The notes under the pieces were generated by a model. That model made no database searches. It was given only the letters and a program-made list of their open reading frames with translations, and was not told the origin of the DNA. From Tomocerus qinae (lineage: Eukaryota; Arthropoda; Collembola; Entomobryomorpha; Tomoceridae): a stretch of DNA of 64,000 nt. The position numbers and the translations under genes were made by a program. Of the stretch, positions 1-64,000 are shown piece by piece (position 1 is the stretch's first letter; the number at the start of each line of letters is the position of its first letter). The DNA lies in contig CM034546.1 in assembly GCA_020055645.1 (NCBI GenBank), positions 87,296,001-87,360,000 on the forward strand, given 5' to 3'.

Positions 1-321
1 AAATTTAAATGCCAGTAGAAGCGGAGTTAAATATTATACACTACCTATCTAACAATTTATAGGAAACGCAATTGAACTTTTAATGTCCATTTTATGCTAC
101 TTTTTTACTTTGACTATCAAAATGAAGTCAAAGTGAGCGCGCGACATCTCAGCAACCTATTGACCGATTTCAACCAAAATGAATAGGATTCGTCACCGGT
201 CTATAGGCATTGTTTTTGCCAAGTTTGGTCAATTTCCGTCTTTGACTTCAAAAGTTACAGTGTTGGCGTACGGACGGACGCACTGTGCGGTTCTATAAGC
301 TCGCTTCCTCAGGCGAGCTAA
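1..321 (+). mobile_element. Family M element, conserved right end (truncated by window edge)
   Basis: This is the conserved terminal block of the dominant repeat family. It runs through the phrase 'AGCGCGCGACATCTCAGCAA', a short GGAC/GGACGC run near 274-283, the phrase GTGCGGTTCTATAAGC, and a terminal hairpin (GCTCGC ... GCGAGC) that ends at GAGCTAA near 321. The same block recurs at 9181-9555, 25590-25910, 57530-57906 and 58130-58520, and inverted at 19305-19740, 43981-44400 and 56478-56800. The minisatellite core and other end, if present, lie outside the window. No coding potential is visible; the minus-strand open frame at 229-447 is a by-product of the repeat. Confidence 0.85.
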
Positions 322-545
322 CACTGGAGTGGCTACCGTCTTTATTATTAGGTCGAGTAGGTCAGGAAGAAGTTTGGTAAAGATCGGATGAAAACTGTAG
401 GAGGAGTTTCTGAACAAAGCGTGACAGATCAGAGCGTTTTCTCCCACTCCTTCTATGTTAAAATTCGAAATTCAAAAAATCGTAAAACCATTTCTATGAA
501 AGATATCATTTTGTAACTGGAGGTTATTTATTATTAGTAGAAAAT
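322..545 (+). repeat. Dispersed repeat module 2 (copy 1)
   Basis: A block of about 225 bp containing GGAGTGGCTACCGTCTTTAT, GATCGGATGAAAACTGTAGG and GAGCGTTTTCTCCCACTC recurs, reverse-complemented, at 52625-52885; a weaker relative is at about 43605-43790. Both good copies abut a tandem minisatellite on the same side (570-735 here, 51738-52620 there). This suggests a second element family built on the same conserved-end plus minisatellite plan as family M. Function and class are unknown. Confidence 0.7.
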
Positions 546-569
546 ATTTTGCCAGTGAATTTCAAAAAT

Positions 570-735
570 TTGAACATTATATACTTATATCTTTGGATTA
601 TATACTTATGTCTTTGCATTATATACTTATGTCTTTGCATTTTATATACTTATGTCTTTGCATTATATACTTATGTCTTTGCATTATATACTTATGTCTT
701 TGCATTATATACTTATGTCATTGCATTATCTCATC
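570..735 (+). repeat. 21-bp minisatellite, about 7-8 copies
   Basis: The unit is close to TTATATACTTATGTCTTTGC plus A. It is tandemly repeated with one two-base expansion and a degenerate tail to about 780. The small open frame across it (549-782, Tyr/Leu/Cys repeats) is a translation of the repeat and not a gene. Confidence 0.85.
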
Positions 736-1599
736 TGTCGTTGCATAATATACATCGACATTTGCATAATCCACATAGATAAATTTGGGTTTTCGTTTTA
801 GGTGTTTTTACACCCAACCAATTTCTTGACATTTAAAAATTCTTGTGTGTACAATACACGTTAATTCGCAGCCTTTTTTTACTTATGTTGATTATATTTC
901 CTACTGCATTGATTACGCCATTCTTTTCAATGTCACTATTAACAGAGGGGCAAATCATTCAGTGAGTATCGGTGGATTAGTTAGCAAAATTTCAATCCAG
1001 CCTGCGCAAAACTTACGAAAAATGTAAAGCGTACTATTGGTTTATTTTAAATCTGCCGCGTTGAATATCGTAAATTAAGTAATTTCTGGTTTTATACGCT
1101 GTATACCTCATACTTATTTTATAAAACGGATTTCTTTGTTAGTAGTTTCTTATGAAAGAATTAGTTTACTTGACTTGGGGTGGGTAACTCGAAAACTATA
1201 TACTTATGAGTTATTGCACCATACGACCATGACTCATGACCATGACATTCGTATTTCGGTTTAGGGTCTTTCTTACATAAATCCCTTGATCTTAAATGTT
1301 GTTCTATATCCTCCATGCCACTCTCTCACCTGAGATCTCGGTTCCTAAATAATGATTCTTTGCATGAATAAGATCAGTTTACAAGACTTTAATTTAATGA
1401 TGTTACATTCCATACCGTTACTTTTGTGCTGGGTACACGGTACACTTACAACTTTCCACTACATGCATGCAGAGCAGTTCAGCATGACCGACCAATCAAT
1501 ATACGGAAAAGTCCGGAGAACTAGGAAGCACTTCAGGTAGGTACAAATTGACAGTATCAATACAAACGTAGTGACCTGGGCTTTGTGGGTAGGCTTTTC
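736..1599. other. Intergenic, no gene recognised
   Basis: No convincing coding region is seen. About 845-885 matches the reverse complement of the inverted-repeat arm at 3128-3160 (shared CGTTAATTCGCAGCC). A 62-codon open frame at 1352-1540 ends beside a donor-like CAG/GTAGGT, but it has no recognisable partner exon or domain. Confidence 0.5.
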
Positions 1600-1636
1600 T
1601 ATAAATTAAGAAGCAAAGTCATCCTGCACGTCAGTG
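1600..1636 (+). promoter_or_regulatory. Core promoter: TATA box plus arthropod-type initiator
   Basis: TATAAATTA begins at 1600 and TCAGTG lies at 1631-1636. The initiator A at 1633 is 33 bp from the first T of the TATA box, which is the usual geometry. Transcription would start near 1633, run through a non-coding exon to about 1739 (donor GTAAGAC at 1740) and splice to 2171. The spacing and the downstream signal-peptide ORF support the assignment; no transcript evidence is available. Confidence 0.65.
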
Positions 1637-1842
1637 AGTTCAAGTTCATGTCTCTATTGTTGCTCGTCCCTTTCGCAAGATTAAATAAATTCGTCGAAAC
1701 AATATTCCTGTAATAGTAAACTTGGTAGTCAACCTACACGTAAGACTAAGACAATTATTGTCCCCAATTTATAACTTAAAATTAAATACACTACATGCTT
1801 AATTATTAAAGTAAAGATTTACAAAAAATAGTAAGTAGAGAT

Positions 1843-2077
1843 CAGGGAACAAAAAAGGACCTTTTTTTGCCTTTTTGCCTTTTTTATAAAAAAGGTAGGA
1901 GTACGATTTTAAAAAAGCAGTCTTTTTTGCCTTTGTACCTTTTTCGATGTAGCAACTTGCCCCATTTACTTCCACTTTACATGTAAATAAGGTTAAAAGG
2001 TCAAAAGGACTGCTTTTTTAGAAAAAGTAGTACTTTTTACCTTTTTTGTAAAAAAGGAGTACCTTTTTTGTTCCCTG
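1843..2077. mobile_element. hAT-type MITE, 235 bp, in the 5' UTR intron of the secreted-protein gene
   Basis: The ends are CAGGGAACAAAAAAGG and its exact reverse complement. They are flanked by a perfect 8-bp duplication GTAGAGAT (1835-1842 and 2078-2085). The interior is runs of CTTTTTTGCC and AAAAAGG with no ORF. The 8-bp duplication plus CAGGG terminus is diagnostic of hAT superfamily insertions, so this is a non-autonomous copy. Confidence 0.9.
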
Positions 2078-2176
2078 GTAGAGATTGTAACTTTGTGCAG
2101 CTGCAACAATAACAATAGATTATTTTAAGAGAACTTTACAAATTAAAACTAAAATGTTTTGCTCGTTTAGGTGACG

Positions 2177-2887
2177 ATGCCTGGGATTTGGTTCTTCTTA
2201 ACGATTTGCAGTCTAATTGAAGCATGCCACGGTCATCCGGTTGAGAAGAAAGAAGGGTTTCTTGATAATATCCTCAAAGCAGCGGGTTTTAATGAAACAA
2301 CGATGACAACTCAGTCATCTATAATAACTTCTGGGGATGGAGAGCTTCACAGTGGGGCTATTGTTGCCTCCTCTAAACATCCGTCTAATCATACTCACGA
2401 CATCATAACGAATGCAACCCTATTGCAAGTGGATTCTTCAACTAGAACAAATTCCAACAAAACTGATTTGTTCACTCTATCTTCTAAGCTTCCAATGGCT
2501 GAGAATCAAGGGACTGACATCGGGAACAGCAGTTCAACATCTCCAATTAAATCAACATCAGAGATTCTGCCGGAATTGACAACACAATCGCCTGAAACTT
2601 TGTCAACATCCAGCAAAAGCAGCACTGAAACTATAGATGGGACACAGCAGAACATTACGGAAATGATACCCGAAGATCCTTTGTTATCTAATTCAACGGT
2701 CTCTTCGATCCCCAAGCAATCCTCCCCCTCCAAGGAAATGGCACTCTTATCGAAATTCCTGGAAGGGATCTCCTCTTTGATTCCATCAGAGAGTAAGATG
2801 TCTTCTCTTACGCAAAAGAGTGAATTGCTTATGAGGTTTGGTTTTGATTGGTTATCCAAGAAACTAACTATTTCATGGCAGAACTAA
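2177..2887 (+). CDS. Secreted Ser/Thr-rich, multiply N-glycosylated protein (236 aa)
   Basis: Unrecognised secreted protein. The start chosen is the ATG at 2177, six bases after an acceptor (CTCGTTTAG at 2162-2170). The upstream exon, about 1633-1739, would be untranslated. Residues 1-19 form a signal peptide (MPGIWFFLTICSLIEACHG) with likely cleavage before HP. The mature chain is about 30% Ser/Thr and has at least seven N-glycosylation sequons (NET, NHT, NAT, NKT, NSS, NIT, NST), so it is mucin-like. The C-terminus is less polar (FGFDWLSKKL). No domain, cysteine pattern or dibasic repeat is seen. It is a single coding exon with its own promoter at 1600. The opposite-strand frame at 2506-2859 is a shadow. 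A role in extracellular matrix, mucus or cuticle is inference only. No canonical AATAAA was found close downstream. Confidence 0.75.
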   Translation: MPGIWFFLTICSLIEACHGHPVEKKEGFLDNILKAAGFNETTMTTQSSIITSGDGELHSGAIVASSKHPSNHTHDIITNATLLQVDSSTRTNSNKTDLFTLSSKLPMAENQGTDIGNSSSTSPIKSTSEILPELTTQSPETLSTSSKSSTETIDGTQQNITEMIPEDPLLSNSTVSSIPKQSSPSKEMALLSKFLEGISSLIPSESKMSSLTQKSELLMRFGFDWLSKKLTISWQN

Positions 2888-3127
2888 TAGTTTCCCGAAA
2901 TTGAATATTGAAAAAGATGATAAACCTTTGTCTACAGCTTGTTATATTTAGTGCTGTGCACTATTAACTGTATAATATATCTAATATATCTATCATCTAA
3001 TATATTGACTATAATATATATCTTGAAGTATATAGTAAATACTTTAATAGCCTTCCTTTTTCTGACAATATGGAAAAATCTCCTGCAGTATTCCCGCTAT
3101 TGGTTATGTAATAATGGTGTTTTTTAG
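2888..3127. other. AT-rich 3' flank
   Basis: Mostly ATAATATATC-type sequence after the stop codon, presumably the 3' UTR and flank of the secreted-protein gene. No coding signal or clear polyadenylation signal is seen. Confidence 0.4.
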
Positions 3128-3304
3128 GCTGCGAATTAACGTGTATGGCACACACAGGAATTTTTGTATGGCAAGAAATTTCATCGAACAGTCGTACATT
3201 TGTATGGAACGTTATAAAAAACCGAAGGGTATGGTATGGAAAGTAAAGGACCTATGTATGGTACTAAGACAATATTAATTGTGGCTTTGATGAGTGTACT
3301 ACAG

Positions 3305-4076
3305 CAGAGTCCCCAGCCGTGATATTTAGTGGCGGCTGCGGCTGATCTCCCATTTTTCATCGGCGGCGGCGGCTTAGCCACCTCAGCCCAGGTTTGCCAG
3401 CGGCGGCTTATAAATATCATTTTTATAGTATAAACGCGAAGTTTGGGCATGCGTAGTGAAATATTCCGTATGTTTGCATACCAAACGCACAGATTCGTTT
3501 CCTATGCCTCCCTTCAATACAGCTTTGCTGTAAAAAATGACAGAGATCTCAATATTTTGCCTTCCTCTAACTGTGGTACGAGCTCCACAAACGTATGTTT
3601 AAAATTTTGAATTATCCAATCATGAGACGTATGATTTAAGCAGCAAATCACAGTTAGACCATAGATCAAGTTTTTCTACAAAAAGTAGCAGGGGATAACA
3701 AGAATACAGGAAAATATTTCTGTGTGGACTTGGCAAAAAGAGTGTTAATTGATGATTAATTCTAATTTTTTTTCATTGTTTTGTTGCGTAAAATATAAAT
3801 CTGTGTCAATAATCTAGTTAAATCTATAGTTACAAATATTTAGTAATAAGTCATAATAATGATAAAAATTGTAAAAAAAAGTCTGATTACATGACTGCTA
3901 GACAATTATTACCTGGTAATATTTTTCTGAGAGCAATATTAAGGTGAAAAATCAATTTTTCTAATGGCGCGCCGTATTTATTACCGGCGGCGGCGGCTGG
4001 CGGCGCGCCGGGTTTTTCAGCCGGCGGCGGCGGCTGAAAAATTTGGGCCAAAAACGGCGGCGGCGGCTGGCCTCTG
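3305..4076. mobile_element. hAT-type non-autonomous element, 772 bp, GCC-rich ends
   Basis: The termini are CAGAGTCCCCAGCCG and, at the other end, CGGCTGGCCTCTG. They are flanked by a perfect 8-bp duplication TACTACAG (3297-3304 and 4077-4084). Both subterminal regions are GGC-trinucleotide rich (3330-3415 and 3980-4070), in sharp contrast to the AT-rich middle and surroundings. The ORFs in it (3181-3450 minus, 3964-4173 plus) are low-complexity translations of GCC runs and are rejected as genes. Confidence 0.88.
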
Positions 4077-4351
4077 TACTACAGGTAATAATAACTATAA
4101 GATACCGGATAGTATAAGTAATAAGAGTACAAGTAATGGGGAGGGTAGCTACTACAACGACGAAATAGTGTAAAAATGTAGATAGTAAGAGAAAGGCAAG
4201 TTAATGTTCTTTTATCTACTAATTGTAATGAAGATACTAGCTGCATGTCTGTGGGGATGCATTTATCTGTTTGCTTTTAGTATGACAGTCAGCATTTGGG
4301 TTGCTCACAACTCCACATTCACAATGGCTGGGTCAAATGTTGTAAGTTTAG

Positions 4352-4480
4352 CAGGGCCGCAGCCAGAAAAAAATTTCGGGAGGGGCCCGACAAATAATAA
4401 TTGAAAAATTTTTGGGTTTTAAGGCAAAACTTCTTTTCTTTTCTTCGATTTCGGGGGGGGGGGGCCTCGCTGCGGCCATG
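4352..4480. mobile_element. hAT-type MITE, 129 bp
   Basis: The ends CAGGGCCGCAGCCAG and CTCGCTGCGGCCATG are imperfect inverted repeats. A perfect 8-bp duplication AAGTTTAG lies at 4344-4351 and 4481-4488. The interior carries a G homopolymer run (about 4453-4464). Confidence 0.88.
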
Positions 4481-5075
4481 AAGTTTAGAATATCTAACCG
4501 ACAGTGATAGTAGTGACAGTGACGTGTCGGACAGAGAAAATACTACCAAAAGGCTTCAAAAATGTACTGAAATTGTTGTTGGAGTTGACGAATTAAATTT
4601 ATGGCAGTTCCTGAAACATAATATTTGTAAGCATGTAATTGGAATCGCCAGGTTATAAGGTAACAGCCAGAGATTATATCAGAGACAGCCAAGGCCATAC
4701 CTATCGGACAGCGAAGAAAACCAGGTCGGCCAAAGAAACTGACACGAGCTCTAAAACGAAAATAACTTTATTTTACGTGTTCACCACAATTTTTTTACGT
4801 TTGTTAAAGTAATTATTAGTACCTAAAATGACTAAATATTGCAATTAATTTTTCTCATATTTTCAAAATCACACAAATAAATATGATGTACTTACAATGA
4901 CTAAATATTAACATTATCTAAGCCACAATGTTGTATTAGTACCATACATAGGTCCTTTACTTTCCATACCATACCCTTCGGTTTTTTATAACGTACCATA
5001 CAAATGTACGACTGTTCGATGAAATTTCTTGCCATACAAAGATTCCTGTGTGTGCCATACAAATTCCTATTTTCC

Positions 5076-5907
5076 CTTTTTTTATTCATTGAATTATTAA
5101 GCAAATTGTCCCCCATTTGTGATTTTAGATTTAAAAACATTGGAAGATCTACTATTATTCCTACTTTGTATTGAAATTGTATTATTACATGTAAAAAACC
5201 AATAAAACAGTCTCTAGACAGCCTCTATTTATACACAGAAAAGCATATACAATTTTCTTCTATCACATATTGCCAAAAATGTCATTCTAATAACTTCTGT
5301 GTTTGAATACCTCTCCTATACGAGTACCTCCCCCCTCCTTGTCCTACTATTCTCCTACCTATATACCTGGTTATATTGACTCCACCCCATATTAGATTTT
5401 TTACCTATACGAAAACTAGGATAGGGAGAAATAACAAAAATTAGTTACTTAAGACCATTAGATTAACGATTTTATACGATGTATAAGAGCCCTCGACCAT
5501 TTTTTATAATCTTAGTTCTTCCTTAACTTGTAACATTGAGGATTGCTTCATCTTGTAAATTCATCAAAACCTTAAAATACTTCAAAAGAAGAACCTACGC
5601 TGCACAGCATGCTGTAAACGATCTCATTTACAGGAAGGGAAGTTGCAACTGTTTGACTCAATTGCTCTCTCTTCGTTCTTATACTGTAGTCAGATTTGGA
5701 GTCTAAACTACCAAGTGTACCAAGATATTAATATACAGATAATTCAAAATCAATACCTACGTAAACATTTAGGTGTTAAATCTAATGTTCCAGGTTGCAT
5801 TATACGACTATAGAAACAAACCGTGGCCACGCGTGGTAAGTCAAAGGTTGAAATCATCAAAAGACTGTGTATTCCTATTTACGATTTTAAATATGGTCGA
5901 AACGAGG
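5076..5907. other. No gene recognised
   Basis: AT-rich sequence with a pyrimidine-rich stretch around 5310-5390. No ORF longer than about 60 codons and no repeat match were found. Confidence 0.4.
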
Positions 5908-5915
5908 TACCCAAG

Positions 5916-6184
5916 CAGACATGGCATTAATTTTTTATTTCAAGGAATTTTTCTTGAAAAATGAAATATTTAAAATTAATGAAATAAATACAATGCGCAT
6001 GTGTACACGCATGCGCAATTCATTTATTTCGCGCGAAATTTATTGAAACAAATGCCATGTAGCCTATTTATTTCATTTATTTCAAATATTTCATTTTTCA
6101 AGGAAAGTGGGAGTGAAATATTTCGCGAAATATTTAAAAAATTTCGTCTATTTATTTCCGAAAATATTTCAAGTGCCATGTCTG
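5916..6184. mobile_element. hAT-type MITE, 269 bp
   Basis: The ends CAGACATGGCATTAA and AAGTGCCATGTCTG are flanked by a perfect 8-bp duplication TACCCAAG (5908-5915 and 6185-6192). The interior is full of TATTTC/GAAATA inverted motifs around ATGCGCATG near 5995, so the whole element can fold back. Confidence 0.88.
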
Positions 6185-6192
6185 TACCCAAG

Positions 6193-6500
6193 TATTTGTT
6201 TGTGTGAACTTATCTAAGTAGTGTAGATAAGGACAATACTTTTAGTTGAGCTTTAAAATGCAGGGAAATTTTTAGTGACACATCTGGGATACATTTGAGC
6301 ATCTGCACTTGCTCACAGATGTATACAGATACCTTTGAGCACCTCTAGAGCACCCAGAGCAGCTGCTCAAATGTAGCCGGATACCTTTGAGAATCCCTAG
6401 AGCACCCCAGAACAGCCGACATGAAATCACCCGACGCCCAAAAATGAATACAAATAGCAAACTAAAATGCTTAGGATAATAAAAATAAGTTCAAAATTGC
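6193..6500. other. Short internally repetitive stretch, no gene
   Basis: Contains GATACCTTTGAG repeated at about 6328 and 6380, each followed by CTAGAGCACCC. No coding signal is seen. Confidence 0.4.
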
Positions 6501-7132
6501 AAAAATAAATAGTAAATTACGAAAATAAATAATAAATTACCAAAATAAATAATAAATTACAAAAATAAATAATAAATTACAAAAATAAATAATAAATTAC
6601 AAAAATAAATAATAAATTACAAAAATAAATAATAAATTACAAAAATAAATAATTAATTACAAAAATAAATAATTAATTACAAAAATAAATAATTAATTAC
6701 AAAAATAAATAATAAATTACAAAAATAAATAATAAATTACAAAAATAAATAATAAATTACAAAAATAAATAATAAATTACGAAAATAAATGATAAATTAG
6801 GAAAATAAATAATAAATTACGAAAATAAATGATAAATTAGGAAAATAAATAATAAATTACGAAAATAAATAATAAATTACGAAAATAAATAATAAATTAC
6901 GAAAATAAATAATAAATTACGAAAATAAATAATAAATTACGAAAATAAATAATAAATTACGAAAATAAATAATAAATGACGAAAATAAATAATAAATGAC
7001 GAAAATAAATAATAAATTACGAAAATAAATAATAAATTACGAAAATAAATAATAAATTACGAAAATAAATAATAAATTACGAAAATAAATAATAAATTAC
7101 GAAAATAAATAATAAATGACGAAAATAAATAA
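6501..7132 (+). repeat. 20-bp minisatellite, about 32 copies
   Basis: The unit is AAAAATAAATAATAAATTAC with an exact 20-bp period over most of its length. Variants alternate AAAAA and GAAAA starts, and blocks of the same variant sit together (for example GATAAATTAG at 6789 and 6829). It is the first of four successive minisatellites leading into a family M end at 9555. Confidence 0.95.
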
Positions 7133-7189
7133 TATCATCAATCAATCAATCAATTTATTCAGCTATAGTGTTTCTCGGAACATAGCCCA

Positions 7190-7445
7190 TAACACAGAAC
7201 GGTCAAAAATAACGGAATCATTTTCAGAAAATTCAAAATTACTAAAATATTTCAAAATTACCAAAATATATTCAAAATTACTAAAATATATTCAAAATTA
7301 CCAAAATATATTCAAAATTACAAAAAAACAATAAATTACCAAAATAAATTCAAAATTACCAAAATAAATACAACAATTACCAAAATAAATTCAAAATTAC
7401 AAAAAAAATTCAAAATTACAAAAAAAATTCAAAATTACCAAACTA
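7190..7445 (+). repeat. Degenerate minisatellite of TTCAAAATTACCAAAATA type
   Basis: Units of about 18-20 bp based on TCAAAATTACYAAAATATAT recur about 12 times with drift. They are related in sequence to the AATTAC of the preceding array and separated from it by about 60 bp that includes an ATCA run. The 72-codon ORF crossing it is a by-product. Confidence 0.75.
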
Positions 7446-7557
7446 AATTATTTGTGCAAATGGAATAAATTGAAATAATCTTTTTGGATTTTAAACCCTG
7501 TGAATATTTGTAATGGTCGTCCATAACAGATTGCCACAAACGATCATAAATCGTCGC

Positions 7558-8410
7558 AAATGATCACAGGTGGTTACAATTGATCACAGGTGATTACAAT
7601 TGATCACATGTGGTTACAATTGATCACAGGTGATTACAATTGATCACATGTGGTTACAATTGATCACAGGTGGTTACAATTGATCACAGGTGGTTACAAT
7701 TGATCACAGGTGGTTACAATTGATCACAGGTGATTACAATTGATCACATGTGGTTACAATTGATCACAGGTGATTACAATTGTTCACATGTGGTTACAAT
7801 TGATCACAGGTGATTACAATTGATCACATGTGGTTACAATTGATCACAGGTGGTTACAATTGATCACAGGTGGTTACAATTGATCACAGGTGGTTACAAT
7901 TGATCACAGGTGGTTACAATTGATCACAGGTGGTTACAATTGATCACAGGTGGTTACAATTGATCATAGATTGATCACAGGTGGTTACAATTGATCATAG
8001 ATTGATCACAGGTGGTTACAATTGATCACAGGTGGTTACAATTGATCACAGGTGGTTACAATTGATCACAGGTGGTTACAATTGATCACAGGTGGTTACA
8101 ATTGATCACAGGTGGTTACAATTGTTCACAGGTGGTTACAATTGATCACAGGTGGTTACAATTGATCACAGGTGGTTACAATTGTTCACAGGTGGTTAAA
8201 ATTGATCACAGGTGGTTACAATTGATAACAGGTGGTTACAAATTGATCATAGGTGGTTACAATTGATCACAGGTGGTTACAATGGATCACAGGTGGTTAC
8301 AATTGATCACAGGTGGTTACAATGGATCACAGGTGGTTACAATTGATCACAGGTGGTTACAATGGATCACAGGTGGTTACAATTGATCACAGGTGGATAC
8401 AATTGATAAC
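7558..8410 (+). repeat. 20-bp minisatellite, about 42 copies
   Basis: The unit is TTGATCACAGGTGGTTACAA with a 20-bp period. Variants are GATTACAA, CACATG and TTGTTCACAGG, and there are a few short insertions (ATAGATTGATCA at about 7966 and 8000). Each unit carries the palindrome TGATCA. The open frame at 8072-8266 is repeat translation. Confidence 0.95.
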
Positions 8411-8499
8411 AGGTGGTCCCTATTGATCACAAATCGTCATAATTGATCACAGATCGTCACACATAATCACGTATACTAGATTAATATAATTCATAATTC

Positions 8500-9180
8500 A
8501 ATATAAAAATCAGCAGAAAATATAAATTGATTAATGTTGACTATGAAAATCCACAGAAAAACAAAATTCATTAAAGTTGACTACGAAAATCAACCAAAAA
8601 TCAAAATTGATTAATGTTTACTATGAAAATGAACGAAAATCAAAATTGATTAATGTTTACTATGAAAATGAACGGAAATCAAAATTGATTAATGTTGACT
8701 ATGAAAATCAACAGATAATCAAATTTGAATAATGTTTACTATGAAAATTAACCGAAATCAAAATTTATTAATAATGAATATGAAAATCAACAGAAAAACA
8801 AAATTCATTAATGATGACTATGAAAATCAACAGAAAAACAAAATTCATTGAAGTTGACTACGAATATCAACCGAAAATCAAAATTGATTAATGTTGACTA
8901 TGAAAATCATCAGATAATCAAAATTGATTAATGTTTACTATGAAAATCAACCGAAATCAAAATTTATTAATAATGACTATGAAAATCAACAGAAAAACAA
9001 AATTCATTAATAATGACTATGAAAATCAATAGAAAAACAAAATTGATTAATAATGACTATGAAAATCAACAGAAAAACAAAATTCATTAAAGTTGACTAC
9101 GAATATCAACCGAAAATCAAAATTGATTAATGTTGACTATGAAAATCAACAGATAATCAAAATTGGTTAATAATGATTAT
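8500..9180 (+). repeat. Family M core: 40-bp minisatellite
   Basis: Units of about 40 bp contain TTGACTATGAAAATCAACAG followed by AAAATCAAAATTGATTAATG, with point variation (about 16 copies). The same core, in either orientation, sits inside every large family M copy in the window. Confidence 0.9.
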
Positions 9181-9555
9181 TTGAATCTAAAGTAAATCAA
9201 AAAATGGGAATTTTACTATAAAATTGAATAAAATTCCAAAATAGATTTTTTTCGTCTAATAGTTATTTTCCAGCTTAATTTGCTTTAATATAAAATCTCA
9301 AATTTGGTAGAAGCGGATTTAAATATTTTATACTACCCGCTATCAAAATGAAGACAAAGTGAGCGCGCCGTATCTCAGCAACCAATTGACCGATTTACCC
9401 CCAATTCAATAGGGATCAAGTGGTCCATAGGCATTGTTTTTGCCAAGTTTGGTCAATATCCGTCATTGCTTTCGAAAGTTATCGTGGGGACGGGCGGACG
9501 GACGTACGGACAGACTGTGCGGTTCTATAAGTTGCCTTATTCAGGCGAGCTAAAA
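9181..9555 (+). mobile_element. Family M conserved right end
   Basis: A block of about 375 bp follows directly on the 40-bp core. It includes AATTTGGTAGAAGCGGATTT, GAGCGCGCCGTATCTCAGCA, GGACGGACGTACGGACAGAC and the terminal TTCAGGCGAGCTAAAA. It is joined without a gap to the left-end motif of another copy at 9556 (head to tail). Confidence 0.88.
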
Positions 9556-9747
9556 CCTACACAGCAAGCCGTAACAGAAGCTTGCCTGAGTAAAGGGGGC
9601 AATTTTGGCTGAATGATAGTAGAAATAGATATATTTTGAATACTAAAATTTACAGTAACTCAAATTAGATCAATATTGATCATAATTGATTATCAAAATC
9701 AATAAATTTTAAAATAGGTTATATTTGACAATAAAATAAACAAAACC
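9556..9747 (+). mobile_element. Family M left end, solo copy
   Basis: It begins CCTACACAGCAAGCCGTAAC, continues AGAAGCTTGCCTGAGTAAAG, and runs through about 140 bp of leader (AGTAGAAATAGATATATTTT) before a new left end starts at about 9748. There is no tandem core and no right end, so it is a truncated or recombined copy in a head-to-tail series. Confidence 0.75.
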
Positions 9748-11896
9748 TACGGCAAGCCGTAACAGAAGCTCGCCTGAGTGAAGGGGACCGTGTACACAGT
9801 TTTAGTAGAATCATAGAAACAGGTTTATTTTCATATTTATTGGTTAATATTGAGTATCAAAATCAAAATGTATGAACCATCAAAGTCAATAGAAAATCAA
9901 AGCAGATTAACGTTGACTATGAAAATCAACAGAAAATAAAAAGAGATTAATTTTGACCATCAAAAGCAATAGAAAATCAAAACAGATTAATGTTGACTAA
10001 TTAATGTCGACTATGAAAATCAACAGAAAATCAAAACCAAAAAGATTGATGTTGAAAATCATCGGAAATTCAAAATAAATTAAGATTGACATTGTAAATC
10101 AACAGAAAATCAAAATAGATAATTGTTGACTATGAAAATCAACAGAAAATCAAAATAGATAATGGCTGACTATGAAAATCAACAGAAACTCAAACTAGAT
10201 TAAGATTGACAATGAAAACCAACAGAAACTCAAAATAGATTTAGATTTTTAATGAAAATCAACAGAAAATCAAAACAAAAAAGATTGATGTTGAAAATCA
10301 TCGGAAATTCAAAATAAATTAAGACTGACATTGTAAATCAACAGAAAATCAAAATAGTTAATTGTTGACTATGAAAATCAACACAACATCAAACTAGATA
10401 ATTGGTGACTATGAAAACAAACAGAGAATCAAAATAGATAATTGTTGACTATGAAAATCAACAGAAACTCAAACTAGATTAAGGTTGACAATGAAAACCA
10501 ACAGAAACTCAAAATAGATTAAGATTTTCAATGAAAATCAACAGAAAATCAAAATTTATTAATGTTTACTATGAAAATCAACAGAAAATCAATATTGATT
10601 AATGTTGGCTATCATAATGAAAAGCAATTCGAAAAATATAAATTTAACTATCTATTTGCATATAAATGCGAAATAGATTTATTGCCGTCCTATAATAGAT
10701 ATTTTCCGGTTTTATTTACTTTATTATAAAATCTTAAATTTGGTCGAAGCCGCATTTAATATTTTGTACTATCCCGCTAACAATTCATAGGAAGCACATT
10801 TGAACTTTTAATGTCCATTTAATGTCACATTTTTATTTTGACTATCAAAATGAAGACAAAGTGCGCGCACGTCATCTCAGCAACCTGTGGACCAATGTGA
10901 CCCATTTTCAATAGGCTTTGTCCTATGGTCATAGGCAATATTTTGGTGGTAGGTCAGTTTGGCAAAAGCCTTTTTTTTCAAACTGACCACTGTGGATAAT
11001 TTGGCAAAACGAGTCGGATAATTTGGCAAAAGTCGGTTTAAGTAATGTTTAAGACGCTGCAGGACATATAAGATATGTTTTATGCTGGGTTCAGTACTTA
11101 TTGATCCCGTCATCCCATGGGGACTATTTTCAAATCCAGGGGACAAGAAAATCGCTTCTCATTGGTGGATGAAATTTTTGTCCACGTTAGCCATGACCCT
11201 CACAGTGATATATTTTCTGTGGATTTGATTAAAGGAAGAGCAAAGCAGATGGCAAATAATAGCCCATTAAAGTGCACAGGAGACATATACGATGAGGTAA
11301 CACAAAAAGATAAATTTTATCAGCCATAGATTCCTAGTAAAGATGCAATGAAACGACTATTAAGACGTCACAAGAGACATTCATACTGTTTTCAAGATCC
11401 AAAAAGAAAATTAGACCTGGTCATTTCTTACAGTTTAGAGTTCACATTTAAACACACAAGATTTTTATAATTTGTTTCACAAGATCACAAAAAATATTAA
11501 TTTTTCCGACTAAAGAAAACATGTTTCAATTATCCAAATGTAAAACCTGGTTACTCGACGGGACTTATTAACGATATTCAAAAGATACTCATTACTTCTG
11601 CCTATTTGACTACGTGATCATGATTATTTGTAACTTGATAATGATAATGTTTGTTTTTATTGACCTACAAAGCTATGATAAATGTAACTTGAACAGGAAT
11701 AACACATTTTGCCAAATTATCCGACTTTTCAAAAAAAAATTTTGCCAAATTGACTTTTGCCAAAATGACCTAGAACCAATATTTTTGACAAGTTTCATCA
11801 AAATCGGTCAATGCGTTCGAAAGTTATCGTGGTAACAGACGAACGGACGGACGGACTGTGCGATTTTATAAGCTGCCTTATTCAGGCGAGCTAAAA
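9748..11896 (+). mobile_element. Family M, complete copy interrupted by a MULE remnant
   Basis: The left end is ACCTACGGCAAGCCGTAACA with the hairpin TACGGC/GCCGTA and then AGCTCGCCTGAG. A 40-bp core of about 18 units occupies 9890-10610, and the conserved right block 10620-10944 resumes at 11778 after the inserted element. The end is TTCAGGCGAGCTAAAA at about 11896. Removing the insertion leaves about 1.3 kb, comparable to the copies at 24826-25910 and 43981-45290. Confidence 0.85.
10945..11777. mobile_element. Degenerate Mutator-like (MULE) element, 833 bp, inserted in family M
   Basis: The termini share the inverted motif TAGGTCA(g/t)TTTGGCAAAAG and are flanked by the 8-bp duplication AATATTTT (10937-10944 and 11778-11785; a 9-bp reading with a leading C is also possible). 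The inside holds a plus-strand relic: 11117-11329 (HVSHDPHSDIFSVDLIKGRA), then, after a stop codon, IPSKDAMKRLLRRHKR at about 11332-11379. The second phrase resembles the region just before the MULE transposase domain in arthropod proteins. The DDE domain is missing, so it is dead. The duplicated bases match the interrupted family M sequence, which proves insertion order. Confidence 0.82.
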
Positions 11897-12037
11897 ATGG
11901 TCCCAAACTTTTTTTGTGCCAAGGAAATTTTGTACCTGACGCCTACAGCAACTTCTAATTTCAAAATGTTTAAAATTAATTTTGTTTTTTCTCTACAAAT
12001 TTACTGATTGCCAAAACATCAACCGAATGGCGAACGG

Positions 12038-13430
12038 CTAATGGAATGTGCATGATGAGTATTCTTTCATTCGCAGAATATCTAATTTTGCTGAGATTTG
12101 ACGGACAGTTAGGCTACGAACATCAATATTCTTGATTTCATCTAAGATCCCCATTCTTTGAATGCAGCTCTCTTGTTGAAATGGAAGATCCTTTAATTCA
12201 GTGACATATTTGTTATTGAACCGTTGAAGAGTCAAAGATATATTGTAATTTTGTAAGGCCGCCTCCCGCGTAGCTTGAATTACACCCAATCCTTTATGTT
12301 TTGTGCTGGAGTACAAACAGTTATTTAGGAAGTCATGAGGAAGGCATAACATTTCCTTTATAGAACTTCTAATTATCTTATCAATATCTTCTAACAATGA
12401 TATTGAAAGTCTGCATAAGTTTGATGATTGAATTGTGTAGTTTGACCCGTTTTCAGAGTTGCGATGATGGTGAGATTTGAATCAATTGAGAATTCGGTAT
12501 CACTCAAATCTCCCTTTAAAATGTGTATTATCTTTGTTTTATCCACATTTAATGTAAGTCCTACTTTCTCAAATAAGTTTTTAGCTTCGGCGAATAATAC
12601 AATGACCGATGATTTAGAATTAGCCTATAAAACAGTGTCATCCATGAATCCTTATGTAGATAGTTGGCTTAGGACTTCATTAATTTTAAAACCAAACTTT
12701 GTGGATACTTCGACTTCTGATAGATTCTGAAGGATATTATCAATACTTAGATTAAATAGGAGTGAAGATAAGGGGGAGCCTTGAAAAATAACTCTTGTAA
12801 AAGAGATGGAATTGGATTTTCTTCCATTCACTTCCAGCCTTGTCTGATTATTAATAATCAAATTATTGAGTATTTGTCGCAAAAATGTAGGCAAAAACAG
12901 GGTTTCGAGTTGCCTTTTTAAGTGGAGATGTCCAACCATGTCATAAGCCTTAAGGATATCAAGAAAAAGAATTGAAAGATCTTTTCTCTTCGTTTTTGCC
13001 ATTTTCAGACATCCATCTAATATCACAGTGTTGACAAAAGTGCTTGGTGCATGAGGAGACCCAGATTGAAAAGGGCAAGTAGTATAGTAACGATTAACCA
13101 TAGATGTAATGATTCTTTCATACAATCTTCGTAAAGTGGACTTGATGCTAATGGGCCTCCAATTTTTTAGATCATCTTGGCATACATATCTTGGCTTTTA
13201 TATACCAAAACCGTTTGAGCTATTTTCTTCGAGTGAGAGATCACATTTTGATGAAGCATTATGGAGAAAATTGTTGCTAAAACATTTGGGCAAACTACTA
13301 CTTGTTCACTACAGTGTTCTGGTGTAAATAAAATCTACTCCAGGTAAGGAATCTGAATTCATTCCTTTTAAAGCATTTTCAACCTCTTCTTTAGTTATGA
13401 TTGATGAAAATTTAGAATCTAAATGCATTT
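12038..13430 (-). pseudogene. Non-LTR retrotransposon reverse transcriptase remnant
   Basis: Reading on the minus strand from about 13430, several frames together cover a LINE reverse transcriptase. They run from the N-terminal RT motif (ALKGMNSDSLPGVDF, near 13345) through NWRPISIKSTLRRLYERI (near 13150), FLDILKAYDMVGH (near 12950) and FQGSPLSSLLFNLSIDN (near 12760) to the catalytic box FMDD at 12637-12648. Then comes a post-RT segment 12038-12397 with IKEMLCLPHDF and KHKGLGV, recalling R2/NeSL-type elements. It is dead: in-frame stops lie directly before (12652-12654) and shortly after (12625-12627) the FMDD box, and frameshifts lie near 13130-13330. The 5' portion is cut off at a family M fragment at about 13431. 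The clade assignment is tentative. Confidence 0.85.
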
Positions 13431-13890
13431 GAGTTTTGGTTGATAGTTGATAGTCAACATTCGTATATTTTGATTGGTTGATTTTGCTAGTCAACATTAA
13501 TCTACATGGATTTCCTGTTTATGTTGATAGTCAACATTCGTCTATTTTGATTTTTGGTTGATTTTACTAGTCAACAATAACCTACATTGATTTCCTGTTT
13601 ATGTTGATAGTCAACATTGGTTGATTTTGATAGTTAACATTAACCTATTTTGATTTCCTGTTTATGTTGATAGTCAACATTGGTTGATTTTGATAGTCAA
13701 CATTGGTCTATTTTGATTTTTGGTTGATTTTGATAATAACATTAATCTATTTTGATTTCCTGTTTATGTTGATAGTCAACATTCGTTTATTTTGATTTTC
13801 TGGTGGTTTTATTTTGATTTGCGATCAATATTGATCTGACTTTTCTACTAGCATTCTACCAACAAAACGCACACGGTCCCCTTGGTCAAT
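13431..13890 (-). mobile_element. Family M fragment: core plus left end
   Basis: The inverted 40-bp core (TTGATAGTCAACATTNGT type, about 9 units with deletions) is followed by CTACTAGCATTCTACCAA and CGCACACGGTCCCCTTGG. It stops where the AGGCGAGCTT motif should begin. It adjoins the LINE remnant, whose 5' end is lost at this boundary. Confidence 0.75.
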
Positions 13891-14296
13891 TATCGGATAG
13901 ATACAAAAATGCTCTAACTTATAGCTTCATATTTTTATTCTGTTAGGGTGTAAGAAATCCGTTCCTGCATTTTGTATTTTCATCTCTCCCCAACGAGTTC
14001 CGATTTATTGCGACTTGTTGCTCAGAAAATGAATATCTTAGAATCTTACGAGTTGCCACAGATAAGTCTTACCCTTACCTTACCCTTACCTTACCTTCAC
14101 CTAGCAATTGAATGCCTCCCTTTGTAAACAACAGCTATTAGGTGTACGGTATACTTATTCATAAGCTAGGAATCTTATTACATGACTTGAGGGAGTGCAT
14201 TGTGCATAGAAAAATCGTAAAGATGTTAGGGAAAGATGAGTTTTCTACATGCAGCAACTGAAGCTCGAATCCTTTTGCGTACCCTTGAAGTGCATC
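13891..14296. other. No gene recognised
   Basis: Unique-looking sequence with a short CTTACC run at 14066-14095. No coding or RNA feature could be supported. Confidence 0.4.
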
Positions 14297-14304
14297 ATTA
14301 TATA

Positions 14305-14487
14305 CAGGGTTGCGTTTTGTCCGGACAAAACTTTTACTGTCCAGGATGAAATTAGTTTTGTCCACTTTCTATCCAGGACAAAAGTGGACAAAACTAATTT
14401 CTTCCAGGACAAAACTAGTTTTTCCCTGGATAAAACCACTTTCGTCCACTTTTATCCACACCTTCCTATCCGGACACCGCAACCCTG
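14305..14487. mobile_element. hAT-type MITE, 183 bp (copy 1)
   Basis: The ends are CAGGGTTGCG and CGCAACCCTG. The 8-bp duplication ATTATATA is perfect (14297-14304 and 14488-14495). The interior repeats AAACTAGTTTTGTCC-like motifs on both strands. The copy at 38502-38684, in the opposite orientation, has the same length of 183 bp and near-identical sequence. The overlapping short ORFs on both strands are shadows of the inverted repeat. Confidence 0.93.
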
Positions 14488-14873
14488 ATTATATATCTCC
14501 TTAATAATACACAATAACAATGAAATGAGTTTGGCTCACAAGTGCAATATCCTTTTATATACAAATAAGGATATTTAATCTGTGGCCATAAAGATGTTGA
14601 ACTTGAGTTGAACTCTTTTTGTCTAATACACTCTTTTCTTTATAGCTATCTCCATAATATGACCTGAGCCTAACTTAACACAAAGAACATTCGTCACGTA
14701 GTCTAATAGCAATGTCCTTCAACAAAAAGTTCAGACTATTATGCATGTATTTAGAAAGAGAAGAATACCGGCAATCAGCCTACAGATTCATTCGTGGATT
14801 TCCGAAAAACAGAAAACACGTCCAATTGGATGAATCCAGTTGATGTATTTTCTCAGACCTCATCTCACGCGGG

Positions 14874-14912
14874 TATTTAAGCCAAGTGTCTGGGCCAAGT
14901 TCCATGTCAGTC
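14874..14912 (+). promoter_or_regulatory. Core promoter of the Glu/Ser/Pro-rich secreted protein gene
   Basis: A TATA-like TATTTAAG at 14874 and a TCAGTC initiator at 14907-14912 (A at 14909) are spaced 35 bp apart. The inferred 5' UTR runs from 14909 to 15093 with no upstream ATG noticed close to the start. The match to the geometry at 1600-1636 supports both calls. Confidence 0.6.
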
Positions 14913-15093
14913 TCTCTTTAACGTCTCCTTTGCTGACTGGTTCAGCTTTCTTTAATTTTTCAAAATTTAAAAATCATTTACCAACATTTGTTTTATTTTT
15001 CAACATTGGATTATATTGATAATAATATATCTTGCTTTAATTTTTTAAGCTTTATTTATTAAAAGGGAGCTGATTTAACTCAATTCGAGAAAA

Positions 15094-17853
15094 ATGAAGG
15101 TAACGGTGATACTAATTGCGATTTCCTTGTAACTCAAAGAAACGTGAATTATTACTTATATTTATAAATATATAGTAGCAATACCCATGTGTATAGAAAG
15201 TAAGATTACAAACTGTTTCTAATGGACCATTTTGCAGATTTTTCTGTTGGCGATACTTTCCGTCGGATTGGTGTCATCACTTCCATTAAACAAAAGGGAA
15301 GAATCTCTGGCTGAAAAATCGAAAACAGTACCGGAAACAGTGCCCGCTGGACTAAAATCCGACGAAATTCATAATGTACAGGATCCAAATAATGCGCCAG
15401 AAGCTAAACCCGAAACTCCATCATCAGAAGCTAAATTCGAACCTCCATCATCAGAAGATAAATCCGAAACTCCATTAACTGAAGATAAATCCGAACCTCC
15501 ATCATCTGAAGACAAATCCGAAACTCCGTCATCTGAAGATAAATCAGAACCTCCATCATCAGAAGCTAAATCCGACACTCCAACAGAATCCGAAAGTCTA
15601 GCTCCTGAATCTAAACCCGAAACTTTGGGTATGGAATCTAAATCGGATAATCCCGCACCGGGCTCAGAATCCAAATCAGAAACATCTACCTCGGAAACTG
15701 AACCCAAAACTCCATCTTCGCAAGCTAAACCCGAACCTAAAGCTCCGGAATCCAAATCCGAAATTCCAGCTACTAAACCTAAATCTGAAAATCCAGCCCC
15801 GGGAAGTGATCATAAAGTGGAACCCCCAGCAGCATCTGAAGTGGAGCCTGCAAAGGGACCGTCTGTATCAGAAACTAAACATGATAAGCAGCCTGAAAAG
15901 GCATCTGCAGTCAATCCTGACAAGAAAACTGGAGAGGACGACCCACTTTCTTCTCTGGCGAAAGGCCTCGCTATCTCTCAGATAATAGAATCCATAACAA
16001 AAAATATACACAAACGCTCCACTGGTAAACAAGAAGCTAGTGTATCAGAAGCTTTAAGGAGTTCAGAAGACACATCCTTATCCAGTGAAACTTCCAATAA
16101 AGAGGAAGAGTCATCCTCATCCAGTGAACAAAAGACATCGGAAGAATGGAACCATACGGAGGAAGGAAAGAGAGGACGAGCATTAGCTACGAAGACGGAC
16201 GAAACTCAGATGGATTCCAAATGGAAAGGAACGATGGGAATTCCATTGATGATGCGTAGGAGAATGACTCATGGTTTGAAAGGGATTGAAAAGTCCTCAG
16301 AAGGAGATGAGGGGGAGGATGAGAAAGAGAATCAGGGCGGCGAGGACAAGGGGAAGAGACACCACTTAGAAGATATGAATGGTAGTGGGAAATCAGAGTC
16401 GGGTCAGGTAGGTCCTGCAGATGCCTCAAACGACGAAACGAAAAAGGGAGAATCAACCAAAAAACTTCGTAGGGACACTGCAAAATTAGAAAAGAAAGAG
16501 GTAAAGGCTGGAGAGTTGATAATAACTGAGAAGAAACCCGGTTCCAATTCAGCAGAAAGCAGCACGGGTGTAGGAAAAGAGAGTGAGGATTTAAAACTAA
16601 TTAGTGGAAAGACATCTCGTGATTTTAAAGGTTCTGATGTTAATCCGAAAACTGCTGTGTTGTTGACTATAGAAGGTAAAGTATTGTTTAAATTACGAAG
16701 ATAACTCTAATCATGTTATTTCCAATTATTTTTTTTTAGAAAAACTCAAATTAAATTTGTTGCCTTTAGCTCGCCGAAACGCTCAGATGAAATTAAAGGA
16801 GACCATTGCAAAAATGACGAAAGAAGCTGAATTCAAATCTCTAATGGAACCCATTCTTGTAACTGAAGATGAGAAAACCAAGACGAAGACTGACCGCGCT
16901 ATTCTCAAGAGCGGAAAAATGCAAGAAATTGCCGTAGACTCATATCACACAGCCTTCGTCCCCGAAAATGAGAAAAAGGCCCTTGAAGAAATTAAGGTAT
17001 TGAGTCAAGAGGGAATTAAATTAATGATCATTAAAGGAGCAGCAGCACGGACGAGAGGGGCCATAAGGATGCGTCGCTCTGATGACTACGCGGGGAGTAG
17101 CTCAGATGAACTTCTGGTGGAAGATATGGCTCCAATCCGCTCATCTGGAAAACTCCGTTTTGCCGTCAGAAATCGTACTCCAGAGACACTTCGTCTGGCC
17201 GTACATAAGGAACTGCCTGTTTTGGTGGAGTCGCCAAAAGTATTAGTGAAAGAGCTCCCTATTGTTCGAGATTTTCCTGTTCTCCAGGAGTTGTACGGTG
17301 GTGACAATATTTTGGTCCGGGAAGAGGTTCCTGTTGCAGTCAGAGAAAGTGAATACGGGTCTTCAGAAGTGAGATTGCCAGCCGCAGCTCCACTCCGCGC
17401 CAGAGTGGGCCAATCTTCTCTTGAAGATAGCTTCAGTGTTCATGTTGCCAGAGAACATCCACTTAAATTGCGTAAGGAGTCGTTTTTCTTAAAGAGCAAC
17501 GATGAAATTCTTATACCTTCAGACAGACAACAACACGGACGCAGTTATGACCAACTGGCTAGTAGGGCTATCGTAAGTGAGGAAACATCCAGCTACTCTG
17601 AACCGGCCGGAGCTATACTGAAGGAGCAACTCGCCAGCTATGATGAAGTTCGTGCTTCACCCGCCCCAATTCGGATTTCAGCTGAAACATACGAAGCTCC
17701 TCCTGCATCCCGCTATAAAAGGGAGACAATGACCTTATCGAAACCAAGTATGAGCGATCCAATACCGATGATAATTTCAGGTACGAGTAAAGTCCGAAGC
17801 CACATGGCTGCGGCATAATCGTGATCACTATTTCTGCAGGTCTGGAAAAATGA
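15094..17853 (+). CDS. Secreted Glu/Ser/Pro/Lys-rich repeat protein, 3-4 exons
   Basis: The true start is a two-codon exon, ATG AAG at 15094-15099, followed by GTAACG. Exon 2 is 15238-16675 and exon 3 starts at 16740 after TTTTTTTTAG. Together they restore the signal peptide MKIFLLAILSVGLVSS, cut before LP. Frame is kept across both introns (phases 0 and 1). The ORF can end at 17818 (840 aa), or a strong 59-nt intron 17781-17839 (CAG/GTACGAGT ... TTTCTGCAG) gives a stop at 17851-17853 (832 aa). Residues about 55-210 are degenerate 9-residue repeats like SEDKSEPPS. The middle is acidic/basic with motifs such as HKRS, KRGRA, MRRR and KLRRD that could be convertase sites. The C-terminal 300 residues have repeated LPVL/LPIV-type blocks, Tyr, and a final RYKRE. 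No named domain is seen. An extracellular matrix, cuticle or silk-like role is inference. The 15369-15755 minus ORF is a shadow. Confidence 0.85.
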
Positions 17854-17997
17854 AGATGACTGGCTCATCACGAACAAGTCATTGAAGATCGGTTTAGAAG
17901 AGAGGAATTATCATAATATTTGCCCATTCACCATTTATTAGTCATTTAAACTTGAATTAATTTATATTTCTCTCTGACCACATTATTTCGATATCAC

Positions 17998-18003
17998 AAT
18001 AAA
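17998..18003 (+). promoter_or_regulatory. Polyadenylation signal AATAAA
   Basis: A canonical AATAAA lies about 145-180 nt after the alternative stop codons of the secreted repeat protein gene. It is the first such hexamer downstream and is consistent with a short 3' UTR. Confidence 0.6.
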
Positions 18004-18416
18004 ATATTTATAGTACTGTATGCTGGGTGCGTAAACAGTGGCTATATTAACAGTATACCAAATCAGTTCTTTATTCATTGTCACATTCACAAGGAAATAA
18101 TATTTATCAGGCAAGTTGAAACTTACAGATGACACAAATAGAGCTTGCAATTTGAATATTATATTGTTAGTATTCATATACGAATTTCAAGGTATTGACT
18201 TTTGGAATAGTCTGTTGAAAATACCTATATTTTAATATAGTAGTACTTGTGGTATTAACATATTTTATCTGGAATATCGCAGCAGGCATAAGGTCCATGT
18301 TATTCAAAGCAGTATTGTCTCCAGCTACAGAAAACAAAATTGCGTTAATTTTTAAAGAGTATTCTTCTAATAATGTGATGTAAAATTCCAAGGTTCATAC
18401 ACAGGTCATTTTTACC

Positions 18417-18620
18417 GCACGGGGCTGCCCGCAAAGTGGAATAATAATATATGCTCTACACTCATCTTTGCCATTTACATGAATAAGTTGCCACTAGTAT
18501 TACAAAAATGTATAGCAATTATATTTTCTGATGATACAAGTCTTTGTATATCAGGCAAACCGAAAGACAGAAAATTAACGCCATTCTTATAGATGATCTA
18601 CAGCTAGTTAATAAATGGGT
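18417..18620 (+). pseudogene. Reverse transcriptase fragment of a second non-LTR retrotransposon
   Basis: A plus-strand reading gives FAIYMNKLPLVLQ then IIFSDDTSLCISGK, matching the layout of LINE RT (LLFLIYINDLP followed by a FADD-type catalytic box). The FSDD codons are at 18524-18535. The upstream GLPQSG-like part is in another frame, and a stop follows at about 18590. Only this core piece survives, and it runs directly into the minisatellite at 18636. It is distinct in motif style from the element at 12038-13430, nearer CR1/Jockey-type elements. Confidence 0.75.
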
Positions 18621-18635
18621 AATGGGTAATTTTAT

Positions 18636-18832
18636 AATTTATTCAGAAATTCTATAATTTATTCGGAAATTTTATAATTTATTCAGAAATTCTATAATTT
18701 ATTCGGAAATTCTATAATTTATTCGGAAATTTTAAAATTTATTCAGAAATTCTATAATTTATTCGGAAATTCTATAATTTATTCGGAAATTCTATAATTT
18801 ATTCGGAAATTCTATAATTTATTCGGAAATGT
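18636..18832 (+). repeat. 20-bp minisatellite, about 10 copies
   Basis: The unit is ATAATTTATTCGGAAATTCT with exact 20-bp spacing and C/T and G/A variants. It lies immediately after the RT fragment. Confidence 0.92.
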
Positions 18833-19304
18833 AATGTAATTGAAAATTCTTTATGCAGTGACTTGCAATATTGATGATGTATATAACCGAAAAATCTACA
18901 ATAACTAAACCTTTCAATATGCCTACTGTCTATTTTGTGTGTCAACATAATAGTAGTTGTATCAACAGTTGCTCCTTACAACAAGTAATTAAAATGATCT
19001 ATTCTATTGTGTTGTTTTCAAAGTTTGAAAGTTAATTCAATAACATGATTATAACGTTTATTATTCATAGAGTGGAGTAGTATCATATGATATGATAAGT
19101 GTAGCTTAGGATGGTGGTAGTAATATGATATGCTAAAAGGTATATAATATATACTGATATCAAACGACTGTAATGCAGAAGTCAAATGTTGCAATAAATA
19201 TTCCCCTTGTGAATGTATATGAAAATCATATAAAATTTTGAAATGAAATAATCTGTTGTGATTTATTATTTGTTATAATAACCATGGATAATTTGCTCCT
19301 TGAG
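18833..19304. other. No gene recognised
   Basis: AT-rich sequence. The phrase ATGAAAATCATATAAAATTTTG near 19220 recurs near 27140, so part of this stretch is dispersed repeat. No ORF is supported. Confidence 0.4.
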
Positions 19305-19740
19305 AAGGAGCTTAGCTCGCCTGAGAAAGCGAGCTTATAGAATCGCACAGTCTGTCCGTCCGTCCGTCCGTCCGTGTACACGATAACTTTTGAAGACATT
19401 GATGGATTTCAACTAAACTTGGCAAAATCATTGCCTATGGACCTGTGACAAAGCCTATTGAAAATAGGCCACACTGGTCCATAGGTCGCTGAGATGCCGC
19501 GCGCTTACTTTGTCTTCATTTTGATAGTCAAAATGAAAATGTGGCATTAAATGGACATTAAAAGTTCAAATATGCTTCCTATGGATTGCTATCTAGATAG
19601 TACAAAATATTAAATGCCGCTTCGACCAAATTTAAGATTTTATAACAAAGTAAAAAAAACCGGAAAATACCTATTATATGACGGAAATAAATCTATTTCG
19701 CATTTATATGCAAATTGATAGTCAAAGCTATATATCCGGA
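19305..19740 (-). mobile_element. Family M conserved end, inverted and truncated
   Basis: It starts TTAGCTCGCCTGAGAAAGCG with the hairpin, then CGCACAGTCTGTCCGTCCGT, the GCCGCGCGCTTACTTTG block, and ends near ATGCAAATTGATAGTCAAAG. No minisatellite core or second end follows. Confidence 0.85.
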
Positions 19741-20300
19741 ATTACGGGTAATGTTCGGCCCTTTAAAAAATTGTGACTGCAAACGAATATAGTGCTGAAA
19801 TTTTTTGTGCTTGATGCTTACATATTATATATGTAGCTTACATATTATATATTATATATGTATATGCCTCATATTTGTAGAAATCAGCGTGTTCCTATCT
19901 CTGAAACTTGATTAATTAATCTTTTAAGAAGACAATTTTACTGTGTATTAAGATAGGCAAATAAAAATTCCGAAACAATTAATTAAAAAAACACATACTG
20001 CAAGCTCCAAATCACATGAAATTTGGATCAGTCAGAGATTGCATACTGATGAAGGACATACGTAAGTTTTACGATGTTCCTATCTCTAGTTTCGGAAATA
20101 TTGCAGTCGAAACTAATTTTCAGTTAAGCTTTTATACATTTTATATGCACATACAGGCACAAAGGCGAATTGAATGTGCTAATCAGATAATGACGTCATA
20201 AATCGTCCTTCTGATTTTCAGTTACCATAGTCATTTACCAAATAAAACTCAAATGTATCGATTCTAATCTCTTGACTCACACTAACAAAAGGTGAACGTA
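19741..20300. other. No gene recognised
   Basis: Contains a small TATATATG/ATATTATAT duplication at 19822-19862 and no coding signal. The 61-codon ORF at 20016-20201 has no recognisable features. Confidence 0.4.
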
Positions 20301-20417
20301 CAGGGGCTGTATACTACAAGTTATCTCCATATTAAGGGGGCTGTTCCTGAATTAATTCGAAAGTTTGAAATATTTCGAAATTCAAACAAAATATGCTTTA
20401 AATGTTAGCCGAAACCC

Positions 20418-20837
20418 ACCCAGCCACGTTGGTTTGGTAGAGTACTCGGTCTGACTAATAAATGCGTGCTTCCATTGTCAGTTCGATTCTTTGGCTGGGT
20501 GAAATGGCCGAATGTAGTTTAAAGGCGAGTGTTTGAGTTGTTAATGTGGAATTAAGACAAGTACGAACCCGCAATTACCAGGGCCATCACATGGATACCT
20601 CGTCTCGACTACGAGAGTAGCTTGGATAACCTGTCTTTGTTGGGGCTGGTAGACTTCCACTAACAGTCCTACCGCAGTGACTCGTAAATAACAGCCTTTG
20701 GCTTCTCGCGGGTATTAATTAACAAACAATACCAGTGTTTAGGGAGTTGGCAATAGGTCCGTAATGAGGTCTGAGCCCAGTACTATCACTGTGTACTGAG
20801 GCAGTACACCCCATATAACATTCATACATACATAGGT
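20418..20837 (+). mobile_element. tRNA-derived SINE, about 420 bp
   Basis: The head folds like a tRNA: CCCAGCCA at 20419-20426 can pair with TGGCTGGG about 70 bases later. An A-box-like TTGGTTTGGTAGAG and a B-box-like AGTTCGATTCT lie between, giving an internal Pol III promoter. A body of about 330 bp follows, ending in CATACATACATA. The flanking GAAACCC at 20411-20417 and 20838-20844 is a target duplication. The insertion splits the arm of the enclosing inverted repeat, and the uninterrupted sequence exists in the opposite arm. Confidence 0.8.
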
Positions 20838-20875
20838 GAAACCCATAGCCCTACCAACCGACAACCTACTTGTAT

Positions 20876-21117
20876 CTAGCAAGTATTTAGAACTGAGTTT
20901 CGGAGGGGGATAAGATTTCCAATAGGTATTTTAATTATACATCTTCGCGCGTAGCGGGGAAATGTTTTGGAATTTTTTTGACGGAAATGAGTCAAAAAAG
21001 GCAAATAATCGCTCGGGGCGCGAAATTTTTTGCTATTTTGAGAAAAAAAGTCCCCTTTTCTTGGATTTCGAGGGGGGGGCTTCAGCCCGTAAAGCCCATC
21101 CCTCAATACATCCTTGA
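20876..21117 (-). mobile_element. hAT-type MITE related to the one at 61738-61986
   Basis: Read on the minus strand it starts CAAGGATGTATTGAGG, then GGGCTTTACGGGCTGAAGCC, a CGAAATCCAAGAAAA motif and TTTTGACTCATTT, and ends TTCTAAATACTTGCTAG. The order and wording match 61738-61986. The flanks ACTTGTAT (20868-20875) and AACTGTAT (21118-21125) are an imperfect 8-bp duplication. The ORFs across it on both strands are shadows. Confidence 0.75.
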
Positions 21118-21184
21118 ACTGTATACGGAGATGTGCAAACATTCGACAGTAGTGCAATACTCAAAATAACAAAATGCTTGCATT

Positions 21185-21450
21185 TGGTTAACATCGATTT
21201 TCTTAAATGATTTGGCGTCAGCAATGATTGAACATTTGTCCAAATTTTGTCAAGATTTCAACAGTTTAAAATATAAAATGTATATTTATAAACTGGGATG
21301 AATATCGATAATTTTCTCGGATGCAGCCTAGCCAATCCTTTTGCCATTCCGACCATTCGGACCAGGACTTTTGCCAATTTTGAAGCAAATGTCAAGAAGG
21401 TTTCATGAAAAAGTTTAAAATGTAAATTGCCTTATACTTGACCGGATGTT
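21185..21450 (+). repeat. Dispersed repeat R (copy 1)
   Basis: Shares long stretches with 28560-28960: TCTTAAATGATT(T/C)GGC, TCAGCAATGATTGAA, TTTTGCCAATTTTGAAGCAA, and GTTTCATGAAAAAGT followed by AAAATGTAAATTGC. A shorter relative is at 29720-29830. No coding potential; class unknown. Confidence 0.65.
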
Positions 21451-22309
21451 TAGGCTATAAATATCCGACAAATTGAAGGGACCTACCGGAGACCCGAAAG
21501 CCGTAGACCCGAAAACCGAATCCCCCAGACCCGAAAACCGATTTTCGCGCGGTTTTTTTTAATGGCGCGAAAATTTCGGTGCCGATTTCTCGGTCACAAA
21601 GCCACATTTTGAAAATGTGAGAGCCTTGGGTCTGAGTTCTAGATTCTAGATCCATACTAGCCTCCAACTTATCTCAACCTTTTAACTTTTAGCTGGAAGA
21701 AACCCGTGGTCATGGATACATCCACCGATCCCCTCGGTTTTATCCTATTCAAATTGGCTGCAGAGGGAAAGCAAAACAAAACTCATCCTGTTGGCATCAC
21801 CAAAAGTAGTAGGAGCCTATACATTCATGAACATTCTGCAGATTGTTGTTGGTATTGGCTCCCATTGTTAAACAGCTACACATCCCATTCAAAATTAGGA
21901 ACTTGGGTGTAAATATTTTGTTACTTTGAGTATTGCACTACTGTCGAGTGTTTGCATTTTGCATATCTCCGTATACAGTTAGCTTGTCGGTTGGTAGGGC
22001 TAAGGTTTCGGCTAACATTAAATGCATATTTTTGTTTGAATTTCGAAATATTTCAAACTTTCGAATTAATTCAGGAACAGCCCCCTTAACAGGGCGAGGA
22101 TGGGTAGTATACAGCCCTGTGTTGGCTTCAGAATACAATACTTCTGTTTATCATCAAAAAGTGGTTACTATAGGTGAAATACTTTTTTACTAGGACGTCA
22201 CTTAAACATTTCCATGGGCCCGAGCCGGACAATTCGTTTTAAATATAAACAATAGTCTGTTAGGCCGGGAAGTTCAGCCAAACTGGATATTGTACTTTAT
22301 ATTTTTCGA

Positions 22310-23490
22310 ATTGCTTTTCATTATGATAGTCAATATCAACCAATTTTGATTTACTTTTGATTTTGAAACTCAATATTAATCTTTGATTTTTTGTTTATTT
22401 TGATACTCAATATTAGTCAATTTTGATTTTTGTTTATTTTAATAATCAATATCAATCTATTTTGATTTTCTGTTGATTTTCACAGTCAATGTTAATCTAT
22501 GTTCATTTTCTGTTGATTTTAATAGTCAATATTAATCTATTTTGATTTTATATTGATTTTAATAGTCAACATTAATCTATTTTGATTTTATGCTGATTTT
22601 AATAGTCAATATTAATCTATTTTGATTTTCTGTTGAATTTCATAGTCAATATCAATCTATTTTGATTTTCTGTTGATTTTCACAGTCAATGTTAATCTAT
22701 GTTCATTTTCTGTTGATTTTAATAGTCAATATTAATCTATTTTGATTTTATATTGATTTTAATAGTCAACATTAATCTATTTTGATTTTATGCTGATTTT
22801 AATAGTCAATATTAATCTATTTTGATTTTCTGTTGATTTTAATAGTCAATATTAATCTATTTTGATTTTCTGTTGATTTTAATAGTCAATATTAATCTAT
22901 TTTGATTTTCTGTTGATTTTAATAGTCAATATTAATCTATTTTGATTTTCTGTTGATTTTAATAGTCAATATTAATCTATTTTGATTTTCTGTTGATTTT
23001 AATAGTCAATATTAATCTATTTTGATTTTCTGTTGATTTTAATAGTCAATATTAATCTATTTTGATTTACTGTTGATTTTAATAGTCAATATTAATCTAT
23101 TTTGATTTTCTGTTGATTTTAATAGTCAATATTAATCTATTTTGATTTTCTGTTGATTTTAATAGTCAATATTAATCTATTTTGATTTACTGTTGATTTT
23201 AATAGTCAATATTAATTTATTTTGATTTTCTGTTGATTTTAATAATCAATATTAATCTATTTTGATTTTCTGTTGATTTTAATAGTCAATATTAATCTAT
23301 TTTGATTTTCTGTTGATTTTAAAAGTCAATATTAATCTGTTTAAATCAAAATAGATTAATATTGAACTAATTTGAATAACAATTTACTAATCAAAATAAA
23401 TGTATTTTTATTATTGTTCCACTAAAAAATGTGTACACGGTCCCCTTTGATCAGGCGAGCTTCTGTTACGGCTTGCCGTAGGTTTTAAAG
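22310..23490 (-). mobile_element. Family M copy with a highly homogeneous 40-bp core
   Basis: In this orientation the core unit contains AATAGTCAATATTAATCTAT followed by TTTGATTTTCTGTTGATTTT. About 25 units at an exact 40-bp period span 22440-23340, and a 200-bp block is itself duplicated (22480 versus 22680). After the core come GTGTACACGGTCCCCTTTG, ATCAGGCGAGCTTCTGTTAC and GGCTTGCCGTAGGTTTT. The opposite conserved end is missing. Confidence 0.88.
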
Positions 23491-23549
23491 CCAAACTGTC
23501 TAGACCTATTTGCCTAAGGCAAATAATAGGTTTAGTACTAGACAACATA

Positions 23550-24112
23550 TATTGGTTAATATTGAGTACCAAAAACAAAATAGATAAAAGGTGACCACCA
23601 AAGTCAATAGAAAACCAAAATAGATTAACGTTGACTATGAAAATAATCAGAAAAGAAAAATAGATTAATTTTGAATTTCAAAATCAACAGGAAAACATAA
23701 TAGATTAATGTTCATTATAAAAATCAACAGAAAATCATAGAAAAATGTTCACTATCAAAATCAACAGAAACTCAAAATAGATTAATGCTCACTATCAAAG
23801 TCAATAAAAAATCAAAATAGATTAATGCTCACTTACAAAGTCAATAAAAAATCAAAATAGATTAACGTTGACAATGAAAATGAACAGAAAATAAAATAGA
23901 TTAATGTTGACTATGAAAATAAACAGAAAATAAAAATAGATTAATGTTGACTTTCAAAATCAACAGGAAACCATAATAAATTAATGTTCACTATGAAAAT
24001 CAACAGAAAATCAAATTGTTGACTATGAAAATCAACAGAAACTCAAAATAGATGAAGATGGACAGTGAACAGATTAAAATAGATTAATGTTAACCATCAA
24101 AATCAACAGAAT
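23550..24112 (+). repeat. Family M core fragment, plus orientation
   Basis: Starts with TTGGTTAATATTGAGTACCA (the leader also seen at 9842 and 24918) and has about 13 degenerate 40-bp units. Both ends of the element are absent. Its 5' edge faces the preceding copy's left end. Confidence 0.75.
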
Positions 24113-24224
24113 AACTAGCTGGTTAGCCCGTCCTACGACAGGGCTCTGTTTCACATAAAGCAAAATTAAAGATTCAAATATGACTAATCCCAAGCTCAAG
24201 TGCCCTGATATTTCATACCACAGT

Positions 24225-24700
24225 TTCCCATACAACCTCGGCCAATCCGTACCCATTCAGTAGTCTCCATCTCCCCACCCCTTCCCAAATAACAAATTTT
24301 TCTTCGACATGTAGCCTCTACCTCCCCCTTCCGAAAAAACATAATTGTAATGTAACCTCAACCTACGCGTCCCTTCCCAAATAACAATTGTTTCAACATG
24401 TAGACTCCACCTCCACGCCCCTTACCAAAAAACAAAGTTTTCACCGACATGTAGTCTCCATCTTCCCACTTCTTCTCAAATGACAATTTTTTAATCGACA
24501 TGTAGTCTCCCCTCCACTACCCAAATAATATAGGGATTTTTTCAACAACATAATATATAGTCTCCACGTTACCGCCCCTTCCAAATAACATAATTGTTTC
24601 ATCGACATGTATGGTCTCAACCTCCCCGCCACTACCCAAATATATTTTTTCGACAACATGTACAATCTCCATGTTGACGAGTGACCGTTAAAAGCTGGCA
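24225..24700 (-). repeat. Tandem repeat of about 60 bp, 7-8 copies
   Basis: Degenerate units contain CGACATGTAGTCTCCACCTC and CCCTTCCCAAATAACAA. The minus-strand ORF at 24441-24701 is repeat translation. It is unrelated to family M, although it lies between two family M copies. Confidence 0.75.
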
Positions 24701-24825
24701 ATCTTGCACCCTAGGCAGTGGATTTTGTTGAGGGGATGATGATGCGTTACTACAAGATGACTGACTGGAGTCTAGCTATGGTGTGATTTCAAAATGTGTA
24801 CTGTGAATTGTAATAAATGTGTAAA

Positions 24826-25910
24826 ACCTACGGCAAGCCGTAATAGAAGCTCGCCTGACTGAAGGGGACCGTGTACACAGTTTTAGAATAATAATAGAAA
24901 TAGGTTTATTTTCATATTTATTGGTTAATATTGAGTATCAAAATCAAAATGTTTGAATGTTGACCATCAAAGTCAATAGAAAATCAAAGCAGATGAACGT
25001 TGACTATGAAAATAAACAGAAAATAAAAATAGATTAATTTTGACTATCAAAAGCAATAGAAAATCAATATAGATTAATGTTGACTTTCAAAATCAACAGA
25101 AAATCAAAATAGACTTAGATTGATGTTGAAAATCAACAGAAATTCAAAATAAATTAAGATTGACATTGAAAATCAACAGAAAATCAAAATATATAATTGT
25201 TGACTATAAAATTCAACAGAAGATCAAAATAGATTAATGTTGACTATGAAAATCAACAGAAAATCAAAATAGATAATTGTAGACTATGAAAATCTACAGA
25301 AAATCAAGATTTGATTAGTGTTGATTATGAAAGTCAGCAGAAAAACAAAAGTGATTAATGTTGACTATGAAAATCAACAGAAAATCAAAAATGATTAATG
25401 TTGACTACGAAAAGCAACAGAAAATCAAAATTTATTAATGTTGACTATGAAAATCAACAGAAAATCAAAACTGATTAATGTTGGCTATCATAATGAAAAG
25501 CAATTCGAAAAATATAAATTTAACTATCTATTTGCATATAAATGCGAAATAGATATTTTCCGGTTTTATTTACTTTATTATAAAATCTTAAATTTGGTCC
25601 AAGCGGCATTTAATATTTTGTACTATCTTGCTAACAATTCATAGGAAGCACATTTGAACTTTTAATGTCCATTTAATGTCACATTTTCATTTTGACTATC
25701 AAAATGAAGACAAATTGCGCGCGCGGCATCTCAGCAGCCTATATACCAATGTGGCCCATTTTCAACAGGCTTTGTCACAGGGCCATAGGCAATGTTTTCG
25801 CCAAGTTTAGTTGAAATCTGTCAATGTCTTCAAAAGTTATCGTGTAAACGGACGGAAGGAGGGACGGACGGACTGTGCAATTCTATAAACTGCCTTATCA
25901 GGCGAGCAAA
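24826..25910 (+). mobile_element. Family M, complete copy
   Basis: The left end is AACCTACGGCAAGCCGTAAT, then AAGCTCGCCTGACTGAAG, the leader TTTCATATTTATTGGTTAAT and a 40-bp core of about 12 units (25000-25490). The conserved block follows (GCGCGCGGCATCTCAGCAGC), with GGACGGACGGACTGTGCAAT and the terminus ATCAGGCGAGCAAAA. A second left end begins at once at 25911, giving a head-to-tail junction. Confidence 0.88.
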
Positions 25911-26760
25911 AACTACAGCAAGCCGTAACAGAGGCTCGGCAGAGTAAAGGGGACCGTGTGCAGCGAAAATTTATGGTAGAAATTAATGATGTAGTATAAT
26001 TAAGTATCAAATTCAAAACGAAATCAAAATTGATTATTGTTGACCATCAAATTGAAAATAAGAATTTAACATTCAACAAGTACTAGAATTAATTTGAAAG
26101 TACTAGAATTAATTTGAAAGTACTAGAATTAATTTGAAAGTACTAGAATTAATTTGAAAGTAGTAGAATTAATTTGAAAGTACTAGAATTAATTTGAAAG
26201 TACTAGAATTAATTTGAAAGTACTAGAATTAATTTGAAAGTACTAGAATTAATTTGAAAGTACTAGAAATAATTTGAAAGTACTAGAATTAATTTGGAAG
26301 TGCTAGAATTAATTTGAAAGTACTAGAATTAATTTGGAAGTGCTAGAATTAATTTGAAAGTACTAGATTTAATTTGAAAGTACTAAAATTAATTTGAAAG
26401 TACTAGAATTAATTTGAAAGTACTAGAATTAATTTGAAAGTACTAGAATTAATTTGAAAGTACTAGAATTAATTTGAAAGTACTAGAATTAATTTGAAAG
26501 TACTAGAATTAATTTGAAAGTACTAGAATTAATTTGAAAGTACTAGAATTAATTTGAAAGTACTAGAATTAATTTGAAAGTACTAGAATTAATTTGAAAG
26601 TACTAGAATTAATTTGAAAGTACTAGAATTAATTTGAAAGTACTAGAATTAATTTGAAAGTACTAGAATTAATTTGAAAGTACTAGAATTAATTTGAAAG
26701 TACTAGAATTAATTTGAAAGTACTAGAATTAATTTGAAAGTACTAGAATTAATTTGACTT
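25911..26760 (+). mobile_element. Family M left end with a different core: 20-bp minisatellite, about 33 copies
   Basis: The left end is CTACAGCAAGCCGTAACAGA with AGTAAAGGGGACCGTGTG and a short leader. From 26081 to 26756 there are perfect 20-bp units TACTAGAATTAATTTGAAAG with very few variants. The right end is absent. The unit is unrelated to the 40-bp core, so the same element end can carry a different satellite. Confidence 0.85.
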
Positions 26761-28559
26761 TAATAGACTGTTGAGGAATATGCAACAATTTATACTGTTT
26801 TGTGTACTATTCTAAGATACAGCGTGTTCAATGTTCTGTACAATTTCCTTCTACCTTAGAATACGAGAAAATTGATTTATGTGGTCGTGTTTTAATGACC
26901 CGATCTATCTGGCGTCGCTCTGAGTCAAATGTCGGCTAAATCTAAAACTTCGTTCGGATATTTTATAAATAAAAATTTTCATTTCCGTTGACAACTAAAA
27001 AGAATTCTGAAATGTGTACTTGTCGTTCTGAGCCATTCTGCGATTATGCTAAAAGTGTGAATCCGTATCTTCCTATCCTATCACAAGTCTGTAGTTCAAA
27101 GTTCAGTGTTAAAATAAATATTTCCCTTGGGAATGATTTATGAAAATCATATAAAATTTTGCTATGGAATCCTGTGCTCTGATTGGTTAATTTCAAAAAT
27201 GCATCGACCAATCAGAAGCGATTTTCACTGCGGTTATTATTTGAAAAATATCGCGTAGCGATAATTGTAACGTAATAAAAATAGATGATTCATAGTTCAT
27301 GACATAAAATTTATAGTGTAATAACTGAATAAGTAAGATATGCATGTAAATAGCTCAATATATACATTTCTCATTCTCATTGCTCAATATCATATTCCAG
27401 AATGAATGCCTACTTGAAATGAAAACTACTGAACAATAAAATATCTGTTTGTTGAGTTATTATTTTAAAGGTCGTAAGAAGAGTTTGTACGATACTATAG
27501 TTTAATATTAATCACAACAATCACAACATTCTTTGTTCGATTATGCACTTTGTATTTATATATCCATAGTGTGTATGATTCATGACATGATTCATGATTT
27601 ATATATCCATAGTTCATGATATGACTGCATTGTAGCTTGCAAAAATTCAAAATTTGCTAAAATGTCCCCATTTGGGTAATCTATAAAATTTTCGTCATAG
27701 AAATAGCCAATCAGAAGGCTGGATTTCAAAAAATTTCAGCCAATCAGAAGGCTTATCGCCATACCACAGGGCAAGGAGAGGTCTGATGTTGGGTGATTCA
27801 AACAGTAAGTTAAGGTATCTGCCATCTGTCGGCACATTATAAATTGTAAATTAGCCGTTGGCTTTCATTCCTTCACGCGTTCAATCTATTGAAGTTTCAG
27901 TTGCATTGTTCCTCTTGCTGCGAGCAGGCCTACCTTTCAGTCTTGCCTGCAGTCAAACTCACGAACGACCACGCTCTTGGTCATTTTCATTTTTGTGCTT
28001 TTCTTCCTTTAATAAATTAGTTTTTAATTAAGATATCAGTGCATTTTCATTGTTTTTATTTATTAGTACACATTGCTAATAATTATAATCAGTACCAGCC
28101 ATTTTTCGTGACCAGTCATTTCCTGGAATAACCGATTCAGCATCATCAATTTGGCCGTTAGTCAGTTACCAACGTCCATTTTATTTTCATCTACTCACCA
28201 CGCAGCCTTACAAACTGCAGTGGATTTTAATCATTTTTTAGAACACACACATTCATTCTATCTCTCATCCATCCAACACATCAACCAGTGCACGAAACAG
28301 TTACCATATAGACTATCTTGTTTTATTGTATTTGTACCAGCAATGTGATTCAAGCGTAACTATGACAGTCTCTCCACTTTAGGTGAAGTCAATAGCATGT
28401 TGACATCAGATGATGATGATTAGATGATATCATAAATAACATAATAACATAATAATAATAATTAAGGTCCGTGTTCCTGACTTTTGGAAAACCCAATTGA
28501 CTATCAAAATACGTTAGAATCATCTTTTGTACTTCGTTCAAAATTGGCTAAAGTTCTGA
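26761..28559. other. No gene recognised; scattered short repeats
   Basis: Two small inverted motifs built on CCAATCAGAAG occur at 27177-27225 and 27695-27760. About 28330-28405 (TTTGTACCAGCAATGTGATTC ending, ACTATGACAGTCTCTCC) recurs at 45345-45430. A 65-codon ORF at 28151-28348 has no recognisable domain. No RNA gene is evident. Confidence 0.4.
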
Positions 28560-28960
28560 CCCGACTTTCTATTGTAATACATGGCCGGAATGACAAACGC
28601 ATTGTCTAGGGCTGTATCCACGAAAATTTACAATATTCTTAAATGATTCGGCATCAGCAATGATTGAAAATGTTGTCCAAATCTTGTCAAGAATTCAACA
28701 TTAAAATATAAAATATAAAAAAAACTGGGAGGAATATCTAAAATTTTCGTGGATACAGCCCTAGCCAATGCGTTTGCCACTCCGACCATGTACTACACTA
28801 GAAAGTGGGGTCAGTATTTCTGCCAATTTTGAAGCAAATGTCAGGAGAGTTTCATGAAAAAGTGTAAAATGTAAATTGCATTATACTTGATCGGATTTCC
28901 TTGTCATTGAATATCCGACAGCGAGATACTGAAATGAGCTAGAGCATTGACTTTTCTCTA
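28560..28960 (+). repeat. Dispersed repeat R (copy 2)
   Basis: Same family as 21185-21450, here longer, with TTGCCACTCCGACCATGTAC and GTTTCATGAAAAAGTGTAAA. Internal direct similarity exists between its two halves and 29720-29830. No ORF. Confidence 0.6.
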
Positions 28961-29025
28961 TGCCAACAATGAAAGTCACAATTTTCCTTGTGAATTTCCA
29001 TTGTGTTATTGCTTAGTGCAATACA

Positions 29026-30590
29026 ATGGAACACCTTTTCTTACTTGATTTCGCGTCTGTTCAAGTTCGAATTACTGAAGAAAATGCATCACTTGAAGAA
29101 TTGATGAAGAAGTCTTTGGCAGTACCTGATCGAATGATTTTCTAATGACCCGAAAGAAGACGCCAAAGCAAGAGGAATAGAATATCGAGACCCAAAAGAA
29201 GTGGAAAGGGAAAAGTTTGTCAAAGAAATCGCGTCAGAAGAAATCAAATCAAAGTTAGTGTGTGATGACTGTGTTTAATTGAATGTTGCGGTATTATGAA
29301 CACTGACAGGAAATAGTAATTTTAATTAGAATTTTTGCAATTGTTTTTTATGTAAAGGCAATTAAACTGGAAGAAGGCAGTCATTGCTGATGACAAATAA
29401 TTATTCTGAGACAGAACAGTCGTCTGTGGTCGAAGATCCTGCACAGGTGATTTATTGTTTTTGTAACACTGACATGACGGCCATATATTATACCTTCAAC
29501 GCTGCAATGCATATTTGTAGACTGTCAATTGCATAATCGTAAAACGGCATTTGCATATAATCGTAAACCGCCAATTGCATAATCGTAAACCGCCAATTGC
29601 ATAACCGTAAACCGCCAATTGTATAATCGTAAACCGCCAATCGCATAATAGTATAATATACTGTCATTTGTTTAACTCAACATGTATGATACGCAGTTTA
29701 CACTATTTCTTGAAACTCTCTTCGCATTTGCTTCAAAATTGGCGAAAGTTCTAGCCCGATTTTCTAGTGTACTACACGGTCGAAATGGTAAATTCATTAG
29801 CTAGGACTGTATCCACTCCTCCCAGTTTAATGGTGATGTTGTTTAGGGATTTGTATTAGAATGTGTGGATGGATGTAAGTGTATTTGATTGGTGTGCTTA
29901 AATTCATTTAAGTGCAATTAACTAAATGTTGGGTGGGAGTAAGAGAATAAAGAGTGGGGCGTCTCAAGGGGCGCTATCTGTGTCATTAGGCCAGATGAGG
30001 CAGATCATCAGGCTGCTGTAGAGATCTCTTGCATTGAGACAAGAGAGGGATAGGCGATCCCAAGGCGGTCTTCAGGCCGATCATCCCATTCCACTAATGT
30101 TATAAAAAGATGCACGTTATTCCCCCAAAGCGGTGAGAATCTCGAGAGACACTTCCGGGTGCATCTTCTCTCCCCGTGAGAATCTCATTGCGCCCATGGA
30201 AGAGTCATACTGGTAATTGATTGGATTTGTTCGGGTATGACCCCCTAGCATGGGTGAGAAGACTACAATGTCATCAGGTCCAGTAGTTGTACATTGGAAA
30301 TTGTATGCAGCGTTTGAAACCCTACCATGCCTCTCAAAAAGCAATGAGTATGTCTCGACTAACGTCGTTTAAATCATATAGTAAGCCTGTGGAGGTAGGT
30401 AGAACAGTACAAATGTTATGCAATTAAATTTTTATTCCAAGTACAGCAGCTGAACCTAGAAGAGAAGAGAAAAAACAAAAGAAGCGAAGACATCAAGCAA
30501 AATTTTTGCGACGTAAACTTCCAGGAACGGCAGGTTTCATAGGGTTATTTGTTGATATGATTGTGTCAATGTGTGAATGTGGTACAGCCA
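29026..30590 (+). pseudogene. Coding-like exons of an unidentified gene, frameshifted
   Basis: Three plus-strand segments look like exons. First, 29026-29254 reads EENASLEELMKKSLAVPDR then, after a one-base shift at the apparent stop (about 29143), DPKEDAKARGIEYRDPKEV. Second, 29359-29446 (acceptor GTAAAG, donor CAG/GTGATT) reads LNWKKAVIADD, a one-base shift, then SETEQSSVVEDPAQ. Third, about 30447-30590 reads EEKKQKKRRHQAKFLRRKLP and GFIGLFVDMIVSMCECG before AAG/GTCATA. The style is that of a charged, intracellular eukaryotic protein; I do not recognise the family. Breaks are single-base, as in the Nup58-like locus downstream. Either a pseudogene or consensus errors would explain this. Confidence 0.5.
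29535..29650 (+). repeat. Short minisatellite, about 20-bp unit, 5-6 copies
   Basis: Units of the form AACCGCCAATTGCATAATCGT minus one base recur between the second and third exon-like segments. It lies inside an apparent intron. Confidence 0.75.
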
Positions 30591-30773
30591 AGGTCATAAG
30601 ACATTTTCGAGGGTCATGTCATCAAAGGTGTTAATGCAATGTTATGTAGCCACAAGTATGATTCGTTCTTTGTTTCAATTTGTGTAATTATTGTAATAGG
30701 TTTCCTTTAATTTGATTGAGCTATCTGGAAGGACATTTAATCCCGTCGTCAAATAGTGTGTTAGTTCTACACT

Positions 30774-33527
30774 ATGGGAAGAATTACGAAAAGAAAGGCA
30801 GAGCAGCTTAAAGGCATTCAGTACGCTAATTTGTGCAAAAATTGGAAACGGGAAGCTTTTCAAGCCAGAGAAAGCGTTGTAGTGATTAATGATACTGAAA
30901 TGGACTTTGTCGTTGTGGATGACACTGGTAAAGAAGTATCTGTAGAAAAAGATAGTAGTTGTACCATCGATGTTGAAAAAAGCACACCTTGTTCATCTGA
31001 AAACTCCACACTGACTGAAAAACCATTTGGGCGTCGCTTGTTTAGCATAAATGCAATAAACCAAGTCATGGAACTTGCTGTGAATCATACCAAAATGTGT
31101 TCTAGCGCGAAACTTGAAATAGTGAAAGAGCGCCGTGACGGGTTGGAGACTTCTTTAATTGTCCAATGTTCAAATTGTGCCCTAACATTTCGTATTCGCA
31201 ACGATAGTGCTGAATGCACTTTGCCAGCAAATGAAGCAGCAGTATGGGGTGCAAACGCCTGTGGTAGTGGATTTACAATCATGGAACAATCTTTGGCCCT
31301 GCTTGAAATACCCTTTATGTGTAGACGAAAATTCATCGAGCGGGAGAAGAATTACCACCAAGACTTAAAAAATGTAACTGCAACTGTTTTATTAGAAAAT
31401 GGAATAAAAGAGCGAAGTAAAGCAAAAGAGCTTGGATGGTATGATTCTAACGGAGTAGTTTTCACTGATGTGGAAGGAGACAGTGGCTGGTCAAAAAGAA
31501 GTTATAATAACCAGGGCAAGTCAAATTCAGGGTCTGCTGTTATAATTGGCACTCTCACAAAATTACCTTTATATATAGCCACAAGAAATAAAATATGCTC
31601 AGCTTGCAAATCAGGAAAAGATCATGTCTGCTATAAAAATTGGACCAAAAGTGCAAGCGAAATGGAAGCTGATATGATACTTCAAGGCTTCAAGTCAAGT
31701 ATGTCAATGCATAAATTACGCTATAATAGATATTTAGGTGATGGCGATTCTAGCGTCTACGCAGCAATCAAGTATGTGTATCACACTGAAGAACATAATT
31801 TTACAATAGTTGAGAAAGTCGAGTGCCGCAATCATGCCGTTAGGGCCATGAACAAAAATCTCCGAAACGTTTTAAGCCAAACGGCATACTCTCTAGATGA
31901 CAGGAAGAAACTTTCTAATATCATTGGCGATATAGGAAAATGCTGCGTGTACGCCATTGAACTAAATAAAGAAAACGCTCCAACAACTGGCTATAACACT
32001 TTGCGGCAAGACATCGAAAATGTTATGGATCACATCATTGGTGACCACCAAAAGTGTAGTACACATTTTTGTACGAACGGTGTGCTAAAGGTTCCACTAA
32101 AATACCAGAAGGAAAATTATGCACTCAAAGACGCTGGAGCCAATAAAACGTATCTAAGTCTCAAGCAAACTCCTATAGTTTTCCAATGTCAGGTTATTCT
32201 TTCAAGATTAGGGCAAATGTCAAGATCGCTTATACTAGGGAGAAACACCAACTTGTCGGAAGGTCATTTTAGCCAATTCTGTAAGTTTTTACAAGGGAAG
32301 AGAACTAACTGTATTACAAGAGGGTCTTACGACAGAAAATCACTACAAACGGTGTTAGCTGGCAAGGATGGAACTGGCTGGTATGCCCCCACTTTGAAAC
32401 GAGTTAAAGGGAACAGTCCTTCTGCTTTTATTAAAAACAAATATTCGCAAGGGATGAGAACCCGTGAAGAGCGTAAGAAAAGAAAACCCAGGGTTGGCAG
32501 AAAAAGCTTCATAGGAAGTGAAATTACAAGCCGTCCGTTCTTTAGCAAAACCAGAAAAGATCCGGGTGTTGTATCGTATGGCCCTGGCTGTGACAAGCCA
32601 GATATGTCTGACAATGAGCTTCATGAGTGTATTGGAAATTACCTCCAGTCTAAGTATGTAGCTGACGCTCAAGAACAATTGAATATTCAACAAGAAACCG
32701 TCGGGCAGTACAATAACAGCCGGTATGTTCAATTAAAACAAAATATGCTAACTGCAAGCATTGCTAAAAAAGTGTTCCGTTTCTCTGAGGATTTACCAAA
32801 TGTGTCATTGCTTGACCAAATTCTGCACAACTACCCAAAATTCAAAGGAAATGATGCAACTGCTTGGGGTAAAGAGCACGAACACTTGGCAAGAGAGGCT
32901 TACAGGGCTCAAACGATTGATATTGTAGAAGAATCTGGCCTGTTCATCTCAATGAAGCATCCTTTGTTGGGGGCCAGTCCAGACGGACTTGTTGGTTATA
33001 ATGGCTTATTAGAGATTAAGTGTCCATTTATCGAGAGAAATGAATTACCTGAAGCAGTCCTGAAAAGGAAACAATCCTTTTTATTGAAAGACAAAAAAAC
33101 CGGTGCTATTATTATAAATCAAAAACACGAGTATTATTTTCAAGCCGTAATGCAGCTTAATGTAACGATGCGAGATTATTTGGATTTTGCGGTGTGGACC
33201 GAAGGACCACTAAATAGTGACAAATCTCCCATAAATCCACTGGGACACGTTCTTGTAATTAGAATTTTGAGAGAAGATACGGTTGGTAAATGGCAGGAAA
33301 TGGAAGAGAAGTTTCTTCGAATTATTAACGAAGATTTGCTGCCAGAGATAGTGGACTCCAGACTTGATCGTAGCATGGAATATAAGCAGCCTCAGTATCG
33401 CCTCGACTTAATCAATGCTCGTAAAGAACGAATTAAACAAGGAAAGGAAGTTGAGGAAACCATTCAGGCAGTAATTCTCAAAGGTCGGACATCCGAGCTG
33501 GAAGATCATGAATTTGATCTTGTTTAA
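30774..33527 (+). CDS. Mutator-like transposase fused to YqaJ exonuclease domain (917 aa)
   Basis: Intact intronless ORF. The N-terminal half matches the metazoan Mutator-like transposase family. A small cysteine cluster lies near residues 145-165, a DDE-type first motif GDSGWSKRSY has D236, LGDGDSSVY has D323/D325, and VECRNHAVRAM follows. A Cys cluster KICSACKSGKDHVC lies between. The C-terminal third is a YqaJ (lambda exonuclease-like) PD-(D/E)XK nuclease: WGKEHEHLA at about 698-706, GASPDG with D737, then LLEIKCP with E747 and K749, and YYFQAVMQLNV. Both catalytic sets look complete. Such fusions are known as uncharacterised proteins in aquatic invertebrates and arthropods. It probably acts in the nucleus on DNA, as an autonomous transposon protein or a domesticated one. 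No terminal inverted repeats or target duplication were found around it. The third catalytic acidic residue of the transposase was not assigned. Confidence 0.88.
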   Translation: MGRITKRKAEQLKGIQYANLCKNWKREAFQARESVVVINDTEMDFVVVDDTGKEVSVEKDSSCTIDVEKSTPCSSENSTLTEKPFGRRLFSINAINQVMELAVNHTKMCSSAKLEIVKERRDGLETSLIVQCSNCALTFRIRNDSAECTLPANEAAVWGANACGSGFTIMEQSLALLEIPFMCRRKFIEREKNYHQDLKNVTATVLLENGIKERSKAKELGWYDSNGVVFTDVEGDSGWSKRSYNNQGKSNSGSAVIIGTLTKLPLYIATRNKICSACKSGKDHVCYKNWTKSASEMEADMILQGFKSSMSMHKLRYNRYLGDGDSSVYAAIKYVYHTEEHNFTIVEKVECRNHAVRAMNKNLRNVLSQTAYSLDDRKKLSNIIGDIGKCCVYAIELNKENAPTTGYNTLRQDIENVMDHIIGDHQKCSTHFCTNGVLKVPLKYQKENYALKDAGANKTYLSLKQTPIVFQCQVILSRLGQMSRSLILGRNTNLSEGHFSQFCKFLQGKRTNCITRGSYDRKSLQTVLAGKDGTGWYAPTLKRVKGNSPSAFIKNKYSQGMRTREERKKRKPRVGRKSFIGSEITSRPFFSKTRKDPGVVSYGPGCDKPDMSDNELHECIGNYLQSKYVADAQEQLNIQQETVGQYNNSRYVQLKQNMLTASIAKKVFRFSEDLPNVSLLDQILHNYPKFKGNDATAWGKEHEHLAREAYRAQTIDIVEESGLFISMKHPLLGASPDGLVGYNGLLEIKCPFIERNELPEAVLKRKQSFLLKDKKTGAIIINQKHEYYFQAVMQLNVTMRDYLDFAVWTEGPLNSDKSPINPLGHVLVIRILREDTVGKWQEMEEKFLRIINEDLLPEIVDSRLDRSMEYKQPQYRLDLINARKERIKQGKEVEETIQAVILKGRTSELEDHEFDLV

Positions 33528-33727
33528 AATTTTTAATTTTATATGCAGAAATATACTCACATTTTCAGAAGACCAGATAAGTTAAAGTCATCCCATTCCC
33601 TATATAGTTTTATATACGCCGAAGGCATCCCTAGTGTTTTATAAACCGAAGTCATCCCTAGTTTTAGATACAACGTGGTCTCCTACAAAGTCATCCCTAA
33701 AATCATCTCACTCGTGGTCTCTTACAT

Positions 33728-35700
33728 AATCATTTGGTTTTGGTAGTACCCAACTGCAACTACAACGTCCCAGATTTAGTTTGGGGACTCCTTTTCAACC
33801 AACTCCTTCTTTTGGATTCGGTGGCACTGCGACTACAGGTCAATCAGCGACAACATCAGATACATCAGCATATTTTTAATCTTTGATCATCGTTCTTCGA
33901 CTTCGACTGCTTTTCAATCTAAATTTTGGACCTCCTTGCAGAAACTACGATGACGGATGCTTCTGCCTGCACCTTTGGAAGTAAAAGTTTCGGGTAGTAG
34001 CAATGTTGGTTTTGGGTTCAACTCAACCTCACTTCACTTCAGTCACTTTCTTCTAGTCATGGCGTTCACATTTGGGTAAGGGACTCAACAGCTAACTCTA
34101 AATACCTCGAGGTAAAAATGCCCTACTCTAGTTGATTTTTGTGATTTTATGTCAAGATTTTTCCCAGTATGCAAACATTAAAACATAAAATGTCAGAATA
34201 TGAAAGGATGTTAAAAATATATTTTCTGATCCAGCGTTTGGGTCAACATTGGGTTCTACAGCACAGCAACCAGCATTTGGCTCAACATTAGGTTCTACGC
34301 CACAACAACCAAGTTTTGGGACAACATTGGGTTCATCGACACAGCAACCATCATTTTGGTTTGGTGGCACCCAAGCGACAACAGCTCAACCGGCGACCAC
34401 TTCTGCGGCCCCGTCATTTAGTTTCGGAACTCCTTTTCAACCAACAGCTACAACAGCTGCTCCTTCTTTTGGATTCGGTGGCACAGCGACTACAGGAAAA
34501 CCAGCGACAACATCAGCCGCTCCTACATCGTTTCAGCCAACGGCGACCACGACTACATTTGGATTTGGGACACCTGCAGCAACTACGACAGCGGCTGCTG
34601 TACCTTTCATTCGGCTTTCGAAGTAATGCTACAGTTTCGGATACTCCGAATTTCGGTTTTGGGTCCAACCAACCTCACTTCATCCACGACGAAAACAACT
34701 TCAGCCCCTACTGCGATTGGTGGACTGTTGGGAGCGCCGACTTTTACAAGGAGAAACATTTGTTGGACTAGGAGGAGTTTCCATTCCTAATTCTACAAGT
34801 TCCTCTTTAGGTTACGCTACAGGAGCAGGGATTGGTAAAGGAGATACCCGCACAGGAAAAGAAGCGATTATTCCCATTGAACTAAACAAAACAATTAGCT
34901 GAAGAGTAAATTATAGTAAACATTTTCATAAAAAATTATTCATTATTATTGCAAATGTTATTTTGTAGTAAAGAATGTGATTATTTATTATTCTTAGACA
35001 ACACATGAGATCAGAAAAAATACTTTTGGCAGAAATTGTGAAGAGGTCGGAAATTCCAGTTGAAAGTGTGTCACAGCAAATTGATGACCTATACTACGCC
35101 TAGTTCATCATCAAAAATATTCGTACGATACTTTTGTGAAGGAAATGAATCAGGTGATTGTGATTTGTATTTAACCGTTGCAGATATTCACTATTTGCAA
35201 AATCTGTTGACTCAGTATACTATCATGTACAATTATTTATAGTATGGTGGTGAAATTTTATTTAGGTTCAAAAAGACTTGGAAATGGCTATCGAATGTAA
35301 TGAGACACCACCTCGTTTGAGAAGAGAATTATGTGATACTACGCAGTTCTATGAACGGTTCTAGAAAAATATGGAAGACATTTAAAATTTTACGAAAGGG
35401 AAGCAGCAAGGATAATTGATGTATTTCGTAGTGGCTGCGGCTGCGATCCTGAAGAAATTACGGCCAGAGGTATATAATAATCTAACATAAAATGCATGGA
35501 ATAACATAAATGTAGTTTTGTATTACTTATTGAATTGCTTATTTCAAGAATCGCTGCAGTCAACATACAATACTGTAATGGCTCTGGCGGCAAAGGTTAC
35601 CAAAATTACCATGAAAAGGTCTCAGAAGAAATAACTGCATTTCGAAATTTGCAACGAATGATTTTGGGGGAGAGTAAGTTTGTGAAAGAGACGCCTATTA
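33728..35700 (+). pseudogene. Nup58 (p58/p45)-like FG nucleoporin, frame-broken copy
   Basis: Nup58 belongs to the central channel (Nup62 complex) of the nuclear pore. FG repeats occur in two blocks: a degraded one at 33728-33880 and the main one at 34228-34626 (GSTAQQPAFGSTLGS, FGFGGTATTGKPA). MAFTFG at 34059 beside a GTAAGG donor may be the first exon. The conserved linker GLGGVSIPNS ... RTGKEAIIPIELNKTIS is at 34760-34902. The coiled-coil exons follow with normal splice sites: 34998-35153 (SEKILLAEIVKRSEIPVES, ending KEMNQ/GT), 35266-35471 (ECNETPPRLRRE, KFYEREAARII), and 35551-35690 (STYNTVMALAAKVTKI, SEEITAFRNLQRMILGES). At least five single-base frameshifts interrupt it (about 34608, 34750, 35101, 35361, 35607), yet there is little other damage. 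It retains introns, so it is not a processed copy. Confidence 0.78.
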
Positions 35701-35934
35701 CAGCTTCGGCCATGGGGGAGGGGGATATATGTATAATCGTATGTATGAAAAGGCGAACATATACAGTCTAATAGTAATGTGTTTTATCGTATCATTTAGT
35801 GATGAAATCAAATTATAAATTTTCTTGCATAATTAAATTGAATTAGATTGATGATGTAGATAATAAAAATAAAAGATTTGCAGATAATATGAATTGTTAA
35901 ATTTGTTGTCACTGTGTGCATTTATTTATCAGTA

Positions 35935-36060
35935 ATGCATTAAATTAGCTTGTCGGTTTGGAGGGGTTGGGTTTCGGCTGCCATTAGGAACATATTTTTT
36001 TATTCGTATTTCGAAATATTTTTTTTGGTTATCAGGGGAACAGCCCCCTTAATCACTTGT
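35935..36060 (-). repeat. Solo arm of the 20301-22119 inverted-repeat family
   Basis: Contains AGCTTGTCGGTTTGGAGGGG, GGTTTCGGCTGCCATTAGGA, TATTTCGAAATATTTT and GGGGAACAGCCCCCTTAA in the same order as the right arm at 21968-22090. Confidence 0.65.
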
Positions 36061-36290
36061 ATACTTATGACTGTATTGCTTCACAATTAAAGCTCCATAT
36101 TAACGAAGGAATAATTTCATAAAGTAAATTTAATCAGTAAAATAATATAATTATAATATTATAATTCTTATTTTATCAACGCACAACGACCACAGAGGAG
36201 TTTGCACCAAATCATTATAACCATGGTTACTTTCGGATTGGGTGATTATTCTCTCTAGCAGTAAAGGTAGAATTCGAATTGGGTGCAAAA

Positions 36291-36490
36291 CAAGCATGTA
36301 AAGTCCAATACTAGGCTTAACTCAAAACTTTTAGTTCGCTGGTGTACTCTGGAGATGGAAACAGAGTGGCTACTTGCGCAGCGAAGGAACCTCCCAACGC
36401 TGCGCAAGTAGCCACTCTGTTTCCATCTCCAGAGTACACCAGCGAACTAAAAGTTTTGAGTTAAGCCTAGTATTGGACTTTACATGCTTG
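36291..36490. mobile_element. Fold-back hAT-type MITE, 200 bp, near-perfect palindrome
   Basis: Two arms of about 93 bp appear identical in inverted orientation (start CAAGCATGTAAAGTCC) and are separated by a 14-base loop. A perfect 8-bp duplication GTGCAAAA flanks it (36283-36290 and 36491-36498). The duplication shows it is a genuine insertion and not an assembly hairpin. Confidence 0.93.
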
Positions 36491-36989
36491 GTGCAAAATC
36501 GGGGAGTATCCTTCACCTTGTAATGTAGCCATCTTTGTTTGTACTACCAATTAGAATCAGGGATGGGATTCTCATCATTATGGCAAAGTTGCGATATCGC
36601 AAGAGTTGCCACGGTCTACTTACGATTTCTGCTATTGATGATTTTTGAAATGGCAGAACAGTGAAATAATAATTTAAGGAATCATCGTCATCACCCACAT
36701 CACAGTAGTGCTAACGGTGTTCATAGCATCGCTCATTTTCGAATATTTTTATTTCTTCAACCATTTTCGAATATTTCCGAGATTCTTCGATCATTTTCAA
36801 ATATTTTCGAGATTCCACGATCTTTTTCTAATATTTTTGACATTCTTTAATCATTTTTGAATTTTACCAGGGTTTTTTTGATCATTTTTGGGTATTCTTC
36901 AATAAATATGGAAAAATATGTTCGCATGGGTGTAAATTTAAATCGTAACAATAAGGGTTTGTGTTGGTTGAAGTTAGGCTTTGGTTGCA

Positions 36990-37236
36990 CCAAGGTTGGT
37001 GGATATGGTAACACACTCTGCCACTAATACTAGGTTAAATTATACTTGTTTGAAATATCACCCAAAACCACTTATAAGGGAAACGAACAGGAATCTCTAT
37101 ACCATAAAGTTAAAATCTATAAAATCGATGGTTACCCCTCTTTTAATCCCCATAAGTGGTTTTGGTTGATATTTCAAACAAGTATAAGTTAACCTAGTGC
37201 TAACGGCAGAGTACGTTACCGTATCCACTTACCTTG
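36990..37236. mobile_element. Fold-back hAT-type MITE, 247 bp
   Basis: The termini are CAAGGTTGGTGG and CCACTTACCTTG, with arms of about 85-95 bp (ATACTTGTTTGAAATATCA, CCAAAACCACTTAT) and a central spacer of about 65 bp. The 8-bp duplication GGTTGCAC lies at 36982-36989 and 37237-37244. A partial relative sits at about 42240-42345. Unlike 36291-36490 the arms have diverged, so this copy is older. Confidence 0.9.
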
Positions 37237-37739
37237 GGTTGCACAAATACATATCAATATTATTGTTTCAATTAGGTTAGGTCTTTTGAAAGCGGCTCCT
37301 GGTATTCCCTGAGTATTTTGTGGCGCGATTTTAAAATGTGCAACTACCCTTACTTTAATATTTGTAATTAAACTTAAAATTTCATAGTAAATTTTTTTTT
37401 AAATTTTTATAATTAAGTTTATTGACTTTTTATTAGAAATTTCATTCAACCTGTTTGTAAAACTGGTAACCTTGCTAGTAAATCTTTTACGTAGCCGGAA
37501 GTCCGGAAATTTCAAAAAATATGTTATATATTTCCAGAAATGTGGTTAGCATCTAAGGAAATGCTGCTTCTTTCTTAAATAATTATTGACACCATTTGTG
37601 GTGGTGACACATTAACATGAAACCTAGCACTAAAAAAATTTCTATGCAGTCTTCAACTCGCTACTCACAAAAAAAATAATTTTTTTAATAAATTTCATGC
37701 AATCTTAGTCTCCACATTATAAGTGTCATAGGGTTTACA

Positions 37740-37885
37740 ATTTTTAGAAGTGCCAACATAAGGTTTTGCTACTTCTAGAAGTGTCAACATAGGGTTTTAC
37801 TACTTCTAAAAGCTTCAACATAGGGTTTTACTACTTCTAGAAGTGTCAAAATAGGATTTTACTACTTCTAGAAGTGACAACGACA
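37740..37885 (+). repeat. Tandem repeat of about 30 bp, 4-5 copies
   Basis: Units contain TTTTACTACTTCTAGAAGTG and TCAACATAGGG. Each includes the palindrome CTTCTAGAAG. Confidence 0.85.
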
Positions 37886-38287
37886 ACATAGGGAAAATGG
37901 GGGGGGCACACACATATACAAACTTCCGGAAATTAATATATAGTATAGATAAATGGTTTCAAGAGGTGTTGAAAATAAGTTTTATTTCTTTCCATTGCGT
38001 TGTGACCTCAATATTTCAAGTTCAAACTGAGATTTAAAATGCTTTTAAAATTACTGACAAGTCTAAGTGGAATGAGGAAAGTAATTTTGAAATATTTTAT
38101 CGTATTTATCGTATATTTTATCGTTTTTGTCCCAACTGCGTATTATAAAACTACGTCTATTATTGTATTTAGCCCGAAGTATCCGTTGCCTAACTACAGA
38201 TATCCATGTATTTTGTGCCGAAAAGGTTTGTGATAGTTTGATGTGTACAGAAAATAGAAATGCAAATGTGTGTAATTTGTCATGCAC

Positions 38288-38436
38288 ACGCACGTATCCA
38301 GAAATTTAGTCAAGGGGGGGGGCGCAACCAAAAATAATGCGAAAAAATTTTTGGACTTTTTTGGAAAAAATCCTCTCCCTTTCTCAAATTTATGAGGGGC
38401 GCTGCGCACTCCCGCACCCTACTGGATACGTGCTTG
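38288..38436. mobile_element. MITE of the CACGTATCCAG family
   Basis: The end CACGCACGTATCCAG and the reciprocal CTGGATACGTGCTTG bracket a G-run, an AAAAAATTTTTGG core and GAGGGGCGCTGCGC. Related copies are at 46654-46804 and (broken) 57065-57180. The flanking duplication is not clear, so exact termini may be off by a few bases. Confidence 0.7.
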
Positions 38437-38501
38437 GATGCATTGACTCCGTCATCATGTCATCAATGCAATTTTACTGAAACTGTATTCACAATAATAA
38501 C

Positions 38502-38684
38502 CAGGGTTGCGGTGTCCGGATAGGAAGGTGTGGATAAAAGTGGACGAAAGTGGTTTTATCCAGGGAAAAACTAGTTTTGTCCTGGAAGAAATTAGTTTTG
38601 TCCACTTTTGTCCTGGATAGAAAGTGGACAAAACTAATTTCATCCTGGACAGTATAAGTTTTGTCCGGACAAAACGCAACCCTG
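38502..38684. mobile_element. hAT-type MITE, 183 bp (copy 2)
   Basis: Reverse-oriented sister of 14305-14487, with ends CAGGGTTGCGGTGTCCGGA and its inverted counterpart. A perfect 8-bp duplication ATAATAAC lies at 38494-38501 and 38685-38692. Equal length and high identity between the copies suggest recent activity. Confidence 0.93.
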
Positions 38685-38869
38685 ATAATAACTCTATGAC
38701 TTTGAGACGCTTGAATATAAATTAATAATAATAATAATCATTTAACCAAAAAGTGAAATTTTTTCTACGGCAAATGTTTGAAAAGTCATTTCAGCAGTGT
38801 CTGATTGTCATTTTAATATCATTAAGTTTATATGTACAAAACATAATTTTAAATCACCACGTCATTTTA

Positions 38870-39135
38870 CAATACCCAGTTATTTTATATAGAAGTAATT
38901 CTAAATAATCCCCTCGTTCTAATTAATTTTGTCCTTTTAAATCCCCCCATCATTTTGAATAACCTCTTTATTTTAAACATTCTCGTCATACTACTTTGTA
39001 AATTTAGCCCTGTCATTTTAATTAACTCCAGTATTTTAATCGTCCTCATTATTTAGTTTCAGTCTACCCCGTTACTTTAATTAACCGTGTTATTTTAATT
39101 ACCCCCTATATGTTAATTGACCTAATTATTTAATT
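38870..39135 (-). repeat. Degenerate repeat of CCCCGTCATTTTAAATA type
   Basis: About 12 short phrases such as CCCGTCATTTTAAT and CCCGTTACTTTAATTA follow one another. They are the reverse complement of the array style at 53570-54545 (AAAATGACGGGGT), so they are another copy of that repeat. Confidence 0.65.
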
Positions 39136-39597
39136 TTAAATCATGAATGATTTGACAGAGGTTTCCGGACATACGTGCCGAAGGTCAATAATGCCAAGTG
39201 TTTTATGACCTTTGTGCTAAGGGCTTTTCATAAGTGCCAAAAACATAAGTGCAAAACGAATAATGCCAATAATGTTTTAATTAAATATCACTACATGTAT
39301 ATTTGACTCTATCACAGTATCCCCAATACTTTGCGTTTCTCACTACACATTTTTGATGTGCACGAATATCCAGAATCCAGATACATGTTTTCTCAATAAC
39401 TTGTGCCATGCTGATAGTGGATAGTGACTGAAAGAACGAAAGTTAACATTACCAAAATTGCAACAAAACCTCAGATATATTTGACCGTTCACGAATAATT
39501 ATGCAAAATGACCGTCATCATTACCTTATTTTTCTTTCTCTAGGCTTCCATACTTACAAATTTTTTCATACATATTTTATTAAATGCACACTACAAA
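39136..39597. other. No gene recognised
   Basis: Contains repeated TAAGTGCCAAAA/AATGCCAA phrases around 39170-39270. No coding region is supported. Confidence 0.4.
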
Positions 39598-39906
39598 GGA
39601 TATCCATTTTAGTTTTCTGAATAGACCTCGAGAACAATAAGATTGAAAGATAACAACACAATGAAAGCTCTCGCTCGACTCGGCTCACCGAGGTATATGC
39701 GTACCTAGTGAAGGAGTGCACAGTGTGTCTAATCAAGTGGACTTGTGGACATAATGGCGCAATGTATTGAGTAATGAGTAGGGACTATGAGATGGTTGAA
39801 GAGCATGAATTAAACATTGTAAAGTAGCACACAAATAAATAAAACACAAAACACTCAAAAATTAAATAAATTAAAATTTATTTTTAAATCAGCAGTCTTA
39901 AAAATT

Positions 39907-41213
39907 ATAAAAGCGATTTGCTTCTACAAACGACATTTTCGTATAAATATGAGTTGCTTCGACAAGCTCGCACAAAAAACGACATTCCCGTATAAATGCG
40001 AGTTGCTTCGACAAGCTCGCACAAAAAACGACATTCCCGTATAAATGCGAGTTGCGTCGACAAGCTCGCACAAAAAACGACATTCCCGTATAAATGCGAG
40101 TTGCGTCGACAAGCTCGCACAAAAAACGACATTCCCGTATAAATGCGAGTTGCGTCGACAAACTCGCACAAAAAACGACATTCCCGTATAAATGCGAGTT
40201 GCGTCGACAAACTCGCACAAAAAACGACATTCCCGTATAAATGCGAGTTGCGTCGACAAACTCGCACAAAAAACGACATTCCCGTATAAATGCGAGTTGC
40301 GTCGACAAGCTCGCACAAAAAACGACATTCCCGTATAAATGCGAGTTGCGTCGACAAGCTCGCACAAAAAACGACATTCCCGTATAAATGCGAGTTGCGT
40401 CGACAAACTCGCACAAAAATCGACATTTTCGTATAAATGCGAATTACGTCGACAAACTCGCACAAAAATCGACATTTTCGTATAAATGCGAATTACGTCG
40501 ACAAACTCGCACAAAAAACGACATTTTCGTATAAATGCGAATTACGTCGACAAACTCGCACAAAAAACGACATTTTCGTATAAATGCGAATTACGTCGAC
40601 AAACTCGCACAAAAAACGACATTCCCGTATAAATGCGAGTTGCGTCGACAAACTCGCACAAAAAACGACATTCCCGTATAAATGCGAGTTGCGTCGACAA
40701 ACTCGCACAAAAAACGACATTTCCGTATAAATGCGAGTTGCGTCGACAAACTCGCACAAAAATGAAATTTTCGTATAAATGCGAGTTGCGTCGACAAACT
40801 CGCACAAAAATGAAATTTTCGTATAAATGCGAGTTGCGTCGACAAACTCGCACAAAAATGAAATTTTCGTATAAATGCGAGTTGCGTCGACAAACTCGCA
40901 CAAAAATCGACATTTTCGTATAAATGCGAGTTGCGTCGACAAACTCGCACAAAAATCGACATTTTCGTATAAATGCGAGTTGCGTCGACAAACTGGCACA
41001 TAAATCGAAATTTTCGTATAAATGCGAGTTGCGTCGACAAACTCGCACAAAAATCGACATTTTCGTATCAGGGCGAGTTGCTTCGACAAACTCGCACAAA
41101 AATCAACATTTTCGTATAAATGCGAATTACGTCGACAAACTCGCACAAAAAACGACATTCCCGTATAAATGCGAGTAGCGTCGACAAACTCGCACAGAAA
41201 ACGACATATTTTC
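39907..41213 (+). repeat. 49-bp satellite array, about 27 copies, hairpin-forming unit
   Basis: The period is exactly 49 bp. Each unit carries the inverted pair TGCGAGTT ... AACTCGCA around a GTCGAC site, followed by an A run and CGACATT(c/t)(c/t)CGTATAA. Variants are grouped: ATTCCCG at the left and again near 40620-40730 and 41158, ATTTTCG mostly at the right, AATGAAATTTTCG at 40770-40870. Because 49 is not a multiple of 3 and the unit lacks stop codons on one strand, all three minus frames stay open for up to 243 codons. None of these is a gene. Confidence 0.95.
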
Positions 41214-41395
41214 ATAGTCAACATTAATTAATTTTGATTGTCGTTGATTTTTATATTCAACGTTAATCAATTTTGATTTTCTCTTGATTATAATAATCGA
41301 TATTAATCAATTTTGATTGCCTGTTGATTTTAATACCAAAACCAAACTGCACAGTAACCACTGTTTAACCAAAATGTGCACACGGTCCCCATGTG
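41213..41395 (-). mobile_element. Family M core and left-end fragment
   Basis: Three or four degenerate 40-bp units (TTTTCATAGTCAACATTAAT) are followed by ACCAAAATGTGCACACGGTC and CCC. It is truncated before the AGGCGAGCTT motif and abuts the 49-bp array without a gap. Confidence 0.75.
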
Positions 41396-41967
41396 GTCTG
41401 GAGTTGGGTCTTGTGTTGGTGGGTGTCTGTCCTCATGTGGACGGCTGTCGGATTTATATGGGTGTTGGGCCCCATGTAGTCGGCTGTCGCTTTTGTGGGA
41501 GTCGGGTCGAGGTAGGAAATTTCACACTCTCAGTCAAAATGGTTGCTAGTTTGCATTACAGTGGAAGACGGAATAAGTGAGGGACGGTTTATGGTAAAGG
41601 GAGGCTTATAGTCACAGCTGGGACGAAAACTCTTGCGCTTACTATATCAATGTTTAATTCATGCTCTTCAACCATCTCCTAGTCCTTAGTCATTACTCAA
41701 TACATTGCGGCATTATGTCCACTAGTCAACTTGATTAGACACAGTGTGCACTCCTTCACTAGGTACGCACTCTGGGTACGCATATACGTCGGTGAGCCGA
41801 GTCGAGCGAGAGCTTTCATTGTGTTGTTATCTTTCAATCTTATTGTTCTCGAGTTCTATTCAGAAAACTAAAATGCATATCCTATACCTGCAACTGATAC
41901 CCCCTAATACAGTATACTATACATACACTATACACCAAGATATGTAACAAGGTACGCTGGTAGTGGG

Positions 41968-42235
41968 GGAGAGTTGCACGGGCAGCATTTTAGTACCCGT
42001 GGCTGCCCGTGCCCGTAGCAAATATGCCCGTGCCCGCCCATACCCGTACGGGCACGCCCCCACGGGCATTAGGTGCCCGTACAACTCTATTAGAGAGTTG
42101 CACGGACAGCATTTTGGTACCCGTGGCTGCCCGTGCCCGTAAACATTTTGAAAATCCTGCCCGTGCCCGCCCATACCCGTACGGGCACGGGCCGGGCAGC
42201 TGCCCGCACGGGCATTGGGTGCCCGTGCAACTCTC
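41968..42235. repeat. Two tandem GC-rich inverted-repeat units
   Basis: Two related units (about 41968-42092 and 42093-42235) each begin AGAGTTGCACGG(g/a)CAGC and end with the inverted TGCCCGT(a/g)CAACTCT. Internally they are full of GCCCGTGCCCG/CGGGCACGGGC, so each folds on itself. The GC content is far above the surroundings. They are probably MITEs, but no flanking duplication was found. Confidence 0.7.
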
Positions 42236-42344
42236 TTGAAATTAACTCAAAACCACTTACTGGGCAAACGTACAGGCGTCTCTATGCCATTGAGTAATGC
42301 TCTATGGCTCCTTCTCCTTTGATCCCCATTAGTGGTTATAAAAT

Positions 42345-42993
42345 TTGTTTTTTTTTAAATTTAAGCATACCTTGTTAGGTAGCCGTGGTATTTAAAATAC
42401 CTTGCTATACACTGTATCTATTAACATTTTATGCTTTGGCACTTATGGAATTATCACGTTTTTTGAGCTAGGATAAATGTGCCAATTGGAACAGGTATGT
42501 CTGGACATCTTGACAGATATTCAAAGATGAAAGCTGCATATAGTACCAAATAAATCTATTTCTGTTCCTCATATGTTAATTGAAACTACTGTTCATTTCT
42601 CACTTACCCAACGGAGCACTACAGTCTGCGCTACCTATGCGAGTGATGAGAAACTCTGTTCTTAGGCTTCTTATATAATGGCACATTAATAAGTTATCAT
42701 AGGAATTTGTATGTATAAGCAATTCATGGCTATTTTACTATAGACTAATGACAGATTTGCAAATTTTTACTAATCAGAGGTGCTCAATATCTTGTATACT
42801 GGAGTTGCAATGCATGAAGCTAATTGCTCGACCCAGTTCCTCCTTGTTCATCCAGTTTCACTTCCAACATTTAAGATGGAAGAGAACAACTGATGACAAT
42901 TAACCAGACAACGGAAATTATGGAGTGATTCACGAGTCCAAGGATAGGGGTAGAAAATCGAAAAGAAGAGTACCTTTTGGTATCTCCCACACC
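42345..42993. other. No gene recognised
   Basis: No coding region or repeat match could be supported in this stretch. Confidence 0.35.
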
Positions 42994-43001
42994 AGTACAA
43001 A

Positions 43002-43267
43002 CAGTGTACGCCCTCCCACTGTGAGGATGGGAGAAATGCACTGTTAGAAATGGGAGGTGGGTGTGAATTAAGGAAGGTGGGAGTGGGAGAAATGGGAGAA
43101 ACGGGAGAAAGGGTTATTTGGGGTAATGTGGGCACCTAAAATCGCCCGCTAAATTCAAATAAGTGGGAGCTTCTCCCATTTCTCCCATTATTCACACCCT
43201 CCCGTTTCTCCCATTTCTCACAGGTGGGTGTGAATTAAGCACAAAAAGTGGGAAAAGGCGTACACTG
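43002..43267. mobile_element. hAT-type MITE, 266 bp, purine-rich interior
   Basis: The ends CAGTGTACGCCCTCCCACT and AAGTGGGAAAAGGCGTACACTG are inverted repeats. A perfect 8-bp duplication AGTACAAA lies at 42994-43001 and 43268-43275. The interior is GTGGGAGAAATGGGAGAA and its complement. The flanking ORFs are shadows. Confidence 0.92.
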
Positions 43268-43604
43268 AGTACAAACAATCTTATCCAAAGCCAAATCTCA
43301 CCAAAAGTCATTGTTTGATTGGGCAGGCTAAATGGTAGTCTCATTTTGGGCCTTACTTTATTGATGCCGTTGTAAACGGACACTGAGATGGCCGATCTCT
43401 TTTGTGCATTGTAACTGCAGGACAAGATATTGACAAGACATGCACTTCTGATTAGTAAAAGTTTGTAAGTCAAATTAGCCTGTAGTATGAATTGCTTTTA
43501 TACATACAAACTCCTATGATAACTTTTTAATGTGCCATACGTATATGTAAAGTTTTCAAATAGTTTATAAAATTTTTGAAAACAATAAATTGAAAATCCA
43601 AGCT

Positions 43605-43790
43605 ATAGAGCCTCTAATTTTGGGTCATTATTAGCAACTCCATAATGATCAGTGGAAAACTGTAGGAGATATTTTTTGAAATTTTTGAGTTTTTCCTTAT
43701 CCTTTCCATGTTAAAATCTGACTCAAAAAATCATTAAACGATTTCTATTAAACCGAGCGTTATAAAAATGATCATTTGAGTGACTGATTA
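43605..43790 (+). repeat. Diverged fragment of repeat module 2
   Basis: Shares GGAAAACTGTAGGAG, CCATGTTAAAATCTGA and AAAAAATCATTAAACGATTTC with 322-545 and 52625-52885, in the same order, with many changes. Confidence 0.5.
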
Positions 43791-43980
43791 CGGGATGTAC
43801 ATGAGGTAAAAAAATTTGGGTAAAGGGTTTATGGGACCTTAAAAGAAGTCATTTTGCCCCTAAAAAGAAGTCATTTTGTCCTGGGTACAATGAGCCATAG
43901 AAAAAGTATATGGGGCACTACGAACTACGAAGAAGTACGAAAGGCCATAGAACGAGTACTTAATTCCATAACATTAACCG

Positions 43981-45290
43981 TTTTAGCTCGCCTGAGGAGC
44001 GAGCTTATAGAACCGCACAGTCTGTCCGTACGTCCGTCGCCACGATAACTTTCGAAAGCAATGACGGACATTGACCAAACTTGGCAAAAACAATTCCTAT
44101 GGACCACTGACGATCCCTATTGAATTGGGGGTAAATCGGTCCATTGGTTGCTGAGATACCGCGCGCTCACTTTGTCTTCATTTTGAAAGTCAAAGTGAAA
44201 ATTTGGCATTAAATGGACATTAAGTTCAATGGCGTTTCCTATAAATTGTTAGCTAGATGGTATAAAATATTTCTATCCGCTTCTACCAAATTTGAGATTT
44301 TATAATAAAGCAAATTAAACCGGAAAATAACTATTATACGATGGAAAAAATCCATTTTGGATCTAAATTCAATTTTATAGTCAAATTTCCATTTTCTGAT
44401 TTCCTTTAAATTTTGATAATCATTATTAACCGATTTTAATTTTCTGTAGATTTTAATACTCATAATCAATGATTGAATATCTGTTGATTTTCAAAGTCAA
44501 CATTAATCAATTTTAATTTTCTGTAGATTTTAATACTCATAAACTCATAATCAATGATTGAATATCTGTTGATTTTCATAGTCAACATTAATCAATTTTG
44601 ATTTCTGTTGATTTTAATAGTCAACATTAATCACATTTGATTTTCTGTTGATTTTCATAGTCAACATTAATCAATTTTGGTTTCTGTTGATTTTAATAGT
44701 CAACATTAATCAATTTTGATTTTCTGTTGATTTTCATAGTCAACATTAATCAATTTGGATTTTCTGTTGATTTTTATAGTCAATATTAATGTAATTTGAT
44801 TTTCTGTTGATTTTTACAGTCAACATTAATGTACTTTGATTTTCTGTTGATTTTTATGGTCAACATTAATGTACTTTGATTTATGTTGATTTTTATAGTC
44901 AACATTAATGTACTTTGATTTTTGGTTGATTTTGATTATCAACATTAATCAATTTTGATTTTCGGTTGATTTTCATTGTCAACATTAATCAATTTTGATT
45001 TTCGATTGATTTTCGTGGTCAACAGTCATCAATTTTGATTTTCGATTGATTTTCGTGGTCAACAGTCATCAATTTTGATTTTATATTGATATTTCAAATG
45101 ATATAGCTTCGTTTCCTTATAATATCAATGTCTGAATGTCGTAGATACATATATAAAGACTCAATTCTGAAAGTTTGATCAAAATCCGTACGCTCGGTTT
45201 TGTGTAACGTGCGAGTACTTTTCGCTACCAAAATGTGTACACTGTAAACTTTACTCAGGCGAGCTTCTGTTACGGCTTGCTGTAGGTTTT
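43981..45290 (-). mobile_element. Family M, complete copy, inverted
   Basis: The right end is TTTTAGCTCGCCTGAGGAGC with hairpin, then CGCACAGTCTGTCCGTACGT and the CCGCGCGCTCACTTTGTCTT block to about 44400. The 40-bp core, 44440-45090, has about 16 units drifting from TTTGATTTCTGTTGATTTT forms to TTTTCGATTGATTTTCG forms. The left end follows: GTGTACACTGTAAACTTTAC, TCAGGCGAGCTTCTGTTACG and GCTTGCTGTAGGTTTTT. No exact target duplication is seen. Confidence 0.9.
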
Positions 45291-45504
45291 TTTACTGGTT
45301 ACAAAACTTTCAAAATGACAACAGGACACAAAATACAATACGTTTTGTAGTATTTGTACCAACAATGTGATTCAAACGTAACTATGACAGTCTCTCCCCT
45401 TTAGGTGAAGTCAATAGCATGTTGACATCAAATTATATCATATCTTGGGTTGAACGTTGATTTTGTTATTGTCCTTTTATCTAAAGGTGATCCCCATCTA
45501 AAAG

Positions 45505-45779
45505 ACACATTACATAGAAAGGATACAGCAGAAAATTTGCACAGCAGGTATCTGTAACCAATACATTCCTATGGTAATTGCCATTTTTCGACTTTTAACA
45601 TGTGAAGGGTCTGTCCGCCCGAACTGGCTCCGTGTAAATCACACGGAGCCACGGAGCCAGTTCGGGCGGACAGACCCTTCACATGTTAAAAGTCGAAAAA
45701 TGGCAATTACCATAGGAATGTATTGGTTACAGATACCTGCTGTGCAAATTTTCTGCTGTATCCTTTCTATGTAATGTGT
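45505..45779. repeat. Long palindrome, about 130-bp arms
   Basis: The arms start ACACATTACATAGAAAGGAT and run to GAACTGGCTCCGTG, then reappear inverted after a spacer of about 15 bases that can itself pair (GGCTCCGTG/CACGGAGCC). The arms look identical by eye. Unlike 36291-36490 there is no clear target duplication, although imperfect TATCTAA-type sequence continues on both sides. It may be a fold-back MITE or, less likely, an assembly hairpin artefact. Confidence 0.8.
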
Positions 45780-46653
45780 TATTAGATAGGATCAATCTTT
45801 GCGTGAAACCATAATACTGTAGTTGGTATAGTTCCCCCAAACTATCTTTTTTGTACAGAAAAGATAGGAACCTATCCCTTCTGTAGTAACTAAATTAACA
45901 TAGGGTTAGATTTGTCGCCCGTCTGGTGTGTGTTAAAAATGATTTTAACTTGTGAAAGCTATGTCACGCCCTTCTGCCCTGTACGAAAGTCATTTTGGAT
46001 ATAATCTCTAGGCTATTTCCATAGGGTTGTAAAAAACAGATCAAATTTGTAAACTTAAATGGAGATTGACCAATTTGATCTGTTTTCGAAAAAAAGTTTC
46101 GTCAACATAATAACATTAGTAACACATTTATTTTATATCAATACCATTACAAGGTGGAGACATAGAAGGGCTTCCCGGTCGTTTGTACCCGATTCTTATT
46201 TTATCAACGCACAACGACCGAAATGAAAATGAAAATTCGTATGAAAATGAATTTCCCGCGTATTCGTAAGATTGACTAGTTAGAGTTCAGAAAATGATAA
46301 GTGTTAAAATCTACTTTCACTTTTTGTGATTAATTTAGGTAACGAGTTTTGTGCATTTTATTTAATATTTAATATCAATTTTCGATAGCCCTGTAATCAT
46401 GTTTTTTTCCAGATTTTTTGTTTATTTCCTAGTTACTGAAATCCAATTCTGAATAAGCAGGTTATTAGGCACAACGTTTCAATTATAGATGCTCACGAAA
46501 AATACTGTACTAAAACGTGTTAAAAATTAAATTTTTATGCTTTAATTTTTTATTTTATAGACGTAAATAATGGTAGTTTTAGGATTACAAGGTTGTTGTT
46601 ATTGTCAGCTGTAATTTTCGTATATATACTACAGTATACTTGGTATAGGCTTG
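45780..46653. other. No gene recognised
   Basis: A small inverted pair AACAGATCAAATTTG / CCAATTTGATCTGTTTT lies at 46030-46090. The phrase TTATTTTATCAACGCACAACG at 46198-46218 also occurs near 36172. No ORF is supported. Confidence 0.4.
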
Positions 46654-46804
46654 CAAGCACGTATCCAGGGGGGGGGGTCCGGGGGCCCCCCTAAGCTACC
46701 AAAAAAAGACGATTTTTTTGTCAATAAAGGTTAAAAATCCAAAAAATTTTCGCTTTCGTGTGCCCCCCCCCCCCCCCTAGGTCAAATTCCTGGATACGTG
46801 CTTG
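46654..46804. mobile_element. MITE of the CACGTATCCAG family, 151 bp
   Basis: The ends are CAAGCACGTATCCAGG and CCTGGATACGTGCTTG, with G- and C-homopolymer runs inside and an AAAAATTTTCGC core. GGCTTG before and TGCTTG shortly after suggest an imperfect duplication. Confidence 0.8.
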
Positions 46805-47408
46805 TAATGCTTGTATTTGTGCCTATAATTATATAAAAAACCCTTAAACCCAAAAAACGCTAAAAACCCGGGTTTTTCGAAACCTTGCTAATTACTGTAG
46901 ATGATAATAGGATATCTGATATTATATTGGTGATCATAGTGAGTACTAAAAGCAGTATTAACAATCTGCCAAGTATACTCAAATATTTGCAAAAAGTAAG
47001 TACTAATGTTCGTTGTGGTAGTATATTGCTTTAACAATGTAGTGAGATGGGCATAATATTATAATATGTAATCCTATTCCCATATGCATTCATCTCATAC
47101 AGGCAATTCTCAAAAGCGATACCTGAGTACCTGTATGTATTGTATTATACATTCTGTATCTGTAATACACGGCACAAAATGTAATCTTTTATCTCACTCT
47201 GACAATGGGTTTGCATTGAAAGCACGCAGAACAAACGTCCGACCGATGTTTCTTTCAATCGCTTAATTCCATAAATTCATCACAAGCAATCATCTGTCCA
47301 CACTGGAGAGTGCTGTACTGAATAGACCATTTGGGCTCACAAAATAATTTGAATTAGGTACCTATTTACCAATTTACGTGACTTTGCTCAGAGCGATTCG
47401 AAGTCGAT

Positions 47409-50400
47409 ATGAATTTAGAAAGTCCTTCGGCCCCTGAATTTGAAGTTTTAATAGACAGATCAACATTCCGTTCTTTGAAAACAATAGCTGAAGAAGAAGA
47501 ATTTGAAAAATCAACACACCAATGCAGCGCGAAGTGTATTTTAAGATTTCCTTTGCACCATTCTGCACGTCGGGGCGATTTTCTCCAATTGAAGTCTGAT
47601 TTGGAGATGGAATCTTACTGTGGTACGCATTCTCCTCTGGAACGGGATTGTAATCTCAGAACGCCTCTCCACTACGCAGCTGCAGCAGGTAAGTATACCG
47701 ATGGTTGCATTTTTACAAAATACATGATCCAGGAAATAACAAAAACAAAATGTACTACTGTACTAAATTTTTAACTCAGCAAATCACGACAAGGGACTTG
47801 AGTGTGTCAAAGTGTTGCTAACTTCTTCACAAGTAGATGTACAAACAGAGGACGAAAGCGAGGAACAACCTGTCCAAAAATTCATCAATACTGTAGACAA
47901 AAATGGTGATACAGCGTTGCATCTTGCGGCACGCAACGAGGCGCATTGTATTGTGTTTGAACTTTTGAAAAATTGGGCTGATTTTAATATGAAGTAAGGG
48001 AAACTGAAATAAATATTATTTTATTTTCTCTGGAGCAGCAAAATTCATAATTTGGCTACATCTCTTACAGAAACAACGATGGACATACAACGCAATTGTG
48101 CTCACTGTATGAATTCACCCCATCCGCTTTATGCGTATTAATGAAAAGGAGTATTTGCTTCGTTTGCAATTGTAGCTGTGATAAAGGAGCAGATTTTTTA
48201 GACTCGGTGATGAATTGGCAAGTGTATGAAAATGATGAATCCAGAACGTCATTTTCTTATGTCTGTTTTAACTTTGCGTAAGATACTCCACTGATTTGTA
48301 AATAATATGAGTCCGCGTGTTTAATCAAGACTAAATTGAGACTACTTCACTGTGATTTACAGACCTGTCCTAGGTTATTATATTAATGAAGATGGAACAG
48401 CTCCTCTTCCAGAAACATATTTTTTATTTGGAGTAAATACCAAAACTCGGGCCAACGGTCACAGAAAAAATATTCTAAGCAATGTCCTCGTACAGTGTTT
48501 CCTTCACTTCAAATGGCAAAAACTGAAATGGTTTTGCTACTCGGCCATTTTCTTTCATGTAGAATTAAAAAATACATCAAAAACAAAAATGTTTCAATTG
48601 TTTCGGCATATTTCATACATTATATATATATATCTTTCAGCTTCTGTGGCTTCTTTTATATATTGGTATTGCCATTGATGTATTTGCAGTAACCTGTCCT
48701 TTCTCCATTCAGCCAGCAATAGTAGTCCATGAAAACATGTTTTCAACACAAGTTGGTACGAAAATGAAGTGTATCTATTCTTGTCATTATCTACACATTG
48801 TCTCTATAATCCCAATTTCTTTCGTCTTTAGCAAGTCAAGAATGTAAAATGTCATCTACAGCTAGAGCATCAATGATAATTTTGACAATTTTATCTTCCA
48901 TAATTGCACTGAAGGAAATGTCACAGTTTCACCGACTGGGCACTTTGTATTTCGCGTTTGAAAACTTTGGACAGCTAATTCTTTTGTTCCTGATTTTTAT
49001 GACGGTGCCCCAAATTCTTTTTGATTCGGCTGTAACTGATTTAAACTACCAACTGTCAGCAGTAAGGACTGTTATTTTCCTCCCAAAGCAACATTATTCA
49101 ATTTGTATCCAGTTTTAATAAAATTAGATGCGTATTTTAATTTTTATCAAGTTTGGAATTTTTCTCGCATGGGCATTGATACTCTGTCAAGTTGCAAAAA
49201 TACCCAGAATTGACAAGAGAATACGAATTGGTCAAACAGATTACACAATTCGTCTTCCAAACCACGGAGTCTACATAGAAATACTTACTAGGGTTAGCTT
49301 CACAATTTTATGTAGTAATAACGAAACTTCTCTTTTCACGCCAATATAATATGGCTTCCTGTTTCCAGGTTTTTAAAAACGTAATGGCTTTCATCATAAT
49401 ATTTTCTCCGTTGCTTCTCGGCTTTGGATTTTCTTTCAAAATTTTACTACCAGAGGTATTATATGTTCCTGTCATTTTCATTTAGCATTTTTGTAATCTC
49501 AATATTTCTGCTTTAAACGCGATCTATTTTGAATAGCAACAAGAATTTTCTTCGCCGATTCCAAATATGATGAAACTGGTTGTGATGATGACAGGAGAAT
49601 TGGAATATGATCAAATCTTTAACAATTTGGACAAGACAACGATTTTAATTTTCGAAACTGCTTCACATATATTTTATTTTGTCTTCGTCATAGTGGCCAC
49701 GATGATTCTCTTCAATTTGCTGATTGGATTCACGGTTTCAGATATTCAGGTGGGTTAACAAATATTTAGAATATTATGCTGGGCGATCTTAGGTTTTAGT
49801 TGCCATATGGCTTCGTGAGTCACTTATATCGTGACTTACTGTAATTTAACAATGGCTTGTGCTGTCTCGATTTGGCTTGTAATGCACCAAAGAAGTGATA
49901 AAATAAAAGTTTATTGCAATGTAGACGTGTAGTGAGACACTTTAATGCTAGTGTAATTAGGCAAAGTATGTGCTTGTAGTACAACGCGATTTTCTAGTAC
50001 TACTACAAACAAGTTTCTTAGACTACTAATTAATCTATTTAGCATTAGAGATGCAAATGATTTTTTTGTTCATTTTTAGGGATTACAGAAAGACGCAGTT
50101 GTCAATCAAGTCTCAAATAAACTCGAACAAATGTATTTGATGGAATCTTTTCTGTTATCAAACAAAATGCAACTTTTCTTTCAATTCCTCCACAAAATCA
50201 CAGGCAAGAGTTTCGGCTTGCAGAATTCCATCAGTGTGGTGTACCGTAAATCCTATGATATGTATAACGCGTCTGTATCCTGCTACCATGCCCAGTTGAC
50301 TTTGATTCCAGATGAACATCGCATTAAAATTCGGTGGCTCGCATCCCACAATACACTTTCTAAGGTGGAGTTTTCCAACATGAAGTTTTTCTGGGATGTA

Positions 50401-50481
50401 AATGAAGGAAGGTTTGTCTTTGTTCCCAAAAATCCCGACGAACATGGAGGCTTTAAGTTCCCACCATTCCAAAAACCCTAG
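47409..50481 (+). CDS. TRPA-like ankyrin cation channel A (694 aa, 10 exons)
   Basis: Predicted plasma-membrane sensory cation channel of the TRPA type. Exons: 47409-47688, 47780-47993, 48071-48277, 48363-48558, 48641-48755, 48832-49061, 49152-49292, 49369-49455, 49537-49749, 50080-50481. All introns are GT-AG and all phases close. Ankyrin motifs are PLHHSARRGDF (48-58), TPLHYAAA (85-92) and GDTALHLAAR (136-145), so only about three or four repeats; most TRPA proteins have more. Hydrophobic segments: S1 about 300-320, S2 347-367, S3 380-400, S4 415-432, S5 462-490, S6 533-558 (ILFNLLIGFTVSDIQ). The pore loop 498-518 contains VVMMTGELEYDQIF. The C-terminal tail has a predicted helix (KLEQMYLMESFLL). 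Start ATG chosen because exon 1 aligns with the paralogue at 55338. No canonical AATAAA was noticed close downstream. Painless/pyrexia-like placement is inference. Confidence 0.9.
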
Positions 50482-51737
50482 GAGAAAATTATTTTATTGT
50501 TGGGCATTACTACAACACATTTTGTAATTTGCCTTATTATTTAAGTCAACACTCACTCCTCATGCATATACATGATTCTCGACTGTGTAGATTGATAATT
50601 TATGCTATGTACTAAAATTCGGTATAATAACAAGCAAAGATAATTAATTCTAGACATTTCCACAGCTTTTTACTACAATTCATGTTCGTGTTGCAAGTGT
50701 CGTGCAAATTCTCTAATGATGCAAATTATGATTTATTATGGTGTAAAATCTTCGTCAAAACGTTTCTGCATGTTATTACGTTGAGGCACAACGACCATTA
50801 AAACTACATATTCGTTTGGGGAACACGATATTGACGTACAAGCCAAAGAATTGCACTTTTAGAAGCATAAAATCATAAATGCATGTACACAATGACAATT
50901 TATCTTTACCGTGATAGTAAGAAAGAAACATATATACTATATAAGTTAATGAATTTTTTATGATGATTCATGCCATTAAACAAAAGAGCGTATTTTTTGG
51001 AGTTTAGCTGAAAGTTCAATGCTAGTAAATGACCCTTCTTAAAGTTTTTAACCCCCATTTTTGCCTTTTGAGTGATGGATGGATTAATTGACTTTTTTAC
51101 TATTCTAGTTCAGTCCACAATTTCAATATCTGTACAGAAATAATCCAACAGAATTTATGTACTTAGCTACTAGAAGTAGACAGCTAGAGGCAGAGGATGA
51201 TTCACTCACCTGTATATTATTTTCATGGCTTAACTGAGTTTATCTATGTATTTATCATGCGAAGCACTGCGCACTGCCTGCGTAGTCAAATGGTACAGGA
51301 TTGTGAAAAAGCTAAACAAAACGTGTGATCTACGTTAGAATAATAATAATTATTATTGTTGTTATCAGTTATAGGAAGCTGAATGAATGCAAGTACTAGA
51401 GTGGTGAGAGTGAGGACTCTCCTTATTTGGATTCCTGCTCTATGTCTACTGTCGACACAGAAAGAGTCGGACTCTCCAATATTCCAGTATCTATAACCAG
51501 TCCACTAATAAGTTAGAGGGTCTTTATTGCAATGCTAATCAGCACTTATCTGCCCTATCACATTTATTATTATATTCGTTATGTTTATGTGTACATAAAA
51601 CAAAAAAGCATTAAAACCGAAACGAGTTCCGTACATACATTGGTATTGGTATTGTCTTTCGTATCTTACTTCTGTTGCGTCATCCTCGCCCACATTTTAA
51701 TGCTCCTGACACTAATAGAAATATTCATTATGTATTT
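50482..51737. other. 3' flank of channel A and intergenic sequence
   Basis: No gene seen. ATTAAA variants near 50797 and 50978 could serve polyadenylation. The 71-codon ORF at 51532-51747 is hydrophobic and AT-driven and ends in the next array. Confidence 0.4.
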
Positions 51738-52620
51738 TCGGTTATAATGAATTATAAACGGTTATAATGAATTATAAACGGTTATAATGAATTATAAACG
51801 GTTATAATGAATTATAAACGGTTATAATGAATTATAAACGGTTATAATGAATTATAAACGGTTATAATGAATTATAAACGGTTATAATGAATTATAAACG
51901 GTTATAATGAATTATAAACGGTTATAATGAATTATAAACGGTTATAATGAATTATAAACGGTTATAATGAATTATAAACGGTTATAATGAATTATAAACG
52001 GTTATAATGAATTATAAACGGTTATAATGAATTATAAACGGTTATAATGAATTATAAACGGTTATAATGAATTATAAACGGTTATAATGAATTATAAACG
52101 GTTATAATGAATTATAAACGGTTATAATGAATTATAAACGGTTATAATGAATTATAAACGGTTATAATGAATTATAAACGGTTATAATGAATTATAAACG
52201 GTTATAATGAATTATAAACGGTTATAATGAATTATAAACGGTTATAATTCATTATAAACGGTTATAATTCATTATAAACGGTTATAATGAATTATAAACG
52301 GTTATAAACGGTTATAATTCATTATAAACGGTTATAATTCATTATAAACGGTTATAATTCATTATAAACGGTTATAATGAATTATAAACGGTTATAAACG
52401 GTTATAATGAATTATAAACGGTTATAATTCATTATAAACGGTTATAATTCATTATAAACGGTTATAATTCATTATAAACGGTTATTATTCATTATAAACG
52501 GTTATAATTCATTATAAACGGTTATAATTCATATTATAAACGGTTATAATTCATTATAACCGTTTATAATGAATTATAACCGTTTATACTTCATTATAGC
52601 TTCATATTCATTATAACCGT
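51738..52620 (+). repeat. 20-bp minisatellite, about 42 copies, with centre inversion
   Basis: The unit is GGTTATAATGAATTATAAAC at an exact 20-bp period from about 51738 to 52235. It then becomes GGTTATAATTCATTATAAAC, in which only the palindrome centre is reversed, with a few alternations and two 10-bp partial units near 52302 and 52390. The last units read out in the opposite orientation (ACGGTTATAA then TTATAACCGT from about 52556). Confidence 0.95.
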
Positions 52621-52624
52621 TTAG

Positions 52625-52885
52625 TCAGAACCCCAAACCTCGAGTTTCAAAACGATATGTTTCATAGAAATCGTTTTACGATTTTTTGAATTTCGAACTT
52701 TAACATTGAATGAGTGGGAGAAAACGCTCCGATCTGTCACGTTTTGTTCAAATACTCCTCCTACAGTTTTCATCCGATCTATACCAAACTTTTTCCTGGC
52801 CTATTCGACTTAATAATGAAGACGGTAGCCGCTCCAGTTTTTTATTTTTTAGTAGAAAATATATAATATATTGAATTTCAAAAAT
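52625..52885 (-). repeat. Dispersed repeat module 2 (copy 2)
   Basis: Reverse complement of 322-545: GAGTGGGAGAAAACGCTCCG, CCTACAGTTTTCATCCGATC, AGACGGTAGCCGCTCCAG, then TTTAGTAGAAAATATATAAT and TTTCAAAAATTTGACA. It borders the 20-bp array on the same relative side as copy 1 borders its 21-bp array. Confidence 0.75.
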
Positions 52886-53569
52886 TTGACAAAGTCCTAC
52901 TCTTTAAGCAGGGGCAGCAGGCAGGCCTCCGCCATGTAAAGGGATTAGTGTCCCTTTCACTTCGAACGGGGCGACCGCAGTGGAGTCAAACTACTAATAA
53001 CAAGGCGACGTTTATGTAGTTTGTATCATTTGGTTGTGGATTGAATATGCTTTGACTTGACTTAATTGACATAGAATTGGTTAGTTAGTGAAACAGGGTA
53101 AGAAAATAGATAGAAATAAACCATGTTCAAATGGATGTAAAAAAGTGGTGTGATATCGCAAAGAAAGTTTGAACTGATTATCTGACATTACATGACGTTT
53201 TTAGTGAATTTTTTCAATGACCTTTGACCTACCGACACGTGTGACTTGACGTTGACATGGGCTAACGAATAACCTTTTCGAACGAGCTATCTCATGACAT
53301 TCTACAATGTAAGTAATTAAAGTTACAACATTTTTAATTTTTGGACATCGCCCACAGGCATGGGGTGTGTCCGATTTGACCCATTTTCGAACTCGACCTC
53401 GCTTTTCATCCCTACAATACATACATAAAGTTTGAATTGATTATCTCAAACCGTTTTTGAGTTATCGTGCTAACAGACAGACGGACGGACGGACAGACAG
53501 ACAGACAGACAGATCAGGCATTCCTATAAAGCGGTGTTGCACACCACTTAATAACGAGGACGATTAAAA
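52886..53569. other. Dispersed repeat with GGACGGACAGACAGAC run, no gene
   Basis: About 53085-53560 contains AGTTTGAATTGATTATCTC twice (in variant form) and ends in a GACGGACGGACAGACAGACA run, followed by GCATTCCTATAAAGCGGTG and TTGCACACCACTTAA. It is similar in style, but not in sequence, to the family M right end. It may be the end of another family. The minus ORF at 53201-53422 is unsupported. Confidence 0.45.
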
Positions 53570-54545
53570 TAGTGGTAGCTAATTAAAATAACAAAATAAA
53601 TAAAAATACTTAAAATGAAAAGTTGAAAATGACGGAATATTTAAGATGACGGGAATATTTAATATAAAGATATTATTTAAAATGACAGGAATGTTTAAAA
53701 TGACGAGGTTATTTAAAACGACGAGATTTAAAAAATGATATTTATAGATTTAAAACAACGAGGTTAATCAAAATGAAGGGGTGATTCTAAACGATTAAAT
53801 TATTTAATACGACTGGGTTATTTAAAATGACGTCTATTTAAAATGTAGGGTCATTTACAATGACGTCTATTTAAAATGTGGGGTCATTTACAATGACTGT
53901 TGAGTGACGATTATCTACCCGATAAAAGTATCAACGGTTCGAATGTTAGTTAACTGTTAAACTATCAACTATAGGTCAATGCCAATAAAATAATCGTTTT
54001 TGTGAACAGTTGCTATTAACTAGATTTAGATGTAATTTATTCGCCGCAGCTAACACTAAATCAGAACAATTAATTCACAAATTAAACAGAAATTCAGAAA
54101 ATAATAAATTATCGACAGAGCAGTTAGGTACGCATACCATGGAAAAACTCACTCTACGACTTGATCGGTTGAGCTCTACTCTCAGACTGAATAAAAAAAT
54201 GACAGGATAAAACAAGATAGATAAATTAATACAAAGAAGTAACAAGTAACACGCGCCACCAAATAGAATTGCATGAATAGATGGCGTGCACGTACAAAAT
54301 CTACATATTACATTTAACAATGACGTCTATTTAAAATTACGGGGTCATTTAAAATGACGGGGTCATTAACAATGACGTCTATTTAAAATGACGGGGTCAT
54401 TAACAATGACGTCTATTTAAAATGACGGGGTCATTAACAATGACGTCTATTTAAAATGACGGGGTCATTAACAATGACGTCTATATAAAATGACGTCTAT
54501 GTACAATGATGGGGTAATGTAAAATGACTGGGTGATTTAAAATTA
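53570..54545 (+). repeat. Degenerate to tandem AAAATGACGGGGT repeats around a unique insert
   Basis: 53570-53910 is degenerate; 54315-54490 is regular, with about 35-bp units combining TCTATTTAAAATGACGGGGT and CATTAACAATGACG. Between them, 53930-54300 is non-repetitive and includes a 66-codon ORF (54010-54210; Leu/Arg/Asn-rich, no domain recognised). The related inverted array is at 38870-39135. Confidence 0.75.
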
Positions 54546-55337
54546 TATATTATGTAATATTAATGATAATTTGATAATATAATGAAAATCAGGCCCTGAT
54601 GAAAGGACTTCAAATATTTACTTTGTTTAGTTAAAGTTAAATGATGTTGAATTTGGTTCACTATGATTATGTCGATTCGATAAGTATTGTATTTTGTTCC
54701 CCATCCTTAGGATGTTGTGTAGCAATGCAGCAAGCAATTTTTTAAACATTTTAATCTGTTAATTTTCATATTTTTCAATGCATAATGCATACTCATGATC
54801 TACCGTCCCCATTAAGGGGTTACCCATTTCCCGTTCGGAGAACGGGCCTATTACTAGTATATTAATAGTGGGGTATGATGTTTTATAATCATTTAAAGAT
54901 AGGTGCTGAAACGAGAATAGTCTAGTCTCAGCAGGTGCTGTATTTTCTCTGTCTCGTTTCAGCAGGGTGCTGAAAAGAGATTTGGTCTATTTTCAGCAGA
55001 TGCTGGAACTGAACACAATCTCGTTTCAGCAGGTGCAGAGGCTGAAACGAGATCCCGGTATGTCTATGCATGGATGTTGTGTGTGAGAAAACTACGTATT
55101 TGTATCCAAACCTTTTGCTATCAGTTGCAGTGCAAGCTTAGCCTCAGCTAGAGTAAGATTGTAAATTCCACACAAGCTCATTCTTCTCCAATTTATACAC
55201 AATAAAATTGACTTACCTATACATATTTATTTGACTTATATTTAAAACCATTTTTTCTTAAGTATTTTCCAGTTGAAGCATTATTTATAATATATCCAGT
55301 TTTACAAAAAAGTTTCTATATTTTAGATACATCCGAA
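54546..55337. other. Upstream region of channel B with CTGAAACGAGA inverted repeats
   Basis: Between 54895 and 55065 the 11-mer CTGAAACGAGA and its complement TCTCGTTTCAG alternate five times with CAGCAGGTGCTG phrases, so several stem-loops are possible. TATCAGTTGCAG near 55120 could be an initiator. TATTTTAG at 55319-55326, 11 bases before the ATG, looks like an acceptor, so the transcript may begin in an unidentified 5' exon. Confidence 0.5.
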
Positions 55338-58300
55338 ATGAGTTCTCGGACAGTTGTGTCTGTAGAGTCCGATCCTAAAAACCCGGAATTTCAGCCTTTA
55401 ACTATAAACATGGACGCTAAACATTTTAAGAAGAAGGCCAAAAAGTCTCGAAGGATGTGTTCAAACTCAAAGAGCATTTGTTCCAGAGGCCACCGCTGTT
55501 CCCAACAATGCATTGTTAAGTACCCTTTGCATCATGCAGCTCGTCTAGGGAAATTTGAAGATTTAAAACGAATTCTGGATAACCCCAAATGTACACATTC
55601 ACCCAAAGAGAGGGATGAATGCCATGGAAGAACAGGTCATTTGGCATTTACACTTTAACACTTGCATTAAGCCTATATGTATGTGGTATATCCATATCAG
55701 GTCATAGGTTATTGGACGAGAATTGCCTTAACAAAGGTACGTTGTCTACGATGGGTGTACTTTTTTCACTCAAGGTAACTGAAAAGGTTGCCCATCGCAC
55801 CTCCAAGTACGTGTAAAGCGTGCTGAAGCAAGGGCAAGTACAGCCGAAGATAGCCCCGCCCACTACACTGACTGAATGTCTGAATCAGTTTTGTTCTTTC
55901 CATAAAATCTATTATATATAAACTAGGCGGTCACAGGACCCAGGTCCTGTAGTACATGGGGCTAGTGCATCTACAAACAATTTGGCAAGAATTATGGTTT
56001 CTAGTAGGCTAATTACACCGGCATTTATTTGGGTTCATCACTAATATAATGTATCGGTCACAGGACCCAAGTCCTGTTATAAATAAAGCTAGTGTGTATT
56101 CCGGGGCAATATTGTACGATGGGTAGAATGTATTTCAGATACATAGATTTTCATGTTAATTCCAATTGACCTTTTCATACTTTCTCATTAGGTGGGCCAG
56201 GGCCAGAGGTACAGATTTTACGTTACATTGATAGAGTCAAAAAATATTCCAAAACTTTGCCTTATTACGGCCTAGGGTCAACCTTTTGTTCAGAAAGAGA
56301 ATTTGGCAATTGGCAAATTACTCCGGTTATCCACCACATTTTTGACTCGGATACTTTTAATCACCTTAATACATACTGCCATCACTGGACAATAGACCAT
56401 TTTAAGGCCGAGATAGCCTTAATTAGCAATGTAGCGTCAAGCGATGAATTAGAAAATTGAGTGTTTTTTATTGTAATTTTAGCTCATCGCCTGAGGAAGC
56501 AAGCTTATAGAACCGCACAGTCTGTGCGTACGTCCGTCCTTCTGTCCCCAAGATAACTTTCGAATGATATGACGGATATTGACCAAACTTGGCAAAAAAA
56601 TGCCTATGGACCACTGGCAACCTCTATTGATTTTGGGGTAAAACGTTCGGTAAACTGGTTGCTGAGATACCGCGCGCTCACTTTGTTTCATTTTGATAGT
56701 CAAAGTAGAAAATGGGTATTAAAAAGTTCAATTGCGTTTCCTAAAAATTGTTTGCGGACCAAACTTAAGATTTATTTTGATATATTTTCAAATATAACTA
56801 TGTAACTTTTACTTATTTTAAAACTTTTTTATTTTGATAGTCAATTATGATCAATATTGATCTAATTTGAATTACTGTAGATTTTAGTAATCAAATCAAA
56901 ATAGACCTATTTCTACTATCATTCTACCAAAAATGTGCACATGGTCACCTTTACTCAGGCGAGCTTCTGTTACGGCTTGCTGTAGGTTTTGTTCTCCACT
57001 CCTGTACTCAAAAAGGAGTAAAATTTGAACGTGAGTAGCGTCCACTCCTTTTTGGCAACACTCCATACTCATTTCCAAGCACGTACGTGCTTGGACGTGT
57101 CCAGTGGGGGAGGGGGTGCAGCGCCCATCTCAAAGTAACGTTACCTTATACCCCAAGTTAAAAATGTGACCCTCGTGGATGCTGAATATAAAAATCGACC
57201 AAAAAGCAACATTGATTATTGTTGACTATGAAAATCAACCGAAAGTCAAAATTGATTAATTTTGAATATGAAAATCAACAGAAAATCAAAATTGATTGAT
57301 TTTGAATATGAAAATCAACAGAAAATCAAAATTGATTAATGTTGAATATGAAAAACAACATAAAATCAAAATTGATTATTGTTGACTATGAAAATCAACA
57401 TAAAATCAAAATTGATTAATGTTGACTATAAAAATCAACAGATATTCAATCTTGATTGATTATGAGTATTAAAATCTACAGAAAATTAAAATCGGTTAAT
57501 AATGATTTTCAAAATTTAAAGGAAATTTTTTTCCATCGTCTAATAGTTATTTTCCCGTTTAATTTGCTTTATTATAAAATCTTAAATTTGGTAGAAGCGG
57601 ATTGAAATATTTTATACTATCACGCTAACAATTTATAGGAAACGCCATTCAAGTTTTTAATGTCCATTTAATGCCAAATTTTCATTTTGACTATCAAAAT
57701 GAAGACAAAGTGAGCGCGCGGTATCTCAGCAACCAATGGACCGATTTACCCCCAATTCAATAGGGATCGTCAGTGTTCCATAAGCATTGTTTTTGCCAAG
57801 TTTGGTCAATATCTGTCATTGCTTTCGAAAGTTATCGTGGGGACGTACGGACGGACGTACGGACTGACTGTGCGGTTCTATAAGCTGCCTTATTCAGGCG
57901 AGCTAAAATTGATTAATGTTGAGTATAAAATCAAGTCAAAATCAAAATTGATTAATTTTGACTATGAAAATCAACAGAAAATAAAAATTGATTAATACTG
58001 AGTATCAAAGTCGAAAGAAAATCAAAATTGACTAATGTTGACTATGAAAATCTATGGAGAATCAAAATCGGTAAATAATAATTACCAAAATCAATAGAAA
58101 TTGGAAAAATACAAGTTTGACTATAAAATTTAATATAAATCCAAAATAGATTTATTTCCGTTTTCTAATAGTGATTTTTTGGTTTTATTTGCTTTATTAT
58201 AAAATTTCAAATTTGGTAGAAGCAGATTGAAATATTTTATATCATGCTAACAATTTATAGGAAACGGCTTTGAACTTTTTAATGTCCATTTAATGCTAAA

Positions 58301-61300
58301 TTTTCACTTTGACTATCAAAATAAAGACAAAGTGAGCGCGCGGTTTCTCAGCAACGACCACCGATTTACCCCAAATTCAATAGGGATCGTCAGTGGACCA
58401 TAGGCATTGTTTTTGCCAAGTTTGGTCAATATCATTCTTTGCTTTCGAAAGTTGTCGTGGGGACGGACGGACGGACAGACTGTGCGGTTCTATAAGCTCG
58501 CTTCCTAAGGCGAGCTAAAAAGCAAAGCCATTCCACATCCAACGACAAAAATTTTGTCAACGCGATTTGGTGCGGAAATGCGGAATCCCTCCTAAATCTT
58601 GATTTCTGTAGTTAGGACAAGGAACAAGAGGAAGACCAGCTTAGGCTTCTATACGTCTCCCAAGTATTTCTCTCATCAGAGCTCCCAGAGCTCCTTGCTG
58701 TGTGCTACAAGTTCGCAGCCGTTTTGCTATTGGTCGGTCGCAGCCGCTCTCTCATTGGCTCTCGTATGTACCTACGTGTATTCTAAGTGTGGACCATTTC
58801 TCTTATGGAAGCTGGCCTTCTATAGTGAAGCGCCAGCTTCACAGCCACCCCAGCTTCACTGCCACCATCGCGATGGTGGCTGTGAAGCTGGCGCTGATGC
58901 ATCGGTATTCTATGAGTTAGGACAAAATACATGGGGATAAGTAGGATGCTTCTTTTCTTATGGACTGCTTCCCGATGGTATGTACGGCCAGCAGGCGCAG
59001 GCGTGATACCAATCGGGCCACCTGATAAAGTTATTATAGAGTGATGTTGATATTCGCATTTCAGCTCTGCATTATGCGGCAGCAACGGGAAATGTTGAGA
59101 AAGGACTGATGTGCGTGAAGGTGCTGTTGCAATCTGATGAATTAATGAAGAGCAAGGATGCAGCAGAGCAAATCGAAGAGTTGGTGAACACATTAGATTC
59201 CAAGGGGGAAACCGCTTTGCATTTGGCAGCTAAAAATGAAGCGACACACATCGTCATTGAATTGCTCATCAATCAAGCAGACGTAGACATCAGGTAAATA
59301 CTATCATCTTCGCTTGTGCACAGTGCACGGGATCTCCGGAATTTGTTATAGCATGACTAAATATACCTATAGATTGAGAGATACGAGATACCTGATTGGT
59401 AAGATCGGTATATATTGATGGGGTGGATTCGCAAACATTGACATCCTGACAATGAGATTAATTGGATATAAGGTGTAACGGTCAAGTCATGCTCGGTGTA
59501 CATTTTATCTATTTTAATCATCGGCAGCTCTTCATGCATAGTAATCGGTTGATTTAATTAACAACTATATTCCGCTAATTGATTCAAATCTGTCAACCTT
59601 CAGAGAATGCATTTGTTAATGTTAATACCTTTAGTTACTTTTAAATAGACACCATAATAGCAACGTATCGTAATCGAAATACAAAAAATAGACGAGGATA
59701 ATATTAATTTATTTGTCAAATGGGAACTATTTTGTGCAATACCAAATACTTTGACTTGTAACAACCACCAATATCAATATTATAAATAATTATTGTCTTA
59801 ATGTATAATATACATACAGTGACATTATACACAAATATACCAAAATTCATGCAGTATTAGTAAGACAGTGTGTGTGTAGTAAGGTTGGCTCACTTGGGTG
59901 TTTGGGAAAATAAAATTCAATTTTTTGTCTATACTCAAAGCTATGACCCACCAAGACATACGTATCCAATGGCAACCATCCTTGGTCATTGAAAGACAGA
60001 TTTGGCTGTGGATCCAAATTGTCCAATTTGGATCCACGAATGAAAAAACTGAATTTTCATTTTCCAAACACCCAAGTGAGCCAACCTAATACACAATCAC
60101 TATGACTACAGCCAATGTTGCAACTATACATTACCTATCCTATATAATGTACAGTCGCTTAATTTTTGATCAGATCTGCGGATGGAAAAATCCCATTAAG
60201 TCTAATCTACAAAAAGACGCCGAATGCCATGGACGAAGTGCTCAATCAGAGTATTTCATACGTTGAGAATTGTGATTGCGAGGACACGGATTCCAGTGAC
60301 CATAATATATACGACTTTACAAAAGCTTGTGTAAATGTCTGCCTTGATTTTGGGTGAGTAAGCGAAGATAATCCTCATTGCTTCCATGCATTCTCCTCTC
60401 AAACCAAACCAACTTTAATATGAGAATGTGTATTACATCGTGCCGGCATAATTACCCAAGCTGCAAAACGTGTTGGGAGGAGCTTGGCCCAAAGCCGGAC
60501 AAAAGTGTTGGCCCAGTGTCAACTTTGTTCGCCGGGACTGCGCTGGCCCAGAAGTGCAGGTCCGTTCTATGCGCCATGAAGGGCCAATGTAATTTCTATT
60601 TGCCCCCCGACAGTATCCCAACTCATTGCCGACTCTAATATTCACAAAAGCAAAAAAAATTGCACCAGCCCGTACCCACCATATCAACCTTCCATTTACT
60701 TATTCTAGCACCCTACCACCTCTCCATCAATCTTTCATTGATTGGTTTTGCAATTAACTAGCTTATCAATGATAATAAGCTGGGAAAATATGGGGCCCAT
60801 AGAGGGCCCATTATTACGGCGCAATGCAAGTTGGTCTCAGTAGGCCCATACAGGCGTTGCTGCGAAGGTCCAATACACGGCTGCCGCCATGGGCCCTGTA
60901 TTGGGATGCGATTATCGGCCCTATGCATTGCTGGCCTCATCGGCCCTTTGCTGGGTAATCGGCTTAATTGTATCGGGGTCATCCTCAACGATTTCCCTTT
61001 GTATCCCCAACATACTGAAAATTTAGCCCTCGTTGGCCCAACATAGTTTGCAGCTTGGGATACTGTACATGTTATACATATACATATCTGGTATAGCTGT
61101 ACATACGTATATATGTGCATGAATTATATAAATTAGGAGATAGTGAGAGTAAAATTATTCTTTTGTTGTAGTCCTGTGATAGGCTATGACGATATGTCGA
61201 CCGGAAGTGCAAACAGCGCAATAGAAGACTCCCCAGTCCTGAGAAAATATCCGCTGCGTCAAGAGACAAATTTCCTATATCAAGTTAACAGGAAGCGGAT

Positions 61301-63663
61301 GGCCAGTGGAGCCCTCAAGCAAATACTTAGTAACGTACTAGTGCAAGCATTTCTCCATTTCAAATGGGAGAAAATAAAATGGTTTTGTTACATCGCAATC
61401 CTTTCACATGTAAATAATGACCACAAAGAAATGTACAGGTGTCAAAACAGTATTTTTTTGTTCTAACTTTTTGACATTTCTGTTTTTAGCTTTTATGGCT
61501 ATGGCTTTATATTTGGACAAATATTTACATTTTCGTCATTATCTGTCCTCTAATTGTAAATTCTACAGAAGTCAATAACTTTGAAGATGGCACTAACCAA
61601 TCTAATATTATTACACAATTAAATGGTATGAGTGTCAAAACTTTAAAAGGAATATAATGAGCTTTCTAAATTAAGTGATGTTCCTTCTAACGAAGTTCAG
61701 GTAATAGTTAAAATCATGTATTTTCGTCAGTGATAAGCAAGGCTGTATTGAGGGGGTGGGCTTTGGGGGCTAAAGCCCCCCCCGAAATCCAAGAAAAAAG
61801 GAAAGTTTTTTTCAAAATACCAAAAAATTTCGCGCTTCGCGCGATTTTATGTGATTTTTAGGCTATTTTTGACTCATTTTAGACAAAATAAGCCAAAAAT
61901 TTTCGCGCTTCGCGCGATTATGCCTAATAGATATTGTCCTATGATATCATAGCCCCCACCGAAATCGATTTCTAAATACAGTACTGGTGATAAGTATATT
62001 TTGAAATTACGAAAAATTACTTTGCCATTTGCATACTTTTCAATGAATCTTAATTTTTTTGTTGGAAGAAAATGAATTAATTTCTATTTCGAAGGAACAA
62101 ATCTTCATTTAGAAGATTATGACGCATGAAAATAATTTCGATATGAAAACTTATTCTTTGTTTATTTAGAAACTTCCTGGGAAGAAGCAAAAACATGTCA
62201 CTTACATCCGGCTGTACATATTTTGCTGTTTTTAATCACATCAGTTTCATCTGGAGTGGCAGTAAAGGAACTTTTTCAATTCATTCGTCTGCGAACACTT
62301 TATATTCGATTCGAAAATATAGGGCAATGTACGCTCCTGGTGTTCATTTTTGCCAGTGCTCCTAGAATTTCACTGGAGACTCCAGCAAAACTAACCCATT
62401 GGGACTACCAAATTTGCGCCGTGAGTACCAAACTGCGATAAATATTAGATCTAAACTCAAACTAACTTTATGTTATCCATTTTTGCAAAGTAAAATCTCA
62501 TTTTGCAGTTTGGAATATTCTTGGCCTGGACCCTGACGTTGTGTCAATTGGCCAAGTTCCCCCGGATTAAATACCAGTTTGAGATATTCAATAGGAAATT
62601 TTATATCAAACTCCCCAATCATGGAGTCTATGTTGAAATTCTTTCTAGAGTCTTTAAAAAATTTCTTATCTTCATCACCATCTTTTCATCGTTACTCGTA
62701 GCGTTTGCACTCTCCTTCAGCATTCTCCTGCCCGAAGTAACTTTTTCATTTAATGCTTAAATTTCAATTACAATTTAATAATGGGCTTTCTTCTTTGATT
62801 CAACAGAAAGCTGAGTTTTCTAATTTTGCTCCGACAATGGTGAAAATTCTTACAATGATGACGGGGGAGCTTAACTACGATGACATGTTTCACTCAGAAG
62901 GTGATCCCAATTTGACTTTCCGTACATCCAGTCACATCATGTACTTGATGTTTATAATTATCGCCACTATAATCCTATTTAACCTATTAATCGGTTTTAC
63001 AGGTGAGTGGGTTGCTAACTTTACTTTATTATACAGTATTCAACTACTTAATTTGATATTACTAATAATTTGATGTATTTTGTTTACAGTCAGTGATATT
63101 CAGGTACGGACTGATAAATAAACTAAATATATTTATTGTTATATCTGAGTTAGAAGGGTGCTGGTATTTAGCTCAACTTTATTTCTCATCAAAAAGGGTT
63201 TACAAAAAGATGCACAAATCAACCAAATATCAAGTAAATTAGAGCAAATATTTCTGATGGAGAGTTTTCTGCTATCCAGCATATTACAAAAATTTGTGGG
63301 GGCCATAGGGAAGTTAACCGGATCAAATTACCTCAGTTCTTTGCTAAATATTATTATGGTCGTTCCAGGAAATGAATTTTCCAAGTACATTCTCTAGAAC
63401 TTTAAGTTTTAGTAACTTGTTAGCTTTCTTAATAGCTTCTTTATAATTGCAGTTTGTGTTACCACTCCAATATTAAATATCTTCCCTGTCAACATCGAGT
63501 GAAAATTCGTGATCTGGCTTCAAAGAATTGTATGGCAATCTCGGATATCTCAGGTGTGGCTCGTTCAAAGATAATTCAGAAACGTGCTTTTAGCACTGCT
63601 TCGTACACTTCCTTCGATTCCGATCAATCCCAGCTGCGACCAACATCACCTATTTCAGAATAA
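55338..63663 (+). CDS. TRPA-like ankyrin cation channel B (722 aa, 11 exons)
   Basis: Paralogue of the channel at 47409, same strand. Exons: 55338-55635, 59065-59293, 60174-60353, 61172-61409, 61490-61625, 62170-62420, 62509-62736, 62807-63002, 63090-63103, 63197-63384, 63453-63663. All phases close and all introns are GT-AG. The N-terminus is basic and Cys-rich (residues 30-58). Ankyrin motifs: PLHHAARLGKF (63-73), TALHYAAATGN (99-109), GETALHLAAKNEA (147-159). S1 is about 316-338; the pore loop 530-548 has ILTMMTGELNYDDMF; S6 is 562-585, continuing GFTVSDIQ across a 14-nt exon. Differences from channel A: no intron between IEILTR/VF-equivalent positions, extra introns around VSDIQ and in the tail, and a short Ser-rich C-terminus. 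Intron 1 (3.4 kb) holds three family M copies and a candidate alternative terminal exon. Ligand or stimulus is unknown. Confidence 0.9.
55920..56100 (+). repeat. Duplicated GGTCACAGGACC...GGTCCTGT palindrome
   Basis: Two direct copies about 125 bp apart (near 55928 and 56048) of CGGTCACAGGACCCAGGTCC-type sequence. Each forms a stem ACAGGAC/GTCCTGT and is followed by GCTAGTG. It lies in intron 1 of channel B; function unknown. Confidence 0.6.
56192..56460 (+). CDS. Candidate alternative terminal exon of channel B
   Basis: An open segment follows a good acceptor (TACTTTCTCATTAG at 56178-56191). Joined to exon 1 (ending ACA G) it continues in frame for 89 codons: GGPGPEVQILRYIDRVKK, LPYYGLGSTFCSEREFGNW and ALISNVASSDELEN, stop 56458-56460. 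The result would be a soluble protein of about 188 residues with the channel's N-terminus and no pore. The composition (His/Cys/Trp-containing, non-repetitive) looks like real coding sequence, but I recognise no family. It could instead be an old exon or transposon fragment. A family M element starts 18 bases after the stop. Confidence 0.35.
56478..56990 (-). mobile_element. Family M, shortest two-ended copy
   Basis: Both ends are present: TTTTAGCTCATCGCCTGAGG ... CGCACAGTCTGTGCGTACGT at 56478, and CTCAGGCGAGCTTCTGTTAC ... GCTGTAGGTTTTG at about 56990. The core is reduced to one or two units (about 56830-56900). It shows that the tandem core is dispensable and variable. In intron 1 of channel B. 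Confidence 0.88.
57065..57180. mobile_element. Broken CACGTATCCAG-family MITE
   Basis: CCAAGCACGTACGTGCTTGG is two element ends back to back, followed by GTGTCCAGTGGGGGAGGGGG and GCAGCGCCC. It resembles 38288-38436 but is rearranged. Confidence 0.55.
57181..57906 (+). mobile_element. Family M, core plus right end
   Basis: The core of about 8 units (57181-57500) is followed by the conserved block, with GCGCGCGGTATCTCAGCAAC, GTACGGACGGACGTACGGAC and the terminus TTCAGGCGAGCTAAAA. The next copy's core starts immediately, with no left end between. Confidence 0.85.
57907..58520 (+). mobile_element. Family M, second head-to-tail copy
   Basis: A short core (57907-58080) and a full conserved block, including GAGCGCGCGGTTTCTCAGCA and GGACGGACGGACAGACTGTG, end CTAAGGCGAGCTAAAA. 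In intron 1 of channel B. Confidence 0.85.
58521..59064. other. Intron 1 remainder with small palindromes
   Basis: 58825-58900 holds nested inverted repeats of CGCCAGCTTCACAGCCACC / GGTGGCTGTGAAGCTGGCG around TCGCGA, and TAGGACAA occurs on both sides. The overlapping 113-codon ORF at 58599-58940 arises across this palindrome and is not supported as a gene. Confidence 0.5.
59883..60086. mobile_element. Harbinger-type MITE, 204 bp, in intron 2 of channel B
   Basis: The termini GGTTGGCTCACTTGGGTGTT and AACACCCAAGTGAGCCAACC are inverted repeats flanked by TAA on both sides (59880-59882 and 60087-60089). TWA trinucleotide duplications are typical of PIF/Harbinger. A second internal inverted pair, GGATCCAAATTG/CAATTTGGATCC, is at the centre. 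The ORFs on both strands are shadows. Confidence 0.8.
60425..61060. repeat. Two GC-rich GGCCCA/TGGGCC repeat patches in intron 3 of channel B
   Basis: About 60440-60640 and 60777-61060 are rich in GTTGGCCCA, GGGCCCAT and CATCGGCC phrases on both strands, beginning and ending with AAGCTG/CAGCTT. They are probably two related MITE-like insertions; boundaries and duplications could not be fixed. The ORFs across them are not gene-like. Confidence 0.45.
61738..61986 (+). mobile_element. hAT-type MITE, 249 bp, in intron 5 of channel B
   Basis: The ends are CAAGGCTGTATTGAGGG and TTTCTAAATACAGTACTG. A perfect 8-bp duplication GTGATAAG lies at 61730-61737 and 61987-61994. Internally TTTCGCGCTTCGCGCGATT occurs twice. 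Sister of the nested copy at 20876-21117. Confidence 0.92.
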
Positions 63664-63785
63664 TGTCTGTCATACCTGTATTATACTGTGAGTATTCTTA
63701 TTTTCTCACTTGTAACTTTGTATATTAATATGTGGCGATAACCTTGGATTTGTATGTAAATGTAAACCTTTTGTTTTGTTACTTC

Positions 63786-63791
63786 AATAAA
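63786..63791 (+). promoter_or_regulatory. Polyadenylation signal AATAAA of channel B
   Basis: AATAAATAAA begins at 63786, about 125 nt after the stop codon at 63661-63663, consistent with a short 3' UTR. Confidence 0.65.
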
Positions 63792-64000
63792 TAAACATGG
63801 TGCTCTCCACCTCAACCCGTCGATATTTAAACAGCTAAATTTGCCAATGTCTCAAATGTTAAAATAACCCTTTCTAATGTGCAAAAAACCAGGGCTCTTT
63901 AGGGTAAAAGCACACCGAGTTATGGCAATTTTGATTTCTTGTCAAAATTTCGAAATTTTTTTAAAAAACAGGTTTCCGAAAAACTAATTTCAGAAATTAA
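63792..64000. other. Downstream flank, no feature
   Basis: Unique-looking AT-rich sequence; no gene seen before the window ends. Confidence 0.3.

Follow-up and report, generated by a model that had tools for sequence, protein, structure and literature searches.

A family of repeated sequences in a 64,000-nucleotide stretch of Tomocerus qinae DNA, called the window below, consists very probably of HINEs, non-coding derivatives of Helentrons, and one of its complete members is the element at 9746–11892. Within this element lies a tandem core of 40-bp units. The same 40-bp array precedes a Helentron-type Rep gene elsewhere in the genome, and a satellite-scale array built from the HINE unit exists on the same chromosome as the window.

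The element at 9746–11892

The element is a non-autonomous Helentron on the minus strand, with its 3′ end at 9746 and its 5′ end at 11892. Read in its own direction, the 5′ part runs from TTTT/AGCTCGCCTGAATAAGGCAGCTTATAA.. (a slash marks the element boundary) through a GTCC-type microsatellite into a 5′ module. Next come the 18 core units, each of 40 bp, followed by an inner 3′ module that contains a GGTCCCC block, and by the terminus, TCAGGCGAGCT TCTGT TACGGCTTGCCGTA GG/TTTT. The 5′ module is split by an unrelated insertion, probably a TIR/MITE-like repeat. Its approximate borders were taken from the gaps between the blastn 5′ pieces (10782–10945 and 11633–11892) and between the stretches covered by the family (8475–10944 and 11782–11892). 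The last C of a further 3′ end, CCTACACAGCAAGCCGTAACAGAAGCTTGCCTGA, stands at 9556; this end belongs to a fragment of another copy (Table 1).

A scan of the window against Rfam at gathering scores and with ARAGORN (bacterial code) found nothing. Positions 9300–9850 gave no blastn match to phages, and viral contigs scanned with a 26-base 5′-end pattern contained no match.

Family copies in the window

By blastn, nine five-prime and seven three-prime ends were counted in the window, with queries that included ends taken from the window itself; two of the ten five-prime pieces are the halves of the interrupted element. Four elements are complete (Table 1). The end pattern caught three of them, and the fourth, at 56481–56986, was missed owing to its 3-nt subTIR insertion and was recognised on reading. 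These counts replace the approximately 14 copies sharing a right end that were given in the preliminary description. At a threshold of 150 aa, the four complete elements of the window are free of overlapping stop-to-stop frames.

The family covers 10,163 of the 64,000 nt (about 16%) when the window is compared with 24 elements from outside it, and 0 nt when the window is reversed; to call the elements the main builders of the region was too strong. In 20 evenly chosen 10-kb pieces of the genome (200 kb) no HINE end was found, versus 16 in the window. Family sequence in the same sample amounted to 9,180 nt, of which 8,573 nt lie in one array (L036, see below) and small pieces in three other loci (L033, L040 and L050). 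The window is therefore locally rich in the family, with the 200-kb sample giving a weak estimate of density. Two genome-wide searches for copies gave 66 and 43 matches from 40 scored candidates each, out of 2,375 and 2,207 first-look candidates, and these numbers are lower bounds. An unrelated 20-bp array begins at 26078, adjoining the 3′ end at 25913–26073.

Table 1. Features of the HINE family in the window, and HINEs elsewhere that contain a piece resembling the Helentron leader (L053)
Position	Strand	Feature	Remarks
1..319	-	5′ module of HINE cut by window edge	
8475..9551	-	HINE, 3′ end not found	5′ module and core 8502–9171 (16.9 units)
9556..9741	-	3′-end fragment of another copy (locus L001)	joined tail to head via TTTT to 8475–9551
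9746..11892	-	complete HINE	5′ end with AGCTCGCCTGAATAAGGCAGCT hairpin; 3′ end is palindrome TACGGCTTGCCGTA then GG/TTTT
9882..10612	-	40-bp minisatellite core of 9746–11892	18.0 units
10946..11781		unrelated insertion splitting 5′ module	borders approximate; inverted arms 20/20 nt, 100%
13416..13883	+	decayed copy	core and inner 3′ module
19314..19733	+	5′ module	second hairpin type (..GAAAGCGAGCT)
22286..23482	+	core and 3′ end, without neighbouring 5′ end	core 22326–23342 (25.5 units)
23551..24117	-	core fragment	11.2 units
24827..25908	-	complete HINE	core 24940–25488 (13.7 units)
25913..26073	-	3′ end of another copy	tail-to-head join via T
41206..41390	+	core fragment and inner 3′ module	
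43985..45286	+	complete HINE	core 44410–45096 (17.2 units)
56481..56986	+	complete short HINE	about 1 core unit; 3-nt insertion in 5′ subTIR
57176..57904	-	HINE 5′ module and core, nested in next copy	5′ end abuts its core at unit TTTT
57905..58516	-	core and 5′ module of copy interrupted by 57176–57904	4.1 units
C3:49639634/49640085		HINE 5′ end/L053-like piece	
C1:87816254/87816744		HINE 5′ end/L053-like piece	
C1:13315142/13315614		HINE 5′ end/L053-like piece	

Ends, hairpins and subterminal inverted repeats

Twenty-seven full elements of 559–2147 nt were extracted from 30 genome loci and the window, in which two of the loci (L001 and L014) lie. They are partly non-independent, since L003, L004, L028 and L029 represent one element pair and its inverted duplicate. 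The consensus of the ends is TTTT/AGCTCGCCTGA...TACGGCTTGCTGTAGG/TTTT; the extraction patterns tolerated 3 and 6 mismatches, so that the ends resemble each other partly because of how they were selected.

Inverted 11-bp motifs (subTIRs) stand near both ends, AGCTCGCCTGA on the 5′ side and TCAGGCGAGCT on the 3′ side. The 5′ motif is terminal and the 3′ motif lies 21 nt inside the terminus. With up to two mismatches, AGCTCGCCTGA occurs 17 times in the window, 11 times exactly, compared to a mean of 5.15 and a maximum of 9 in 20 mononucleotide shuffles. The 5′ subTIR is followed by an inverted repeat with two alternative pairings, ..CTGAATAAGGCAGCT and ..CTGAGGAAGCGAGCT, and both hairpin types fold better than shuffles as single-stranded DNA (z of -3.0 and -3.5, one sequence of each). 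The 3′ palindrome TACGGC TT GC(T/C)GTA is conserved in 33 ends, which were found with a search pattern that itself contained the palindrome; for the common form of the 3′ end, folding is not better than in shuffles (z -0.4), and the other form gains little on them (z -1.5). Rows of the GTCC-type microsatellite are present at element positions ~37–76 in 21 of the 27 elements.

The HINE features named in the preliminary description, subterminal inverted repeats, a tandem core and end hairpins, are thus present, the 3′ hairpin being weakly supported by folding. Both of its end types are real but their orientation was reversed, its right end being the 5′ end and its left end the 3′ end. Its assignment to non-autonomous rolling-circle elements of the DINE-1/HINE type is supported by these features together with the Helentron-type Rep in the genome.

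Insertion sites

Ends lying in A/T runs, as first described, were confirmed and can be given more exactly: in element orientation, about four T stand on both sides, followed by unrelated DNA. The share of T at the four flanking positions is 84–98% before the 5′ end and 85–100% after the 3′ end, and ~40% farther out. This profile was made from 52 distinct 5′ ends and 33 distinct 3′ ends, with patterns that contained TTTT, so the values are inflated. Flanks repeated exactly over 5 nt or more were found in two of the 27 elements, while shuffled partners gave a mean of 3.2 and a maximum of 7. Consistent target duplications other than T, looked for in the same 27 elements, were not seen.

Four of the 27 elements sit in repeats with empty neighbouring copies, and these alignments were read by eye. 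In a 31-bp array (L021) the empty site reads CCCA-T5-ACACATA and the filled site CCCA-T5/element/T3-ACACATA, a gain of 3 nt. The minus element of L008 also gained 3 nt, with GATGT-A5-TTGACG empty and GT-A4/element/A4-TTGACG filled. The filled site in an 18-bp array (L030) gained about 5 nt, as did that of the plus element of L008, the least certain of the four. The T-rich gain of 3–5 nt represents either T owned by the element or a short duplication of T, two cases that are indistinguishable in homopolymers. A strict no-duplication model does not predict these gains unless the T belong to the element, and the part of PMC4067079 used here describes T at Helentron/HINE ends as belonging to the element, sometimes in variable number. 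The statement that target duplications are absent holds only outside the T run.

Joins and composites

Tail-to-head joins via 3–7 T, found by script or by eye, occur at five places: window 9552 (L001), window 25909, L003, L016 and L027. L004, L028 and L029 duplicate the L003 site, and in L030 a 57-nt spacer separates tail and head. Double-headed composites, in which a second 5′ end directly follows a truncated 5′ module, are of two kinds, each present at two loci (L005/L016 and L013/L015). L013 and L015 have unrelated outer flanks, and their composite therefore probably moved as one unit; in the L005/L016 composite the outer end of L016 falls outside the locus sequence. Composites may also result from two separate insertions into one T run. 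In plants, Helitron arrays with multiple 5′ ends and a single 3′ end are attributed to rolling-circle amplification (review PMC12628747, in the part consulted). By analogy, the joins and composites would support rolling-circle behaviour, short of proof.

The 40-bp core and a free satellite array

From consensuses obtained with TRF, the core has a single orientation relative to the ends in all 26 elements with an array, out of 27 elements. The number of units among the 27 ranges from none (L027) to about 21 (L019, in two adjacent rows). In the window the counts run from about one to 25.5 units, the latter at 22326–23342. L009/L010 has at least 30 units versus 14–15 in L008, with sequences matching at 97.8% over 2 kb. 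Near-identical copies can thus differ in unit number.

A free array of 214 or more copies of the same unit (at least 8.57 kb, with 91% matches) lies at C1:80.0 Mb, 7.3 Mb from the window on the same chromosome (L036). No HINE end was found at the visible edge of this array, and the other edge lies outside the locus. The consensus of the satellite differs at 2 of 40 positions from the window array starting at 22326 and at 5 of 40 from the element consensus; these distances are neutral on the direction of descent.

Rep genes and the array in a Helentron leader

A search of the genome with the PF14214 profile gave 96 matches, some of which represent parts of one gene; 14 control genomes gave none. 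Many of the matches score 150–218 bits and a second group scores ~57–99 bits. In a gene of the second group (L051), FFYRIEFQHRGSPHMH corresponds to the Helentron form of Rep motif 2, in which an S separates G and P and F/Y..R stands ahead, as described in PMC4067079 (in the part used); this is the single Rep gene read, and the motif assignment is based on it. The frame is listed as 2,197 aa with no stop inside the match (Pfam Helitron_like_N, E 7e-28).

The leader of this gene (L052 and L053) contains 5.6 and 2.9 units of the 40-bp repeat, and degenerate core-like units occur lower in the leader, to roughly 15–40 nt from the first ATG. It also carries a 193-bp module twice, with a piece similar to HINE 5′-module positions ~196–318 (about 65%, E 5e-7). 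Compared with the elements, a 735-nt part of the leader reached a best score of 62.5 bits, and 200 dinucleotide shuffles at most 39.7. The 5′ subTIR, with up to two mismatches, is absent from the 1,135-nt leader. Our own prediction of a Helentron 5′ terminus at C7:~872945 was wrong, since the array was found there instead.

The same leader is present at C2:66297915, 100% identical and 1.8 kb before the Rep match at C2:66300394, and at C7:946657 (94%), with no Rep match nearby among the PF14214 matches. A 400-bp piece of the array matches at C2:66297475 (100%) and C7:947380 (91%), and the order of array and leader is kept at both places. Behind the leader, the copy of the L051 gene on C7 and the copy on C2 differ, with leader-to-Rep distances of 1,659 and 1,785 nt and frames of 2,197 and 913 aa, respectively. 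The two copies whose leaders are 100% identical may represent haplotigs, or go back to a segmental duplication or a recent jump, and independent leader copies may number two. At C5:13351619, about 2.1 kb before the Rep match at C5:13353785, lies a weaker match of the core-like kind (76%).

In three of the 27 elements the first unit of the leader is the clear best match to the first core unit (4–5 mismatches versus 8–9 elsewhere), and it is not discriminating at the core start of the others. An L053-like piece, matched by eye, starts about 450–490 nt after the 5′ end in three HINEs, about at the start of the core (Table 1). On this basis the Helentron 5′ terminus is predicted about 450–490 nt beyond the stretch read.

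A Helentron Rep/helicase with the same ends was named in the preliminary description as something to search for. A Helentron-type Rep gene was found that has the core array in common with the family and a weak likeness to part of its 5′ module; it is a candidate partner, and the stretch read ends short of its termini. With a 5′-module piece that resembles the HINE module at only ~65%, the L051 Helentron may be a cousin, or it may sit beside or inside a HINE array. Coding frames at two 5′ ends without core units behind them (L012 and L020), viewed by eye, contained nothing Helentron-like.

Proposed mechanism and origin of the core

We propose that a Helentron-type Rep/helicase mobilises the HINEs in trans, beginning transposition at the 5′ hairpin, TTTT/AGCTCGCCTGA. 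Single-strand (rolling-circle) copying would proceed to the 3′ subTIR and palindrome (..TACGGCTTGCTGTAGG), where it would terminate, and the copied strand would be inserted at oligo-T. The 40-bp core would act as a spacer of variable length, slippage or unequal exchange altering the number of its units. Since a Helentron has the same array ahead of its Rep gene, the core may descend from the Helentron 5′ leader and not from captured host DNA, and the same units could expand into free satellite arrays. The full series, in which the repeat begins in the 5′ leader of an autonomous Helentron, becomes the variable core of gene-less HINEs and gets free as a satellite at least 8.6 kb long, is put forward tentatively, with somewhat less than an even chance of being correct. 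If true, it would settle for this family whether HINE tandem repeats are captured filler or intrinsic to the element, and it would identify the partner Helentron, a step that was not possible in the oyster study.

The array before the Rep gene could instead be flanking DNA, the Helentron having jumped into the T-rich core of a HINE, so that the core would not come from the leader. This is a possible but rather doubtful reading. A HINE 5′ end does lie in a HINE core at window 57905, and the lack of a subTIR in the 1,135-nt leader leaves the Helentron 5′ end unplaced. Degenerate core-like units nevertheless continue almost to the first ATG, which speaks against a simple flank. So does the recurrence of the array-leader order at C2:66.297 Mb (100%) and C7:947 kb (91–94%), but a duplicated nested site could also yield this.

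Less probable still, and in our view unlikely, is a core captured from the host, with the satellite existing first and a HINE picking it up as filler. Such capture is discussed in PMC7492417, in the part available, and the free array of at least 214 units is what it would lead one to expect, but it is opposed by the core units in the leader of the Rep gene.

An alternative identity of the family, as TIR (DDE) transposons or MITEs with TTTT target duplications, is very improbable. About four T on both sides, inverted 11-bp motifs near the ends and a difference of 3–5 nt between filled and empty sites would suit it. The inverted motif, however, is terminal at the 5′ end and internal at the 3′ end, the hairpins are asymmetric, flank matches of at least 5 nt are no commoner than chance and the elements are joined tail to head. 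T runs of variable number are, moreover, part of Helentrons/HINEs (PMC4067079, same part). This reading was rejected for want of terminal inverted repeats and of any non-T duplication, a T-only duplication being compatible with the data. Canonical Helitrons have a 5′ TC, a 3′ CTRR and an A^T target. That the family belongs to them is scarcely credible and was rejected, since its elements lack the TC and CTRR ends and run AG...GG, flanked by T and with a subTIR near either end, even if the PF14214 matches of about 200 bits in the genome are perhaps of that class.

Comparison with known systems

Elements of this kind are already known as DINE-1/HINE and Cg_HINE. The likeness to DINE-1/HINE, as given in the part of PMC4067079 used, includes the non-coding sequence, the subTIRs, the 3′ palindrome, the T-rich target and the variable number of T. 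It extends to an inverted repeat beside the 5′ subTIR (in DINE-1), tandem repeats in some copies and Helentron Rep motif 2 in the genome. In mite HINEs of the same source the 3′ subTIR lies about 38–60 nt from the 3′ terminus, whereas here it lies at 21 nt. Further differences here are the 5′ subTIR standing directly at the T run and a partner that is a candidate, without demonstrated identity of more than 95%.

With Cg_HINE of Crassostrea gigas (PMC7492417, in part) the family shares the order of subTIR, inverted repeat, GTCC microsatellite, array, subTIR and palindrome, as well as the one-way array, the insertion at oligo-T and the relation to a satellite. The unit is 40 bp here and 138–181 bp in Cg_HINE, in a study that filtered for 100–500 bp, and many elements have more units here than in Cg_HINE. 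Pearl, MgE and DTC84 of bivalves, as cited in the same part of PMC7492417, likewise have short arrays between conserved ends, with units of ~160 bp in Pearl; this likeness is one of description, not of sequence. In Drosophila (PMC12628747, part consulted), 154TR is found, as here, as an array inside an element and as long heterochromatic arrays, and DINE-TR1 also has an array inside the element; the host of both differs from ours, and the likeness is again one of description, not of unit sequence.

HINEs with tandem cores are regarded as seeds of satellites. For the oyster, the part of PMC7492417 consulted left open the origin of the HINE repeats and the mobilising Helentron, and none of ten autonomous elements could be related to the Cg_HINEs. 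In the springtail genome both questions become directly testable, since this one genome provides clean copies, joins, composites, internal empty sites, a candidate partner and a free array. An array before the Rep gene was not reported in the titles and abstract openings of the HINE literature surveyed, and the 40-bp array in this position is new relative to the literature compared. In contrast to the oyster, where no autonomous element of the ten could be linked to the Cg_HINEs, the array here precedes a Rep gene, and together with the free-standing array this suggests one way in which such satellites may start.

HINE copies and core arrays

The core unit of the HINE family, a 40-bp minisatellite, was also found as a free array on C1, representing the HINE core in expanded or satellite form. 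At the right edge of this array (locus L036) no element end was found. HINE copies also occur as pairs with their 5' ends facing each other, head to head, separated by gaps of approximately 15 to 383 bp; at C2:50686947/50687164 the first 100 nt are missing from the second copy.

Features located in the window and in loci or contigs of the genome
Feature	Location	Details
Core-unit array	L036:1-8573 = C1:80000001-80008573	at least 214 units
Head-to-head HINE pairs	L008/L009/L010	copies of one pair
Head-to-head HINE pairs	L017, L024	
Head-to-head HINE pairs	C2:668223/668537, C2:63243548/63243760, C2:50686947/50687164	
Second HINE-like family	window 53440-53900, 54313-54543	minus-strand reading
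20-bp minisatellites	window 6494-8454, 18628-18830, 26078-26757, 51739-52588	
49-bp array	window 39928-41207	26.2 units
Open frame	window 30765-33527	920 aa; Mutator-like transposase E 1.8e-74, YqaJ E 1.5e-18
Reverse transcriptase fragment	window 12652-13197	RVT_1 E 1.9e-17

Several other minisatellites of the window have a 20-bp unit, half the length of the HINE unit, and one of them lies directly behind a HINE 3' end (25913-26073). The 49-bp array adjoins a HINE core fragment (41206).

A second HINE-like family was observed in the window; in minus-strand orientation its sequence runs TTAAGTGGTGTGCAACACCGCTTTATAGG.. and then enters a GTCC/GTCT microsatellite. Arrays of an 18-bp type are located close to it, and the HINE insertion at locus L030 sits in an array resembling these.

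Helentron copies and Rep genes

The leaders preceding the Rep gene are identical in the Helentrons at C7:869756 and C2:66300394, and the distance from leader to Rep differs by 126 nt. A 42-nt (14-codon) repeat, of which 126 nt is a multiple, is present near the frame start in L052; its repeat number may differ between the two elements. Another group of matches to the Rep profile PF14214, scoring around 200 bits and with listed frames of at most 1903 aa, is distributed over C1 and other contigs, mostly the largest contig. These are possibly canonical Helitrons.
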